Below are positions 1-64,000 of a stretch of DNA of 64,000 nucleotides, piece by piece; the stretch's first letter is position 1, and each line of letters starts with the position of its first letter. The DNA is from Fereydounia khargensis (taxonomy: Eukaryota; Basidiomycota; Ustilaginomycetes; Urocystidales; Fereydouniaceae). The DNA lies in the NCBI GenBank assembly GCA_026413255.1, contig JAOCZO010000007.1, positions 431,003 to 495,002 on the forward strand, read 5' to 3'. The position numbers and the translations under genes are program-made. Below the pieces are notes generated by a model. That model saw nothing but the letters and a program-made list of their open reading frames with translations. It was not told the DNA's origin and ran no database searches.

Positions 1-1
1 G

Positions 2-3000
2 AGCGCATCCTCTGATACTTTGTCGAGCCGACTCGCAAACCAATCAAGTAGACCGAGCCTGCGATCATTCGTGAGTCAGACCGAGGCCGAGGCTGCCGAG
101 ACTGCCGCCCTCGAAAAGGCCGAGCGCGAGTACTTGGCTATGATCGGCAAAGGCTGCGACGAGTGGGCCAAGATGGTGCTCTGCCGCATCTGTGCTTCTT
201 TCGAGATCGATGACGGTCAAGCCAACGGGACTATCACGGCACGCGACGCTGAAAAGGCGCTGCTGTCGTCTCAGCATCCTGGCTCGAATCTCTCAACGCG
301 ATCTGACATGACGATCCGCGCTGTCCAAAACCGGCTGAGTGATGACGAGCCCGTGGTATGGGTTCCCGATGTGTTTGAGGGTGACGATCTCTTCAACACC
401 AACAGCACGAGCAGGCCAACTACCAAATGGTCAAAGCATGATGACCGCCAGCAAGACCACGAAGATCGAGTCCGAACTGTGGGTGGTACCTTCTTCTTCC
501 GTGCTCGAGACGAGGACGAGAAGCGGGCCCTCTTGGAAGTGTTAGAGGTCATGGTCTACGTCGGTTGCTCAATGCTACTCGAGGCAAGCTTTCTACGCGA
601 TTCAGATGCGGGAAGGCCTAAGATTGTTCGAGTGCCGACACGTACTACATCTGTCCCCGAACCGGAGCAGCCCTCGGACCGCCGACGATCAATCAGCACT
701 TCAGGAGTACCCCGACCATCAGCGTCACCAGAGGAAGAGAAGACCACTGCTCCGCCAAAATCCCCACCTCGGGGCAACAGGCGCTGGACCAAGAGCCTCT
801 GGGGCATGTTGCAGACGAAGCCTTCGATCCCAGCTCGAACGCACTCGAGAAGGCCAAGCCAGGAAGGCGGCGATAGTTCCTTTGATGATTCTGACGCCGG
901 CACAGGATCATTGAACCTGACCCGCACCCGGACATTCGATAATGATTCCCAAGGAACAGCTGCAAGCAAGCGTGCCTCTGTTGGTATGCCAAGATCCAAG
1001 ACGATCGCTCGTGAGGATCATAGATCGTCGCTTTCCTCCATCAAAGCGTCCCTTGGTGCCGCTCTCAGCCCTTCTCACTCTCGAGAATCGTCTGATCAGA
1101 ATTCGCTCCACAGTCGGGCAAACGCGCATATCGGCAGGCTGATAAATGCGCTGGGTCGATACTCTGGTGATATCCATGGCGACCACTCCGGCGATTCTGG
1201 TCCGAGTCGCTCGAGAAGCAGCACAGCTGACGAAGACCCGCGACGTTACTCGTCCAAAGGTCTCATCGTGACGCGAAAGCGGGCTGCTGTGTTTCCATTG
1301 GCTCAACCTGGCCCATCCCCACTAACGACTTCACCTGAGCTGGCGATGCTCGACTTTTACCAGCTGCCCAAGTGTTTCGATGCTCGAGCATACATTGATG
1401 CGTTTGTCCGCTTCCAGTCCATTCGCTTCTTGACGAATGAACGCGCCGATATCGTGGCGTTTGCGACGCCCTCAAACGGCATTCTACCTTCTGGAGAGCT
1501 CTACCCATCAGCTGGGGTGAATGGCACTTCTTTCAACGGCTCGATCGCCTCTTCCCGCTACCTGTCTGCACTGAGTGGCAGCGCGAAAGGGAATGCAACG
1601 CAGTTGCTTGGCTATGAGATCCGCTCTCGCACAGGTCCAAGTCCCCTAGGTCTCCGCCGCGAAGAAGTCAGCTTCTACAAGCGACTCAGTAACAGCCGTG
1701 ACGTGCCTCTTGGACAGCTTATCGAGGAGCTCTGCGTCAGGGCGAGCGCACTTGAGGCTGATTCCCATCATACTGGCGGAGTGATTGATAGTAAGCCAGC
1801 CGCGGGAGCCGGAAAGAAGAAGGACGCAAGCCGTTCTGTTGCAGAAACCAAAACGACTGCGACACCAGAGCAGAAACTCGTGTTCCTTCACGGTGGCTAT
1901 CGGATCAACGTCACCGCCACTGTTGCCCCCGCATCGCTTGTCGAGGGCGATACGGTCTCATCTGAAGCCGACTCATCCACGCCATCCGATTTCAGATCCG
2001 AGAAGAAAGCGGCGAACAATGATGTCAGCTCGCCGAACGTTGTCAGTCACCAATCAGTCCATGGCGAAAGAGAATCCATGGAGACGGACATTTCGGCTGT
2101 GGCAGCTGCTCTGCATACCGACAAGGAGTCTGCCAGAACCGCGGTGGCTGTTGCTGAGACAGCTGTCCGAGCTGCGGAGAAGGGCACCCAGGTTCTCGTA
2201 GACGGCAAGGCCAACAGCACCGGTGGTAGTATTTGGATGTGGAATGCCAATCCACGAAGCGGCTGGCAGGGCCGCGCGCGCTCCATGTCCGAATCCACAT
2301 ACCTGATGTCCTTCGCACGATATGTCGAGGCCATAATTTATCACCCGGCGCTCCAGCGAGTTGCAGGCATGGAGCCTTTTGGCAAGACACGCGCGGTCGC
2401 TGGAGCTGAGGTCCAGAAACAGCTCGCAGAGGGCAGGAGCGAAGACTCACGCAGTGTCGGTGAAGGTGTCAACCTGGTGCGCCTCTTCCGCTCTGGCGGC
2501 GCACTAGTCAAAATCCATGCAGCGCCGATTACTACGTATGACTTGGTCATCGATGGTCCTGTGATGCATGGCAGACCACTAATTGGTGAAAGTCGCGAGA
2601 ACGCCGCAGCTCGACGGAAGGTCCGGAAGGAAAAGCATGCTGCTGAAGCGGCAGAATCACTTCGAGACGTGGCCGAAAAGCTTCGTCTCGAGGTGCAGTC
2701 TTTCTTCGCATCGATCAAGCAGCAGACAACCCTTCTCGAAAGCATCTTTGTGGCCCGTGAGCTTGACGAGACGGGCAAGACCATTCGTCGCCCTCCACCC
2801 GAAGCCGACACAGCCGACGACGAGCTTATGGGCGACATGTCGATGGACGAAATCAGTCTCAGTACCAGCGTCGACTCGCGCCGCACCATCTCTGGCTCAG
2901 CTGTCGAGCCACTGACGCTGTTGACCAAGCTTCGCTCGGCATTCCGGTCTGACGAGTTCGAGCTTTACGATGCCATCCAATCCCTTGTCGCCCCAGATGC

Positions 3001-5410
3001 GGTCAACGACATTCGTAAAGTGTTTACCGACCGAGCCAAATCGGCTGCCCGACGCCTTGGAGCATGGATGCGCAAGCATCTCAGTAAGGCAGAATTGGCA
3101 CAAGTGGGTAAGACTACCTACTCTGAACCTGAGTACTTCGCATCTGGACTACATGCTATTCCTGGATCCCAATTCCTCATTCGAGAGAGCGAGCCGCTGT
3201 CAATCGTGGCGTTCTCACTCAGCTCGCGTGACTTTAGAGTGGAGATGGGCACTTGGAAGGCCCAAGGGCGGCAAGCGGGACCAGAATTTCTCGAAAAGGT
3301 TCAGGAAAATGTCATCAACTGGCGTAAGAATGTGCTCGATGGTTCTGGCTCTCAGATCTCATCAGCCTCGAGCTTGACTTCCACATCACCGCTGCGCGAG
3401 AAGGGAATGCGGAACGTGCCGGTGTCGCAGTTGGATCCCGATCATGACGAGGTATTCTACGAACCCGAGCCTATCCAAATGGCACTCAAGCGCAAAAAGC
3501 GAGGAAGAGAGTCGTCGATTCTGTCTCTGACGCTCCGTCGTGTTGGGTCGACGGTATCGTCAGCTGCCTCCGAATCGGTGGGGAGCCGAACACCTTTGAA
3601 CGAGACGCTATCGAGCGCCGATTCCGATCGTTCTTCCACAGCTGGAGAGGATGATGTCGGCAGCGCTCTCGAACTCGAATCGACTCTGGACATTGACGAC
3701 AGCATCTCGGGTAGGGGTACAGCCCCTCGGTCAATGTCGATGTCTTCCATGCCAAGGCAACAGCCACAGACACAAGCGCAGGTCCCACAGCGTGGCCCGA
3801 GCTCTGGCACGATCAGCTCTGCGGCAACAGACAGCACGTTCCGTGGCCATGTTACTCAGGCGTCCGGGCGGCCCGTGTCGCTTGCAGGGATCTTCCAGAA
3901 GGATCTTCGCGATATGGCCGAGCTGGGATCTTCGTCTCGTGATGAGTCAGCGACGAGCGGGGCAGATACGGAGGCTGGATCTTCTTCAGTGCCTGGGGGT
4001 GGTGCTGCACCAAACGGATACTGGACTCTCGGTCGCGGAAGACTGGCATCAAAGGGATCGGTCCAAGAACATACTGATCGGCCATCCGTGCTGACGATGC
4101 GGTCGGTGAGCGAGAGTGTGGCTAGCAGCACGGGCCAGTCCTCCGCAACACAGGATGGCATGTCCCTGGCTCCCAGTACGGCGCATGCAGCCGTGGAAAG
4201 CCCCCACATCAAGCAGACGCTGATTCACAACCATGTCAAGATCTCATGCGTGTCGTGGTTTGCAGAGGAGTTTGCGGCACTGCGAGATAAGTGGGGCGTG
4301 GAGCATGACTTTGCTACTAGCCTTAGTAGGTGCCAGCCTTGGCAAACGACGGGAGGCAAGAGCAAGAGTGCGTTTTTCAAGACGCTGGATGAGCGTTTCA
4401 TCGCCAAGCAGCTGCTTACGGTGTGGTCAGTGGATGAGAAGGAGGCGTTTCTGGAATTTGCGCCGGCTTACATTCGCTACATGATGAATGCCGTGGTAAA
4501 CGACTGCCCAACGCTGCTGGTGAAAATCGCAGGCGTGTACAGCATCAAGATCAAAGACGTCAAGAGCGGAGAGACGCGACTCAAGATGAACGTCATGGTG
4601 CTTGAGAACCTGTGGGCAGGGGATGGTGGCCGTTCCGTCCGGTTTGACCTCAAGGGAATCAAGGACCGCAAGCTCAAGCTGACACCACAGCAGGTACAAC
4701 AGCAGCAGGCAGCGGCAGCGGCAGCGGCTGCAGCTGCGGTTGCGGTTGCAAGCGAGGCGCCGGGAGACAGGATAAAGAAGAGCGCTACTGAGGCTACCGC
4801 GCTGGGAGTGTCATCGGCTGCCACGGCTTGGGCGGCGACTGGGGCGGCGTCGGCGGCTTCGATTTCAGTACCGGAGGCAGCAACAAGTGCGGCGCCGAGT
4901 CCAACGGTCTGGTGGGACAGCGACTGGATTGAGCAGTACAGGTGGCGCGCATTTGTGCCCGAGTCGCAGAAGGATCTGTTCTACCAGGCGCTCCGGAACG
5001 ACACGCAGTTCCTGACGGCCTCGAACGTGATGGACTACTCGCTGCTGCTTGGAGTCATGGAAGGCAGCGGGGAAGAGGAGAGGGGGAGCGATTCAGTGGA
5101 TGCTGTTAAGACGGGTCCGATCTTGCGCTGCAGAATTGTGGACTTTCTCGGAGCGTTCACACTGGCCAAGCAGCTGGAGAGCTCGTCAAAGAAAGCACTC
5201 AAGGCTGGGCTGGAAGCCAAGGGAAACGTCACGATTCTGCCGCCGGCCGAGTATGCCAGTCGGTTCCTGACGGCGATGGACAGCTACTTTGTGGGCGTGC
5301 CGGAGCATGCAGCAGCAGTAGCAGCATCAGAAACAGCAGCAGCAAGGGCAGTGAGCGAAGCTGTGCGGCGAGAAGGGAAGGAAAGGCTGCAACTGTCTCC
5401 CGTACTGTGA
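2..5410 (+). CDS. fab1: Fab1-type phosphatidylinositol-3-phosphate 5-kinase, 5' end cut by window edge
   Basis: Makes PI(3,5)P2 from PI3P on endosomal and vacuolar membranes. The reading frame is open from base 2 to the stop at 5408-5410 (about 1,800 codons) with no obvious start, so the N-terminus, where Fab1 proteins carry a FYVE finger, lies outside the window. About residues 30-210 look like the end of a divergent Cpn60/TCP1 module, finishing with the pattern SMLLEASFLRD. The conserved middle region contains LDFYQLPKCFDARAYIDAF. The C-terminal lipid-kinase domain has the lysine region GGKSKSAFFKTLDERF (near residue 1450), RFDLKGIKDRK, the catalytic VMDYSLLLGV and the DFG-like IVDFLGAF, and is complete to the end. 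A Gln/Ala-rich insertion of about 75 residues splits the kinase domain (bases about 4686-4905). Long Ser-rich linkers are probably disordered. Confidence 0.92.
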   Translation, partial: SASSDTLSSRLANQSSRPSLRSFVSQTEAEAAETAALEKAEREYLAMIGKGCDEWAKMVLCRICASFEIDDGQANGTITARDAEKALLSSQHPGSNLSTRSDMTIRAVQNRLSDDEPVVWVPDVFEGDDLFNTNSTSRPTTKWSKHDDRQQDHEDRVRTVGGTFFFRARDEDEKRALLEVLEVMVYVGCSMLLEASFLRDSDAGRPKIVRVPTRTTSVPEPEQPSDRRRSISTSGVPRPSASPEEEKTTAPPKSPPRGNRRWTKSLWGMLQTKPSIPARTHSRRPSQEGGDSSFDDSDAGTGSLNLTRTRTFDNDSQGTAASKRASVGMPRSKTIAREDHRSSLSSIKASLGAALSPSHSRESSDQNSLHSRANAHIGRLINALGRYSGDIHGDHSGDSGPSRSRSSTADEDPRRYSSKGLIVTRKRAAVFPLAQPGPSPLTTSPELAMLDFYQLPKCFDARAYIDAFVRFQSIRFLTNERADIVAFATPSNGILPSGELYPSAGVNGTSFNGSIASSRYLSALSGSAKGNATQLLGYEIRSRTGPSPLGLRREEVSFYKRLSNSRDVPLGQLIEELCVRASALEADSHHTGGVIDSKPAAGAGKKKDASRSVAETKTTATPEQKLVFLHGGYRINVTATVAPASLVEGDTVSSEADSSTPSDFRSEKKAANNDVSSPNVVSHQSVHGERESMETDISAVAAALHTDKESARTAVAVAETAVRAAEKGTQVLVDGKANSTGGSIWMWNANPRSGWQGRARSMSESTYLMSFARYVEAIIYHPALQRVAGMEPFGKTRAVAGAEVQKQLAEGRSEDSRSVGEGVNLVRLFRSGGALVKIHAAPITTYDLVIDGPVMHGRPLIGESRENAAARRKVRKEKHAAEAAESLRDVAEKLRLEVQSFFASIKQQTTLLESIFVARELDETGKTIRRPPPEADTADDELMGDMSMDEISLSTSVDSRRTISGSAVEPLTLLTKLRSAFRSDEFELYDAIQSLVAPDAVNDIRKVFTDRAKSAARRLGAWMRKHLSKAELAQVGKTTYSEPEYFASGLHAIPGSQFLIRESEPLSIVAFSLSSRDFRVEMGTWKAQGRQAGPEFLEKVQENVINWRKNVLDGSGSQISSASSLTSTSPLREKGMRNVPVSQLDPDHDEVFYEPEPIQMALKRKKRGRESSILSLTLRRVGSTVSSAASESVGSRTPLNETLSSADSDRSSTAGEDDVGSALELESTLDIDDSISGRGTAPRSMSMSSMPRQQPQTQAQVPQRGPSSGTISSAATDSTFRGHVTQASGRPVSLAGIFQKDLRDMAELGSSSRDESATSGADTEAGSSSVPGGGAAPNGYWTLGRGRLASKGSVQEHTDRPSVLTMRSVSESVASSTGQSSATQDGMSLAPSTAHAAVESPHIKQTLIHNHVKISCVSWFAEEFAALRDKWGVEHDFATSLSRCQPWQTTGGKSKSAFFKTLDERFIAKQLLTVWSVDEKEAFLEFAPAYIRYMMNAVVNDCPTLLVKIAGVYSIKIKDVKSGETRLKMNVMVLENLWAGDGGRSVRFDLKGIKDRKLKLTPQQVQQQQAAAAAAAAAAVAVASEAPGDRIKKSATEATALGVSSAATAWAATGAASAASISVPEAATSAAPSPTVWWDSDWIEQYRWRAFVPESQKDLFYQALRNDTQFLTASNVMDYSLLLGVMEGSGEEERGSDSVDAVKTGPILRCRIVDFLGAFTLAKQLESSSKKALKAGLEAKGNVTILPPAEYASRFLTAMDSYFVGVPEHAAAVAASETAAARAVSEAVRREGKERLQLSPVL

Positions 5411-5790
5411 TGGAGAACGGTACGGTACGGTACAGTACAGTACAGTGACCATGTTCAGCCAGCGAGACCATGTGCAGAGTACTGTACTGTACTGTACTTT
5501 GCCAATCGACACTATTTTACGTATTTGAACCAACTTTTTCCAGCGCGGCAAGTGGAGGCAGAAACAGAGACGCGTGGAGGAACGGGCTGGGCCGTGGCTC
5601 AAGCACTGCGCCGTACTGCACCGCACCATACCCTGCATACGTTGACTGATGATGGCTTGCTGCGCGTCCTGCAAGCGGGGGGAGAGGCTGAAAACGGTTC
5701 AGTACAGTACGGTCCTGTAAGCGCGCATTTTGACTTTTCCCACTTTTGTCTCGCCACATTACGACCATCACGGCCATCACCACCACTACG
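5411..5790. other. fab1-pso2 intergenic region with pentanucleotide repeats
   Basis: No gene seen. It holds the fab1 3' UTR and the pso2 promoter. GGTAC/AGTAC repeats lie at about 5419-5447, GTACT repeats at about 5479-5498, and another short AGTAC stretch at about 5700-5712. Confidence 0.7.
5430..5497. repeat. 17-bp perfect inverted repeat just after fab1
   Basis: The left arm 5430-5446 (GTACAGTACAGTACAGT) is the exact reverse complement of 5481-5497, separated by 34 bases. It begins 19 bases after the fab1 stop codon. Transcribed RNA could fold into a stem at the 3' end of the fab1 message. Each arm is built from a 5-base unit that recurs between genes across the window. Confidence 0.8.
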
Positions 5791-7977
5791 ATGGCTGGCG
5801 GACCGGCCTTGAAGCGTCGGCGCACGGCCGAGCCAGCACAAGCCTCCCTACGCACATTCTTTGCTGGGCCCTCCAACCCGACGCCAGCTGTGGAGCAGCA
5901 GCAGCAGCAGCAGCCGCGGCAGGCCGAATGCCCCGTCTGTGGCAGGCAGGTGCCACTCCGCACAATAGAAGTGCATGTCGACCGCTGCCTCGACGGACAG
6001 ACAGACAAGCTTGAGCCATCGCCGCCACATGTCGAGCAAGATCATCAAGATCGACACGCCCTCGAGACAGTGCCAGATGAAGCACCACCGCTAGAGCCAA
6101 AACAAGAGAAAGAACAGCAGCAGCAACAATGGAAACCCATGCCGCTCGACGTTTCAAATCAACCCAAGCCAGAACCAGAACCAGAACATGGACCTGCGAC
6201 AGACTCAAACACCAACTCCGCCTTCTCCAAACTCATGGAATCACACACCGAGTCAAAGCAGTGGGCCGCAGCTGATGCCGCCGAATCCTTACCTCGCAGC
6301 CGAACATCACGGCCAGCCCCGTTCTACAAGATCCTCGAAGGCATGCCGCTCTCTGTCGATGCATTCCGTTTCGGCTCCATACCCAACTGTCAGGGCTACT
6401 TCCTCACCCACTTTCACTCGGACCACTACGGCGGTCTCGCCGCGTCCTGGTCCCACGGCCCCATCTTCTGCAGCGTAGCGACCGCCAATCTCTGCCGCAT
6501 TCGTCTAGGCGTTGATCAGAAATGGCTCGTCCCACTTCCCATGGAAGTGCCGACCCAAGTGCCAGGCGGTGTCACAGTCACACTTATCGAGGCCAACCAC
6601 TGCCCCGGCTCGTGCTTATTCCTTTTTGAAGGTCTCGTTCGTGGCAAGCAAGTACGATACCTTCACTGTGGCGACTTTCGCGCCTCCCCACGCCAGGTCA
6701 ACCATCCGGCTATCCGGGCGGGCAAGATCGACATTATCTATCTCGACACTACCTACCTTAACCCGAGATACTGCTTCCCTGCACAGGAACAGGTCGTTGA
6801 CGCATGTGCCTCGCTCGTTCTCGCCCATGTCCAATCCGAAACTGGATCCAGCACAAAGAGGGAAGAAGGTCGCCAAGAACCCGAGGCCGCATGGCAAAGC
6901 AGCGCATCTGCACGCGCCTTGCGAGGATGGCTCGGTCGTAGCTCGAGCTCGAGCTCTCTCTCTCCTACCTCTGAACAAGAGCTCAAGGTGGAAGAATCAG
7001 GCTTGGCCGAGCTCCAAGATGCAGGGGACCAACACGAGATCAAGTTTCAAGACGACCGAGATCCGGATGCCGACCAAGAATGTGAATGGGAAGAAGACGC
7101 TGCTGCTACTGCTGCTGCTGCCCAAGTGTGCATCAAGAAGGAAGAAAAGGAAGAAGAAGAACAGTACGACGAGCTCAAAGGGCTGGATCTCGAGGCGGAG
7201 GGAGACTTTTTCTTTGATGACGACCAGGATGCAAAACTAGAAACCGACGCCAAGGTCGAGGATTTGGATGCCGATGGGCTAGCACTTGTCAAGGCTGAAG
7301 AACAAGATACCAAGGTGGGCCTCAGCGGGGGCCGTCTGCTCGTCGTCATCGGAACCTACACGATTGGCAAGGAGAAGCTCGTCAAGGCGGTAGCGCGGGC
7401 TCTGAATACACGAGTCTTCTGTGTCGATTCGCGCAAGTACCGCGTGTACGCTTCGCTTGAGGACAGCGAGCTGGATGCGCTGCTGACCCGCAACCCTATC
7501 GAGGCCGCTGTGCACGTTACCTCTCTATTCGCAATCACGGGAACGGGGCTGCGCGACATGCTTGCTGCGCTACGGGCGCGCGGGGCCCGCTTTGACCGCG
7601 CTATCGGCTTCCGTCCCACGGGGTGGACGTATCGTCCCCCCACGGGCGCCGACACCACGGCCCCTGACCTCGCGCGCCTCATCGCGTGGAACCAGACACG
7701 CCGCTTCACCCGCGCCAACCTCTACCCGACGCGCGACAGCACCCCCGACGCCATGGTCTACGGCGTGCCCTACTCGGAGCACTCGAGCTTCTTTGAACTC
7801 ACCGCATTCGCCCTGGGCGTGCGGTACGACCGCATCATTGCCACTGTCAACGTCGGGAGCCCCTCGAGCAGGGCCAAGATGGCAAAGTGGTTCGAAAAGT
7901 GGAGGGCTGAGAAACGGAGGCGAGAAAAGGCCGGGCTGAGAGTCGAGGTCGTGCCGCGCGCAGATAATTATTGGTGA
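5791..7977 (+). CDS. pso2: Pso2/Snm1 DNA interstrand cross-link repair nuclease
   Basis: A 728-residue metallo-beta-lactamase/beta-CASP 5' exonuclease of the SNM1 family, acting in the nucleus on cross-linked DNA ends. Residues 17-24 read QASLRTFF, a full PIP-box match (Q-x-x-L-x-x-F-F) for PCNA. Residues 47-66 form a UBZ4 ubiquitin-binding finger (CPVC...HVDRC). The metal site HFHSDH lies near residue 205, followed by EANHCPGSC and the HCGDFRAS and DTTYLNP blocks. The DRMBL region starts near residue 515 (LLVVIGTYTIGKEKL) and includes YSEHSSF near 660. An acidic, low-complexity insertion (about 385-505) separates the two catalytic halves. The ATG at 5791 was chosen because the frame upstream holds no ATG. 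Single exon. Confidence 0.95.
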   Translation: MAGGPALKRRRTAEPAQASLRTFFAGPSNPTPAVEQQQQQQPRQAECPVCGRQVPLRTIEVHVDRCLDGQTDKLEPSPPHVEQDHQDRHALETVPDEAPPLEPKQEKEQQQQQWKPMPLDVSNQPKPEPEPEHGPATDSNTNSAFSKLMESHTESKQWAAADAAESLPRSRTSRPAPFYKILEGMPLSVDAFRFGSIPNCQGYFLTHFHSDHYGGLAASWSHGPIFCSVATANLCRIRLGVDQKWLVPLPMEVPTQVPGGVTVTLIEANHCPGSCLFLFEGLVRGKQVRYLHCGDFRASPRQVNHPAIRAGKIDIIYLDTTYLNPRYCFPAQEQVVDACASLVLAHVQSETGSSTKREEGRQEPEAAWQSSASARALRGWLGRSSSSSSLSPTSEQELKVEESGLAELQDAGDQHEIKFQDDRDPDADQECEWEEDAAATAAAAQVCIKKEEKEEEEQYDELKGLDLEAEGDFFFDDDQDAKLETDAKVEDLDADGLALVKAEEQDTKVGLSGGRLLVVIGTYTIGKEKLVKAVARALNTRVFCVDSRKYRVYASLEDSELDALLTRNPIEAAVHVTSLFAITGTGLRDMLAALRARGARFDRAIGFRPTGWTYRPPTGADTTAPDLARLIAWNQTRRFTRANLYPTRDSTPDAMVYGVPYSEHSSFFELTAFALGVRYDRIIATVNVGSPSSRAKMAKWFEKWRAEKRRREKAGLRVEVVPRADNYW

Positions 7978-8308
7978 TTGCCTCATCGGGCCAGTAATAC
8001 AAGGTCATGTAACGGTGCTACTTTGTGCCTTCGATCGAGTAGTGTTAAGCATGTCTGTGGTGGCTAGCGACGGTAGCTAGACGAACGATGAGGCGCGCAG
8101 CGCGCGGAGCGTAGTGATAACGAAGCGAGCGATAAGCATGCATCACGCTCGCCTGTCAGTCACACTTGCATGTGGAGGTGCACAGTCCAGCTCCGCACCG
8201 CACCGCACCGCACCATCCCATCCCATCCCGCACAATACTGTACTGTACTGTACTGTGACTGAGCCTTCCCATTACTATAACATCTCCCGCCACCAGACCA
8301 CCGCCTTC
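7978..8308. promoter_or_regulatory. cyanase upstream region with stacked pentanucleotide arrays
   Basis: No gene seen. Three short tandem arrays, all with a 5-base unit, follow one another: CCGCA-type (about 8192-8212), TCCCA-type (about 8213-8230) and TACTG (8236-8255, four exact copies). The last ends about 53 bases before the cyanase ATG, so it lies in the core promoter or leader. Confidence 0.6.
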
Positions 8309-9022
8309 ATGTCCAGCACAAGCTCAAGCCCCAGTCACGTCCTGTCGACCCTCCCGCCCATCTTTACGCTTCTGCACGAGGCCAAGACCAAGCGGTCCCT
8401 CTCGTTCGCCGACATCGCCTCCCAAATCGGCAGAGACGAGTGGTACGTCGCCGCCCTCTTCTACGCCCAGGCCAAGCCCGCCCCCGAGGATATCACCAAT
8501 CTCGCAAACGTACTCGATATCAGGAAGGAGTATATCGAGGCCGCCCTCGGTGATGGCTTCTTCCCACACAGAGGGCTCGGTGACTTCCCGCCCAAAGGTG
8601 AGTCTCGCTATCAGAACCAGAAACGGGGCCCGGGTCTAGCGTGTTGCTTGACTGACTGGATGGATTTGTACCGATACTCTGTGATCACTCCAGACCCTGT
8701 GCTCTACAGGCTGTATGAAGTGCTCGTCGTGTACGGATATCCGCTCAAGCACCTCATTCATGAAAAGGTGAGAGGACTTGGTTCCACACATTCGGTCAGA
8801 GTCCGACGCTGAAATCCTCGTCTCATCCCAGTTTGGCGACGGAATCATGAGTGCCATCGACTTTCAGGGTCATGTCGACAAGATTGAGGACCCAAAGGGA
8901 GATCGTGAGTATCATTCAAGCCTTATCCATCTCGTGCATCTCCCTTCACCATTGACAACCCTTGCATTTCAGGCGTCAAAATCACTTTCAACGGCAAGTT
9001 CCTGCCCTATCGCCGCTGGTGA
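8309..9022 (+). CDS. cynS: Cyanate hydratase (cyanase)
   Basis: Converts cyanate plus bicarbonate to carbamate and CO2, giving ammonia, so it detoxifies cyanate and supplies nitrogen. Four exons by splice consensus and frame: 8309-8597, 8694-8767, 8832-8904 and 8973-9022, giving 161 residues, the usual family length. The N-terminal helical domain reads [18 protein letters not shown]. The C-terminal catalytic part contains [15 protein letters not shown] (the catalytic Arg and Glu of the family) and [11 protein letters not shown] (the catalytic Ser), and ends GKFLPYRRW, the typical cyanase terminus. The three introns are 96, 64 and 68 bases. Its stop lies 24 bases from the stop of the convergent coiled-coil gene, so the 3' UTRs must overlap. 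No carbonic anhydrase or transporter gene is adjacent. Confidence 0.93.
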
Positions 9023-9046
9023 TCATGGCATCCATTTTTCAAGCGT

Positions 9047-11914
9047 TCAGCATTGCATGGCACTTGACTCTGCCCTGAAACCCAACCGTGTTTCCTCCAT
9101 CCCGTTTCGCCCCTCGTTTGTAGCCAAAGGTCCTTCCCTCTCCAATCCTGGCACCACCACTGCTTCGGCGGTGGTTGAAGTACCGCCCACGATCGGGACT
9201 GTATTTCAGACAAATGCTTGTCAGAAATGATTATCTCGCGCAAGTAGGGGATTTCTTCCATACCTGTGTTACGATCGTCATCAGCTTCGGTTTCATCCTC
9301 GCTTTTGATATCGGTCTGATCAGCCTGCTGTAAGGAAAGGGAAGGAAAGGAAAAGGAATACCTGTGAGCCTCGTTGCGAGAAAAAAAAAAGAGAAGACAT
9401 TATAGTAAAATCGATCTCATCGACAGAGGACTTGCCTTTGAGCTGGAGCCGCAGGAACGCAAGATGCGATCTGAGCCGTAAAGGATGTGTTTCTTTCTTG
9501 GTGTCCCCTGAAAAGAGGATCCATTCAACCCGGTCAACCCACGACTCCCTGATCATGTCCAAAGAAGGGGCTCAGCTTACATCCGTGCTCGTACGGGGTG
9601 CTCTGGGCTTTTGACTCCTCTTTCTCTTGGAAAAAGGTGACCTTGCGGGAGCTTTCCTTTTCTTCTTCGGCTTGGTAGCTGATGGAGACGAGCTTTGGTT
9701 CTCCGGCGAGACGGGACCTTGCTCTTGGATCACTTCCAAGTCGGTGCTCTCTCCTCTATCGAGCGCTGGCTCTGTCATTCTCTCTGGAGCTCCTACCGCA
9801 ACTTTCGGTACATCAACGGGAGAGTCAGTCTGCATATCCTGATAAGGAGATTGACCCATCTGTGCAAAAATGAGCAAAACCAGCTTAAAACTGTTCACTT
9901 TATCATTTTGAGTCCTGCTGTACTCACATCGCCATTTTCTGGTGATCTTGCTTCCATGGGTTCGACCCGGCTGTCTCTCTCTTCGCTTGCTCGTGATTCG
10001 CTTGTCGGCACTGTTTCCCAACTGATGATTTCCCTCCTTTTCCAATGTAGCAGAAACTCGTGCAGCTCATCGTCGCCGCCTTCCAGCACTTCGTACTTGG
10101 CCCCTCTTTGAGTCCCATTTCGCCTCAAAGCAATACCTAAATCGTTCTTCAGTCGCTCCATTTCCGCATTTAGGTCTTGGTTTTCTCGGCGGAGCCTCTG
10201 AGCCTCATCTGGCAGCTTCTGTCAGTCCTTGTGTTAGCAACTTTAAACTTATAGTACGATGACTGCATAGTCCAGCGTGAATTACAGTACCTTCATGTCT
10301 GCAAGACGCTTGGACAGCGAGTCCCGCTCCTTTCGAAGATTTGTGGCCAAACGATCCTTCTCCTGCGCTGCTACCTGCCATCTTTCAAGGATGTCTTCTA
10401 GCTGCTTTACTTTGACATCGAGGCCGGCCCTTTCCTTGGAAATTTCGCTTATCTTCTCGTCTTTTTCTTCGAACGCCTTTTTCTGAGTCGCGAGCTCTGA
10501 CGCCAGCTGTTTGATCTGGTCATCATTCACTTCATTGGGTAGCTCGCCCTTTACGCCCTTCTTGAAGTAGTCGATCTGTCGAGTGACTTGTGAATGCTCA
10601 TCCCGGCAATTTGAGAATTTCCCCCCGTATACTGATCTTGCGAAATTTTACCAAAACTCACGGGATTTGATTGTGGACTGAGCCACTTCAAGCTTTGAAA
10701 GCAAGTTGGTCCTGATCCTCGAGATGTCTGTGGCGAGAGGTACCACCTTACCTGTCAAATTGAAGTAACCCGTTCCGAAGATCAGCAAGAAACATTGCTG
10801 TGCTTCAGGAGAGGTCGAGCATATTACCTGTCTCGAGACTCTTCAAGTCCTGCTTCATTTGCCCGATATTTTCCCTCTCAGCGCCAAGAAACTGAAAAGC
10901 TGTGGTGTAGCGCTGGCGATGGAGATTCCATTCGATCATGACCCTGTCGCAGCTGGTGGATAAGAATGTCTCTCTTAGCATGAAATCCGACTTTCGTCAT
11001 CAGCAACCTCTCTTACTCTTGCTGGCACTGTCTGGACCTGTGTGCAAGATCGAGCATCTTTTCTTTGAAAGTCTTCACTTGAGCTCGTAATGATGCATTT
11101 TCATCTTGCACTCTATCAAGAGCGGCTTGCTTGATGTGCGTGAAAAAATGCGAAGAAAAAGTAAGGCCATGGTAATCACCCCGAAGAAGACAGACCGAAC
11201 AGACGAAAGCGTTTAACCCACCTTCTCCTTGAGATCGAGGTGAAGCTGAGTGAGACCCTCAATCATGGGCAGGCAATCCCATGTACGACGTGGACCGTTT
11301 GTTTCGCTCAACTCCCCTTGATTGAAACTCTTCGCTTCTACGTTCAAGCTCTGCTCGTCCGAATCGCTTGATGGCCTGAGTTGTCCGTTCGGTTCACGAT
11401 TGCTCGTGTCAGGTGTTCCAGCAGATTTCGAGCAAACCTCGCTGGAGGCCTTTTCAGCGCCTGTGAGATTGAGGCCGGTACCCTTCTCAACACTGCCAGT
11501 GGCCTCCACCATCTCTGTATCCAAACCATCGGCACCAGGGCCATCAATTGTAGTGGGGGATGAGGTTCTGTGCAGCTCTTTGGGAGCCTGATGCGGTGAT
11601 CCGAGCTGCATCTGACAGCCCTTGGCAGAAGATTGCCCCAACACAGGTCGCCTGTTGGGGTAATGCTGGCCCGATGAGTACTCATCTTCGGATCGGTGGG
11701 CGAGAAACGTCACTCTTGCAGGTGTCTGGCTGATATTTGAGCTTTTGCTTTCTGAGCCTTCTCGGAGCTCGAACCTTTGTCGCTGCTGCGAGGAGAACAA
11801 GGGCAGCTCGTTGCCAGTGTGGCTCTGAGGAGGCTGGAAGGGCAGGGATTTCAGGAAACGGAACTGCTGTAGAGCGCCAGTATCCGGTCGATCTGTAAAA
11901 TTTGTCCCTGGCAT
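9047..11914 (-). CDS. Ten-exon coiled-coil protein with basic, nuclear-type tail; family unknown
   Basis: Reconstructed by hand. Exons on the minus strand: 11914-11222, 11129-11017, 10973-10828, 10751-10662, 10586-10291, 10218-9928, 9859-9581, 9507-9436, 9327-9264 and 9198-9047. Together they give 2,196 coding bases, 731 residues, with all phases consistent. Residues 1-210 are Ser/Thr-rich and probably disordered. About 215-440 is heptad-rich (for example [18 protein letters not shown] and [20 protein letters not shown]). Residues about 605-632 are strongly basic ([14 protein letters not shown]), a likely nuclear localisation signal. A short conserved-looking block, [16 protein letters not shown], follows. 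The intron at 9435-9328 has a GC-AG boundary with the standard AG|GCAAGT donor, and the intron at 11016-10974 is only 43 bases. I do not recognise the family; a chromosome or spindle structural role is only a guess. The exon 2/3 junction and the last exons are the least certain. Confidence 0.6.
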
Positions 11915-12404
11915 TTGTGTGTCAAAGCTTCAGTGCTCAAGCTGGACGGAGTATCATCAATCTAGACGAGGAAAAGCAGAAGAATGCGACAACTGGTCAA
12001 CGGGTGGCAAATGCCAGCCCATGCAAGGCGCCTTTTATGCGACCAGTCTGAAGTACTTTTGTCTATTACCAGGAAGTCATTGGGAGGTGGTTGTGACCGT
12101 TAAACGGCCAAAGGGACGTCGGCATGGCTAAGCAACAAATTGAGTTCCCTCTTTCTTCTCAGAGGGTCCAAAAAGCGTAGCTGTAATAACCGATCACAAC
12201 TGGCTAACCGAAGTGGAGGAGAGGGACCGCCGTCAGGAGGGCGCAGGCCTTGGCAACGGCTACACTGCGCGGCTGCGCTGTCGGGTTGGCGCGAACGGGC
12301 CAGCGCGCATCCAACTTTGACTCGTGGTGAAGCACCGACCTTTCGCTCTCCATCAACCATCCTTTGCAAGATCACCATTGTGTGACTGAGCGCGTCTGGT
12401 GGAC
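11915..12404. promoter_or_regulatory. Divergent promoter between the coiled-coil and SH3 genes
   Basis: A 490-bp head-to-head intergenic region. No RNA gene, tandem repeat or further gene seen. It presumably carries both promoters. Confidence 0.5.
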
Positions 12405-13498
12405 ATGTTCACAGGACTCCCCGAAACCGAGCGGGCTGCGTTCTTCAGCCTGCTGGACGAGTACTTTCAGGCCCGTCCGCACCTGTTACCCTCTGGAATC
12501 CAGGCGTCGTATGATCCCACAGTAGCCCACGCCCAAGCTCCTGCTCCAGCCGGAGTCACAGTCAACCGACAGGACCTCGAACGAGCAGGGCACTTTGCTG
12601 CCACACCGACGGGGCAAAAGATCACTGGCTTCGCTGCTGGAAAGGTCCTCGGAAACAAGGCGCTAGGAAGCTACGCAGCATCGTCCTGGGCAAACCATCA
12701 CAACAGCAATGTAACGCCAGCACCTGGAGCCTCCTCAGCAGCAGCACCGCCACCTCCGGCACGAAAGGGACCACCTCCGCCTCCGAGCGCATCCTCGAAA
12801 CCTCAGGTGTCTGGTCTCCAAAGTGGCCGCGTGAGTAGGAGAATGAGCTGTTGGACTATTGGGCCTGGACTCGGCATTCCCGAGTATAGCATGGAGCTTT
12901 TGACTGATGTGTCTCTCTTATCTCCGTATCCTCTGTCATGGGACCGACCAAACGATAGTCGCTTGGCTCGATAAACTTTGGCTCCAAGTCTCAAGCCATA
13001 GGGTCCGTGCTCGGCCGCAAGCCGTCTGCAGGCTCAGCGACAGGGACCAGCATCCAATCCTCAGCACCAGCACCTGCTCCCACGCCTGCTCTCAGGAGTC
13101 CGCCGCCTCCGGCAGGAGCAGCTTCCTCCTACGGCTCTCTTCCGCCTCCAGTGCGAAGGGGAACCGGCGTTGTCTCTCCACCGGCACCCGTCGAGTCGAG
13201 CCCGGCTCCTGCCTATACTGAGACGGTCGAAGCTGAGGAGGGCATCGGCTCAGCCGAAGCCATGTACGAGTGAGTTTGCGTCCAGAGTTATCCCGTTTCG
13301 TCCACTACGGCTCTGCTGACACTTTTCTTCTTTCCTCCCAGCTATGGAGATGGCTCAGATCCCGATGATCTAATCGTTGTCGAGGGTGAACGAATCATCC
13401 TGCTCGAGAAGATCTCAGACGACTGGTGGCGTGGCAAGAAGACAGACGGGAGCGGCGCAACGGGTATCGTGCCCACCGCATACGTCAGGCAACTGTGA
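12405..13498 (+). CDS. SH3-domain protein with proline-rich linker
   Basis: Three exons: 12405-12830, 12959-13269 and 13342-13498, 297 residues. The N-terminal part (LPETERAAFFSLLDEYFQA, then GQKITGFAAGKVLGNKALGS) is not a domain I can name. The middle is Pro/Ala/Ser-rich with polyproline stretches (PPPPARKGPPPPP) that could bind other SH3 domains or profilin. The C-terminal 50 or so residues are a clear SH3 fold: AMYDYGDGSDPDDLIVVEG, DDWWRGKK, then GIVPTAYVRQL. Proteins of this layout are usually cortical actin or endocytosis adaptors; that role is inferred. The second exon could instead begin at a later in-frame acceptor (before TCTCAAGCC near 12992), which would remove about 11 residues. 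The start is the first ATG in the open frame. Confidence 0.8.
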
Positions 13499-16400
13499 TC
13501 CCTATGTGGTAACGGACAAGCAATCTGGCGGCGTTCAATCACTCCCTGCCAAGTTTTGCTTCATACCCCCCTCCCCTCTCCTATCAGCCGCATTGAAGTT
13601 GCTGCGGCTTGGCCAGTTCCGCATGTTGTATGTCACGAGCGACTAATCGCAATGTTCAAACCAAACGTACCAGATACATTTCGCAGTGAGCGTCGATGGG
13701 AGACGAATATGCTTCGGATCCGGTGGTCAGTCGCTGCGGCCCGTCCCCCATACACGTCTTCCCTCGGTGTGATCCCAACATTCCTCACGCGCCAGAAATA
13801 AGGTTTGGGTTCAAACCTCGCATTCTCGACAACGACAACACACGCAGCAGGCTCGTGAACAAAGCATATGGGACGCCTCGTTTACATCTCGTTCTGGACC
13901 GAGGCTGGAAAGTACAGTAGAAGTGTGTGGAAAATGGCACCATCCAGATGATCCGGATGGAAAAGACCTGACCCCGACCAGCTTCGAGTGTCAGTCAGGA
14001 GGCAAGGAACTGGGTTGGGTCAGGTTTGGTTTCGATATGCATGCTCGTGAGCTTAGGAGCTCCCACGCCCATCGAATCGGGAAGGTACAGGACGTGCCTA
14101 ACAACCCGATGAGGCTTGTTCTGATTCGATGTCAGGAGACATGCCCCGATTCCGTCCACCCTATCGCCTTGCCGTTTTGCTCGTTGGAGCCTCAGCTGGG
14201 CCAGCTTGCTTGCTTCATTGAGCTCACGTCAGTACGCAAAGCCACACAAGTACGAATTGGTTCATTCGGTATAGTCCGAGACAATACGCGCTGCTCTTCC
14301 TTGCCCTGAGCATCTTCTGTCCCGCCTCGGCCCATCTGGACAGCCCGCCTCGAACCAGTCAACAACACGGGCCACCGTGATGGTAAGGCAAGCCTTCTCA
14401 GGCTCGAGACTCGTATCTAGTCTGGACAACTTGGATGAGACAGCCGACCGTCAAGCGACCACAGGATGGCTGGCTTCCTTGCTATGATCTTGCTTCATTT
14501 CTTGCAGTTGCGATTGAAAGAACGTCTGAATCGCCGAGAGGATGCTCAACTAGCGGAAAAGCGCGGCTATGAACCAGTACCGGCTCAGACCTGTGGTCAA
14601 AAGAGAGTGTCTCGAACTTTGCAAACCCTATAGCAGCGTCTGTAGCCGCAATGCTTGTTTGCTTCTCAATGATCAGGTTTTTCCTCCAGGGCGTCGTCAG
14701 CAAAGGATCATAGGTCATGGCCTTGGTTCAGATCCAACCAAATCGAGCGAGAAATTCTGGTCTAGGGTCAGGCTGGCCAGGGTCACCCTGCTCATGTGAA
14801 AAAAAGGGACAAAGGAACCGGCCGATCAAAACCAGTATCACGTCTCCCTTGTTGGGGCGACGACTGCGGACCAAGTTGTTGCGGTACTAGTAGCCAGCTA
14901 GCTAGCATCTTGGCCTTACCCACCCAGCTGAGGCAGCTGCGCTGGCTGAGCTGATTTGGATCCATCGTTTTAGGTTAATCCTTTGCTTCCTGCCTCGCGT
15001 CCAATCTGTTCTATGTACAGTAATTGATTTCTTATTCATCCGGATGCGGCAAGTCTTGGTTCCGAAGACGGAATGTCACCCCACCCGGCTCCAGTCCAAG
15101 GCACAAACAACAACAAAAGCACGTACACATCTTTTCAACCAATACCTAGGCCAGGCATACTGTCTCGCCTGGGTAAAGGAAGCATGGGACGCAGCAAAGA
15201 ATTTCGACTACCTGGCAATCTAGATGATGCACGTTGAAGGGCCCAGGATGGCCTGCGATGCGGCAAAACGGACGGCCAGTGCTGTCGATGACCGGAGCAC
15301 TGCTTGGGGACTGCGGAAGGCGGGCGGGCGCATGTCCCGTCCCCTGGTTCTGCGGCAGAACACGTGAATCGGCACTTCTGATCCCGACCTGTCCCAGACA
15401 GAAGCGGTGACCACGAGAGACACGGCTTGCCAGCCCAGCGGATATTTACCTTGTCTCTGATTCTGACCCTGAGTCTGATTCGCCTTACGCTTACCATGAC
15501 ACCCATGAGGCAGGCAAGCGCCAACCCTGCTGTATTTCACGTCCCGTGCACTTCGACTGCAACGACCGCACCAATCTACAATAAGTCTTGGGCATGATTC
15601 TTTCAGGGTCTACTGCTCACGATTGCTGAGCATCCGGCTCGCAAGATGTCAATATCGCTACCACGCTACCACGGTCATGCTCCTATCCTCCGCTCCGCCC
15701 CATCGACGAGGGCCCTTCCCTGCCTACGGCTGGTCAAGAGTTGCCAGGAAACGGATGGTCCTGCGCGGCGACTCCCAGAGTCGCCGGTGCATACGAAGAG
15801 ATAGCGAGCAAATCATTCATTGTCTATGCTTGCTTTCCAGACCATTCGGAACCGTTGTGAGATCCTGATGAGAGTCGCAGCTGATCAGGGCAATGCAAGC
15901 GGCATGAATCTGGTTGCGAACCTGATGCCATCACCGCAGTGCGATGTTTGCGATACAAAACTGAGTATGCTGTCGAGCCTAGACCTGAGACGCCATCTTG
16001 GTGGCTGACCCAAGCCCTTGAGAAGAGCCATTTCTACCACCTTTCTCCGCTTAAATCGCGGCGATTTGAAATTTACTATATCATGGCACTCTGCGTTAAG
16101 CCTCTCTGCGCTTGGCTCAACACTTGCTTGGTCCAGTACTGTACTACAGTATATTCTCCGGGCCAGTTCGCCTCCAGTTCTCATCGCCTGCTTTGTGGAT
16201 CGCCGTTTGAAATGCGGTCTTTCCCATGGCCTCCAGGCTGCCGAACTCAATGTGTGAATCCTATCATCGCACACAACAGCACGTAGGTAGATGATTAGCG
16301 GTTTCTACGACTCTGAGCGGTGCACTGTTTGTGTTCATCCTGCTGCATTTGTTTGGTTGCACCTTTGCCCACACTTTCTCATTTCTGCTTACGGGGATAG

Positions 16401-19400
16401 AAAAGGGCGCATGAATCGGACGAGAGCTCGGCCACGGAAGCGCCTCTCCTGGCCAGCCTTTTCCTGCGTTCTCATCTGCACACCACCAGACTTGCCCTAG
16501 CCACTTGAGAGCAGACACAAAGGGTACTGTAGCATTGGAGAGCAAGGCACCGACCGCAAATTCAAAGCCCGAGCAGAAATGTTAATACAGGGTCTGTTCT
16601 GTAGAAACGGGATCTCTATTCGCAATTCGTCCGAGTTGAGGTCATGAACAGACCAACCTTCTTCTCAAAGAGGGGTTTGGATTCCAGCTACGAGGGCGTA
16701 AGGCGAAAAATAACAGAATGGGGCGAGCGTGTTACAACACATGTGCGTCGCCTCTCTAGACAAGCCACAAAATCCAAGACAAAGTTTAATCTGGATTTCC
16801 CCCTTTGGAAAAAAGCCTTCGCGCTGCAGCCCGCGACCGCTTGCGGGCACCCCAGCCCAGAGTGAGTCCTAAAGTGCAAGCTGCGTGCTGTGGGTGACCT
16901 GTGAGTCGAAGCAAGCAATTCACACGCGTATCTCCGGCATAATGCTGCTCGCATCGCCTCGCCTCGCCTCACCTCGCCTCACTGAAGCGTGCTGTGTGCT
17001 GTGTGCCTGTTTCCCACCCCCGATCCAGCAGCCCGACAGTCGATCGAGCGGCTGACATGACCCCTTCCCATGGACCTGGGCTTGTGCTCCTGCATCGGCT
17101 GCGCTCGGTACAGCTGAGCAAGTTGACGATGCACGAAATGGGATCAGAAATAACGGACGCATTCCGACAAACAGATCCGTGACAACGCGCACGCTTCTTT
17201 CTCTGCTCGGCCTGCTGGTGCCGCTCTTTTACGCACAACCGACCTACGGAGTGGAAATGAAGCGCAGCCCAGCCGGGTGGCTGGCTGACTTCTTCACACA
17301 CGCACGCACGGCCCGGACAGGGCTGAGATGAAGAGGAGAGGCGAAAAACCACCAGCGACGACAACAGCATCAACAACAAACCATCGGTGGTACTTTGAGA
17401 CAAGCTAAGATGCGCCACGCTCTGTGTGAGTCAGCCCCAGTCACAGACCCGAAACAAGCGATCCGGCCGGATGGGACAGCAGCGACTGTAACGCGCCAGC
17501 TGGGTAGCTGGTTGACTGGTTCTCTGTTTGGCTCTTGAACGCAGCATCGACATCGGCTAGCTGCTTCTCGGTGGCCTCGTTTGTTGCGATCAACGCGCCG
17601 TGCCTTGCTTGTTTGGGGGCGGAGACAAGGGTGCGGAGGGCCAGTCAGCATCGCCGCCAACAACGCGTTGGCCGAAGCAAGCCACACTGGCACAGGGCCG
17701 GCACGGAACAGGACTGGACTGTATCTCGCTCCCCTCGCCAAACATCGCCGACGTTGAGCAGGCATCGGGGCAGGGGTGGCGCGTTCGGGAGAAAGGTCAT
17801 CCGGACTGGCGCCAAGCCAAGCAAATCACGGCACCCACCAGTCGATTACAGTTACGTAGACCCGCCCAACATCAGCTGAGACCACGGCTCTTCGGCGTTT
17901 GAACAGGCGAGGAGGGTTGGCTGGTTAGGCGAGAAGGGGCTTTTCCTCTTTTATGGCAGACAACAGTCAAGCACGTTACAGGCAGCCCTAGCGCGGAAAG
18001 GGAAACGTAAAAAACAAGGCAAAGATGCGAGAGAGGGAGGCATTGAGTGATTGCCACATTTTGCGTTGTCTCGCTTCCGATTTCCAGTGGTGTGTCTCCG
18101 TGTTGGGTTGGCGGCCTGGCCGCGTCCCGACGATGCTGTGCGTCCTGGCTGGCTTTGTGAGCTGGCTTTGCTGGCTGGCTGGCTGGGCTGACAGTCCTGC
18201 TTACGGGCCGCATCGAAACGCGCACGACGTCCGTCTGGCACCAACCCAACCCTGAAAGCACCCAGAAATCAGATGCATCGCATCCCAACTGACATTGGTC
18301 GACACTGCGCTGGTTGTCAACGACGCCGCCCATCAGCAGGAACACAGCCGAGCCCCACCTCAAGCTGATACGGTAAACACAGCAGGTGGGATCCAATCCA
18401 TTCACATTCATTGCGGAAACGACGACAACAAGTACAATTGCTCTGGCGTTTTGATTGACAGAAGAGCGTAGACAGCAGAAACGCGGAAGAGAACAGACAA
18501 CACGCTGGACTGAAACAAAGACAACGCAAGAAAGGATCTCCATGCGAGTCGTCTTTTGACGGTGAGAAAATCTGAACCTCGGTTGAGGTTGCTCTGCAGC
18601 CAGTACCAACAAATTAACGCCAGACCCTGATCCGCTTCGCCTCTCGACCTGTCGTGCCCCTCCTTCCTTTTGCCTCTCCGTGCACGCCTCGGATCGCCAT
18701 CAGCCAGCGAGAAAGAGAGAATCAGAGTGAGCCAACAGCCAGGCAGACGCCGCGAATACTCGAATGTACTTCATTTTTTGCCAGCGAGCGGTCGGCCTTG
18801 AACAATCAATGTGCTTGAGCCAGCCACCTAAGCTACAAGGCAACAGACAGGTGTTGCAGCGTACAGCCATCTTCCTTTGACTTGCCTGGGATCGCTTGAT
18901 CCCACGCCCTATACTTTTCTGTAATGCACTTGGTGTACGCTTGTTTTGTGGCTCGGCATCAACGCATAAACGCACCAAGACAGAAACACGTACACGCTGT
19001 TCCCTTTCTTTCTTTCCTCCTCACTCCCTCAGGTGATCCGATGAGGCTTGCCTTCGAGGGTTTGGGGCTTTCTCTCCTTTTTTCTCTGCATCCGGACTTG
19101 GTGTTGAGCGTTGGCTGGCTGGCTGGCTCCAAACAACGCGTCTTTTTGGATTGGAAGGCCAGCCACACCCAGGGTGCCGTAACCACAGCTCACACTGGCC
19201 TGTCCCTGCCTCTGCCCCTGTTTGACCCTGCTTACGGTGGCTAACTAACCCCCCCCCCCCTTGCCCCCCAAGTTTCGCTTGACCCGAAAACTAGGAAAGA
19301 CGAGACAACCCAGACAGGCCGGCCAAGACATCCGCTTTTCCTGACGCTCAACCGTGCAGGGCTGCCAATCCAATCCATCCATCCATGCTTCAAGCAGCCT

Positions 19401-20364
19401 TCAACCCATCCTTCAAGCACAGCAAAGAAGGCGAGGCAGCTCACTCCCGCAAACTCAATCCAATCAGTCCCTTCGCCCCCCGCTTCTCCGCGCCGCTGCT
19501 CACATTCTTGTCAGCTCAGCGTCCTCACTCCCACTCACACTCTCGCATTCTCTTCCGCTCACCCTTCCTCCCTTTCTCTCTTCCTCATCCCTTGTTTCGC
19601 ACCGAGTCGCCCGCCATCCCTCTTCTCATCCTCTCACATGGCGACTTGTAGTCTCCTTTTCTCTTGACCCCCTCCGACTCGTCGGCGCCGATCCCACATC
19701 CCTCCCTCCCACCACAATAACTACCACGACATCGACCGCTTCTGACCAACTGCAATCTCGCTTTTCCTCTGTCACCATCCGCCTTGCTCACCGTCCCGAC
19801 TTTTCGACCCCAGTCTTGCCATCCAACATCCTTCCGTCAGCACCCGACCGTCAAGAGTCGCGTAGCCCCTCAGGCCGAGGCATTGTCGCTAGACGCACGG
19901 ACATCTGCATTTGCATTCAGTCGCAGCATCCATCCTTTTGCTGCAGCGCGTCCCGCTCTCCGCCCAAAATAAACTTTCCAGCACGGACATCTTCAGTTAA
20001 CGACTTGGAACGCACAACCAGTCGGCTCATCTTCCCTCACGCCAGGGTTGGTACGCTCACACAGGCCTATCACCCTCTCACGTGTACGCTTCTGCTCGTC
20101 TTTTGAGCTCGACTCTTCTTGACGTAGGACCCTCAGCCAAAGGCAACGCTCGTTTGCCGCTTCAGACGTCTGAGCTCCGCATTCCGACCACCAGCCTCAG
20201 TGTCGCCACGCTAAAGGCTGAAACCTGGCCACAACTACATTGTGCCATCCAGACACTGCAGCTTGTCAGATCACCACACCTGCCCTTCGATGCTATTGTC
20301 ACTCGGACCGTACCAGGATCCCACGTTGGCTTCGAGTGATTCTTCCAGGAAGGGAATCGCAAGG
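13499..20364. other. 6.9-kb gene-free region upstream of the forkhead gene
   Basis: I found no convincing coding exon on either strand. The reading frames here are short, compositionally unlike the neighbouring genes and resemble no known family. Low-complexity features: CGCCT-type repeats (about 16950-16982), GGCT-type tetranucleotide repeats (about 18160-18190 and 19108-19130), a run of C near 19249-19260, and a strongly pyrimidine-rich stretch at about 19380-19830. The last looks like an extended 5' leader or core promoter of the forkhead gene. Such length is exceptional in this otherwise compact window. It could be a large regulatory region, a noncoding transcript or a decayed gene. Confidence 0.5.
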
Positions 20365-23300
20365 ATGGCAGCTAGCAACAACCCCTCCAGTCCTTCGGTA
20401 GGCAGAATGGCCGATTCTGCGAGGACCGCCCAGCCGCGCGACATGGGTGGGTATGAGGAAGCTGACAGCACTGCCGCCTCATGGGGCGGTAACTGGCCTC
20501 GAGGGAGAAACGCATATCCCAGCCAAAGTCCACCAGATCAGAAGCGTTCTCAGGCTGTTCCAACAGGCACACGATTTGGCGCCTATCCAGGGCCAGCATA
20601 CAGCCCAACTGGCCCGTCACGTCACGACTACGAAACCAGGGGAGATGAAGAACAACACGGTGAGTACAGGTTGATGCGATTGTTGGCCGTGGCATGATCT
20701 CTGCTTTCAGCTAGTGAGAGGGGCGCCGCGGCCATGTGACTTGCAAGCAAGATCTTGCCTCCAATCGGAGAGCCGACCCCTTCCTCACGGTGCTGTTGGG
20801 CATATGATCAAAGTGCATACATTCTAGAAGAAATGCTGTTTGGCAAAGCGCGCCTTCTCTGTACAGAAGCTTGTTACTGATCCAGCTCTTGTCTTCTTCC
20901 TTCCTATGTCGTCTTGGTCCGTCATTGTTTCCTCCAACATTCAACAGGTAATCCGGGCGCTTACCCCTCGCAGCGGCCAGGCCAGGTGCGACAAAAGTCT
21001 TGGCACCCGTACCTGCCAACCTCTCGCAACCCGCAAGAAGAGCACTCGATTTATGCCTCTCAAGGTCAGGTGTCTCCGACACAGACTACCAGCAGAGGCC
21101 CGCCACCATCAGCCGGTCGCTTTATCGATCATGTTCCGGATCACCAAGCAGGTCACCACGCGGGCATCCCTACTGCGTCTGCATCTGCAGCTGAACAAGC
21201 TGAAAGGACCTTCCAATCGTCCAGCTTCCCACAGCAGCATTCGGTGTTGGAACCATCGCGGGCACTCTCTGGGCCGAAGCGGAATCGTGGGAGGGCAAGC
21301 ACGCTGTCCCTGCCTCACCCGGAGCTGGCGCGCCCGAGGATGACACATGGCTACCATCTCAGCCCCACGTATCCCATCAACTATTCAGGTCCCGCTGGAG
21401 CTCTGCCTCCATCGGGAAGGGACAGTGTGGCCACATCATCCTCAAGCCTCTGGGACGACCACCGTTCCCGACGCGATAGCGCCATGTCAAGCATGACCGA
21501 CGTCTCTAACGTGGCGGGCACACCACCACTGGTTGGATACGGCCAACACCCACATCAACAGCAGCAGCATCACAAGTATGCACAGCAGCACTCCCCTCTT
21601 CTTTTCGCACCTCTCAGTCCCCACCAAGCAGCTGCTCAGCATGCGGCGAGACACGGGGCTGCCGGTTATGGCCATCCACCTGGTTCTGCCGTTGGCCGAG
21701 CCTCGAACTCCCGACCGGCTACACCTGTGTCTCCGTTGAACATGGAGGATCTATCGATGGAGGATCGCGTGGCACCTTCGGGGATGACTGCATCAACTTC
21801 TGCTTTGCCACACCGGGTGCCGGTACAACATCATCACCGACCCGTCTTTGAAGCCTCAAGGATGCATTCGAGCGATCGACCCCGCTCTCCGAACCAATTC
21901 TACCGTGGGCAAGTTCCTGAGGGGAACGGTCAGCGATGGACTAGTAACGACGGTCTTTCTCCGCATGGTCATCCGGTAGGCGAGTCTTATTTCCCTCCAG
22001 AAGGCTACCGCGGTCCGGCGCATGCCTATCCAATGGATCGAGCCGACTACGACCATCACTTGCACGCTTCGGGCCACCACCATCCTGCGGCTCCCATGGG
22101 TGAGGCCTTCCCGGTCGTTGGTGACTACGCCCAGCGACCCCGGATGCAGCAGGCTGTGCCGATCGGGCAACCACCTGTGGACCGCATCGCGCATAGCCGG
22201 CGCCGCCGTAGGCCACCTTACAGTTACTCGAGTCTGATCGCCCAGGCCATCTCGTCAACGACTGACGGCCGCATGACCCTGCGTGAGATCTACACTTGGA
22301 TCAGCAATAATTATCCTGGCATGTACCCAATGACTGGTCCCGAGTCGCAAGGATGGCAAAACACGGTGCGCCACAATCTTTCACTGAACAAATCCTTCGT
22401 CAAGGTAGCGCGGACTGCCCAGGACATCTACGACAGTTGCTCTTCAGGCATTCCATCGCAGAGTCAAGCGGCTCGAGGCAAAGGCGGATGGTGGACGCTG
22501 GACCACTCGGTTGCAGCATCGCAGCTGGGAGCTAGCCTGCGAGGACAGCAGGATGATGGAGCTGATGATGGTGACCGCATCCCTTCTCGCACCGGTCCAA
22601 CTGACCTTGTTGCGAAGGCTGGCGGCGGAGTTGCCTCTGCTGCGGCTGCAGCTGGGGGTCAACAACGCAAGCTTCTTCGACAGCGTAGCTATTCAGACTC
22701 TGTCAACCGCGGTGATACAACTCGCCGGATTGCTTCGGCCTCGGGCGCCAGCACGGCTCCTATCAGCCGCGATGGGTCGGTTGGTGGCGATATGCGGACC
22801 ACTTTGATGGGGCGAAACAACTCGGACGCTGGCGTCAACCATCTGGATGCTTCCCGAGTTTCGGTCCTCGCCACTGGCTCTTCGTTGACACGTACTGGCG
22901 ACGCAGTGGCAACGTCATCTCTCGGCTCAGATGTGATGCCATCAGTGCTGCAACCTCGCCATCCCCTGGTCGACGATCTGGGCCGAACCATGAGACCCCT
23001 GCAAGTCGGACGTGCGCGCGGTTTCACTACTAGTGCTGCTGAGCCTTCGCCGCTTCGACTTTATTCAACGTCAGCAGGCCGAAGGGACAGTCCTCCCGAT
23101 GCTGCTGAACACGGCTATGGCTATCCGGCCCGACGCGAATCGGGAATGCAGCAGGATGCTTCGGGAAGGCGAGGTTCGGCGCCACAAGCGCACAATCACG
23201 TACAGCCCAGCCAGTCGCCGATTGGATTGAGTCAGTCGCACCAACGCTCCTTGGCGCAGGATGAGGCTGAGGCCAGGACGCCTCTCGGGTTCCCACGAAG

Positions 23301-23553
23301 GTCATCCGGTGATTCGCCATCGCTGCATTTTGCAGGTGGCAAGGCCATTGAGATGAAGGCTGATCGTGTCCGAGATGTTGATCGAGATGGAGACGTTGAG
23401 ATGGCGTCTCAGGATCAGCTCGTTCGCAGCAGCCCGCGCTTGGGTGCAGGAAACCCGCAAGCGCTGGAGCGAGTGAAGAAGCTGGAGGAGGCGGACCAGG
23501 AAGCGGAAGCTTCGGGAGGTAGAATGTCGATCAGCGGGCTGCTGAATGGCTGA
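20365..23553 (+). CDS. Forkhead-box transcription factor
   Basis: Two exons (20365-20659, 20948-23553), 966 residues. The forkhead domain lies near residues 515-625: RRPPYSYSSLIAQAISS, then MTLREIYTWISNNYPGMYP and the recognition-helix block WQNTVRHNLSLNKSFVKV, closing with GGWWTLD. Between recognition helix and wing the usual short loop is enlarged by roughly 20 residues (ARTAQDIYDSCSSGIPSQSQ). No FHA domain is visible, so it is closer to Hcm1/Sep1/Mei4-type forkheads than to Fkh1/2. The rest is Ser/Pro/His/Gln-rich and probably disordered. The ATG at 20365 has A at -3 and G at +4; an in-frame ATG at 20290 is possible but in a weaker context. Likely a nuclear regulator of cell cycle, meiosis or development; the target genes cannot be read from sequence. 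Confidence 0.9.
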
Positions 23554-24995
23554 GAAGTCTTCTGAATTGAATTGGACGAAGCAGGTTATGAGAGACGCGG
23601 CGAGAACGCTTCGAGATACGTATTGTAAAGCCTGCATTCGCATTTGAGCAAGATACCCCCCGTTTGTTGATGATACACTACCCTGTGAAGCAATCGGGTG
23701 TGACTGAGGGGAAAAGAACAAGCTGTGAGAATCGGGCGCCCGATGCAGATTGACGGAAGCGAGGATGATGAGCGCGTGCTGCCTGCTCGTGATCCACACG
23801 TGGCGAGTGCATCGAAGGTGGACCAAGGAGGGCCAAACAAAGCAGTGACGTCCCGTCGGCACACACACATAGTCTGTATACAGTAACAAGTGACGGTAGA
23901 GGGTCCCGATACAGTAAGCACTCTCTGATCGGGATTGCGTCTAGCTAGGAGTCGCGTTGTTGAGATGGCCGGCGAGCGGTCGTGGACACGCACGTGCGCC
24001 TGTTTAGCGCCATTTCATTCGTAGTCTGATTTTCGAGGCTGTCCATATCGTGAGGGGAGAGGGAGGGCGAACTGGCCAAATTTCGATGCTTGATTTCAAT
24101 CTCCGCCTGAGAGACGCGGCGGCCAAGGGCGGGCAGGCGCACGTTGTCGCAGTTGCATGGAAAGCCACCTTCTATTTGGATTCGGATACCATACGTTACG
24201 CTCTCGCTCTCGTCGGATCACATCCGCACCGTCAGCGTGGCTTTGACTTTGATACTGTATCTCAACAAAGCTACAACAGAGCACTCACCAAGTGTGCTCT
24301 CTGGCAAGAAGAGTGGCGGCCGCAGCCGAGCGAAAAACGAACATTGTGGCCTTTCTTTATGCGTGAAAGGGAAGAAAAAGTTGGATTCCGTTCCCATTTT
24401 CATCTACTGTACGCGTTACAATTGTGCCAAACCTGCCTTCCAGCAGCTGCAAGTCAAACTGCAGTGCGTTTCCCTTTCGTCTGTGCGGACGCGCGAGATG
24501 AGAGGTGAGGGAGGGCGACTCGACTGCCGACCGTGCTTGGCTAGCTAGATGCGGGCGGGGCAGCCCAGCGCCAGTCGGGCGGGAATCGCAACTGGAAATC
24601 CACCCTCTCGCTCGATGCACGAGCCGCTCACTCACTCAACTCCCTTGGCGGCTCCTTCTTGGCCATCCATGTTCCCTCCCACCCGTCGGTTGCGACCCAT
24701 TCGTTGCTCCCAATTCCAATCTGCCATCCAGCTTGAGTTTCCTTCATCTTCTGCGTCCATCATCGACACCTTTTGTCCCTTTTCTCTCTCTCTCCACACT
24801 CCCTCATCCGCCTGTCTCCACCACCTCATCACTCACCTCCCCTGAGGGATCCTTGTCTTGCAGCTGAGCAGACACAGGTCGTCTTGCCGCAAACTCGTGG
24901 TTTGGATATTGGCACCGTGATCCGACCCAAAGACACAAACCTTACATCACCGCTCCTCTGACGGACACGCTCTTGCCCCCGCCTCGCCCTCAACC
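23554..24995. other. Forkhead-vtc4 intergenic region
   Basis: 1.4 kb with no gene seen. The first part is the forkhead 3' flank. The last 350 bases (about 24640-24990) are C/T-rich, typical of the leader of a strongly expressed fungal gene, here vtc4. Confidence 0.5.
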
Positions 24996-27938
24996 ATGAA
25001 GTTCGGCAGGACGATCAAGACCTCTCTCTACGCCGAGTGGGCCGACAAGTACCTTCAGTACTCGGAGCTCAAAAAGGAGATCAAGAAGCGCCTCGCCGCC
25101 AACAATGGTGTCTGGACCGATAAAGACGAGGACGAGTTTGTCAAGGTCCTTAGCAAAGAGCTCGACAAGGTCTACGACTTTCAGAAGCTCAAGGTGCGTC
25201 CTGATCTTCTCTCATCATCCAAAATTGGCTCTTACTCGTCCGACTCACTAATGTTTCGTCTTCAACTTTTCAACAGGTTTCAGAACTGACTGAGCGAATC
25301 AAGGATGCCCAGGCTGAGGTGCATCTTCTTGTTTCCTCTCGCAACAACTCTAGCTCCTCTCTCCCTTCGCGGAGCACGAGTTCCCGTCCTGTCTCTCGCG
25401 CAGGCTCCGAGTCTGGTGACGACCGAGGCAAGCGCCGCAGCGTCGGTCCTGATGGTGGCCTCTATGCCGCCGACGATGCCGGCTCGGACGACGAGTTTGA
25501 CAGCGACACTGAAGACTCGGACGCCTATGAGGAGCGCTTTGCTGAGCTCGAGGAGCGCCTCGCCGTCATCATCGCCGATGTGCACGACTTGGCCCTTTTC
25601 ACCAAGCTCAACTACACCGGCTTCCATAAGATTGTCAAGAAGCACGACAAGCAGACTGGCCGCCTGCTTCGCAAGGAATTCGTCCAGCATTACCTCACTT
25701 CTCGTCCATTCTACAAGGAGAACTACGATCAGCTGATCGTCAAGCTCTCAAAGCTCTTCGACCTCGTCCGTACCCGCGGCAACCCCGTCCAGGGCGACTC
25801 GGCCGCAGGCGGATCGCAGAGTGCTTTCGTGCGTCAGACGACAAAGTACTGGGTCCACCCCGACAATATTGTTCCGCTCAAGCTAGTCATTCTCAAGCAC
25901 CTCCCCGTCCTTGTCTTCAACGCTGAAAAGGAGTACCAGCCTGAGGATAGCGCGATTACCTCTATCTACTACGACAATGAGGATCTCGAGCTCTATCTTG
26001 GTCGCCTCGAAAAGACCGAGGGTGCTGAGGCTATTCGACTGCGTTGGTACGGTGGAATGGACAACAAGCAGATCTTTGTCGAGCGAAAGACCCACCGTGA
26101 GGACTGGACCGGTGAGAAGAGTGTCAAGGCTCGCTTCCCCATCAAGGAGGAGAATGTCAATGCCTTCATGCGTGGCGAATACACCATGGACGAGACGCTT
26201 GAGGCTATTCGCAAGAAGGGGAAAAAGTCGGACAAGGAGATCGACTCGATGCTTCAGCTTGCCCATGAGGTCCAGTACGCTGTCCTCGAGCGAAAGCTGA
26301 CGCCTGTCATGCGCAGCTTCTACAACCGCACCGCCTTCCAGCTGCCGGGTGACGCCCGTGTGCGTATTTCACTCGACACGGAGCTGACTCTCGTCCGAGA
26401 GGACAACTGGGATGGCCGTGACCGTGCTGGAGACAACTGGAGGCGTATGGACATTGGAATCGACTACCCCTTTGACCAGCTTCCTGCCGAGGATGTTGAG
26501 CGCTTCCCTTATGGTGTCCTCGAGGTCAAGCTGCAGACGCAGCTTGGACAGGAACCTCCCGAGTGGATCAAGGAGCTCGTTTCGAGTCACCTTGTTGAGG
26601 CAGTGCCCAAGTTCTCCAAGTTCATTCACGGCTGCGCTACTCTCCTGCCCAACCGTGTTGATCTGGTACCTTTCTGGCTGCCGCAGATGGACATTGACAT
26701 TCGCAAGCCACCAAGCAACAACCTCGCCATCTCTGAGAGGCCGTCCGGCTCCACGTCCCATTCGCAGACATCGTCTCGCCCCGATACCCCTGGCTCGCGC
26801 TTCTCTGAAGCACCTTACAACGAGCCAGTGAGCGAGGATGAGTTCGAGGACGGTGGTGATGAAGACGTAAAGCCCGGTGTTATGGCTGATGAGACGCACG
26901 AAGCTGAAAACCTTGGCATCTCTACGTTTGACCCACGTATTCGTGAGGCGCGTGAGGAGCGCGAAAGGAACATTCGAGCTCGTCGCGAGGAGCTTGCCAA
27001 GCAGATGCGCGACAAGCCAGACAAGACATCCACAGTCGCCGCTGGAATGTTGGCCGCGGGCTCTTCCAGCTTCACGGAACCATCCAGTGGCGTGCGTAGC
27101 TCGTCACGAGAGCCGCGGTCCAAGCCTATCGCCACGACCCGAGAGGAGATTTTGGCACCTTCAAGTAGGCACGACAGGAGCTACTTTGCCAAGCTCACAC
27201 CCAAGAACCTGCAGCGACTGTTCCAGACCAAGGGTCGAAGCCATGAGGAAGACGAAGGTGCAGAGGAGGATGAGGAGGATGACCCTGTTCGCCGAGCGCT
27301 CGAGGGACGTGACGAGGAGGAGCCTCGTGGCACTGGCAGCGGTCCGCCGCCAGGCGTCGAATATGTGACCGAGTTCCACGCTCAGCCTGGCAAGAAGGTG
27401 TCAGTACCGATTCGCATCGAGCCGAAGGTATACTTTGCCAACGAAAGGACCTTCCTTGTGAGTAGTCGATTTCTGTTTCGGATGTTTCTTCGCCTTTCTT
27501 ACAACGCTTGCTTTGTTCCTTGCTTTTTCAGAAATGGCTCGAGTTTAATGTCTTCCTCAGCGCACTCGCAGTCGGCCTGCTCAACTTTAGCCCTCCAGGT
27601 GACCGTACTGGCCTCATCGCGTCGTCCTTCTTCACGATCGTCGCGCTCGTCGGTATCGCCTATTCAGGTGTGATTTACATGGTGCGCGCGATCAAGATCC
27701 GTCAGAGGGAGAGTAGCAACATTTACTTTGATGCCTAGTGAGTTGATCAAGTCTTGAAGAACCAAACAACCTGTCGTAAGCCTTGATTGCTAACCACGTT
27801 TTTGACTCTCCCCCTTCTCCTTCCCTCAGTGGCCCGACAATCCTGTGTGGTGCCATCTTGCTCGCGGTTCTGGTCAACTTTTTACTGCGGTGGATCGAGT
27901 CGCACGACTCGAGGAACCGCCGCGGTGTGCTCAACTAA
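24996..27938 (+). CDS. vtc4: Vtc4 polyphosphate polymerase, vacuolar transporter chaperone complex
   Basis: Four exons: 24996-25193, 25277-27457, 27532-27737 and 27830-27938, 897 residues. The protein is the catalytic subunit of the VTC complex, which makes polyphosphate from ATP and moves it into the vacuole. An N-terminal SPX domain ([15 protein letters not shown]; later [16 protein letters not shown]) senses inositol pyrophosphates and is split by a Ser-rich acidic insertion. The central polymerase tunnel domain has IRLRWYGG (near residue 320) and [20 protein letters not shown] (near 334), which are the basic active-site residues and the Vtc4-type form of the motif. [19 protein letters not shown] follows. 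The C-terminus has three membrane helices (after about residue 795, DUF202 type). The start context is CAACCATGA. Confidence 0.95.
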
Positions 27939-28247
27939 GGCTGCCTCTATCACTAGGCCCTCTGATGCTCTCGGTCCCTCTTACTGCTATTGATGGTAAA
28001 CGTGCTTGTCCTTGCAAATCCTTATTCCACGTTCGCCCCCTTTCGCCTTCCTCACCTACGGTTGAAAAGCACAAGGCGTTTGTATTTAGTTTTTTTTTAC
28101 CTCGATGGGCTTTTCTTCTCTCTTCTGTCGTTCAATCCACACAATGCTATTTTCGCACTATTTTGTCCAATGTGAACATGGGATGAATTGCTACTGCAAG
28201 ATGGATGGGTCAAGAATGAACAAAATGCAAGGTGCGTCCGTGTGCGT
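27939..28247. other. vtc4-sda1 convergent intergenic region
   Basis: 309 bases between converging stop codons. It holds only 3' flanks, including a short T-run near 28089-28098; nothing else seen. Confidence 0.5.
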
Positions 28248-30809
28248 CTACTTCATACGCTTCTTGGCGTTATCAATATGCTTGCGAAGACGTTTCGACT
28301 TGTCACGTAGTGATGCCTTTTTCTTGCTACGCACGCCCCACGACCGTGCGACCATCTGGAAGTTCTTGGACTTTTGCTTCTGCTTGTTGGTAGACGAGCT
28401 AGCCACGTCCTTGTTTTTCTTGCCCTTGCGAGAGCCGTACTTTTCACGGTCCTCCCTGCCCTTTTCGATACTTGCGATTCGCTCTTCGTAGTCGGCCTTG
28501 GCCTTCTTGCGCGGACCGAGAATGTCCCCCTCGTCCAGGAGGGCTTTGGCTGATTTGAGTGCCTCGATGTTACGCTTGGCTCGGGCACCCGATGCACCAC
28601 CGGACGCGACGGCTTCTTCGGCCGCCGCGAGACGCAAAGACGCGAGTTTCGCAAAGTCAGCGGGGGTCAGGATCTTACGTGCCGCGAGCGAGGTGAGCGG
28701 GTCGGCTTCTTCGGTCGGGGCGGCAGCCACAGCCGCAGCCGCAGTGGCAGCCTCGGCATCCTCAATCTCGGATTCCGACTCGGACGACGGCGGGATATCC
28801 TCGCCGGCGGCGCGACGTGCATCCCTGTCCGCTTTGGCTCGGCGTGCCTGTCGCTCAGCACGCTTGCGCTCCAGTCGCGCACGCATCATCTCCTTGGCGG
28901 ACTGCTTGGCCTCGCGTGTGGCATCGTCGTCGTCCGAGTCCGAGTCCGAGAGATGGAAGTCACCCTCCGAGTCAGACGAGACGTTAATCCAGCCATCTTC
29001 GCTCTCGTCGCCACTCGCCGAGTCCTGCTCCCATCCCTCCCAGCCGGCATCCTCGTCCTCTTCCTCTTCACCTTCAGGTCGCTCCTCAAGATGCTTCTCC
29101 AGCAGCTCAAGACCCTGGATACCGCGCACCTCGTCCTGTGCCAGACCGAACGGCAGAGCCTGCTTGCCCTGCGCAACGGCGAGCGCACCAGACTTGCCAC
29201 GCTCGGATCGAGGCAGCATGGCCGGGTTGACTTCACGGTAGAGCGCGAGCAGACCGCGCGCTGCGGCTGCAACACCCTTGTCCTTGGAGCGACGGTAGCT
29301 AACCAGATCAGCAAGCAGAGGCTCTTCCATGGCCCAAGACTGACGGCGGCAGATCTCGCGGATAGCATTTATACCCGCTGCGACGACCTCAGCGGCCACA
29401 CCAGGGTGGATGAACGCATCTGATAGCTTGCGGACAACGGGGGTCAGCACGTCCGGCGGGGTCTGGTCGTGGACAGACTGGGCGATGGACACGAGTACGA
29501 GAGTGATGAATGGCTGGTGTGGCGCAAGGTACTTGATCACGTAGCTGTAAAAGCTGAGCACGCAGAGCTTGTGTGCATTCATGACGCGGGAGAGGAGCTG
29601 CATGAGGCGGACCTTGATCTCGATCGTATGCCTCTTCTCGCGGTCGCCGCGACTGAGGTTGTCAAAGAGCTTTTCGCCAAAGTTCTGTGGGTCGTTGAGC
29701 AGATAGAGAGCAGCAAGGTTGGTGCTGCCGTCGGCGTCGACTGGTCCATCGGCAGCCTCTTCTGCCTTTTGCTTGCGCTTCTTCTTGGCACTGGCGGCAG
29801 CGGCTCGAATCTTCTTGTCGGCACTGCGGGTCTTCTTGTTGATCTTGCGCTGGTGTTTGAGCTTCTCCATATCGGGCCCTTCATCTTGGCTATCTTGGTC
29901 AGACTCGGCATCGTCCTCAGTCGAGTGCAGGTCGCCGAGGAAGAAGCGGACAGCGGACGACTGAACTCGAGGGTGTGGGTGGAAACAGGCGAGAGCGAGA
30001 AGAGAGACTGTCTTGCTGTCCGTCCAGATACGCTTGCGCCAGAGATTGGCTGCAAGACGGACAGCCCAGAGAGCCTCAGTCTTGCCGCCAACTTGGCCCT
30101 TCTTTCCACGAACAGCTGCGTGGGCAGTGCCTGCGGCGGTGGCGTCGATACCACGCTGAACAATGCCAAAGAGAAGACCCTGGACGACACGGTTGAGGCG
30201 ATGGTTGTTGGACTTGAGGTTGGCATTCTTGATGTCTTGCAGGATGGTTGCCTGGATGGAGCTTCGGAGGGAGGATGAAGAGGTGACGGTGAGGAGGGGG
30301 AAGAGGGTGCGGAGGAGGTCTTCGGAGGAGATAACGTCGCGGTTCCGGAGGAGGATCAGTGAGCGCAGGCACGCGGTGCGGACGTCCGGGGTGAGTGCGG
30401 CGTGATGGTTGAGGAGGAGGTCGGAGAGATGGCTCGGCAGTGCCGATGTGATCTCAGGGTAGGAGGGGGCGAGCTGCGTGACGAACGAAATGAGCTGGAC
30501 AAGCTTCTGCTGCTGGTCACGTCCCATCTTGGGGGCAGCGAGGCCATCGGCGACGCCAGAACCAACGCCGGCACCGCCGTCGGTGGAAAGATCAGCGGCA
30601 AAGAGCGACCGCAGCGACTGATAGTGGTTCCACTGTGCGGTGAACTCTTCGACGTATGCCTCGGGCTGGCGCTTGAGCAGGTTCTGGAGTGCTGGCAGGT
30701 TGTCTGTGTTGAGCAAGCCGCGCGCCATCGAGCGGTATGTGAGGCCGCCCTCGCGAACGACTGCCGTCGGGCGACTGTCCCTGTCCTTCTTTGAGGAGGA
30801 GGGTGCCAT
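28248..30809 (-). CDS. sda1: Sda1, 60S ribosomal subunit biogenesis and export factor
   Basis: A single exon of 853 residues. Sda1 is a nuclear protein needed for maturation and export of pre-60S particles and, in yeast, for passage through G1. The N-terminal helical-repeat region contains KLVQLISFVTQLAPSYPEI and LPSHLSDLLLNHHAAL, matching the conserved Sda1 start. The second half has long acidic stretches (EEEEDEDAGWEGWEQD; DSEGDFHLSDSDSDDDD) followed by a basic tail with WGVRSKKKASLRDKSKRLRK, the family's typical end. The ATG at 30809 is the first in the frame; about 19 codons of open frame precede it without an ATG. Divergent from dbp7, another ribosome-assembly gene, with about 400 bp between their starts, so coordinated control of the pair is likely. 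Confidence 0.92.
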   Translation of the reverse strand: MAPSSSKKDRDSRPTAVVREGGLTYRSMARGLLNTDNLPALQNLLKRQPEAYVEEFTAQWNHYQSLRSLFAADLSTDGGAGVGSGVADGLAAPKMGRDQQQKLVQLISFVTQLAPSYPEITSALPSHLSDLLLNHHAALTPDVRTACLRSLILLRNRDVISSEDLLRTLFPLLTVTSSSSLRSSIQATILQDIKNANLKSNNHRLNRVVQGLLFGIVQRGIDATAAGTAHAAVRGKKGQVGGKTEALWAVRLAANLWRKRIWTDSKTVSLLALACFHPHPRVQSSAVRFFLGDLHSTEDDAESDQDSQDEGPDMEKLKHQRKINKKTRSADKKIRAAAASAKKKRKQKAEEAADGPVDADGSTNLAALYLLNDPQNFGEKLFDNLSRGDREKRHTIEIKVRLMQLLSRVMNAHKLCVLSFYSYVIKYLAPHQPFITLVLVSIAQSVHDQTPPDVLTPVVRKLSDAFIHPGVAAEVVAAGINAIREICRRQSWAMEEPLLADLVSYRRSKDKGVAAAARGLLALYREVNPAMLPRSERGKSGALAVAQGKQALPFGLAQDEVRGIQGLELLEKHLEERPEGEEEEDEDAGWEGWEQDSASGDESEDGWINVSSDSEGDFHLSDSDSDDDDATREAKQSAKEMMRARLERKRAERQARRAKADRDARRAAGEDIPPSSESESEIEDAEAATAAAAVAAAPTEEADPLTSLAARKILTPADFAKLASLRLAAAEEAVASGGASGARAKRNIEALKSAKALLDEGDILGPRKKAKADYEERIASIEKGREDREKYGSRKGKKNKDVASSSTNKQKQKSKNFQMVARSWGVRSKKKASLRDKSKRLRKHIDNAKKRMK

Positions 30810-31217
30810 CCTGTCCTGTTGGTATTGAGGCCGTCGTGATGGTGGATTCAGCCAAAGGGGCGCCACCAGACGCCCAGCTCAGAGCCAGCGCCCAAACCAC
30901 ACAGTCACCCTCACTCACGCTCGCATTTTTTCTTCTGCCTCTCTCTCTGAAGGAGAAAATTTTCTGAAAGGGCCCTGCAGCTCAGGCCACGGAAGACGGA
31001 AGTGGATACGCGTCCTGATGGGTGAGCTGAGGCAGAACAGCAAAGGAAAAATAGGAGCAGCAACAGCAACAGCTAAAAAAGTTTCCAACATTTTTCCAAC
31101 CCTTCTTCCTACGCGGTACGGTACGGTGCAGGCCCGTCTGGCACCTTTGCTTGGCTCCGCTACCTTCATCCTCTTCATCGGATCACCCGACAAGCGCCAG
31201 CATATTTGGGCCCCAAG
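30810..31217. promoter_or_regulatory. Divergent promoter shared by sda1 and dbp7
   Basis: 408 bp between two ribosome-biogenesis genes in head-to-head orientation. A short GGTAC repeat (about 31112-31125) and an A/T-rich stretch with short A- and T-runs (31075-31096) lie on the dbp7 side. Confidence 0.5.
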
Positions 31218-33833
31218 ATGGACGACAACGACGATGGGCTGATGCTCAACTTTGCAGCTGCTTCGGCATCTCCGCGCGCTGCTCCTTCTGGCTCCAGGGC
31301 CCGAGGAGCAGGATTCCGAGCGGGTCAACGCCGACAAGCTCGAGCTTCGGCTTCAGCTTCAGCTTCTGCTCCTGTTCCTGCTCCTGCCCCAGCCCCAGCT
31401 CCAGTTTCTGCTACTGCACCCGCTCACACGCCATCAAGAGCGCGACCCGCCGCTTCGTCACCATCAGAACAGTCAGCCAACAAGCGAAGGAGAGTCGAGA
31501 CTGCGCAGCAATCAGACACAATAGTCACGCAAACGACTCGCCATGACTCCCGCCCTGCCTCGACCGCGCGTCCCCAGCAGCAGCGCCAACCAAACCCCAA
31601 CCGGCCTCCTCCTAAGGGTGGTATCATCTCCTCCCTCTTCCCAACGTACCGTGAGGAGGGCGACAGCAATGATAATGACGACGACCTCCCTTCTTCCACC
31701 GAGGTGCAGACACCAACCAACGCCCCCTCTGCATCTTCTGATTTTGCCTCACTCGGACTTGACCCTCTACTCGTGGCGCATTTGGCGACCAAGATGGCTA
31801 TCGGAACTCGACCCACTCCTATCCAGAAGCTTGCCCTGCCTCACCTGCTCTCTTCAGACACCTCTCGCGACATCTTCCTCCAAGCCCAGACTGGTTCAGG
31901 CAAGACGCTCACCTATCTTCTCCCCATCGTGCAGAGTCTCCTGCCCTTAGGCCAAGAGAGCTTCATCGACCGAAGTGTCGGAACACTCGCCATAATCCTC
32001 GCTCCCACCCGTGAACTTGCGCGCCAGATCCATGACGTGCTCGAAAAGCTCGTCAGTCTCGCACTCACACTCAAGGACGCTCCCGATACCTCTGTCCGCC
32101 GCACTCGCTGGCTAGTCCCTGGTCTGCTCTCTGGTGGCTCAACTCGCAACCACGAGAAGCAGCGCCTCCGCAAGGGATGCCCCATCCTTGTCTCTACACC
32201 AGGCCGTCTGCTCGACCACCTCCGCAACACGGAAAGCTTTGACTCGGGCAAGTGTCGCTGGCTTGTGCTCGACGAAGCTGACCGTCTCCTCGAGATGGGC
32301 TTCGAGGAGCAGCTCAACGGCATCATCAACGCCCTTGACGGCAGGCGCAGACTCGCCTGCTCATCGGCACGAGAAGCCATGCCTGGTTACGATGAAAAGG
32401 TCCCTCCAACCGACCCGGACTACATCGACGATGCCAACGTGATGGACTCGACCGGTATCTCTTGGTGGGCTCATCGCCGCAGAGTTGTTCTTTGCTCAGC
32501 CACCCTCGACGAGAATGTACAGGTACTTGCAGGCAAGACTCTCAAGAAGCCTCTGATTCTGCGCAGCGGCAAGGACACTGCTGCTCCCGCTGACGCTCCT
32601 GTCCTAGCCCCTGAGGCCGTGCCTGCGCCCGGCTCTGACGGAGAGAAAGCTCTCGTCCCGGCCGAGGACAACTCTCACTTCACTGCCCCTGCCCAGCTGG
32701 AGCAGCATTACCTAGTCACGCCGCCAAAGCTTCGTCTCGTATCTCTTCTTGCACTCTTGCGCTCGTACCTTTCCCGAGCCAAGAAGGCGCGACAGCAGCC
32801 AGGTGCTGAGGAGAGTGTCGAGGGAGGATCAGGACGTGTAATCGTGTTCATGAGCTGCACAGACAGCGTCGATTTCCATTGGAAGGCTTTTGGTGGCGTC
32901 AAGATGGGTGGGGATGATATGACCAATCAAGATGACGATGCGGCATCGGATTCTGAGACCAAGGAGCCAGAGGAGGACGCAGCGCAGCACTCGGACCTCA
33001 TTCCCGGTGTGCCTATCTTCAAGTTGCATGGTAGTATGAACCAGTCTGCGCGTATCTCTTCACTTCGGGCCTTCTCGAAGGCGACGAGCTCGACCGGCTC
33101 CATCCTGTTCTGTACGTCGGTCGCCTCGCGAGGTCTCGACTTGCCGGACGTCGGTTGCGTCGTGCAGCTCGATGCGCCTACGGAGGGGGGACTGGACGAA
33201 TACCTGCACCGAATCGGACGAACGGCACGTGTTGGTCGTCGCGGTGAGAGTTGGCTCATGCTCCTGCCGCAGGAGGAGGGTTGGGTGCCCTCGAGCCTCT
33301 CGATCGCGCCTGCGTCGGCGGAGCGCATCCTGCGCGCTGGCTTCGGTGGCGGCAAGGGGACGACCGAGTACCAGTCGCGCGCGACGGATGCCCAGCTCGC
33401 CTTTGAGCGCTGGGTGCTCCGTGCTGAGCCGCACGCTCAGCTAGCCCGTACCGCTTTCCTGTCCCACATCCGCGCCTACGCCACCCACCCGGCGAGTGAG
33501 AAGACGTTCTTCAACGTCCGCACGCTCCATCTAGGACACCTCGCCAAGGCCTTTGCCCTTCGTGAAGCGCCGCGCGCTGCAGGAAGCAAGGCCTCTGCAT
33601 CGCAAAGCACAACAACATCAGCTGCCGGTGCCAACGGCAAAGCCAAATCCAAGAAGGCGGCTGGCACGTCAGGCGACAAGAAGTCGTCTTCGGCCCGCTC
33701 AGCGTCAGATATCACCAGCAATTCCAAGGACGCAGAGGCACGCATGTACGCCAAGGTGCGCGAACTCGGCCGTCTCAGCCGACGCAATGGCGTCCTCGCC
33801 GCGCACGGTACCGATGACTTCCAGATTGCCTAG
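31218..33833 (+). CDS. dbp7: Dbp7-type DEAD-box RNA helicase, 60S biogenesis
   Basis: A single exon of 871 residues. A nucleolar ATP-dependent RNA helicase required for early 60S assembly. Motifs in order: Q motif GTRPTPIQKLALPHLL, motif I QAQTGSGKT (near residue 222), PTRELARQ, TPGRLLDHL, DEAD box VLDEADRLLEMGFEEQL (near 350), SAT, SVASRGLDLPDV and HRIGRTARVGRRGE (near 660). The C-terminal extension includes the DUF4217 signature HLGHLAKAFALRE, expected for Dbp7/DDX31. The N-terminus is a disordered Ala/Pro/Ser tail. The ATG at 31218 is the first in frame. Convergent with ctr9, with 100 bp between stop codons. Confidence 0.95.
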   Translation: MDDNDDGLMLNFAAASASPRAAPSGSRARGAGFRAGQRRQARASASASASAPVPAPAPAPAPVSATAPAHTPSRARPAASSPSEQSANKRRRVETAQQSDTIVTQTTRHDSRPASTARPQQQRQPNPNRPPPKGGIISSLFPTYREEGDSNDNDDDLPSSTEVQTPTNAPSASSDFASLGLDPLLVAHLATKMAIGTRPTPIQKLALPHLLSSDTSRDIFLQAQTGSGKTLTYLLPIVQSLLPLGQESFIDRSVGTLAIILAPTRELARQIHDVLEKLVSLALTLKDAPDTSVRRTRWLVPGLLSGGSTRNHEKQRLRKGCPILVSTPGRLLDHLRNTESFDSGKCRWLVLDEADRLLEMGFEEQLNGIINALDGRRRLACSSAREAMPGYDEKVPPTDPDYIDDANVMDSTGISWWAHRRRVVLCSATLDENVQVLAGKTLKKPLILRSGKDTAAPADAPVLAPEAVPAPGSDGEKALVPAEDNSHFTAPAQLEQHYLVTPPKLRLVSLLALLRSYLSRAKKARQQPGAEESVEGGSGRVIVFMSCTDSVDFHWKAFGGVKMGGDDMTNQDDDAASDSETKEPEEDAAQHSDLIPGVPIFKLHGSMNQSARISSLRAFSKATSSTGSILFCTSVASRGLDLPDVGCVVQLDAPTEGGLDEYLHRIGRTARVGRRGESWLMLLPQEEGWVPSSLSIAPASAERILRAGFGGGKGTTEYQSRATDAQLAFERWVLRAEPHAQLARTAFLSHIRAYATHPASEKTFFNVRTLHLGHLAKAFALREAPRAAGSKASASQSTTTSAAGANGKAKSKKAAGTSGDKKSSSARSASDITSNSKDAEARMYAKVRELGRLSRRNGVLAAHGTDDFQIA

Positions 33834-33933
33834 TCTAGTCTCCCCCTCTCCGCATGTATGTTCTGTAAACAGTCACACTTTGGTCAATTCAATCATTACT
33901 GCATGATAGACGGTGTAACTACTGTATGGTTTT

Positions 33934-36900
33934 TCAGGAGAGGAACATGTTCTCTTCGTCCGAATCGATCATATCGTTGACGGCAGGACGCTTTTTCTTG
34001 CCCGTAGCGACGGGGCCGTCGTCGTCCTCGTCGTCACGGACGCGCTTCTTGCGTCGTGCTTCCTTTTTGCTGCTGCGCTTCTTTTCCTTTTTGCGCTGGC
34101 GCTTTTGCTCGTCCTGTTGCTGCATTTCCAGGCCGTTCCTGACGATCTCGGCATCACCGTCCTCGCTAGACTGCTCCGAGGCGCTGTCCTCGTCGTTGGC
34201 GTCAGCCCCAGACTTTTTGGTTCGACGGCGCACCTCACGCTCCTGCGACACTTCGCGCACGTACTCGATGCGCGCCGCTTCTTCGCGCGCAAGACGGCGC
34301 TTCTCGGCCATCGCCTCCGCTTCAATACGGTACTGCTCCTCACGAGCCAGCTTCTCACGCTCGAGCGCGAGTTCCTTCTCCTTGCGCGCAGCGATCACCA
34401 CCTGGCGCTGCTGCTCGCGTTCCTGTTCCCATGCCTCTTGCTCAGCCAGCACCGCGGGTCCCTGCACCAGAAGCGTAGACTCGGCGTACCGTGCTCGCTG
34501 CTCTACCACCTCGGGGGTGATGTATCCCAGCTGTGCAGCCGTGCTGAGAGAGCCCGACAGACGCGGCTGAATCTCCTGTACTGTCGCAAGGGCATCCCGC
34601 AGCTCGTCCTTGGAACGCCGCTCGGCCGGCAGATCCAGCAGCATTTGAAGAGCACGGTGCGCCATGACGGCATGATTGTACGCTGCCTGGCGCCATTCGG
34701 GACCTTCTTCACGCAAGAGCGAGAGCGCACGTTCAAGGTTCGAGATCGCGCCTCGCAGGTGCACTGGGGACTTGGCTTTCATACCCATTGCATACTGAGC
34801 CCGCGCCATGTAGCCCAGCACAGCTGGGTTGGCATCCGCGTAGTAGCGACGCGAGGCCAGCTCGTATGCCTTGAGGGCACGCTCGAACTCATCCTTGAGC
34901 ATGAGCACGTGTCCCATGCAGACATGCACGCTGCCCTCCTCACGCACCTCGCGAAGCTTGCTCAGGATGGCAAGCGCTTCATCGGCGTTGGCGCGTCGGC
35001 GCTCCTCAGACAGAGCGTCGATCTCGCCAAGCGCATCCTCGGCGTACAGGATCGCCATGGACTGTGCAGCAAAGGCGCATCGCGGGTCCGAACCGAGCGA
35101 CTTGTCCATCAGGTCGGCGGCTCGAAGCATGCCCTTGGCGCGATCGGCTTTTGCATTCGGTCCTGGTGCAGCATGAATGGCAAGCTGGTAGTAAGCCCAG
35201 CCGAGACTGGCAAGCGTGTGTGCATCTCGTCGTCCTTCGTCGGCGGCAGCTTTGGCAGCCGCCGCACTGCCAAAGACATTCTTGCCCGCCTCGGGACCAG
35301 CAAATAGCTGCGCGGTAAAGTCCTTGATAGCGCCCCAGGCAGGGGTCGGGTTTCCAGGCAGCTCGCCGGCTAAGAAGCACACGTAACTCGCACGAGTGTC
35401 CAGGTTGCTGGGATCGGCCGCGAGCGCTTCCTTGAACAGGGCGTTGGCCGTATCGCGGACCCGTCGAATCTCGGCAGCTGCGGCCTCGGCGCCGGCACTG
35501 CTCGGAACCGGTGCCTTTGCAACCGTGAGGAGTGCCAGTCGCACCTTGGCGTCGACATACTCAGGGTGCACGCGCAGGAGCGCCTCGTACGCTTGTTTGG
35601 CCTGGTCCGCATTGCCGGCAACCTCGTTGGCTCGGCCAAGGTTGTAGCTTGCCATCACCTTGACAGCCTCAATGATGCGCTGAGTTTCGCCGTCAGTGCT
35701 AGTGCTCGAAGCGGCGCCCTCAATCGCGGATCCGAGTCGCGAGATGCCGCGGTTGAGTAACCAGCTGCGTTCCTCCTGTCTCTGTGCCTCGCTCTCGGGG
35801 ATCTCGAACGCTCGCAGCGCGAGAATGGCGCCGAGGTTGTTTTGGAGACTGGCGACGAGCGAGGGTGACGCGTTGCTGTCTGCAGCCTCGGCCTGCCTCT
35901 GAGCGAGGCGAAGAGCATCAGCGTAGGCCGCCGTAGCACGAACAAGCTCCTCGGTCTGCAGCAGGTTGGCAAACTCGACGTGGGCAAGAGGGTCATCAGC
36001 AAGCGAGGCGATAGACTCAAGCATGGCCTGGGAGAGCTCCTCGCTTCGGAGCACGTTGAGGGCATTGACGACCGAGCCGTTCAGTTGCGAGGTGCCATTG
36101 GCGCCCTCTTCTGGCATCTCGTCGGACTCTTCGCCCTCAGTACCGTGGACCTCAGTACGAGCAGCCTGAACAAAGCGAAGGACGCGGTCGAGCATGACTC
36201 GGGCGCGTTCAGCATCTGCGAGCCGCTCGGATGGCGAGGCACCGGGATGTGATTTTGCACGAAGGCTAGCGGCAAGGAGCGAAGGCTCGAGCATCTGGGA
36301 TGCCGAGGATGCCGAGGCGGGCTTGCTGGTCAAACTCTCGAGCGTGTTCATGGCCGCAAGCGCGTCACGGTTTGCCACCTGACACTGTGCAAGGCCAAGA
36401 ACGGCGATGGTCAAAGCTTGTGGGAGCTGCTGACCAGCACTGAGGCCCGTTCCAGGTGCTGACCCGGAGTTGCTTCGGGATAGGTCCTCAATGACACGCG
36501 AGTAGTAGCGCTGCGCCTGAAGTCGAAGTTCCGGGTTGGCGCTGTTGGCAGGCAACTGAGATGCAAGGTGGTTGGCGCGGGCATAGCAGAGCCATGCCTG
36601 GACAACAGCGGCGCGTGAGTCGGCGTACTGGATGGCATGTTCGCCGAGCTTGAGTGCGGTCGAATAGGAGCGTATGGCTTCGGACTCGGCAGCTGGGTCG
36701 TTGGTACGTATCGACTCGGTGGCCTTTTGAATAAAGTGTTCTGCCATGGCGACTGCAGTCATGGCGTTGCGCTTCTCGAGCTTCCAGGATTCCTGGAGAG
36801 AGGCCATGCCCTCAGTGTAGGCAAGGGCGCGGGCCTCGTTCTCGGTTCGCTCGACAAAGGCTCCGAACGTGCCGGGTACGAGACTGACAGGTTGGCGAGC

Positions 36901-37725
36901 GACGTTGAGGGACGAGATGGCTAGGAGGAGGTGTGCAGCCGCGTTGGTAGGGTTGACCTGGGTAGCGCGCTGCCATGCTTTGCGAGCGGCATTGTGGTTG
37001 CCAAGGCCCCAAAGACAGAGGCCAATACCAACGCGAGGATCGGGGCCCTTCCAGGCTGGCGGGTTGGGGTTCTGCGGATCCTTGTCGGCGCTGGCCTTGA
37101 TGAGGAGGATGACCTCGAGTCCCTGCTGGTAGAGCTTGAGGGCGGGAGCGTACTGGCGGTTTCGAAGAAGGATGCATGCCTTGCCCATGAGAGCGATGGC
37201 ATGACGTGGGTGCTTCTTGAGGATGCTGTCGTAGATTCGCTGTGCAGTCTGGTTGTCGGCAGTGTTGGTAGCGTGGATGGCCTTTGTGAGCTGGTTGATG
37301 TGGTGGGTGGGATCGATGGGCTGGGCCTGGTTGAGGTTGGGGATAATGTCACGGGCAAAGGCGTGCTTGGGCTCGAGGTTTGCGAGGTTCTGGTGCTTTG
37401 CATCCTGGAGAATCTGCTTGGGGGCGGTCGTGGTGCGCTCTAGAGCGAATGCGGCGAGGAGATTGTACAGAGGCAACGCATGGTGAGGCCGGGAGCGGGC
37501 CAGGACCTGGATGCCGCGTTGACAGATTATCTGAGCCTCCTCAGCACGGTTCTCGATCCAGCACTGGGTTGCGAGGCGGGTCCAGTACTTGGCCTCGGGA
37601 CGCTCGTCGACAAGAGCCTCGATGAAGACCTGGAGGTCGTCCGGCGGAGGGAGGGGGTCGAGGTCGACAGAGATGGACTCGTTCTGGGCGACAGGAAGGT
37701 CGAGTGACCTTCTCGCCGGAGCCAT
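33934..37725 (-). CDS. ctr9: Ctr9, TPR subunit of the Paf1 transcription elongation complex
   Basis: A single exon of 1,263 residues. Ctr9 is the scaffold of the Paf1 complex, which travels with RNA polymerase II and promotes H2B ubiquitylation and H3 methylation. The protein starts with the typical Ctr9 N-terminus (VDLDPLPPPDDLQVFIEAL) and continues with tetratricopeptide repeats through about residue 1000 (for example PRHAIALMGKACILLRNRQY and HPEYVDAKVRLALLTVAK). A charged coiled coil (EKELALEREKLAREEQYRIE) follows, then a Lys/Arg- and Asp/Glu-rich tail ending NDMIDSDEENMFLS. Length and order agree with Ctr9 in other fungi. The ATG at 37725 lies in GAGCCATGA on the + strand. Head-to-head with pdx2 (452 bp). 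Confidence 0.94.
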   Translation of the reverse strand: MAPARRSLDLPVAQNESISVDLDPLPPPDDLQVFIEALVDERPEAKYWTRLATQCWIENRAEEAQIICQRGIQVLARSRPHHALPLYNLLAAFALERTTTAPKQILQDAKHQNLANLEPKHAFARDIIPNLNQAQPIDPTHHINQLTKAIHATNTADNQTAQRIYDSILKKHPRHAIALMGKACILLRNRQYAPALKLYQQGLEVILLIKASADKDPQNPNPPAWKGPDPRVGIGLCLWGLGNHNAARKAWQRATQVNPTNAAAHLLLAISSLNVARQPVSLVPGTFGAFVERTENEARALAYTEGMASLQESWKLEKRNAMTAVAMAEHFIQKATESIRTNDPAAESEAIRSYSTALKLGEHAIQYADSRAAVVQAWLCYARANHLASQLPANSANPELRLQAQRYYSRVIEDLSRSNSGSAPGTGLSAGQQLPQALTIAVLGLAQCQVANRDALAAMNTLESLTSKPASASSASQMLEPSLLAASLRAKSHPGASPSERLADAERARVMLDRVLRFVQAARTEVHGTEGEESDEMPEEGANGTSQLNGSVVNALNVLRSEELSQAMLESIASLADDPLAHVEFANLLQTEELVRATAAYADALRLAQRQAEAADSNASPSLVASLQNNLGAILALRAFEIPESEAQRQEERSWLLNRGISRLGSAIEGAASSTSTDGETQRIIEAVKVMASYNLGRANEVAGNADQAKQAYEALLRVHPEYVDAKVRLALLTVAKAPVPSSAGAEAAAAEIRRVRDTANALFKEALAADPSNLDTRASYVCFLAGELPGNPTPAWGAIKDFTAQLFAGPEAGKNVFGSAAAAKAAADEGRRDAHTLASLGWAYYQLAIHAAPGPNAKADRAKGMLRAADLMDKSLGSDPRCAFAAQSMAILYAEDALGEIDALSEERRRANADEALAILSKLREVREEGSVHVCMGHVLMLKDEFERALKAYELASRRYYADANPAVLGYMARAQYAMGMKAKSPVHLRGAISNLERALSLLREEGPEWRQAAYNHAVMAHRALQMLLDLPAERRSKDELRDALATVQEIQPRLSGSLSTAAQLGYITPEVVEQRARYAESTLLVQGPAVLAEQEAWEQEREQQRQVVIAARKEKELALEREKLAREEQYRIEAEAMAEKRRLAREEAARIEYVREVSQEREVRRRTKKSGADANDEDSASEQSSEDGDAEIVRNGLEMQQQDEQKRQRKKEKKRSSKKEARRKKRVRDDEDDDGPVATGKKKRPAVNDMIDSDEENMFLS

Positions 37726-38177
37726 GATGGAGACGAGAGCGGATGATGGTCGTGGAGCGTGCGTTGTTGGGCGAATTAGGGAAGGATAGGCCGGGGTGTG
37801 TGGCTGCCTTTGGGTCTGTCTGCCCTTTCTCTCTTGTTTGGCTTTGGCGTCGCGCCGCTTCTGCTTCCCGCGCTGTCATCTCGGGCTGTCTCTGAGATCG
37901 GATCCGAAGTTGGCCGGTTGGGAAGAGTCACGTGCGCTCACCCTGGTCAATTTATAGTCAGTCCCCTCCGCCGTGCAAACGACTTTCGAGTCAGCTCCGT
38001 CCAAACGAGCGGCTCAGCCCGAGCCGAGTTCAAATGGGGCTAATTTAAGGTGAGAGGGAGTGTCAACCAGGAAGCACCAATTCCACTCCTATCTTCCAAG
38101 GCGCAACCCTTGCACATCTCGACTCGGACACGTCTCACCCTTTTACCTTCTCGCCTCCAAGGTTTTTCTTCCCGAGG
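37726..38177. promoter_or_regulatory. Divergent promoter between ctr9 and pdx2
   Basis: 452 bp of head-to-head intergenic DNA. No repeats, RNA genes or extra coding sequence recognised. Confidence 0.45.
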
Positions 38178-39158
38178 ATGGCCGTCTCAACAGCAAGCGA
38201 AACAGCTGGCAGCAGCAGCAACACCAACGGACAGCAGGTTATCACGGTGGGCGTGCTTGCGCTGCAGGGCGCCTTCCGAGAGCATGCAACACACATCAAC
38301 AGGCTCAATGCGGCGGGCACGCTACCGGTACCCGTTCGATCTTCGCTCATCCGCACTCCCGAGCAGCTGGCCGAGTGTGATGCGCTGATCATCCCCGGTG
38401 GCGAGTCGACTGCGATCTCGCTGGGTGCGGAGCGCTCTGGTCTGCTGGCGCCACTGCGCAAGTGGGTGCGGGAGGGCAAGCCCGTGTGGGGCACATGCGC
38501 TGGTATGATTATGCTGGCGCGCGAGGCGAGTGGTGGCAAGAAAGGAGGGCAGCAGCTGCTGGGTGGCGTGGATGTGCGCGTGGGGAGAAACGGGTTCGGC
38601 TCGCAGGTCGACTCGTTCGAGACGCCGCTGCACATCAAGGGCATCGGCGCGGACCCGTTCAATGGTGTCTTTATCCGCGCTCCCGTTGTCGACTCGTTGC
38701 TGCTCACAGAGGATTTGGAGCGCGTGCCAGTCGACCAGCCTACAGACGTATCGGTCGCAGCGGTCGCAGCGGTCGCAGCGGTCGCAGCAGCGTCGGATGT
38801 TCCGAGTGCGCAGCAATCGCAACCACAGCCAGTGCGGCTGGTCGTCGCGCCTCCGCTGTCTGACGAGACTGATCCTGTGGCCGCCGCACGCTCCCGTCCA
38901 CCGCTCGAGATTCTCGCCTCGCTGCCCGAGCCCGTGATGCCCAACCCGCGCAACAATGCTACGACGCCTCCTTCAGCCACTGCTGCCTCGCCCTCGCCCA
39001 GCGCTGTCTCTGTCCCGGACCGCCCCGAGTTTGACAACCAGATTGTGGCGTTGCGACAGGGCAAGATTCTGGTGACCAGCTTCCACCCCGAGCTCACTAC
39101 CGACACGCGGCTGCACGAGTTGTTTGTGTCCAAGATTGTGCTCGGTGGCAAAAAGTAG
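38178..39158 (+). CDS. pdx2: Pyridoxal 5'-phosphate synthase glutaminase subunit (Pdx2/Sno)
   Basis: A class-I glutamine amidotransferase that frees ammonia from glutamine and passes it to Pdx1/Snz for vitamin B6 synthesis. 326 residues, single exon. Start block VGVLALQGAFREHATHINRL; nucleophile region PVWGTCAGM with Cys107; LIIPGGESTAIS (oxyanion and substrate site); and the catalytic His-Glu in TSFHPELTT (His303, Glu305). The family is normally about 190-220 residues. The excess is an insertion at about residues 188-285, rich in Val/Ala, Pro and Ser, between FIRAPVV and the final strand. It includes exact 9-base repeats (about 38754-38790) encoding VAA units. All catalytic residues are kept, so the enzyme should work. 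Pdx1 is not in the window. Confidence 0.93.
   Translation: MAVSTASETAGSSSNTNGQQVITVGVLALQGAFREHATHINRLNAAGTLPVPVRSSLIRTPEQLAECDALIIPGGESTAISLGAERSGLLAPLRKWVREGKPVWGTCAGMIMLAREASGGKKGGQQLLGGVDVRVGRNGFGSQVDSFETPLHIKGIGADPFNGVFIRAPVVDSLLLTEDLERVPVDQPTDVSVAAVAAVAAVAAASDVPSAQQSQPQPVRLVVAPPLSDETDPVAAARSRPPLEILASLPEPVMPNPRNNATTPPSATAASPSPSAVSVPDRPEFDNQIVALRQGKILVTSFHPELTTDTRLHELFVSKIVLGGKK
38754..38790 (+). repeat. 9-base tandem repeat inside pdx2
   Basis: About four copies of GGTCGCAGC-type 9-mers, in frame, encoding Val-Ala-Ala units inside the non-catalytic insertion. Likely length-variable among strains. Confidence 0.8.
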
Positions 39159-39524
39159 CAGGAGCAGCGTAGCCAGCACCCCTTTTCTCTGCATCTATTA
39201 GAGTACTGTTCTGTAAATTTGAATAGAACGCACTTTCTACACGCACGCAACGCAACCCAACCCGACGCAAGCACGCTGTGGGGTCGAGCTTCGGGAGTCG
39301 GGACATTTCGGTCAACTTGCATGCAGTACAGTACAGCACTGTACTGTACTGAAATTTTCTGGTGGGCTGGGGCAGGGCTACCTGACGCAGGGTTCTGATC
39401 ACGTGATGCTGGAAATTTTTTTGTTTCGCTCGCGGCTGCTTTTAGGAAGGGCGACTTGTGTGTTGCTGGACACCAGGACACCATTGCTTTACTCGATTCG
39501 ACCTTCGACCTCACATTGAGCGCC
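39159..39524. other. pdx2-hap3 intergenic region
   Basis: 366 bp holding the pdx2 3' flank and the hap3 promoter. A perfect inverted repeat lies at 39324-39351; no gene seen. Confidence 0.5.
39324..39351. repeat. Perfect inverted repeat with 13-bp arms and 2-base spacer
   Basis: The arms CAGTACAGTACAG (39324-39336) and CTGTACTGTACTG (39339-39351) are exact reverse complements with only CA between them. It sits about 175 bases upstream of the hap3 start. It could extrude as a cruciform or be bound by a dimeric protein; each arm is the same pentamer family seen elsewhere in the window. Confidence 0.85.
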
Positions 39525-40166
39525 ATGAGTCAAGATACGCCCGCGCCCGAGGGAACGGGAACGGGAACGGGAACGGGAGGTAGTCGGGGTGCCTCGCCGC
39601 CAGTCAACCCGACCAACCACCCGTTGTACCAGTCGCTCTTCCCACCGGCGGACCTGCCGATTGCCAACATTTCGCGCATCATGAAGCGTTCCTTGCCGGA
39701 GAACGCCAAAATCGCCAAGGACGCCAAGGAGTGCGTGCAGGACTGCGTGTCCGAGCTGATCAGCTTTATCACCTCGGAAGCGAGCGACAAGTGCGCAGCG
39801 GAGAAGCGCAAGACGATCAATGGCGACGACATCCTGTACGCCATGCGCGTGCTTGGCTTTGACAACTATGAAGAGGTACTCAAGGTCTATCTTAGCAGAT
39901 ACCGCCTGGTAAGTCGCCAGCAAGCAATATCTTAACGTGCGTGTCTTGAGGACGAGAAACTCATGAATGTGGCTACCTTGTCCCATTGCACATTGCAGGC
40001 ACAGGAGAGCAACCCAAGAGCCAGGAAACGCGCCAACAAGGCCGGAGGAGCGGGCGAGGACGCGGAGAGCGAAGCTGACGACCACGCCGAGGCGGACGAC
40101 AAGCATGACGACGAGGACCAGTACCAAGACCATGACCAGGACCAGGCGGCCGATGCGAACCTATAA
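39525..40166 (+). CDS. hap3: Hap3/NF-YB histone-fold subunit of the CCAAT-binding complex
   Basis: Two exons (39525-39908, 39999-40166), 183 residues. It pairs with Hap5/NF-YC and Hap2/NF-YA to bind CCAAT boxes. The histone fold spans about residues 43-128: [72 protein letters not shown]. This is NF-YB rather than Dr1 or Dpb4. An N-terminal Gly-Thr repeat (codons from 39551, GGGAAC units) precedes it. The second exon encodes a tail rich in Asp, Glu, His and Gln ([17 protein letters not shown]), unusually acidic for NF-YB and possibly an activation or interaction segment. The start ATG at 39525 is the first in the frame. Confidence 0.94.
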
Positions 40167-40404
40167 TACTGCCTCCCTCTTGCTCTCTCTCTGCTCTGCC
40201 TCTCGTCTATTGTTATTATCAACCCAACCCAACCAACCCAAACCCCCCCCTGTACTCTGTACTCTACCTTTCCTCGCCAAGCACTGTAATGTACCAACAG
40301 TTTGAATCGATACTGTAGATCTCCACCTCCGGCTCGGCTCCGGCCACGGCTCCCGACGCGTCACGTGGTTCCACTCTGGCCCTGAAGCCAAGAGAGGGGC
40401 CCAT

Positions 40405-40439
<35 letters not shown>

Positions 40440-40515
40440 GTATGGAAACGAAACAGCGGACCGATACTCGTCGTCATTACCATCCTACCACCAACCACAT
40501 ATACGATACGGCACC
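40167..40515. other. hap3-V0 subunit f intergenic region with CA microsatellite
   Basis: 349 bp with no gene. It contains a C-run near 40243-40250 and a (CA)n repeat of about 31 bases at 40406-40436, ending about 80 bases upstream of the next start codon. Confidence 0.6.
40406..40436 (+). repeat. (CA)15 microsatellite
   Basis: An uninterrupted CA dinucleotide run in the promoter or leader of the V-ATPase subunit f gene. A likely polymorphic locus. Confidence 0.95.
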
Positions 40516-40865
40516 ATGTCACGACCACTAGTATCCATCGGCCTAGGTAAGCCAAGCCCAGACCCCAGACCATTTCCACATCTCACCTGCGCAACCGTAT
40601 TGCTTGATACTCACGTGGCTCTCCTGCACACTACACAGCCAGCTGCTGTACCGTCGTGTCCATCTTTGGCGCTGCCACACTCGCCATCTTCGGCTATGGA
40701 TTCCAGCACAACTGGCCCGCTCTCATGGGAAGCACCGAGGACCCACGCGATGGCGTCGCCGTCGGAAACACGTGCTACATTGCCTCCATCATCTATCTCG
40801 CCCTCATCGCCTTCTGCACATGCCAGGTCGGCGTCCATCGCAGGTATAGCCGCATCCAGCTATAG
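40516..40865 (+). CDS. V-ATPase V0 subunit f (yeast YPR170W-B family)
   Basis: Two exons (40516-40546, 40639-40865) join to 85 residues, the same size as the yeast protein. It begins MSRPLVSIGLASCCTVVSIF and has two membrane helices (about 12-32 and 56-76) joined by a loop with GSTEDPRDGVAVGNTCY, ending in the basic HRRYSRIQL. The starting RP-VS-G, the CCTV motif and the G-S-x-x-D-P-x-D-G loop are the pattern I know from the small f subunit of the membrane V0 sector, which sits beside subunit e against the c-ring. It is easy to miss in annotation because the first exon codes for only ten and a third residues. Vacuole or Golgi membrane location is expected. Confidence 0.85.
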
Positions 40866-41184
40866 CACCGCCAACCACCACCAACCACCACCGTCACCAT
40901 CACAGCCCACCCTCACTCGATACCATACTCAACACCAACCTTGCGCTCGCTCTGCACATACGCACACCTCCCTTCCCACCCAAAACAGAGATAACACCAG
41001 GCAATGCATTCTTCGCCTTCATATGCGTAGTGTGACAGACCATTCAGACAAGCAACACAAGCAACACGGAAAACCTCCATCTTCTGTCTTCTTGTATGCA
41101 GTTATATATGATGGATGAAAATGGGCGGGGCACTGCCCGTGATATGCTTTGTGTTGCTCATCATACTTGAACTCCTCCACCTCC
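40866..41184. other. Convergent intergenic region before med13
   Basis: 319 bp between the stop codons of the V0 subunit f and med13 genes, containing CCACCA- and ACAAGC-type low-complexity sequence. No gene seen. Confidence 0.5.
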
Positions 41185-44100
41185 TCAGCCAAGATAGTCG
41201 CCGAGCATCAGCGCAACCCCAACGTGCCAGGGCATCCGCTTCCATCGCCCTGGCAGTCGGTGCCGCTCTCGCGAGATCAACTTGAGCTGCTCAAAGCTCG
41301 ACGTGATCTTCTCTAGTCGCTCATCCAAATCTGCCTGCTTGCCCGTCCCTCGCTCAGCCGCCGCCCCGTATACTTGCAGCAGGTGGATGCCCAGTACTTG
41401 AGGGTTCAAGCCAGACATGCCCGCTCCGCCGTCGCCTCGCGCACTGCTGAGGCACAGCCCCTCTTGTCGCTCATACTCGAGCAAGAACGAAGATCGCAGC
41501 GAGAGCACCTGCGGCTGGTCGCTCGCCTCAGCTCCTCCTACTAATAGGCGCAGTCGCGCAAGCAGCGCAAACGTCTGCGACGAAGCGTCCAGGACCACTC
41601 GATCAGATGCCGGCGTTGTTGACAAAGCCCAGTCCTGGTGTGGTGATTGACCCATCACAGTCGGAATCGCGCTGAAGCCAGTGTTCCAGTCCGCACATGC
41701 GAGGGTCACGTCCAGTGCGTTGAGCGAACCAGCCAGCTTCTCGTCCCTGGCCAGATCGGACCACGCTGTCACCTCCGCTCCGCTCATCGGCTGGCTCTTG
41801 CAGACTACCACTCTCCAAGCCACATTGGCTCGCGCTGCTTGCTGTTGCACGAATCGCCAAATGCTTCGCAGCTCTTCCTTGAGCGAGCCGCCAGCTTTCC
41901 AAGCTCGTACCTCATGACTTTGACCTCTCTCGTCAATCGCACTGACGATCGTGAGTCCCGCCTTGTCCGTGCTGAGATCGTAGCCAATGTGCAAAAGCAT
42001 TCCCTCTTCCAGAATGTTGAGTTTTTTCGAGGGCCACTGCAGCTCAAGTCGAACTGATCCCGAAGAATCAGCACGCTCTGATCCCCAAAAGACCGTCGAG
42101 GCCACTGACTCTGATGGCAGCAGACTGAACGCCGGGTACTGCACCGTGCCCAGGTGCTCCAGCTTGGACTCTGGGTGGATTGTCTTTGGCGCCTGCCGAC
42201 AGACAGAACGTCGAAGTTGGTCATAGACGGAAAAGGCCAAGTCGCGCAGATCCAGCCCTTGGCCTCCCAGTCCGATATTGCCGCTTTCCAGAATCATGCC
42301 CGGAGGAACAGGCCGAACGATAAAGTGCTGTGCCCTTCCTTCGGGCAAATCTTGAAGCGTCTCGCGAATGTCTTGCTCAAGCCGAAGCAGTCCACGATAG
42401 CCAGATGCACGACAGTCTTGCGATGTCGGACTCTGGACAACGTACAGGACCACGTACTTGTCCTGGATCAGGTAGTTGCGCAACCGATTCGTGAGAGATC
42501 CGATCGTATCCAGCCATGTCTCCGCGTCTTGCGAGAGTCGGTCCAGATAGGTAGACAATCCTGCATCTTGGCAGTCGCCGAGGGTGAGCACTGTCTCTGG
42601 CGCAGGCACGTGACTGCCCAATCCGAACGTCTCGAAAGCATGCTGTAGCCTGCCAAGCCAGCTCACCACCTCATCCTGCCAAACTTGCGAGCTTGGGAGT
42701 TGCAGCACCTTGGCAACGACTTCTTTCCTCCCGCCGACTGCGGACAAGTTGAGTTTGTCCCAGAAACCCAGCGCTGTCGGCGACACCTTGAGTGCAGAGC
42801 CCTGGCTGCCGACTGCTATCCGTGGTGGCTCCAGAGCCTTGATCGTCCCAAACGGGGACCTGGACGATTCGTCCGTCTGCTCTGGAGTAACCGCGGTACC
42901 GGTGCATCCAATGAGACTCCCGATCGTCGGTCCGAACGCGGGTTCATCTTCCCTCGTGGATTGACCATTGCCATTCGTGGAAGAAGGAAAGAGAGAAGCC
43001 AGCGATGACCACACGTCAAGGCCGTCTCCTGGAGACACAGAGAGAGATGCCGATTTACGATCATTCTTGCACTCTGAGCCTGACAGACGCATGATCGCTC
43101 GAAACTCCGGCTCCTCCACCAGCCAGCGAGCGAGTGTGTCGATCCACCGGTCCGACAGGCCTTCCCATGGCCGTGGGCCTCGACCAAGGGCCGAAGATGA
43201 TTGAGCACGGTGTGCTGGAGCCACCATGGTCGCAAGTATAGGCCATGAGGAGGCCAGATCTTGGGTGGTGGAGATTAGGCTGAGCTTAGAGGCCGAATTG
43301 GACAAAAGGAGGTCGTCCAGATCATCTCCAGTATCGGAGCTCACTTCCTCACCATCGTCGTCGTCATCGTCGTCGTCGTCATCGTCATCGTCGTCGTCGT
43401 CATCGTCATCGTCTTCATCCTCATCAGAGCTGCTGTCGCTTTGGGCGGCGGACAAACGATCAGGAGCAGATCCGCTCATTTGTCGGTCCTTAAACCGGCT
43501 TGATGTCTTTGATCGGTCTGCTAATGCATCAGAACGCCATGCATTGGAGGAGAATGGCGCTTTGAAGCGACTGATGCGCAGTCGCCGCAAATCCTCTTTT
43601 GAGCGAGGCAGAGACGCTGAACTGGGCCCAGACGTTCCAGTTCGAGATGACTGCAGACTATGCTTTCCAGCTCCACTTTGCTTGCCGTCTAGAGCTGAAC
43701 TTGGAGATGGTTCTGTCCGCTCAAGAGCAGAATGGATCCCGAACTTGCCTCTGTTCCCATACTTACGGGTCAAGTCGACATGCCCTTGACCCGTTCGCGG
43801 GCGTAATCGACTATGATCCACATGACTGAACGGAAGGAAAGCGAAAGGCACCAGGTTGACTTGGCTGCTCGGGGTGGTCGCTTTCTCCTTCTGAACACCT
43901 GCTTCAGATAGTAGCTCTTCCACCTTTGGCCCCGTGTCCGCATCATCATTGTTAGTTAGGAAAAAAGGACCGATCTGAGGTTGGAGAGAAGAGAGCGACC
44001 GGCCATAAAATGGCTGGAAAGATTCTCCTTCGAGAGTGACGTTGGGCTCAGTGAGGTCATCTATAGGGGAGTAGGGAGTCCTTGGGGTTTTTGCCAGGCT

Positions 44101-47100
44101 GTTGCCGAATGCAGGGGAGCTTGAGGTCAGCGAGCCTGGCGTGAAAGCCGGAAGAGACGGAGGATCCATCAATGACCGCAAGCTGGACGTTTCTCGTGGA
44201 GTGTCGTGAGCGTTGATCGGGGCATGCGAAGGAAATCCTTGAGGGGCCGCTGTTCCTTCAACGCGAACAGGGTGCGAATCTGCTGGGTCAGAAACTGCCA
44301 TGTGATCTTCTGCAGACAGCGATGCTTCTGGTCTTGAGTCTGATTCCTGCTGAAATGTTTCCACTTGAGATGCAGAAGTGCTTCCAGCATGATCGTCGAA
44401 AAGGTCCTCAAGGTGGGCTGGATTCAGGTCGGACATGATGACGTCGTCTTCAGAATTGTTCAGCGTGGCTGTCGGATCTGGATTTGCGTCGCTGAGAGGT
44501 TGAGCCTGCTGATGTCCCTGTGCGACCTGTGAAGCATCTACCGAGGCATCCTTCGCTGATGTGGTACCTTCAATGTCGCCTGCTTGCGTTGTTGGCGGCT
44601 CCATTTCACCTGCAGTGGCATCCAGTCCAGTATCAGTTCCCATGAGCTGATCGAGATTAGCCAGTTCAACGTCTCCACCGAATGCAGCGGTGTCAGATTT
44701 GAATGCCGAGCCCATGTCGAAGGCTCCATCGTCAAAGAATGAAAAGTCATCCTCAGTCACCAGACCGAATCCATCAAACATCTCGTTCGAGCCCCTGCGT
44801 CTTCCAGTCCCGGAGGAAGCGGGAGCGTTGCTGTCTTTGCTGCCTCGACGAGAGCGGTCTAGACCGTTGATATCGCCGAATGGGTCCAGACCAGACCAAC
44901 TAAAACTGGGTGCTGTGCCAGGCTGAGAATTTTGCGCAGGTTTCTGATCGCTTGGCCCGTCTGTAGCCTCACTGGCGATCGACATTGAGTCGCCAACAGC
45001 CGTATCTTGCGAAGGAACGACAAAAGTCTGTCCTTGCTGCTCATCCACTTTTGCGGGCTCGGCAGCGCTTTCAGGAGCTAGGGGCGTCTGAACAGCCGTG
45101 TTTGCATCTAAAGCGGCCGAATCTCGGACTTCGAGTGGGACTTCTGGAGAAGACTTGGGCGAATCGGGAACAGAGCCATTCGATCCGTGTTCGACAGGAT
45201 CAATGATTGCCGATTCTGATTCAAGCTGGTGATCGGTGGAAGGCGGTGTCTCGGGAGGTGCATTCATTGCACGAAGCATCTTGAGTGTCGCAGTTGAGGT
45301 CTCACGGACGGGACTGGCGGAACCAATGAATGTTGGTAACTCGCTTTCGGTTGTGCCTCTTCCTTCCGCCGACGAATTGGAACCTTGTCCCTGCGAGAGT
45401 TCGTCGGAGACAGCGCAGAGAGCCGCAGGCCAAAGGAAGACGTCTTGCTGGGTTTTCGTCAATCTCGACTGAGCAGCTTTGCAGACGACCCATCGCGAGC
45501 CGCTCAGTGTGTCGTGATCAATGCCGTGGAGCTCGAACGATTCAATGAGTGAGCTCATGGCCTTCAGGAGCGCAAGCGAAGCCGTGGCTAACCCATGATT
45601 TGGATTGTCCAGCTCCGAGAGTCGACTGGTGTCAATATTACTCCAACGAAGGAATCGAGCATGAATGCCATGTGGGAGTAGCGTCAGCTGACTTTCCTGT
45701 CGGATCATGCTCGGCTCGCACTGTACCAGAGAGCGCAATGCTACTCGTGACGGTGCTAGCTGCAGCATCAAGGCATGTGGCGTAGTATAGACGGCCACTC
45801 GTGCAGTCAAGATACTATCTTCAGAGTCTTGTGCATGAGAACTAAGCGGGTGGATCAGCCGTTCCGTCCTACCAGGCTCTTGAGCTGCCTTTGCGGAACT
45901 CAATCTGAAAGGGAGCAGAGCTACATCGTCGCCGAACTTGATCATTCTTCTCTTAGTCGAAGCGAGACAATCGAGCAGAGATGCCCATGATGGCCCTTCG
46001 GTTGCGCTGGCCGCGTTGTCTGGCCGTCTTGTGGATTCTACGTTGGGCGTAGATGCGGTCGACGCCCATGCCAGGCCTAGGCCACTAGCCTTGGTCGGTG
46101 AGCCTGACCCTACTCTCTGACTTTCGGCAATGTCTTCGGGTCGAACAAGCGCCTTTGGTGGCCTGATTGGCGTGGTCGGTGGAAGGGTTGAGAGAAGTGA
46201 GGGCTGGCCTTGTTCGCGCCCCATCTCAGAATCTTGTGTGATTGCCATGTTGTCTGCCTGGATCGCAATCTGGCCTGAATCGTTTGACACTGTGCCATCC
46301 GCTTGGGCGGACTTGACTGCTGCGATAGTGTCGAGATCTTCGGTCCTCGCTTCGATCAGAAGATCAACAAGTCGGTGCTTGATGGCTCGTAGTAGCCTCG
46401 CATGTACAGTAGCCGTTGTTGGCTGGATGATCACTGAGCTTGGATCATCTTGCGAGAAGGCCGAGGTGCCAGGTGGCGTGAAGACGGCGTTAAACGAGTA
46501 TTCTCCAGAGCCAGTCTGGCTATCGTCCTTGAGTGGATCTAGTAGACGAGACAAGGCTTGTCGTAGTTCCCCTGTTTCCGGAGATGTTGTGAAAGTCGAT
46601 TCGCAAGGGCTAACAGTGAACATCCATAGAACCGGTAAGGATAACTGTTGTTGGTCTGGGGTCGTATCGTCGGAGCGATATGGAGCGGCTTCATGCTCTA
46701 ATAAGAACAGTGTGCCTGCTACTAGTTGCTGCACGTCGGCTGCGTGGCTGAGCCCAGGCTGATTTTGGTGTCTGCTGAGGTTTCGATCGTCTCGTCGTCT
46801 GCGTAACGACTGCCTCTCAGACCGGGCAATCTTGCGCAGGAGAGTGAGAGCATGCTGCCACGCCCTGTCGGCCTCATTGGAGATAGAGGACTCGCCCTGA
46901 GAGGCCGAAGCGGGTTCCTTGCCCTTCCCTTTGATATAGCGCTGAAAGTTGACCTTGGCACCAGGCGGCAATGGCACTTGGCTCAAAGAGCAGATAGCCT
47001 GCTGGGAGAGATGGACGCCATATGGAACCTGACGAGCGCGGAAGTGCTGGGTGGCATTGGTGAGGCGCGACGAGGAAGCAGCGCCAGAAAAGCTAGCAAA

Positions 47101-47268
47101 CTGTTTGGACAGGGGGGTGGACGAGGCAGTGTTGGTGCCAGAGGCGAAGACAGCTCGTTTGGAGGAGGAAGGGCTGTTCACGATGGCTGAGCTGCGCATG
47201 TGAGGCTGGGCGGCAGATGAGGATGGGCCGGAGGAGGCGCCATAATACGCAGATCCAGTGGCCCACAT
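41185..47268 (-). CDS. med13: Med13 (Ssn2/Srb9), Mediator CDK8-module subunit
   Basis: A single exon of 2,027 residues. Med13 links the Cdk8 kinase module to core Mediator and controls whether polymerase II can bind. The best evidence is the C-terminal region: LSTYLDRLSQDAETWLDTIG, CRASGYRGLLRLEQDIRETL, then GLTIVSAIDERGQSHEVRAW and ANVAWRVVVCKSQPMSGAEV. These match the Med13 PIWI-like C-terminal part, in which a 'WTDxxGE'-type strand is followed by a 'WRLVIxK' strand. Much of residues 300-1250 is Ser/Pro/Asp-rich and disordered. A poly-Asp tract is encoded at about 43345-43432. The ATG at 47268 is the first in frame. The N-terminus is weakly conserved, so the family call rests mainly on the C-terminal third. 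Confidence 0.84.
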   Translation of the reverse strand: MWATGSAYYGASSGPSSSAAQPHMRSSAIVNSPSSSKRAVFASGTNTASSTPLSKQFASFSGAASSSRLTNATQHFRARQVPYGVHLSQQAICSLSQVPLPPGAKVNFQRYIKGKGKEPASASQGESSISNEADRAWQHALTLLRKIARSERQSLRRRRDDRNLSRHQNQPGLSHAADVQQLVAGTLFLLEHEAAPYRSDDTTPDQQQLSLPVLWMFTVSPCESTFTTSPETGELRQALSRLLDPLKDDSQTGSGEYSFNAVFTPPGTSAFSQDDPSSVIIQPTTATVHARLLRAIKHRLVDLLIEARTEDLDTIAAVKSAQADGTVSNDSGQIAIQADNMAITQDSEMGREQGQPSLLSTLPPTTPIRPPKALVRPEDIAESQRVGSGSPTKASGLGLAWASTASTPNVESTRRPDNAASATEGPSWASLLDCLASTKRRMIKFGDDVALLPFRLSSAKAAQEPGRTERLIHPLSSHAQDSEDSILTARVAVYTTPHALMLQLAPSRVALRSLVQCEPSMIRQESQLTLLPHGIHARFLRWSNIDTSRLSELDNPNHGLATASLALLKAMSSLIESFELHGIDHDTLSGSRWVVCKAAQSRLTKTQQDVFLWPAALCAVSDELSQGQGSNSSAEGRGTTESELPTFIGSASPVRETSTATLKMLRAMNAPPETPPSTDHQLESESAIIDPVEHGSNGSVPDSPKSSPEVPLEVRDSAALDANTAVQTPLAPESAAEPAKVDEQQGQTFVVPSQDTAVGDSMSIASEATDGPSDQKPAQNSQPGTAPSFSWSGLDPFGDINGLDRSRRGSKDSNAPASSGTGRRRGSNEMFDGFGLVTEDDFSFFDDGAFDMGSAFKSDTAAFGGDVELANLDQLMGTDTGLDATAGEMEPPTTQAGDIEGTTSAKDASVDASQVAQGHQQAQPLSDANPDPTATLNNSEDDVIMSDLNPAHLEDLFDDHAGSTSASQVETFQQESDSRPEASLSAEDHMAVSDPADSHPVRVEGTAAPQGFPSHAPINAHDTPRETSSLRSLMDPPSLPAFTPGSLTSSSPAFGNSLAKTPRTPYSPIDDLTEPNVTLEGESFQPFYGRSLSSLQPQIGPFFLTNNDDADTGPKVEELLSEAGVQKEKATTPSSQVNLVPFAFLPFSHVDHSRLRPRTGQGHVDLTRKYGNRGKFGIHSALERTEPSPSSALDGKQSGAGKHSLQSSRTGTSGPSSASLPRSKEDLRRLRISRFKAPFSSNAWRSDALADRSKTSSRFKDRQMSGSAPDRLSAAQSDSSSDEDEDDDDDDDDDDDDDDDDDDDDGEEVSSDTGDDLDDLLLSNSASKLSLISTTQDLASSWPILATMVAPAHRAQSSSALGRGPRPWEGLSDRWIDTLARWLVEEPEFRAIMRLSGSECKNDRKSASLSVSPGDGLDVWSSLASLFPSSTNGNGQSTREDEPAFGPTIGSLIGCTGTAVTPEQTDESSRSPFGTIKALEPPRIAVGSQGSALKVSPTALGFWDKLNLSAVGGRKEVVAKVLQLPSSQVWQDEVVSWLGRLQHAFETFGLGSHVPAPETVLTLGDCQDAGLSTYLDRLSQDAETWLDTIGSLTNRLRNYLIQDKYVVLYVVQSPTSQDCRASGYRGLLRLEQDIRETLQDLPEGRAQHFIVRPVPPGMILESGNIGLGGQGLDLRDLAFSVYDQLRRSVCRQAPKTIHPESKLEHLGTVQYPAFSLLPSESVASTVFWGSERADSSGSVRLELQWPSKKLNILEEGMLLHIGYDLSTDKAGLTIVSAIDERGQSHEVRAWKAGGSLKEELRSIWRFVQQQAARANVAWRVVVCKSQPMSGAEVTAWSDLARDEKLAGSLNALDVTLACADWNTGFSAIPTVMGQSPHQDWALSTTPASDRVVLDASSQTFALLARLRLLVGGAEASDQPQVLSLRSSFLLEYERQEGLCLSSARGDGGAGMSGLNPQVLGIHLLQVYGAAAERGTGKQADLDERLEKITSSFEQLKLISRERHRLPGRWKRMPWHVGVALMLGDYLG
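43345..43432 (-). repeat. GAC/GAT tandem codons encoding poly-Asp in med13
   Basis: A run of GAY codons (GTC/ATC on the + strand) encodes about 20 consecutive aspartates after a DEDED stretch. The mixed GAC and GAT codons suggest either selection for the acidic tract or an old repeat that has begun to diverge. Confidence 0.9.
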
Positions 47269-49548
47269 GATTGGCAAGTCAAATATGCGAGGTGTTGGTG
47301 ATGGTTAGGACGAGGTTGGGCATCTTTGTACTCGAATGTTGCTGGGGATAGGTATGTGTGTATCCAAGTCTGGTCCTGGTTGCTATGCTAGGTGATGCGA
47401 TGGAGAATACGATATATGACAAGGGACAGGAAGCGTGAGACGAGTCGATGTTGGAAGGTATCTGAAATCGCTAGAATCAAGAGCTGTGCTGGAGGTTGAG
47501 GGAAAGAGGACAGGTGCTGTGTGGGTCGACTGTCGTGCGCATGAAAGCAGGGGCAGGAGTTGGGACCAAGCTGAGCCAGAAGGGAACGGAACAGAACGGC
47601 CAGTGGGACGCTGTGAGGTAGAAAGAGACGCTGGAGAGTACTGACAATACAGTACTGGAATGCAATGCGCCAAGGTTGGGCGCTTGACAGAGCGGTGGGC
47701 TAAGAATGGAGAGGGACGGAGGGACCCTTTTGCCAATGTGTCGTGCCGCAAGCCGCAGGCGTACTGTGTCTACTTGCTGCGAGTATTGTACAGTACTCTG
47801 ACTGCAGCTTGATTCAATTCAAGTGACTGTTGTGTGGCTTGGCCTGCCGAGGGTGTGACCCCGCTTTAGGCTTCAGGCTTTTTGTGATCGGAGCAAGGTG
47901 GAGAACCAAAAAAGCCTAACCGAAATGCACCCTACGTTGCAGATTCGCAAGAGAGACGCAACCACGACTGCCATGCTGTACCGTAGCGTACCCGTACCGT
48001 ATCGTACGCACAGGCAACACACGCCCGCTCAGTCAGTCAGTCAGCTCAGCCAGCCAGCCAGCCGGGGTCCCGGTTTTCTTTCGGTCTCTCGTTTTCTGGC
48101 GTGACAGTGACAGCGACCGAGGGAGTACTGTACTGTAATTTACACTTTGGCGCGTGCCGTGGCCGCAAGCTGCCGGGGGATTCGGATTCAGAACTCCCCT
48201 CCACCTTGATTGGAAATGAGCAGAGGTCGGGGCGGGTGAGTGCAAATGCACCCTTCATCCGACAGATGGCCGAGCTCAGCCCCAGTGTCTCCCGCTTGTC
48301 GAGTTGACGCTTTTGGTAGTCTGCCTGTTCCGGCGTGATTGGATGGGGTTGCGGTCCTATGCTCCAAATCGGCCTACAGCACTCCCCCAGCCGACGAGGG
48401 CAGTCAACCTGGCAGAGCGCCCCTCCATTGATTTTTGGCAAGCGGATACGGAGGGGGAAAATGAAAGCCGCACCCACGTGACGCACGCGAGTCCGAGCAA
48501 GTGCCGACCAGGACTGACTGCGTGGCTGGCAGGCGTTCAGCACAAGCCGTCAATGATAGGAGGCGTAATCGCACTGCGGGCGTTACTTGTCCCCTGCATC
48601 CAGTCTAGCCTATCAGCGGAGAGCTCAGGTGCAACCACTTCCGGCGAGTAGGAAGGGTCCAAACGTGGACGAGGAAGAGGCATGGGGTGGACAGGGCAGC
48701 AAAGACGCACTTGGGGCTGGATTCATCCGTTTCCCCTAGCGGATAGCATTGGTAGTAGCTGCAATGTCACACACAGCGTAGTCGAGCGATTGTGATTGTG
48801 ATCACAGTACAGCACGAGTCGGAACAAGCGGCAAGCGGCAAGCGACAAGCGGCTGCAACGTGTGCTGCTGCGAGGAGATGGAGGTGAGGCTGGCGAGGTC
48901 GCTCCTGTTCCGCACGGGCCGTTGCGTTTTTTCGCTTGCGACCCGAAACAGTGGCAAGGGCACGCAGTCGGGGTTCGAGGAGAAGGGGAAGGCGCATGCA
49001 GGCTTGCTTCACTGAGGAAGGATCTCCGGTGCAAAGCACCACGCTGACTTTTAGCGTACGCACGCGTTTGCAGCACTGTATGTGCTGCACATGTAGTGCC
49101 GTTCAATTGAATTGAGCTCCAGAGACCAACACGACCCGGTCTCCGTAAGAGGGAGGAACCTTGCATGACGAGCGAGTACCCTAACGCGCATACCGTACAG
49201 CAAAGAGATCGTGACACTCGGGTCGAGAGACAGGGTTGCTCCGGGACAGACCAACCAATACACAGCCCGTCGCCCGTATCACTCAACTTACTCTTTGGCT
49301 CTCAACTTTCACTCACTCACCTGCACTCGACGCTTGTTGTTACCTGTCGCCCTGCCCTGGACCCTATGACATGATCATATAGCATCCTACCCCCCTGTCC
49401 CTGTCCCCCTTCTCTCACGCATAACTCAGCCCAGCGAATCTCGACCAGCCCAGCCGGAAACACGTCTGCATGAACTTTGTTCTTGTCTCTGTCGCCTGCA
49501 TCTAAAGCCTACGTCTCTCCTTCCTCCTTCCGCCGCCAGTCTCCAACG
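47269..49548. promoter_or_regulatory. 2.3-kb divergent region between med13 and ric8
   Basis: No gene seen. Low-complexity elements: mixed GTACC/GTACG pentamers (about 47977-48010), CAGT then CCAG tandem repeats (about 48028-48064), a short GTACT array (48125-48137), and GCAAGCG-type repeats (about 48828-48854). The last 250 bases upstream of ric8 are C/T-rich, as in other promoters in the window. Confidence 0.5.
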
Positions 49549-52251
49549 ATGGCTGATATCGTCAGAGAGTATCTTTCTACTCCGCCCTCTACCAGGCAAG
49601 GCGACCCGGATACCGTGTTCCGATGGCTTCAGTCTCTCCAATCACAAGCATTCACCGCCCTTGGTTCCGTATCGGACAGCATTCGTTCCAAGTTCTGCAA
49701 AGCCTTGCTCGCCGATCTAGCCCAGGCAACTGGTACTCGCCAAGGTATCATCACTCTCAATTGCCGCACCAACTCCAAATGGAGCTCAAAGCGTGAGTCA
49801 AGCCTCATTCTGTACTGTAGCTACCGCACCGGCTCACTCTTCAGCTTACCTTCTCTTCTCAATCAATCAGTTCGCCTGAGCGCACTGGCAGTGCTCAAAG
49901 AGCTCAGTCGACTACCTGGCGGGAGTGCCCCCTTGGCCGAACAAAGTGTAAGTGTCCAAATCTGCATGAATGACCGCTGTCGAAAACGATATCTGACGCA
50001 ACATGATGACCAACCGTGTCACAGGGGCTTGAGTGTCTCCTCTTGCAGGTCGACTTTCCCCTCCAATCACCCAGCCCGACACCTTCGCCAACATCTCCGA
50101 CGTCTCCAGGCAATGCTTCCAACCCAGCCTACTCGCGTGGTGGAAGCGGTCGTCGGAGCAAGCCTTCGACCCCCACCAAGGATGCACCATCCAGCTTTGG
50201 GTCGTCGTCCATCCAGTCCCAATCACTGCAGGCCCAGGAGCCCGATTGGACGGTCACGGATATGGCATTGCGATGCCTCAACAATGTCCTCTTTCTTCAA
50301 GAGTCCTCACGTGCCTTGTTTGTCAGCGATGAGGTCCGTGGAGGCCATGCTGCTGTCAACCTGCTTGCTGTAAGTCTTGCGAACGGTTTCATGTTGGTTA
50401 CGAAAGAAGACATGACTGACACGGTGCATTGCACTCCCCAGGCGCCCAAAAAGACACCCGTCGACATCCTCTTCCTGGGAGCACGCTTGCTGTTCTTTGC
50501 TACTCTCTTCGAGTCTCCCTTCAACAAGACTGCCGTGGAGAAGCTCAACGTGATTGCCATCGAGGCTTCATGCACACAGGCCTTGACACAGGCCATTATT
50601 GAGTCAGATAGCCCCTCGGCTTCTTCAAGCGATAATGTGCTCCAACAGTCCGGCACGACGGCTCGCTTTACGACTGCGCTTTCCGACCTGCTCAAGGCTC
50701 ACTTCAACATCTGCCTCTACTATCCCCGACTCGCAGGCAACTCGGCTCTGCCGACAGATACACAAGAGCGTGCGATTGTCGGTGAAGGCTTTCACGAGGC
50801 CTTGGATGGCATGTTTGATCCCATCCTTTCCGTCGTTGCCCTTCTTCCTCCAAGCTCGCCTGCGCCCCTCACGCCCCCGGTAACCCATGCCATCGCGGCA
50901 TTGCTCAACTACCCAATGCAAGGCTATCAGCACCGTTGGGCAAGTACATCTACCTCCACCCTGGCAACAGGAGACCAGTCCAACGGCCCGAGCAGTCCTA
51001 CTTCGACCTCGTTACCTAGCAGCAGCTCTGCGCGCAAGCTGGCTGATAGCGTTTCGTCCATGTTCACCAACCGAGGAGGCAACAACGGCTCAAGTGGAAG
51101 TGGTACGCCGCTTTGGAGCAAGAAGAGCAAAATTCTCTCGGGCGAAAGCATTGCCTCGACCATCTCGCTCACATTGACACGCTCGCAGTCACGGCGGTCA
51201 AGCAAGACTTCTATCCACGATGTGGTACGTCCACCTGTTCGCTTCGGTACCGACATTTCAGCGTCTTCATCGTCTGCCCTAGAAGCAGCCCCGCCGGTGC
51301 TAGCTAAATTGCTGGCCTTGGCGGACAAAGTCCTTGAAAGGTATCTCTCGGCGCAAGGCCAGAACGCATCGACAGATGCACATGCGACTGTCGTTGAGGA
51401 TCCTGACAGCAAGACGGTCAAAGCAACCGCCAACAGCGACGGCCTTGACTTGGAGGACACCGCGCAGCCTTTGCTGCTGCTGCTGCGCAAGATGGCAGCC
51501 GAACACGACGAGTCGAGGAAGACGATCCGGGCGATCCTGCTGCCCAACAATGATCTGTAAGTACTCGCGACTGGACTAGGTTTGGTTTCCCTCACGACGT
51601 GTTTCTGATCACTGATATTGATTCGCTCTCCCTTTCTCTACCCTGGATTGCAGTGACCGAAGCAAGTCGATCGACAAGCGTCTGGACCTGGTTGGCCGGC
51701 TAGTGCGACTGATGAGCTCGGTGACGCTGCCACGACTAGCCCGAGCAGCCGGAGAATTGCTTCTGGCGACTTGTGATCTGGACCCGAAAACTATGACCGA
51801 CACGATCGGCTACGGGCCGTGCGCAGGATTCCTGATGAACTCTGGTTTGGCTAGTGCGCTACCCAAGGGCTCTGGCGACGGCGCGCCTGACGCACAGGGA
51901 CGCACAATCAACCCGATCACGGGGCAGTACAACCCGACTGCAGAGGAGTTGGCGGCGGATGAGATTTCGCAGATGACGGATGCGGAGAAGGAGGCTGAGG
52001 CTGAGAAGCTGTTCACGCTGTTTGAACGCATGAACCGTACGGGTGTGATCAACGTGCAGAATCCGGCGGCAGATTCGGGCAGGTTTGAGGAAGTGGTGGA
52101 GGAGGAGGAGCGCAAGAAACAGGAGGAGGAGGAAGAGGAAGATGAGCGCATTGTTGAGCGCGAGATGGCAGAGAGGAAGCGGCGGATGGAGGCGGCGCGG
52201 AGGCGAGCACAGGCACTCGCGGCCAAGTCGCCTCAGAACCCAACCGGGTAG
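49549..52251 (+). CDS. ric8: Ric8/synembryn, chaperone and exchange factor for G-alpha subunits
   Basis: Five exons: 49549-49792, 49871-49947, 50025-50369, 50442-51556 and 51654-52251, 792 residues with consistent phases. Ric8 folds G-alpha and stimulates its nucleotide exchange in the cytoplasm and at the plasma membrane. Armadillo-like helices: LRLSALAVLKELSRLPGG, DMALRCLNNVLFLQESSRAL, VDILFLGARLLFFATLFES, LLKAHFNICLYYPRLAG. The C-terminal block KRLDLVGRLVRLMSSVTLPR, then GYGPCAGFLMNSGL and NPITGQY, with an acidic helical tail, matches synembryn. A Ser-rich insertion (about 51000-51240) makes it longer than animal Ric8. The third intron (50370-50441) is 72 bases, free of stops and in frame. 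In smuts Ric8 would act upstream of pheromone and cAMP signalling. Confidence 0.9.
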
Positions 52252-52295
52252 TCGACCCAGCGCAGCCCGCTTGAGAGGAAGAGTTAAGGAGCCAC

Positions 52296-52972
52296 TTAAA
52301 CATTCTTGGTAATTGCACGTACAAGTCTGCGCTGTTCGGCAGAGTGAATTTTGCGGAGACTGGAGAAGAGGGTTGTGAGGATGAGAGTGGCGAGGAGGGT
52401 GACGGTGGAGAGGGTTGCGAGCTGGATGGTGTGAGTGAGGCTGGGATCTGCGTGTGGGACGGGAAGGGAGGTAGACCAGGGAGTTGGGGAACGAGTGAAG
52501 ATATGAGCGCGCTTGAAGGACGGAGGGAGGCGCAGGTGTGCGTGTGAGGGGGGAAAGAGGGATTCATCTGCGCCAGCGTCAGCTCTGGTCCGCACGAGTC
52601 GGAGATGGACGGCCAATACGTACCAGCCGAGAGGAAGCCAAAGGGGGGTGTTGGAGCATCACAGGCCAGGACAGGCTGAGCGGTAGCGTGTACGCGTCCA
52701 CTTGATCCAGGAGCGAGGTAGCGTCCGTGGAGCGTCACCGAACGCTGCTTGGTGAGGAAGGACGTTGGCCCCACTCGTGCGTCGTACGCCGGTGCCTCGA
52801 GGTCTACATGGCCGAGCACAGTCACATCCGACGTGTATGGGTCTGCGAATAGCCCGCTTCCAAGATGTACCAGCACCCAGCCCTCGCAGCCCGGGGAGGC
52901 TGGAAGAGAAGGAAGAGAAATGACCGGATGAATCGTCATTGATGGTCGTCGAGCAGTGAGCCTCAAACCCAT
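52296..52972 (-). CDS. pbn1: Pbn1/PIG-X, subunit of GPI mannosyltransferase I
   Basis: Two exons (52972-52624, 52567-52296), 206 residues. Pbn1/PIG-X is an ER membrane protein that stabilises Gpi14/PIG-M, which adds the first mannose to GPI precursors. The luminal domain has the family pattern: GWVLVHLGSGLFADPYTSD, HVDLEAPAYDA, LHGRYLAPGSSGRVHATAQP. One C-terminal membrane helix (QLATLSTVTLLATLILTTLF) and a short basic tail follow, as in PIG-X. The intron is 56 bases. An in-frame ATG at 52939 is an alternative start. Yeast Pbn1 is about twice as long, so this is closer to animal PIG-X in size. Convergent with ric8, with only 44 bp between stop codons. Confidence 0.8.
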
Positions 52973-53208
52973 TATCCCCCCACACTCGCGGTACTGCACT
53001 CAACACGATACGGTATTGCCTCTCCGAATCCCGAGTTTCAACGCGTCGTGCACGGACACTTGCATCTCGCACGAGTGACTACAGGCTCGGCCCAGGTGAG
53101 GTGACCATTGACAGTGGAAAGGGTACCGAGGCTGAGTGAGTGAGTCTGACTCGGTGTTTACAAGAGATAATTTAACGAGTGTAAAGATGATCAAGAGGTG
53201 CTAGAACC

Positions 53209-53224
53209 GGGGGGGGGGGGGGGG
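53209..53224 (+). repeat. Run of 16 G
   Basis: An uninterrupted poly-G tract about 30 bases after the stop of the adjacent minus-strand acyltransferase gene. On that gene's transcript it reads as C16. It marks the boundary between housekeeping genes and the telomere-proximal cluster. Confidence 0.9.
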
Positions 53225-53256
53225 TAGTATGGGAAACCGCGGGAACGAAAACGAAA

Positions 53257-54822
53257 TCACAGCTTGCTCGCACGGGGCGTCGGCGAGCAAGCCAATAGCG
53301 ACGCTAGGTTACGCTTGGCCAGCGCCAAGAAGCGGTGCATGTCCTCGGGCTCATAGTACTTGCTGTCAAAGCCCAGCGACATCTTGAGACAGCCATCAAC
53401 GCTCAGCAGGCCAATCCACGGCGAGGCGTTGATCTGCCTTCCCGTGTGGTTGAAAGCTGTTCGCTTGATCCAGTCTTGGCCCGACACAAAGTCGTTCTGG
53501 ATCTGGAGCACACCCTGCGGCGAGAATCCCGGCGCAGAGGGTCCAACCTGTTCGACAAACGTCTTGCCGCTTGCAATCGCCTCTTGCTCCTGCTCGTGCC
53601 TCTGGCGAAGGCTCTCGACGTATGTGTCACTCATGAACTGTGTCGAGGCAAGGTAATGAGGATCGCGCAGATGCGGCGCCAGTTGGTCTCGGATCTTGGC
53701 GCTCAAAGAACACAATTGATTAGCCAACTCGGCTCCCTGCATGTCTTCATCGAATGGAATCCAGAGGAAGACAACGTCAGTCGCCATCGGGATCGCCTTG
53801 CCACTCTTTGCAGTGAGTTCAGTCTCGACCCATCGTCGTGCGTTGCGCGTCATACCCATCAGAGCGCCCTTCTCTGTACCTTTGCCGTACATTTCTTTGA
53901 CCGCAAGGATTGTGGCAGCTGCTCCGGCATACGACACGCTCATTTTGGCCTTCTTGAGTGCTGCCAGGATCTCACGGCTCTCTTGAGGCGTGTATGTAGA
54001 CACAAGGCTGTGAGTGTAGTGCTCTCGTTGGGCGTGCGACTCGAGAGGGAGCATGGCAATCGACTCGGACATCTTGGTCTGCATCAGCTCGATCTGGGCA
54101 CGTGCCTCAGAAAGACTCTTCTCCCGGTCCGCCCGAGTAGGCTTGTACTTCTCCTCGTACGATACAATGGGGCTGACGGGAAGGCGGCGGATAGCCTCCT
54201 TCTGGTCATAAGCCAAAGAGGTCACGTCGAGGTCGTTGGTCTCTTTGCAGGTCACCATCTGCGTCAGCATATTGCGGAGCAGTGCGACAATGCTGTACAC
54301 GTCTACGACAGCATGCGACACATTGTAAATTACGCTGTGTTGCTTCTTGCCCGTGGTATCGATCAGGAGATAAAACATGGCTTGCTTGCCTCGTGTGGGG
54401 AGGCGACGGTTGTATGTCATCTGGTTGACTTGGTCCAAGTCCCGGTCATAGAGTACCACCAGAGTCTCATCGAGCCACTGCTGCGCATCTTGATTCGTCT
54501 GGAATGCCCGGAAGATCATTGTTTGGGGCACACGAAGGTCCGTGGAAAGCTCGAGAGCGATCTCCGGGTGATAGAGGCGGTTGAGGAGCCAGGCATTCCT
54601 GCCACGCTGGACGAGCTGACTATGATGGATGCTCGAGTGGAATTGCATGTAGATTGACAGCTCGGTGTGGCCATCCATCATGTTCTGGTTGTAGCTTGCC
54701 GAGTGCTCTTGACCGATGCAGATGCGCTCGTATACGCCCGGCGTGGTTTGAGTCCATTGGCCCAGAGCCTGAGAGGCGGTGCCGTCTGCCTGCTGGTCAG
54801 CTTGCTGAGGTACCGAGGTCAT
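53257..54822 (-). CDS. Condensation-type acyltransferase with C-terminal SKL (peroxisomal)
   Basis: A single exon of 521 residues. Residues 170-174 read HAVVD within YNVSHAVVDVYSI, the HxxxD catalytic motif of CoA-dependent acyltransferases of the BAHD/condensation superfamily. The partner structural region near the C-terminus reads WIKRTAFNHTGRQ, then GFDSKYYEPEDMHRF. The last three residues are SKL, a perfect peroxisomal targeting signal (PTS1). It is paralogous to the next gene: both share the order HxxxD/G motif, a GMTRNARRW- or FSAHGKRWF-like block, and the YYEPEDM/YFDPKEM segment. The ATG at 54822 is the first in frame. Peroxisomal acyl-CoA from partial beta-oxidation is the likely donor and a sugar or polyol the likely acceptor; a Mac1/Mac2-like role in mannosylerythritol-lipid assembly is the best hypothesis. 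Confidence 0.8.
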   Translation of the reverse strand: MTSVPQQADQQADGTASQALGQWTQTTPGVYERICIGQEHSASYNQNMMDGHTELSIYMQFHSSIHHSQLVQRGRNAWLLNRLYHPEIALELSTDLRVPQTMIFRAFQTNQDAQQWLDETLVVLYDRDLDQVNQMTYNRRLPTRGKQAMFYLLIDTTGKKQHSVIYNVSHAVVDVYSIVALLRNMLTQMVTCKETNDLDVTSLAYDQKEAIRRLPVSPIVSYEEKYKPTRADREKSLSEARAQIELMQTKMSESIAMLPLESHAQREHYTHSLVSTYTPQESREILAALKKAKMSVSYAGAAATILAVKEMYGKGTEKGALMGMTRNARRWVETELTAKSGKAIPMATDVVFLWIPFDEDMQGAELANQLCSLSAKIRDQLAPHLRDPHYLASTQFMSDTYVESLRQRHEQEQEAIASGKTFVEQVGPSAPGFSPQGVLQIQNDFVSGQDWIKRTAFNHTGRQINASPWIGLLSVDGCLKMSLGFDSKYYEPEDMHRFLALAKRNLASLLACSPTPRASKL

Positions 54823-56011
54823 GATAGGGGGGATATTCTTCCTAGTGTTTTCTTTTACCAAGTGAAAGAAGAGAGGAGGTGGGCTGTAGGAAGTGCGTAG
54901 CTGGCAAAGCTTGCGGGTCTTATCCGAAACTGAAGCCAGATAGGAGGGGAGGCCAACTCAACTTAATCACAGGTCGGGAGAACCGACTAGCATCGAGTCA
55001 AGTTTTTTGAGGCGTCCTTGCTGTGAGAGAAACGGGGGCGCCAGGTGCAGCAAGAAAGGTCCTGTAGCTAGGCGGCACACACATTTTCCTAGCCATGCGC
55101 TAAGCAATTGGCCATTTCGCACAAGTGGAGTAGATGCACTGCGACCCTTCAGCTCTGCCTTTTCCCCCCAGCCCGTACCCGTCGGAGGGCCCGTCGCATA
55201 CAGACAAGCCACGGTGAGCCTCTCGCTATGGTCCCGACAACGCTGAGGTTGTGAGATGGGAAAGAAATGAAAAGTGTTACATTTTCGCACTGCATCGGAT
55301 GTCAAGGGACTTGGATGGGACTCGGTCGCCTTGTCCTGTTGGGTCTCGGCTGCTGGGGCAGGGCGCAATCAAGAGGCCATGGACAGATCCACGGCGTCGG
55401 TGCTGCCCGTCACACTTTCCAAACGCACAGAAGGTTCGCGTTACCGTGCTCAAAGCGAGAGCGCGATACAGTGCCAATGTAAAACGCTCGGCTGCAGTCC
55501 ACCCAGGTTCCGGGGGTGAGGGCGTTTCTGGGTCTTCATCTTGGACGGGCGGCGCCAGTGACTGAACTAAATTACAGTAGTAACTTACAGCATGTGCCGT
55601 TGCATGCCCTCTCCTCTAACGACAAGAGCATCCTACCAAAGCTAGTGCTCACTCGTTGGCAGGGCGAAAACCTCCTACCGTGAGGCTTGATGCTTGAGAC
55701 TTGCGGCTTGCAGTTTGAGGCTTGAGGCTTGCACTCAGTTTCTCCGGCCCCCTCGTTTGTCGGCCTCAAGCTCTTGCTTCCAGGGTCCTGATGGCGACAA
55801 GCATACAGTATACTAAGCAGTACCTCTTGCCAAATTCGGCGAGTGCCCATTTCATTCCCATCTACCATATCAATCTCGTATTCTCTCCACACTCCCTTCT
55901 GCCTAAGCCTCTCTAGCACCCTCACTCCCTTCCTTCCCATCCCTCGCACTTCCTACTCCATACCCTGCCTCCACCATATCTTTATTAGCTACTCAAATTC
56001 ATCCAATCATC
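54823..56011. promoter_or_regulatory. Divergent promoter of the two acyltransferase genes
   Basis: 1.19 kb head-to-head region, so both genes are likely co-regulated from here. An imperfect tandem array of GAGGCTTG/GAGACTTG-like units lies at about 55681-55735. No other gene is convincing. Confidence 0.55.
55681..55735 (+). repeat. Imperfect GCTTGAG-type tandem repeat in the divergent promoter
   Basis: Roughly six units of the form GAGGCTTG or a one-base variant (for example TGAGGCTTG, TGAGACTTG, TGAGGCTTG) in 55 bases, about 280-330 bases upstream of the second acyltransferase start. It may be a cluster of binding sites or simple slippage. Confidence 0.65.
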
Positions 56012-57801
56012 ATGTCAGATGCCGAGAACGTAAACGATGAATGGTTCCAGACCGGTCCCAACAGACTTGAACGCCCTTTGCGTGGTGCCGAATTGATGAT
56101 CAACGTCGCGGAGCAGGAATTCGAAGGCAACGTAAGGTTTCTGCCCATATCATTACACTTCTGATTCTAACCTTGGTCCTGATTTCCTCTTTCTAACAGT
56201 ATCAGCTTGCATTCAGCTGCTATGTCAACCATTCCTTCTCGGATGAGACCCTCAGGGCCCGTCTTCCCACGGCTTGGTACAAGACCCGCCTGATGCTCCC
56301 CGAGATTGGCGTCAAGGTTCTTTCCCCAGAAGGCGAGCTTGACACTGCCTTCTTTGACGCTATCACCACCTGGGAGGAAGCAAGAGACTGGGTCAACGAA
56401 ACAATCAAGATTGTCAATGACGGCACCAACGTTGACGAGGTGGTCGACCGATGCGCTCAAGGCCTTATCAAGTCACGCGGCAAGCAAACTGTCATCTACT
56501 TTGTTTGCAATGCCCGCAACGGACGGAATGGCTTTGTGTGGAACGGCTCTCATTGCCTTACCGGACACCGTGGTATCTTGAACCTTATCTTTCTCCTCAA
56601 GCTTCTTGCCGATCCAGACTCTGCCACTCCGCTCAGTGAAGCGTTCGATCCAGAGGAGCTCGAATCCATCATCCCTCGTCTGCCTCAGAGCATGATTCGT
56701 GCTTATGAGAAGAAGTTTCCTGCAACCGATGAAGATGTGGAAGCAGCTTTCGCTACTCAGCAAGTCGTGTCCTCTCGATTTGAAAAGGTGAGCTTCTTTC
56801 CACACCAGACCTGTTCCTTTTGCTAATCTTCACCTACTCTTCTGCTCTGTTCACCTGAAAGGAGTCGATTGGAATCCCTGTCCAGCCAAATTGGCGAGAG
56901 CGTCCATCCAAGATGTCCAACCTTCGCTTCAGTCTGGACTGGAACGAATCTCGCCGCGCCCTTGCCACGCTCAAGCCTCTGGGAATCACCCTGACAACCG
57001 CATTCTACGCCTGCCTTGTCTCAGCGATCACACAAATGTTCGGAAAAGAATCCAATCTAGGCGCTCACCTGATGTTTAGTGCTCACGGCAAACGCTGGTT
57101 CAAGACGGATGGTGAAGATGGCGACCCACCGATTGGGATGGCGATTGTTCCTAGTGGAGCGTGGGTGGACAAAAAGGAGATCGATCTAGCTCCCACCGAG
57201 CTCGACGGTCTGGTGCGACTTGCCAAGAAGATTGCAAAGGAGCAAGAGCACGATTTGCGCTCGCCACATGTCATTGGCACGTACGACCTACTTGCCCAAG
57301 GCTTTGCAGCAGCCGTACCCGAGATGAAGCAGCAAGAGTAAGTTTATCCCATTTGATAATGTGCTTGGACAGGATAGCATAGGGCTCTCATACTGATGGT
57401 GCCATTCTCTCTCCAAATTTTCATCACAGACCGACCTACTCTCGTCCGGTGCTGACCTCGCAGGCGGAAGTGTTATTCCCCATGTTCTTCGGGACAACGC
57501 AGGATTGGATCAAGTGGACCGACTTTACCTTTGCCGGACGCAATACTGACCCAACAGTGTGAGTACACTCGGACAGGTTTTCAACTTGGACCCGTCTGCT
57601 GACGCCTGCCTCATTTCGTTTGTATCTTGATACAGCTGCTTTGCACTTCACACAGGAAGGGCAATGATCCGATTTGTCATGGTGTTTGACGAGCGCTACT
57701 TTGATCCCAAGGAGATGCAGCAACTCGGCTCTCTCGTCTCGATTCTTTTCTCGCGCTTCCACCGGGTCAGCAAGGTACCGGCCCTTGTTGCGCGTCTTTA
57801 A
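56012..57801 (+). CDS. Second condensation-type acyltransferase, C-terminal ARL, HxxxG active site
   Basis: Five exons: 56012-56131, 56200-56787, 56862-57337, 57430-57558 and 57636-57801, 492 residues with consistent phases. Paralogue of the neighbouring divergent gene: MLPEIGVKVLSPEGELDTAF corresponds to YHPEIALELSTD, and MIRFVMVFDERYFDPKEM to MSLGFDSKYYEPEDM. The catalytic-motif region reads NGSHCLTGHRG, residues 158-162 being HCLTG, so the usual structural Asp of HxxxD is Gly. The C-terminus ends VARL, and ARL fits the PTS1 consensus (S/A/C)-(K/R/H)-(L/M). Five exons here against one in the paralogue means the duplication is old or one copy passed through intron loss. Likely a peroxisomal acyltransferase acting with its neighbour on one glycolipid. 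Confidence 0.78.
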
Positions 57802-58848
57802 TATTCACCACGACAGACTTGGGTTGGTGTCGGACGCCGCAATGATCGTCCCCGCAGTTGTCAGGCTGCTCTTGGTCCCCGACACAGCCAAGGTCACGCG
57901 TCGATCCAGTCTTCAAACCCCACATTCGCTTCTCGTCCCCCGCACAAACGCACCTGCATACATTATCTCTCTGTTATATCACACACACACTCTCTCTTTC
58001 TCTCTTTGATATCTCTTTACGGGTTTTCACCCATGTTCCTTGCTTGGTGTACTTGGTTAGCTCATACTCCAAATGGTAGCGACATTCAGCCTCTCAGTTT
58101 CTGACTCTTGTTCTCTCGCACGTGATGCAGCCGACTCTTTTCATAGGTCCCGTTAGCAAAGAATGACGTATGATATTGCTCGCCTAGTGCATGGGCGAGG
58201 CAAACAGTATGTAGCCATCTGCAGTCCTGAAGGCCAAGACCGTCTAAAGGATCTGTACTGTACTGTACTGTACTGTACTGTACTGTATAATGAAGACAAG
58301 AGCGCGATCGGAGCTGAAAAAGGGGAAAAAGGCGAACGGAGGAACCTGTCCGCCGAAAAGCAATTAAAGCACGGGGCCAATTAAATTGTAACCCAATCGC
58401 AACACAACGGTTGTCCCAGCATTGTGGAGGAGAGCATCCGGCTGCTCACACGTGGCTGCTCTTGTGCCTAGAGCACAACTGGAAAAACACACTCAACGTG
58501 GATGGCATGGTATCCAATATTCTGTATCAAGTGATTGATAGACAGACAGAATGGGACTGGGCGTACTGTTACATGGAGGAAGGGATATCCTAAAAGAGAC
58601 AAGTGCTGTGAGGAGTGTAAAGGGCAGTTAAGAGGAAAGGAAAAGGAGAATTGAGCTACGAAAGCGAAGAAAAGATGTGAATAAACGAAATTGATAAAGA
58701 TGATTCGTGATACCAACGATGAGCCCTTGACTTGAGTGAAAGAATGGAAGAATTACGGGGATAAAATGTTCGCTTGAGTGTTATGATCATGTGGGTCGCA
58801 AGTATAGATTGCAATCTCTGCTCCACGATGGAGCGAGACATTGGCCGC
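57802..58848. other. Acyltransferase-glycosyltransferase convergent intergenic region
   Basis: 1.05 kb between the two stop codons. It contains CT-rich sequence (about 57970-58010) and the longest pentanucleotide array of the window (58253-58287). Short frames on both strands resemble nothing known. Confidence 0.5.
58253..58287 (+). repeat. (CTGTA)7 pentanucleotide array
   Basis: Seven exact copies of CTGTA. The same unit, in either orientation, recurs near 5430, 5481, 8236, 39324, 39339, 48125 and 62892, almost always between genes. Confidence 0.95.
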
Positions 58849-60388
58849 TTAGTTGATTGACCTCTCGATGGCCTTGATTGGTACGTTGCCAGAGTAAGGG
58901 CCGTAGATCCGAGCGTGCGACTCGACAATTCGTGCTGCCGCTGCGGGGCCACCGGCCAAGCGAGTTCGGAGAGACCAGGTGACAGCGCTACTCTTGAGTG
59001 CACTCCACTGGGGGCCCAGGATGTAGAGGAGCTTGTCTCGGATATCAGCTGTCTCAATGTAAGGAGGACGAGAGCTGCGGATGCCAAAACCAAACTTTTC
59101 TGCCAGCACACCGTACTCGTGCGTGTCGAGCCACTGGCTGAGAACGAGCTGGGGCACTCCAAAGAAAACGGCCTCGTTGAACGAGTTGCCGCCACCGTGG
59201 TGAACGAAAGCCTTGAGCGCCGGGTGAGAGTAGACGCTCTGCTGGCTGGCAATCCAGTTGGTAAGACGGATGTAGGAGGGGATTGCGTCGATGGCAAACG
59301 TCTTTTCCGAGTCAAGCGGTCGGTTCATCTTGAAGAGGAATCGAATCTTGCCACCTCGAAGCTTGTGCACGTCCTTGAGCGCCTGAATACAGTTCCAGAA
59401 CTCGTGCTCGAGCCAAATAAACATGCTGCCCATGTTGACATAGACCACATCCTCGCCAGCAGCCTGGGCCTCATCCATCCATCGCGTCTCATCGCAGCCG
59501 TCGGCGATGTTCTCCTCCAGGTGGAAGCCGGCACCGACGAAGACAATGCTGGCAGGTTGCTTGGGGCAGTCGGTGAGGCCGGGAGCGTTGAAGTGGATAC
59601 CACCGACACAGTGCGGGTCCTCCCACATTGGTGGGAGAAGTGTGAGGTCACCGTTGATGCCAAAGGAGGTAAGTCGCATCTCCTTGGACAGAATGCTGCG
59701 CTTGAGGGAGAGGTCGTTGCGCCTAATGTTGTTGAGAAGCAGACGCGTGCTGATGTACATGTCTGCGGGCAAAGTAGAATTCACTGTCAGTAACAAGCAG
59801 GATCGAATGTTTGTAGCTTATGCTGTTCAGAGACTACTCACTTTCGTAGAAGGTCTTCCAGGAGCCGGAACGATCGCCCGCAACAGGGTGTGGGTCAAAG
59901 GCACTGGAGAGAGCGGTAAATCCGGGGGAGCAGGGGACGGTGAACATCCAGCTGCGCTTGGTCATGCGGACACCACTAATCATGGGTGGGGAGAGACAGT
60001 CGACGACGATCATGTCAGGGTCGAGGGAGAAAATGTGGTCGCGCACAAGGTAGGCGGTGGCACGGAACTCTTCGGGGGGAGTGAGACCAATGTCGATGCA
60101 AGCCTCGAGGCTAGAGACATCACCAGGCTCCTTTCGCATGAGGTGAATGCGCTCCTGTACGGTGGGAGTAAAGTCCTCCACTGCTCGAGCATCGCCGAGA
60201 GGAATGTAGCCGACCCTCTCGCGGGCGCTAGGGTCCTTGAGCTCGGCGCGCCACCTATCCATTTTCTTGGAGAAGGAGTTGCCAGTCATGAAGGTGACCG
60301 TGTGTCCCAGGTCAAGAAGCTCTCTCGCCGTGGCGAGCTGGACGTTAATCTCGCCACTGGATGGAATCGTGAGGAAGGCGATGTGCAT
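58849..60388 (-). CDS. Family-1 (UGT-type) glycosyltransferase, Emt1-like
   Basis: Two exons (60388-59842, 59762-58849), 486 residues; the 79-base intron is phase 1. GT-B fold: the N-terminal acceptor domain starts MHIAFLTIPSSGEINVQLAT, then RELLDLGHTVTFMTGNSF. The C-terminal donor domain has VVYVNMGSMF (near residue 290) and the donor-binding signature HHGGGNSFNEAVFFGVPQ (near 370-387), followed by LSQWLDTHEYGVLAEKFG. No signal peptide or membrane helix is seen, so it is probably cytosolic. From memory, the GEIN-x-x-LAT start and the DARAVEDF block resemble Emt1, the GDP-mannose:erythritol mannosyltransferase of smut glycolipid synthesis, but the specificity cannot be read from sequence. Next to two PTS1 acyltransferases it would make the sugar core they acylate. 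The ATG at 60388 is the first in frame and immediately precedes the GT-B fold. Confidence 0.82.
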
Positions 60389-63300
60389 GTTGGCCGTGGT
60401 GTCGGAGATGACGAAGGGGAAACGATAAGGAAAGGGAAAGATGACGCCGCGGATAGGAGAGGGACACGATTTTGGAGACTCAGAGGGTATATGGCGACAA
60501 GAGGGTCTCTCAGCTGGGCTGGCGCTCAATGGGACTGGAAAGGGATGGCATTAAGAGGTTCTGGTGAGGTACGAACAGGGTAGATATACTTGTTACATTA
60601 TGAGAACCTCTCTCCCATTTTTTTTCTCTCTTGTGTTAGGATATTCCTACCTAGTGATTTTTTTTCTCGTCACTGTGGCTGTATGCTTGCCTGTCCCATT
60701 AGAGACGGGAACAGCAAGGGCATTTCAGCGGGCAAGGGAAGAAGGAGTAGGTAAGACTGTCATGCATCAGGCGTACAGATCGAGTATAGGCGAAGAATTG
60801 TTCGGTAGCATTGAGAGCTGCAACGGGGCTGGATACGGGAATGTCAAAATGGTCGGGGGTTGACTGTGTGGTGAATCAGTGGCTTGTGGCTTGGGGTCAG
60901 AGGGCAGGCGGGACAGCGAGGAGGAGGCGGAGGCTGATGCGAGGATGGTGTAGAAACATGTTCGCCTTGCCCTCTGTCCAATTTCTTCGATACCCGACAT
61001 GATGCTTGCTTGCTTGCTTGCTTGCTGCTAGAAGAGGGACTACACCCAGGCCGAGAGGGGGGGAAGGGGGAACGACGCCTTTCGTCTTACAGGCAGCCAG
61101 AGAGCGCCGAGCCGACCGGGAAGGGCGATAAGCTCCGCTCAATCAATCCATGCGGGTCACACTTTGCTTTGCTCTGCTGTGCTGTACTATAGGAGAGCAC
61201 ACCTTGCTCACTGTACTGCACGCTGCACCTGTCCAGCAACGACGATCATCACTCAACGGGCGGCCGGGCGCGGCGCAGCACAGGACCCAGAAATTAAATG
61301 GCTGCTGCAGCACACGCGTTGGGCTCCGCTGCACCCGCGCACGTCCACTTCCACGGCAGCGGTTGCGCATCCAATCAACAAATGGGTCTGCAGCGTCTGT
61401 TTGTTCGCTTGCCGCTTGCCTGCCTTCCCTCGGCGCTGCTGTACACACAGTACGCTAGCAGAAACGAACGTGGACGTGGATCGCTCCTCCCTATTCCCTC
61501 TTCCCTCTTCCCTCACCCCCCTCGAAACTGCGCTGCGCACACTAGCCCGTTTCTTCCATCGTATCGAGCTGGTGATTGGAGCAGCAACGTCCTGAGCCAT
61601 TCCCAGACCATGCATCGTTGTCTTGAGAAGAATCATCATTTGCGCTAGGGCGGCATCTGTACAGGCACAAGTCGGGATCATGTCATACGGCGCCTCTGCT
61701 TTATCCTGATCAAGCGAGCGACCCTACCAACCATTTTCACGCGAAACAGCAAGGATAGCCAGCATGTGTATGCGCCCCCGTTACCATACATTTGCTTGCC
61801 TCGGCTGGCCCCCCTGCAGTGGTTGTGACCTGATCAGAACCGGATCAACACCGTTCACCATCACTTACTCAACCTTCCATCGCACCCGCAAGCAGTCAAT
61901 CAAAGCAATTAACCCACCAATTTCTGTACCTTGTGCGCATTTTGAGTGGAGCCCCTCGCTCGACAGGATCCCGTTGACTCCTTGACGACAGCATGGCAAG
62001 GGTGACCGGCCGGCTTTTGAAGGACTTAAGGACAGGAACGGTCGTCTCGGGAGAGACGGGACGTGGTACTCTGGCGGCAGAACCCTTTCCGCCTTTCTCT
62101 GTCCTTTGGAGAGCCAAGTCTCGCCTCCAGTAGTGCGATGGTCGGATGGTCTCGGCTGCCTGGTATTGGTTGGGCGACGCTGTGAACCAGGGTGGTTTGT
62201 GATGGTGAGTAGATGATTTTGCCGCGGAGGGTACAGTCACTTGGTGCAAACTCACCCGGGCCCAAGCCCGAGCCCAAGCCAGCGCCGTGTTGGTGAGACA
62301 CTGTAGCACTGTGCGCTACTGTTACGCCTCACTTACTGTATTTCTCTTCTTCTCCAGTCGAAACTGCCACTGCAGTAGACGGCAGCGCCTAACGCCTGCA
62401 TACAGGATGCGTCTCCCAGAGGATTCTATTCCTGCGCCCGCGCTGTCAAGTCAAGCCTGCCCCGTTATCGGATCGGCTCCGGGCTTTTTGAATTTTCATG
62501 GATGCACTGCGACAGCGCTGGTCTGGCACCGGACCCTTGTCCCCGCATTAGGCTGTACGGGAACAGTGCGATTTAAACCGCGACTCTTTGCTCACTCTTG
62601 GACGTGACAATAAAAAAAAAAAAATAAAAAAAAGTTCAACAAAATCCATTTTCCCAAGCAGTTTCGCGGTCGTCAGGCGACCAAGTGAAGAAAGCCACCA
62701 CCAGCGCATCGGTTGCTGGTACAGACAGTGCTGCCCCAACCACCATCTGAGACACTGGATCCTTAGCGCTGGCTCACCTTGGCACACTTGCCTTTGGTAC
62801 CGAGCCGCAGCCGGCCATCCACTCCTCGTCTCAGATCGCCATCCTGATTCGGCCGATTGCCCTCGAGGACGTGATTTGCATCGGAACACCACTGTACTGT
62901 ACAGTATATGAAATATACTCCTGATGCTAGATGGCCTGCAAGACAGCCTATCCAATGCAACAACAGATACCGTACCAGCTATGGTAAGACTCGAGATGGA
63001 AAAACCTACAATACATTTGATTACAAGAACAGTTCTCGATGGCCCTACAGTAAAGAGGAGCGCGAGTGGTGCCGAGCCTGCTGAGTTCATCACAGACAAC
63101 CAACCGATACTGTACTTGGCGGAGCTCGATCGATTTGCACTAATTGAAAACAGAAACCGTTCCATGCCAAGGCTTTGCTACACACACAGTAGTATGCGCA
63201 GACAAACCATGACAGAGCAAGTCGGTAACAGCAGCGTACGAGCAGAATTTTTCCTCTCTCCCCTTGACTTGACCGGATGAACATTAGAATCGGGGTGAAC

Positions 63301-63900
63301 TCAACGCCCAACGCTACCTGCCTAGCTACTGTAGCTACCCAACCTACCATGTCTCAGCCTATGGCCGCCTTTGCCCGCAGGTCTCAGAAGTGGACCCCAA
63401 GACGCGCCTTTTCGTGCATCTCCCTGCATGTTCTTCGTGCGACCACACAGCCTGCCTAATGCTCACTGAGGCGCGCCGGCCATTAGGGCCTGCCTGCCTG
63501 TTTGTTTTTTTTTGGTGTTTGGGCGCAATCGGCTCTTGGCTTCAAGCTGACTCGGGTAGCAGCATCGATGCTGTCCTCCAGTGAGCCCAACTGCCAGTGC
63601 CATGACTGGGGGGCGTATCCCGTGGGTCACGGTAGTACTGTACGGTGATGGACACTTCCAGCACCGTATGACTGTTTTTTGATAGTGATGCTGCCGCTGC
63701 AAATTAAAGCACGCGATGGTAAAGGGGCCGTGCCTTCCCATGCCCGCCAGGCAGAAACCCACTGCGATTCACCATCATGGACCACCCAGGAAGCACTGCA
63801 AGTATGCAATTTAATGACTAAAGCAGCGATTTCATTATTAAATGTGCTCACGTACCTGATCCTCTCCGCTCTCAATGACAATATACACACACTCACACAC
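60389..63900. other. Gene-free subtelomere
   Basis: 3.5 kb between the glycosyltransferase start and the telomere. The first few hundred bases are presumably its promoter. I see a CTTG tetranucleotide repeat (about 61003-61026), an A-rich run (about 62609-62634) and short GTACT repeats (about 62892-62905 and 63634-63645). No RecQ-type subtelomeric helicase or transposon domain is recognisable, and no frame looks like a real gene. Confidence 0.55.
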
Positions 63901-64000
63901 TTAGGGTTAGGGTTAGGTTTTTTTTTAGGGTTAGGGTTAGGGTTAGGGTTAGGGTTAGGGTTAGGGTTAGGGTTAGGGTTAGGGTTAGGGTTAGGGTTAG
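63901..64000 (+). repeat. Telomere, TTAGGG repeats
   Basis: Two perfect TTAGGG units and one cut unit, a run of nine T (63918-63926), then uninterrupted TTAGGG to the window end. The G-rich strand runs 5'->3' towards the end, as it must at a right chromosome end, so this is a true terminus and not an internal relic. Confidence 0.98.

Follow-up and report, generated by a model that had tools for sequence, protein, structure and literature searches.

Gene content of a subtelomeric locus

The analysis outlined a locus of three intact genes, encoding two acyltransferases (A and B) and a GT1 glycosyltransferase, within a window (the whole 64,000-nucleotide stretch of DNA under study) that terminates in telomeric repeats (Table 1). 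A sequence-only reading of this DNA had placed the locus between ric8/pbn1 and a gene-free chromosome end. This placement holds, the gene models spanning 53257-60388 and telomere repeats standing at the end of the window.

Table 1. Features of the locus and its flanks (positions in the window; dots mark features without strand)
Feature	Position	Strand	Evidence
ric8 flanking gene (two ORFs with Pfam match)	50010..52251	+	Pfam Ric8, 6.3e-40 and 1.4e-47
ORF containing the flanking pbn1/PIG-X-like gene	52052..52999	-	weak Pfam PIG-X/PBN1 match, 3.9e-5, 24.1 bits (cut-off 23)
Gene A, Mac1-type acyltransferase with PTS1	53257..54822	-	gene model, motif, phmmer, coding score
A/B divergent intergenic region, 1,189 bases, presumed promoters of both	54823..56011	.	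without coding signal
Gene B, Mac2-type acyltransferase with PTS1	56012..57801	+	five-exon model, phmmer, blastp
Gene B exons	56012-56131, 56200-56787, 56862-57337, 57430-57558, 57636-57801	+	gene model
GT1 (GT-B) glycosyltransferase	58849..60388	-	two-exon model, Pfam, NCBIfam
Glycosyltransferase exons	60388-59842, 59762-58849	-	gene model
Subtelomeric gene-free stretch	60455..63900	.	coding score, Pfam
TTAGGG telomeric repeats up to window end	63901..64000	+	repeats fill the stretch

Coding potential was assessed with a codon score trained on eight ORFs of the window, using a segment threshold of 7 nats. No segment above this threshold was detected beyond 60454, and the chromosome end is hence gene-free by this test; none of the 10 ORFs scanned in the subtelomeric stretch matched Pfam. 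Just two of the other ORFs of at least 80 aa listed for the 53-64 kb region scored above zero (+2.2 and +0.1), and the additional segments above 7 nats in this region were only antisense mirrors of the glycosyltransferase gene. In particular, the coding score over 53-64 kb revealed neither a Mat1 acetyltransferase gene nor an Mmf1 MFS exporter gene at the locus; none of 20 further ORFs matched an acyltransferase, nor did any of the 17 window ORFs scanned match an MFS protein. Genes for a P450, a fatty-acid synthase or a hydroxylase were likewise not detected in the same region, and the window returned no Rfam matches. Med13, PIP5K, SDA1 and VTC domains sit in long single open frames of the window, which suggests an intron-poor genome, such as those of the Ustilaginomycotina; the Med13 protein had no match in the PDB.

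Two acyltransferases and a glycosyltransferase

Gene A is a single exon (codon score +45.9) encoding a protein of 521 aa with one HxxxD motif, HAVVD at 170-174 (H170), and a C-terminal SKL tripeptide (PTS1). Gene B encodes a protein of 492 aa and contains four GT-AG introns of 68, 74, 92 and 77 bases; two of its exon frames have codon scores of +15.1 and +14.1. Its product carries HCLTG at 158-162 (H158, G162) and ends in ARL (PTS1). A second, stray HSFSD is present at 51-55 of this protein, but it does not align with the catalytic site and lacks conservation.

A search of 177,635 distinct PDB sequences identified a sole meaningful relative for both proteins, 8JOR, the mannosylerythritol lipid (MEL) C3' acyltransferase PtMAC2p of Pseudozyma tsukubaensis (PMC10619693). 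Gene B is the closer match (phmmer 3.9e-56; blastp 31% identity, 223 bits), with residues 10-467 aligning to 26-544 of 8JOR, the catalytic histidine kept and the aspartate replaced by glycine. Near-full-length homology and the alignment of HCLTG with HTLNG are the features by which B falls in the Mac2p family, and its ARL end adds the PTS1 of a MEL-cluster Mac2. The match of gene A is more distant (phmmer 4.3e-15; 21% identity): the protein is homologous to PtMAC2p, and its likeness to Mac1 lies in the motif and the PTS1 end. Profile searches were less informative. Gene A matched Pfam AATase below threshold (0.0012, 18 bits against a cut-off of 22), and gene B had no Pfam match up to an E-value of 1. 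Matches of gene A to NCBIfam PqqC (0.027) and to Pfam Vasohibin and Ebola-like_HR1-HR2 were taken as chance, and an AlphaFold2 model of A from its single sequence was too poor for use (mean pLDDT 33.8). Searches for relatives in viral contigs (gene A) and in viral and prokaryotic contig collections (gene B and the glycosyltransferase) returned pattern matches, none of them confirmed, with no bearing on fungal distribution.

Published work describes HxxxG as an unusual feature of PtMAC2p and HxxxD as the motif of Mac1p (PMC10619693), and this split recurs in A and B, aligned at the catalytic histidine. Mac1p proteins are reported to end in ARL (PMC8815271), and a PTS1-like AKL end for PtMAC2 can be deduced from a published reverse primer (PMC10619693). 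C-terminal tripeptides of the form [SAC][KRH]L were found in 5 of the 994 ORFs of at least 40 aa on both strands, two of these five being gene A and the last exon of gene B. The two proteins align with 24% identity (E 6e-39, 135 bits). B is hence nearer to PtMAC2p than to A, and the two look, from their sequences, like an old Mac1/Mac2-type pair.

The glycosyltransferase is a protein of 486 aa encoded in two exons with a single 79-base GT-AG intron, whose GTGAGT..GCAG boundaries were chosen among six splice options that keep the long frame; both exon frames score as coding (+33.0 and +11.6). Pfam EryCIII-like_C (2.4e-10) and UDPGT (8.4e-8) matched above their cut-offs, and the best NCBIfam model, the macrolide glycosyltransferase family TIGR01426 MGT, matched below its own (5.6e-15). 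The C-terminal donor region carries HHGGGNS. No N-terminal membrane-like stretch was detected in the protein, as likewise reported for Emt1 (PMC8815271), an enzyme that a review places at vacuoles. At about 125 residues less than the 612-617 aa given for Emt1 (PMC4915680), the glycosyltransferase is compared with it by length and GT1 family only.

These results uphold several claims of the sequence-only reading: the HxxxD/HxxxG motifs and PTS1 tripeptides are present, as is the GT-B donor signature, and A and B are indeed paralogous, by a duplication that looks old. The proposed link to Mac1 and Mac2 gains support from the MEL enzyme being the only meaningful solved relative, and from the agreement of the motif split and PTS1 ends with those published.

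A candidate MEL-type core and alternative readings

Three genes of these families lie together with no other gene detected among them, and the relatedness of both acyltransferases to PtMAC2p, the catalytic motifs and the PTS1 ends are direct observations. We consider it probable, at roughly 0.6, that the three genes form a divergent core of MEL type, whose product would be a glycosyl-polyol with two acyl chains and no acetyl group. The GT1 enzyme would join a sugar (mannose by analogy) to a polyol (erythritol by analogy) outside the peroxisome, and this acceptor would reach the peroxisomes. There, A (Mac1-type) would add a first acyl chain to the sugar and B (Mac2-type) a second, drawing acyl-CoA from beta-oxidation. 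We infer this order of reactions, the sugar and polyol, the chain lengths, the peroxisomal import of both enzymes, the secretion of the product and the co-regulation of the genes.

Since neither a Mat1 nor an Mmf1 gene was detected at the locus, the product is proposed to stay unacetylated, resembling MEL-D, and to leave the cell by an Mmf1-independent route. According to published data on Ustilago maydis, Mmf1 exports acetylated MEL only, and unacetylated MEL-D is secreted without it (PMC9600162), which makes the joint absence of both genes coherent. The earlier suggestion of a product that is not acetylated and is exported by other means fits U. maydis physiology.

The readings considered are not all exclusive, as a satellite cluster could coexist with a MEL-type core, and their odds need not total 1. 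The same cluster logic could yield another glycolipid: the glycosyltransferase would act on a different acceptor, such as mannitol, arabitol, a hydroxy fatty acid or some small phenolic, and the acyltransferases would modify the resulting glycoside. The short glycosyltransferase with family-level GT1 matches only, the 31% identity of B to PtMAC2p and reports of MEL analogues built on arabitol, mannitol or ribitol (PMC4915680) make this a less likely but real possibility, but the Mac1/Mac2 dichotomy and the PTS1 ends favour a sugar acylated in two steps, as in the MEL pathway.

It is improbable that the locus is a satellite serving a complete MEL cluster at another genomic site, with A as a Mat2-like or Mac1-like accessory. 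A pathway split in this manner has been published for the mac3/mat2 cluster of Sporisorium reilianum (PMC12421966). Like its U. maydis counterpart, that cluster pairs two acyltransferase genes acting in the MEL pathway, and it resembles the present locus in this pairing of acyltransferases. However, no glycosyltransferase is reported in the published descriptions of that cluster, and mat2 is related to the acetyltransferase gene mat1, whereas a GT1 gene adjoins A and B here. The TIIV motif described near the C-terminus of U. maydis Mac3 is absent from both A and B, and the identity of B lies far below that published inside the Ustilaginaceae.

Subtelomeres gather fast-evolving genes, and the three genes might be unrelated neighbours or an unexpressed relic without a joint pathway. 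A comparison of the A/B intergenic region with the 1 kb upstream of the glycosyltransferase gene, which revealed no significant common motif, is consistent with this reading. HGATAR sites occurred at 0.8 and 2.0 per kb, respectively, against 1.5 in the window, and plain GATA at 5.9 and 7.0 against 4.5, slightly higher but with no significance figure. Shared 9-mers and 10-mers were a little more numerous than in random pairs (P about 0.085 and 0.08, not significant), shared 11-mers had a P of 0.28 and no 12-mers were shared. Nevertheless, the three frames are uninterrupted and their codon use is host-like, and genes of the Mac1, Mac2 and GT1 types are direct neighbours as far as gene detection shows, making mere adjacency decidedly unlikely. 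A cellobiose-lipid (ustilagic acid/flocculosin) type pathway also combines a glycosyltransferase with acyltransferases, but its cluster sets P450 hydroxylases and a fatty-acid synthase beside the transferase, none of which was detected in 53-64 kb, and with A and B matching a MEL enzyme this origin is very hard to credit.

Comparison with known systems

MELs are commercial biosurfactants, and three naturally clustered genes for distantly related enzymes would be a source of new specificities, both of acyltransferases and of glycosyltransferases; MEL-type clusters would then also be known from fungi only distantly related to the recognised producers. U. maydis physiology suggests that acetylation and export through Mmf1 constitute a module that can be separated and was added later, and such a gene set would open this question to testing. 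We tentatively entertain an early-branching MEL core outside the Ustilaginaceae, in which an ancestral pathway of transferase, Mac1 and Mac2 would have yielded an unacetylated, transporter-independent diacyl glycolipid, the Mat1-Mmf1 acetylate-and-export module being added later as a unit in the Ustilaginaceae. No description of an emt1/mac1/mac2 set without mat1 and mmf1 was found in the portions of the open-licence PMC literature covered.

The MEL cluster of the Ustilaginaceae is described as comprising five genes, mat1, mmf1, mac1, emt1 and mac2, and as producing MEL upon induction by nitrogen starvation. The present locus differs from it in that neither an acetyltransferase gene of the Mat1 kind nor an MFS exporter gene was detected, and in the alternating direction of A, B and the transferase. 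MEL-cluster proteins in this family are reported to share 52-100% identity with their U. maydis counterparts (PMC8951962), whereas B shares 31% with PtMAC2p, a reference that is not the U. maydis protein but is reported to be 60% identical to U. maydis Mac2 (PMC4915680). The substrates of B may hence differ from those of the MEL enzymes. With respect to PtMAC2p (8JOR/8JOS), B is shorter (492 against 549 aa) and has a different version of the motif (HCLTG against HTLNG); the two proteins are homologous along almost their entire length, their HxxxG motifs align with each other, and both have a PTS1-like end. Related enzymes are also reported beyond the Ustilaginaceae: Mac2 relatives above 30% identity are known from ascomycetes and Exobasidium, and GT1 enzymes resembling Emt1 in ascomycetes and Malassezia share 35-39% identity with PtEMT1p by BLASTP (PMC4915680), the glycosyltransferase described here being likened to the latter, as a GT1 enzyme outside the Ustilaginaceae, at the family level only. 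The locus shares with the five-gene cluster its adjacent GT1, HxxxD Mac1-type and HxxxG Mac2-type genes, the acyltransferases having PTS1 ends, and the MEL cluster of Pseudozyma antarctica is likewise reported to lie near a scaffold end (PMC3933340).

Organization of the locus and of the chromosome end

Three intact genes were observed between the ric8/pbn1 neighbourhood and the TTAGGG telomere, encoding a putative Mac1-type (A) and a Mac2-type (B) acyltransferase, both carrying peroxisomal targeting signals (PTS1), and a GT1 glycosyltransferase. A and B are transcribed divergently from an intergenic region of 1,189 bases, with B and the transferase oriented tail to tail. All five introns of B and the transferase are of the GT-AG type (68-92 bases); six candidate splice choices retain a long frame for the transferase, and GTGAGT..GCAG was adopted in the model. 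B contains four introns, whereas A and several conserved genes of the window are single long frames. Where B and the transferase converge, the DNA between them holds seven perfect copies of the CTGTA pentanucleotide, and a 16-G run lies immediately downstream of A.

Features of the acyltransferase-glycosyltransferase locus and chromosome end
Feature	Position	Strand	Structure
Acyltransferase A	53257-54822	minus	one exon, 521 aa
Acyltransferase B	56012-57801	plus	five exons, 492 aa
Glycosyltransferase	58849-60388	minus	two exons, 486 aa
Telomeric TTAGGG repeats	63901-64000		
CTGTA copies	58253-58287		
16-G run	53209-53224		

With eight long ORFs of the window as the training set, the codon score was positive for A, two exon frames of B and both exon frames of the transferase. 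Two antisense segments within the transferase also scored (13.5 and 9.2 nats) and were taken as mirror signals. The sequence-only reading had described the chromosome end as gene-free, and this description is upheld, since no segment beyond 60454 exceeded 7 nats in codon score and none of 20 further ORFs from the locus and chromosome end matched Pfam above the curated cut-off. The inner-side neighbours matched Med13, Ric8 and, weakly, PIG-X/PBN1, with Pfam searches covering 20 of the 25 window ORFs of at least 200 aa. The Med13 domains (41188-47304) lie in a single open frame of 2,039 codons, pointing to an intron-poor genome. Coding signals by codon score are sparse at 8000-20900, where only short segments appear (e.g. 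8255-8563 and 10291-10602). At the start of the telomere array (63901-63930), a few TTAGGG units precede a nine-T run (63918-63926), and regular repeats come after it; the run is either an assembly slip or a unit that has degenerated.

Relatives and motifs of the encoded enzymes

Searches with phmmer against 177,635 distinct PDB sequences, listed up to E 5, returned 8JOR as the sole match for B (3.9e-56) and also matched it with A (4.3e-15); two other matches of A (E 0.25 and 0.55) were attributed to chance. This structure is PtMAC2p of Pseudozyma tsukubaensis, which acylates C3' of mono-acylated mannosylerythritol lipid (MEL) (Nakamichi et al., PMC10619693). Its catalytic His158 lies within HTLNG, and H158A reduces activity more than 1,000-fold, while Mac1p presents an ordinary HxxxD (PMC10619693). 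The aligned site reads HAVVD in A and HCLTG in B; B also contains HSFSD at residues 51-55, off the aligned catalytic place. BLASTP identities were 31% for B and PtMAC2p (223 bits), 24% for A and B (135 bits) and 21% for A and PtMAC2p (76 bits), with MAFFT values of 36%, 26% and 22%, respectively. Because B resembles the enzyme from Pseudozyma more closely than it resembles A, the sequences suggest that, if rates were similar, the A/B split predates that of the F. khargensis lineage from Pseudozyma, as expected for Mac1 and Mac2. Structure prediction of A was unusable (pLDDT 33.8).

The proteins end in SKL (A) and ARL (B), and they are among the five of 994 window ORFs with PTS1-like ends. ARL is also the C-terminal end of Mac1p in MEL producers (PMC8815271), and that of PtMAC2, read from a published reverse primer, is AKL (PMC10619693).

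The transferase can be assigned by sequence to GT1 on the basis of Pfam matches to EryCIII-like_C (2.4e-10) and UDPGT (8.4e-8), both exceeding the cut-off, and of an NCBIfam match to the macrolide glycosyltransferase model TIGR01426 (5.6e-15; 55 bits, far under its cut-off of 260). In the PDB it is related to a mixed set of UDP- and macrolide-type glycosyltransferases, with 8I8Z as the best match (2.5e-11). The first paper on Emt1, the MEL glycosyltransferase, reportedly compared it to macrolide glycosyltransferases. Emt1 is likewise a GT1 enzyme, described as having neither a signal peptide nor a membrane span (PMC8815271), and located at vacuoles according to a review (PMC11117751). PtEMT1p is 68-72% identical to other Ustilaginaceae Emt1 proteins, and some ascomycetes and Malassezia have relatives that share 35-39% identity with it (PMC4915680). 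The length of Emt1 (612-617 aa; PMC4915680) speaks against orthology with the 486-aa transferase, and the two are likened at the level of the GT1 family.

A putative MEL-like pathway

If MEL biosynthesis is taken as the model, the transferase would make a glycosyl-polyol, A and B would add two acyl chains inside peroxisomes, and the resulting glycolipid would stay unacetylated; such a scheme is probable. The sequence establishes the enzyme families, the motifs and the anatomy of the locus, whereas the identity of the sugar, the polyol and the acyl chains, together with localisation, secretion and co-expression, is inferred; a shared-promoter test of the A/B intergenic region against the transferase upstream region was not significant. 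In U. maydis, unacetylated MEL (MEL-D) occurs in the supernatant whether or not the exporter Mmf1 is present, and the mmf1 phenotype is suppressed by deletion of the acetyltransferase gene mat1 (PMC9600162). The absence of Mat1 and Mmf1 from the locus is hence no defect of a reading in which the product is unacetylated.

Comparison with known glycolipid clusters

The nearest known system is the five-gene MEL cluster. The locus would resemble the MEL core in its working, yet it is set apart from the five-gene type because Mat1 and Mmf1 were not found there and because B is 31% identical to PtMAC2p, the sole MEL-cluster protein compared, whereas published identities to the U. maydis proteins are 52-100% for Ustilaginaceae MEL-cluster proteins (PMC8951962) and 60% between PtMAC2p and U. 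maydis Mac2 (PMC4915680). Further acylation in S. reilianum depends on a second small cluster, mac3/mat2; the published account reports no glycosyltransferase there (PMC12421966), in contrast to the F. khargensis locus. The subtelomeric siting of a MEL-type cluster is already known, since that of P. antarctica lies close to a scaffold end (PMC3933340).
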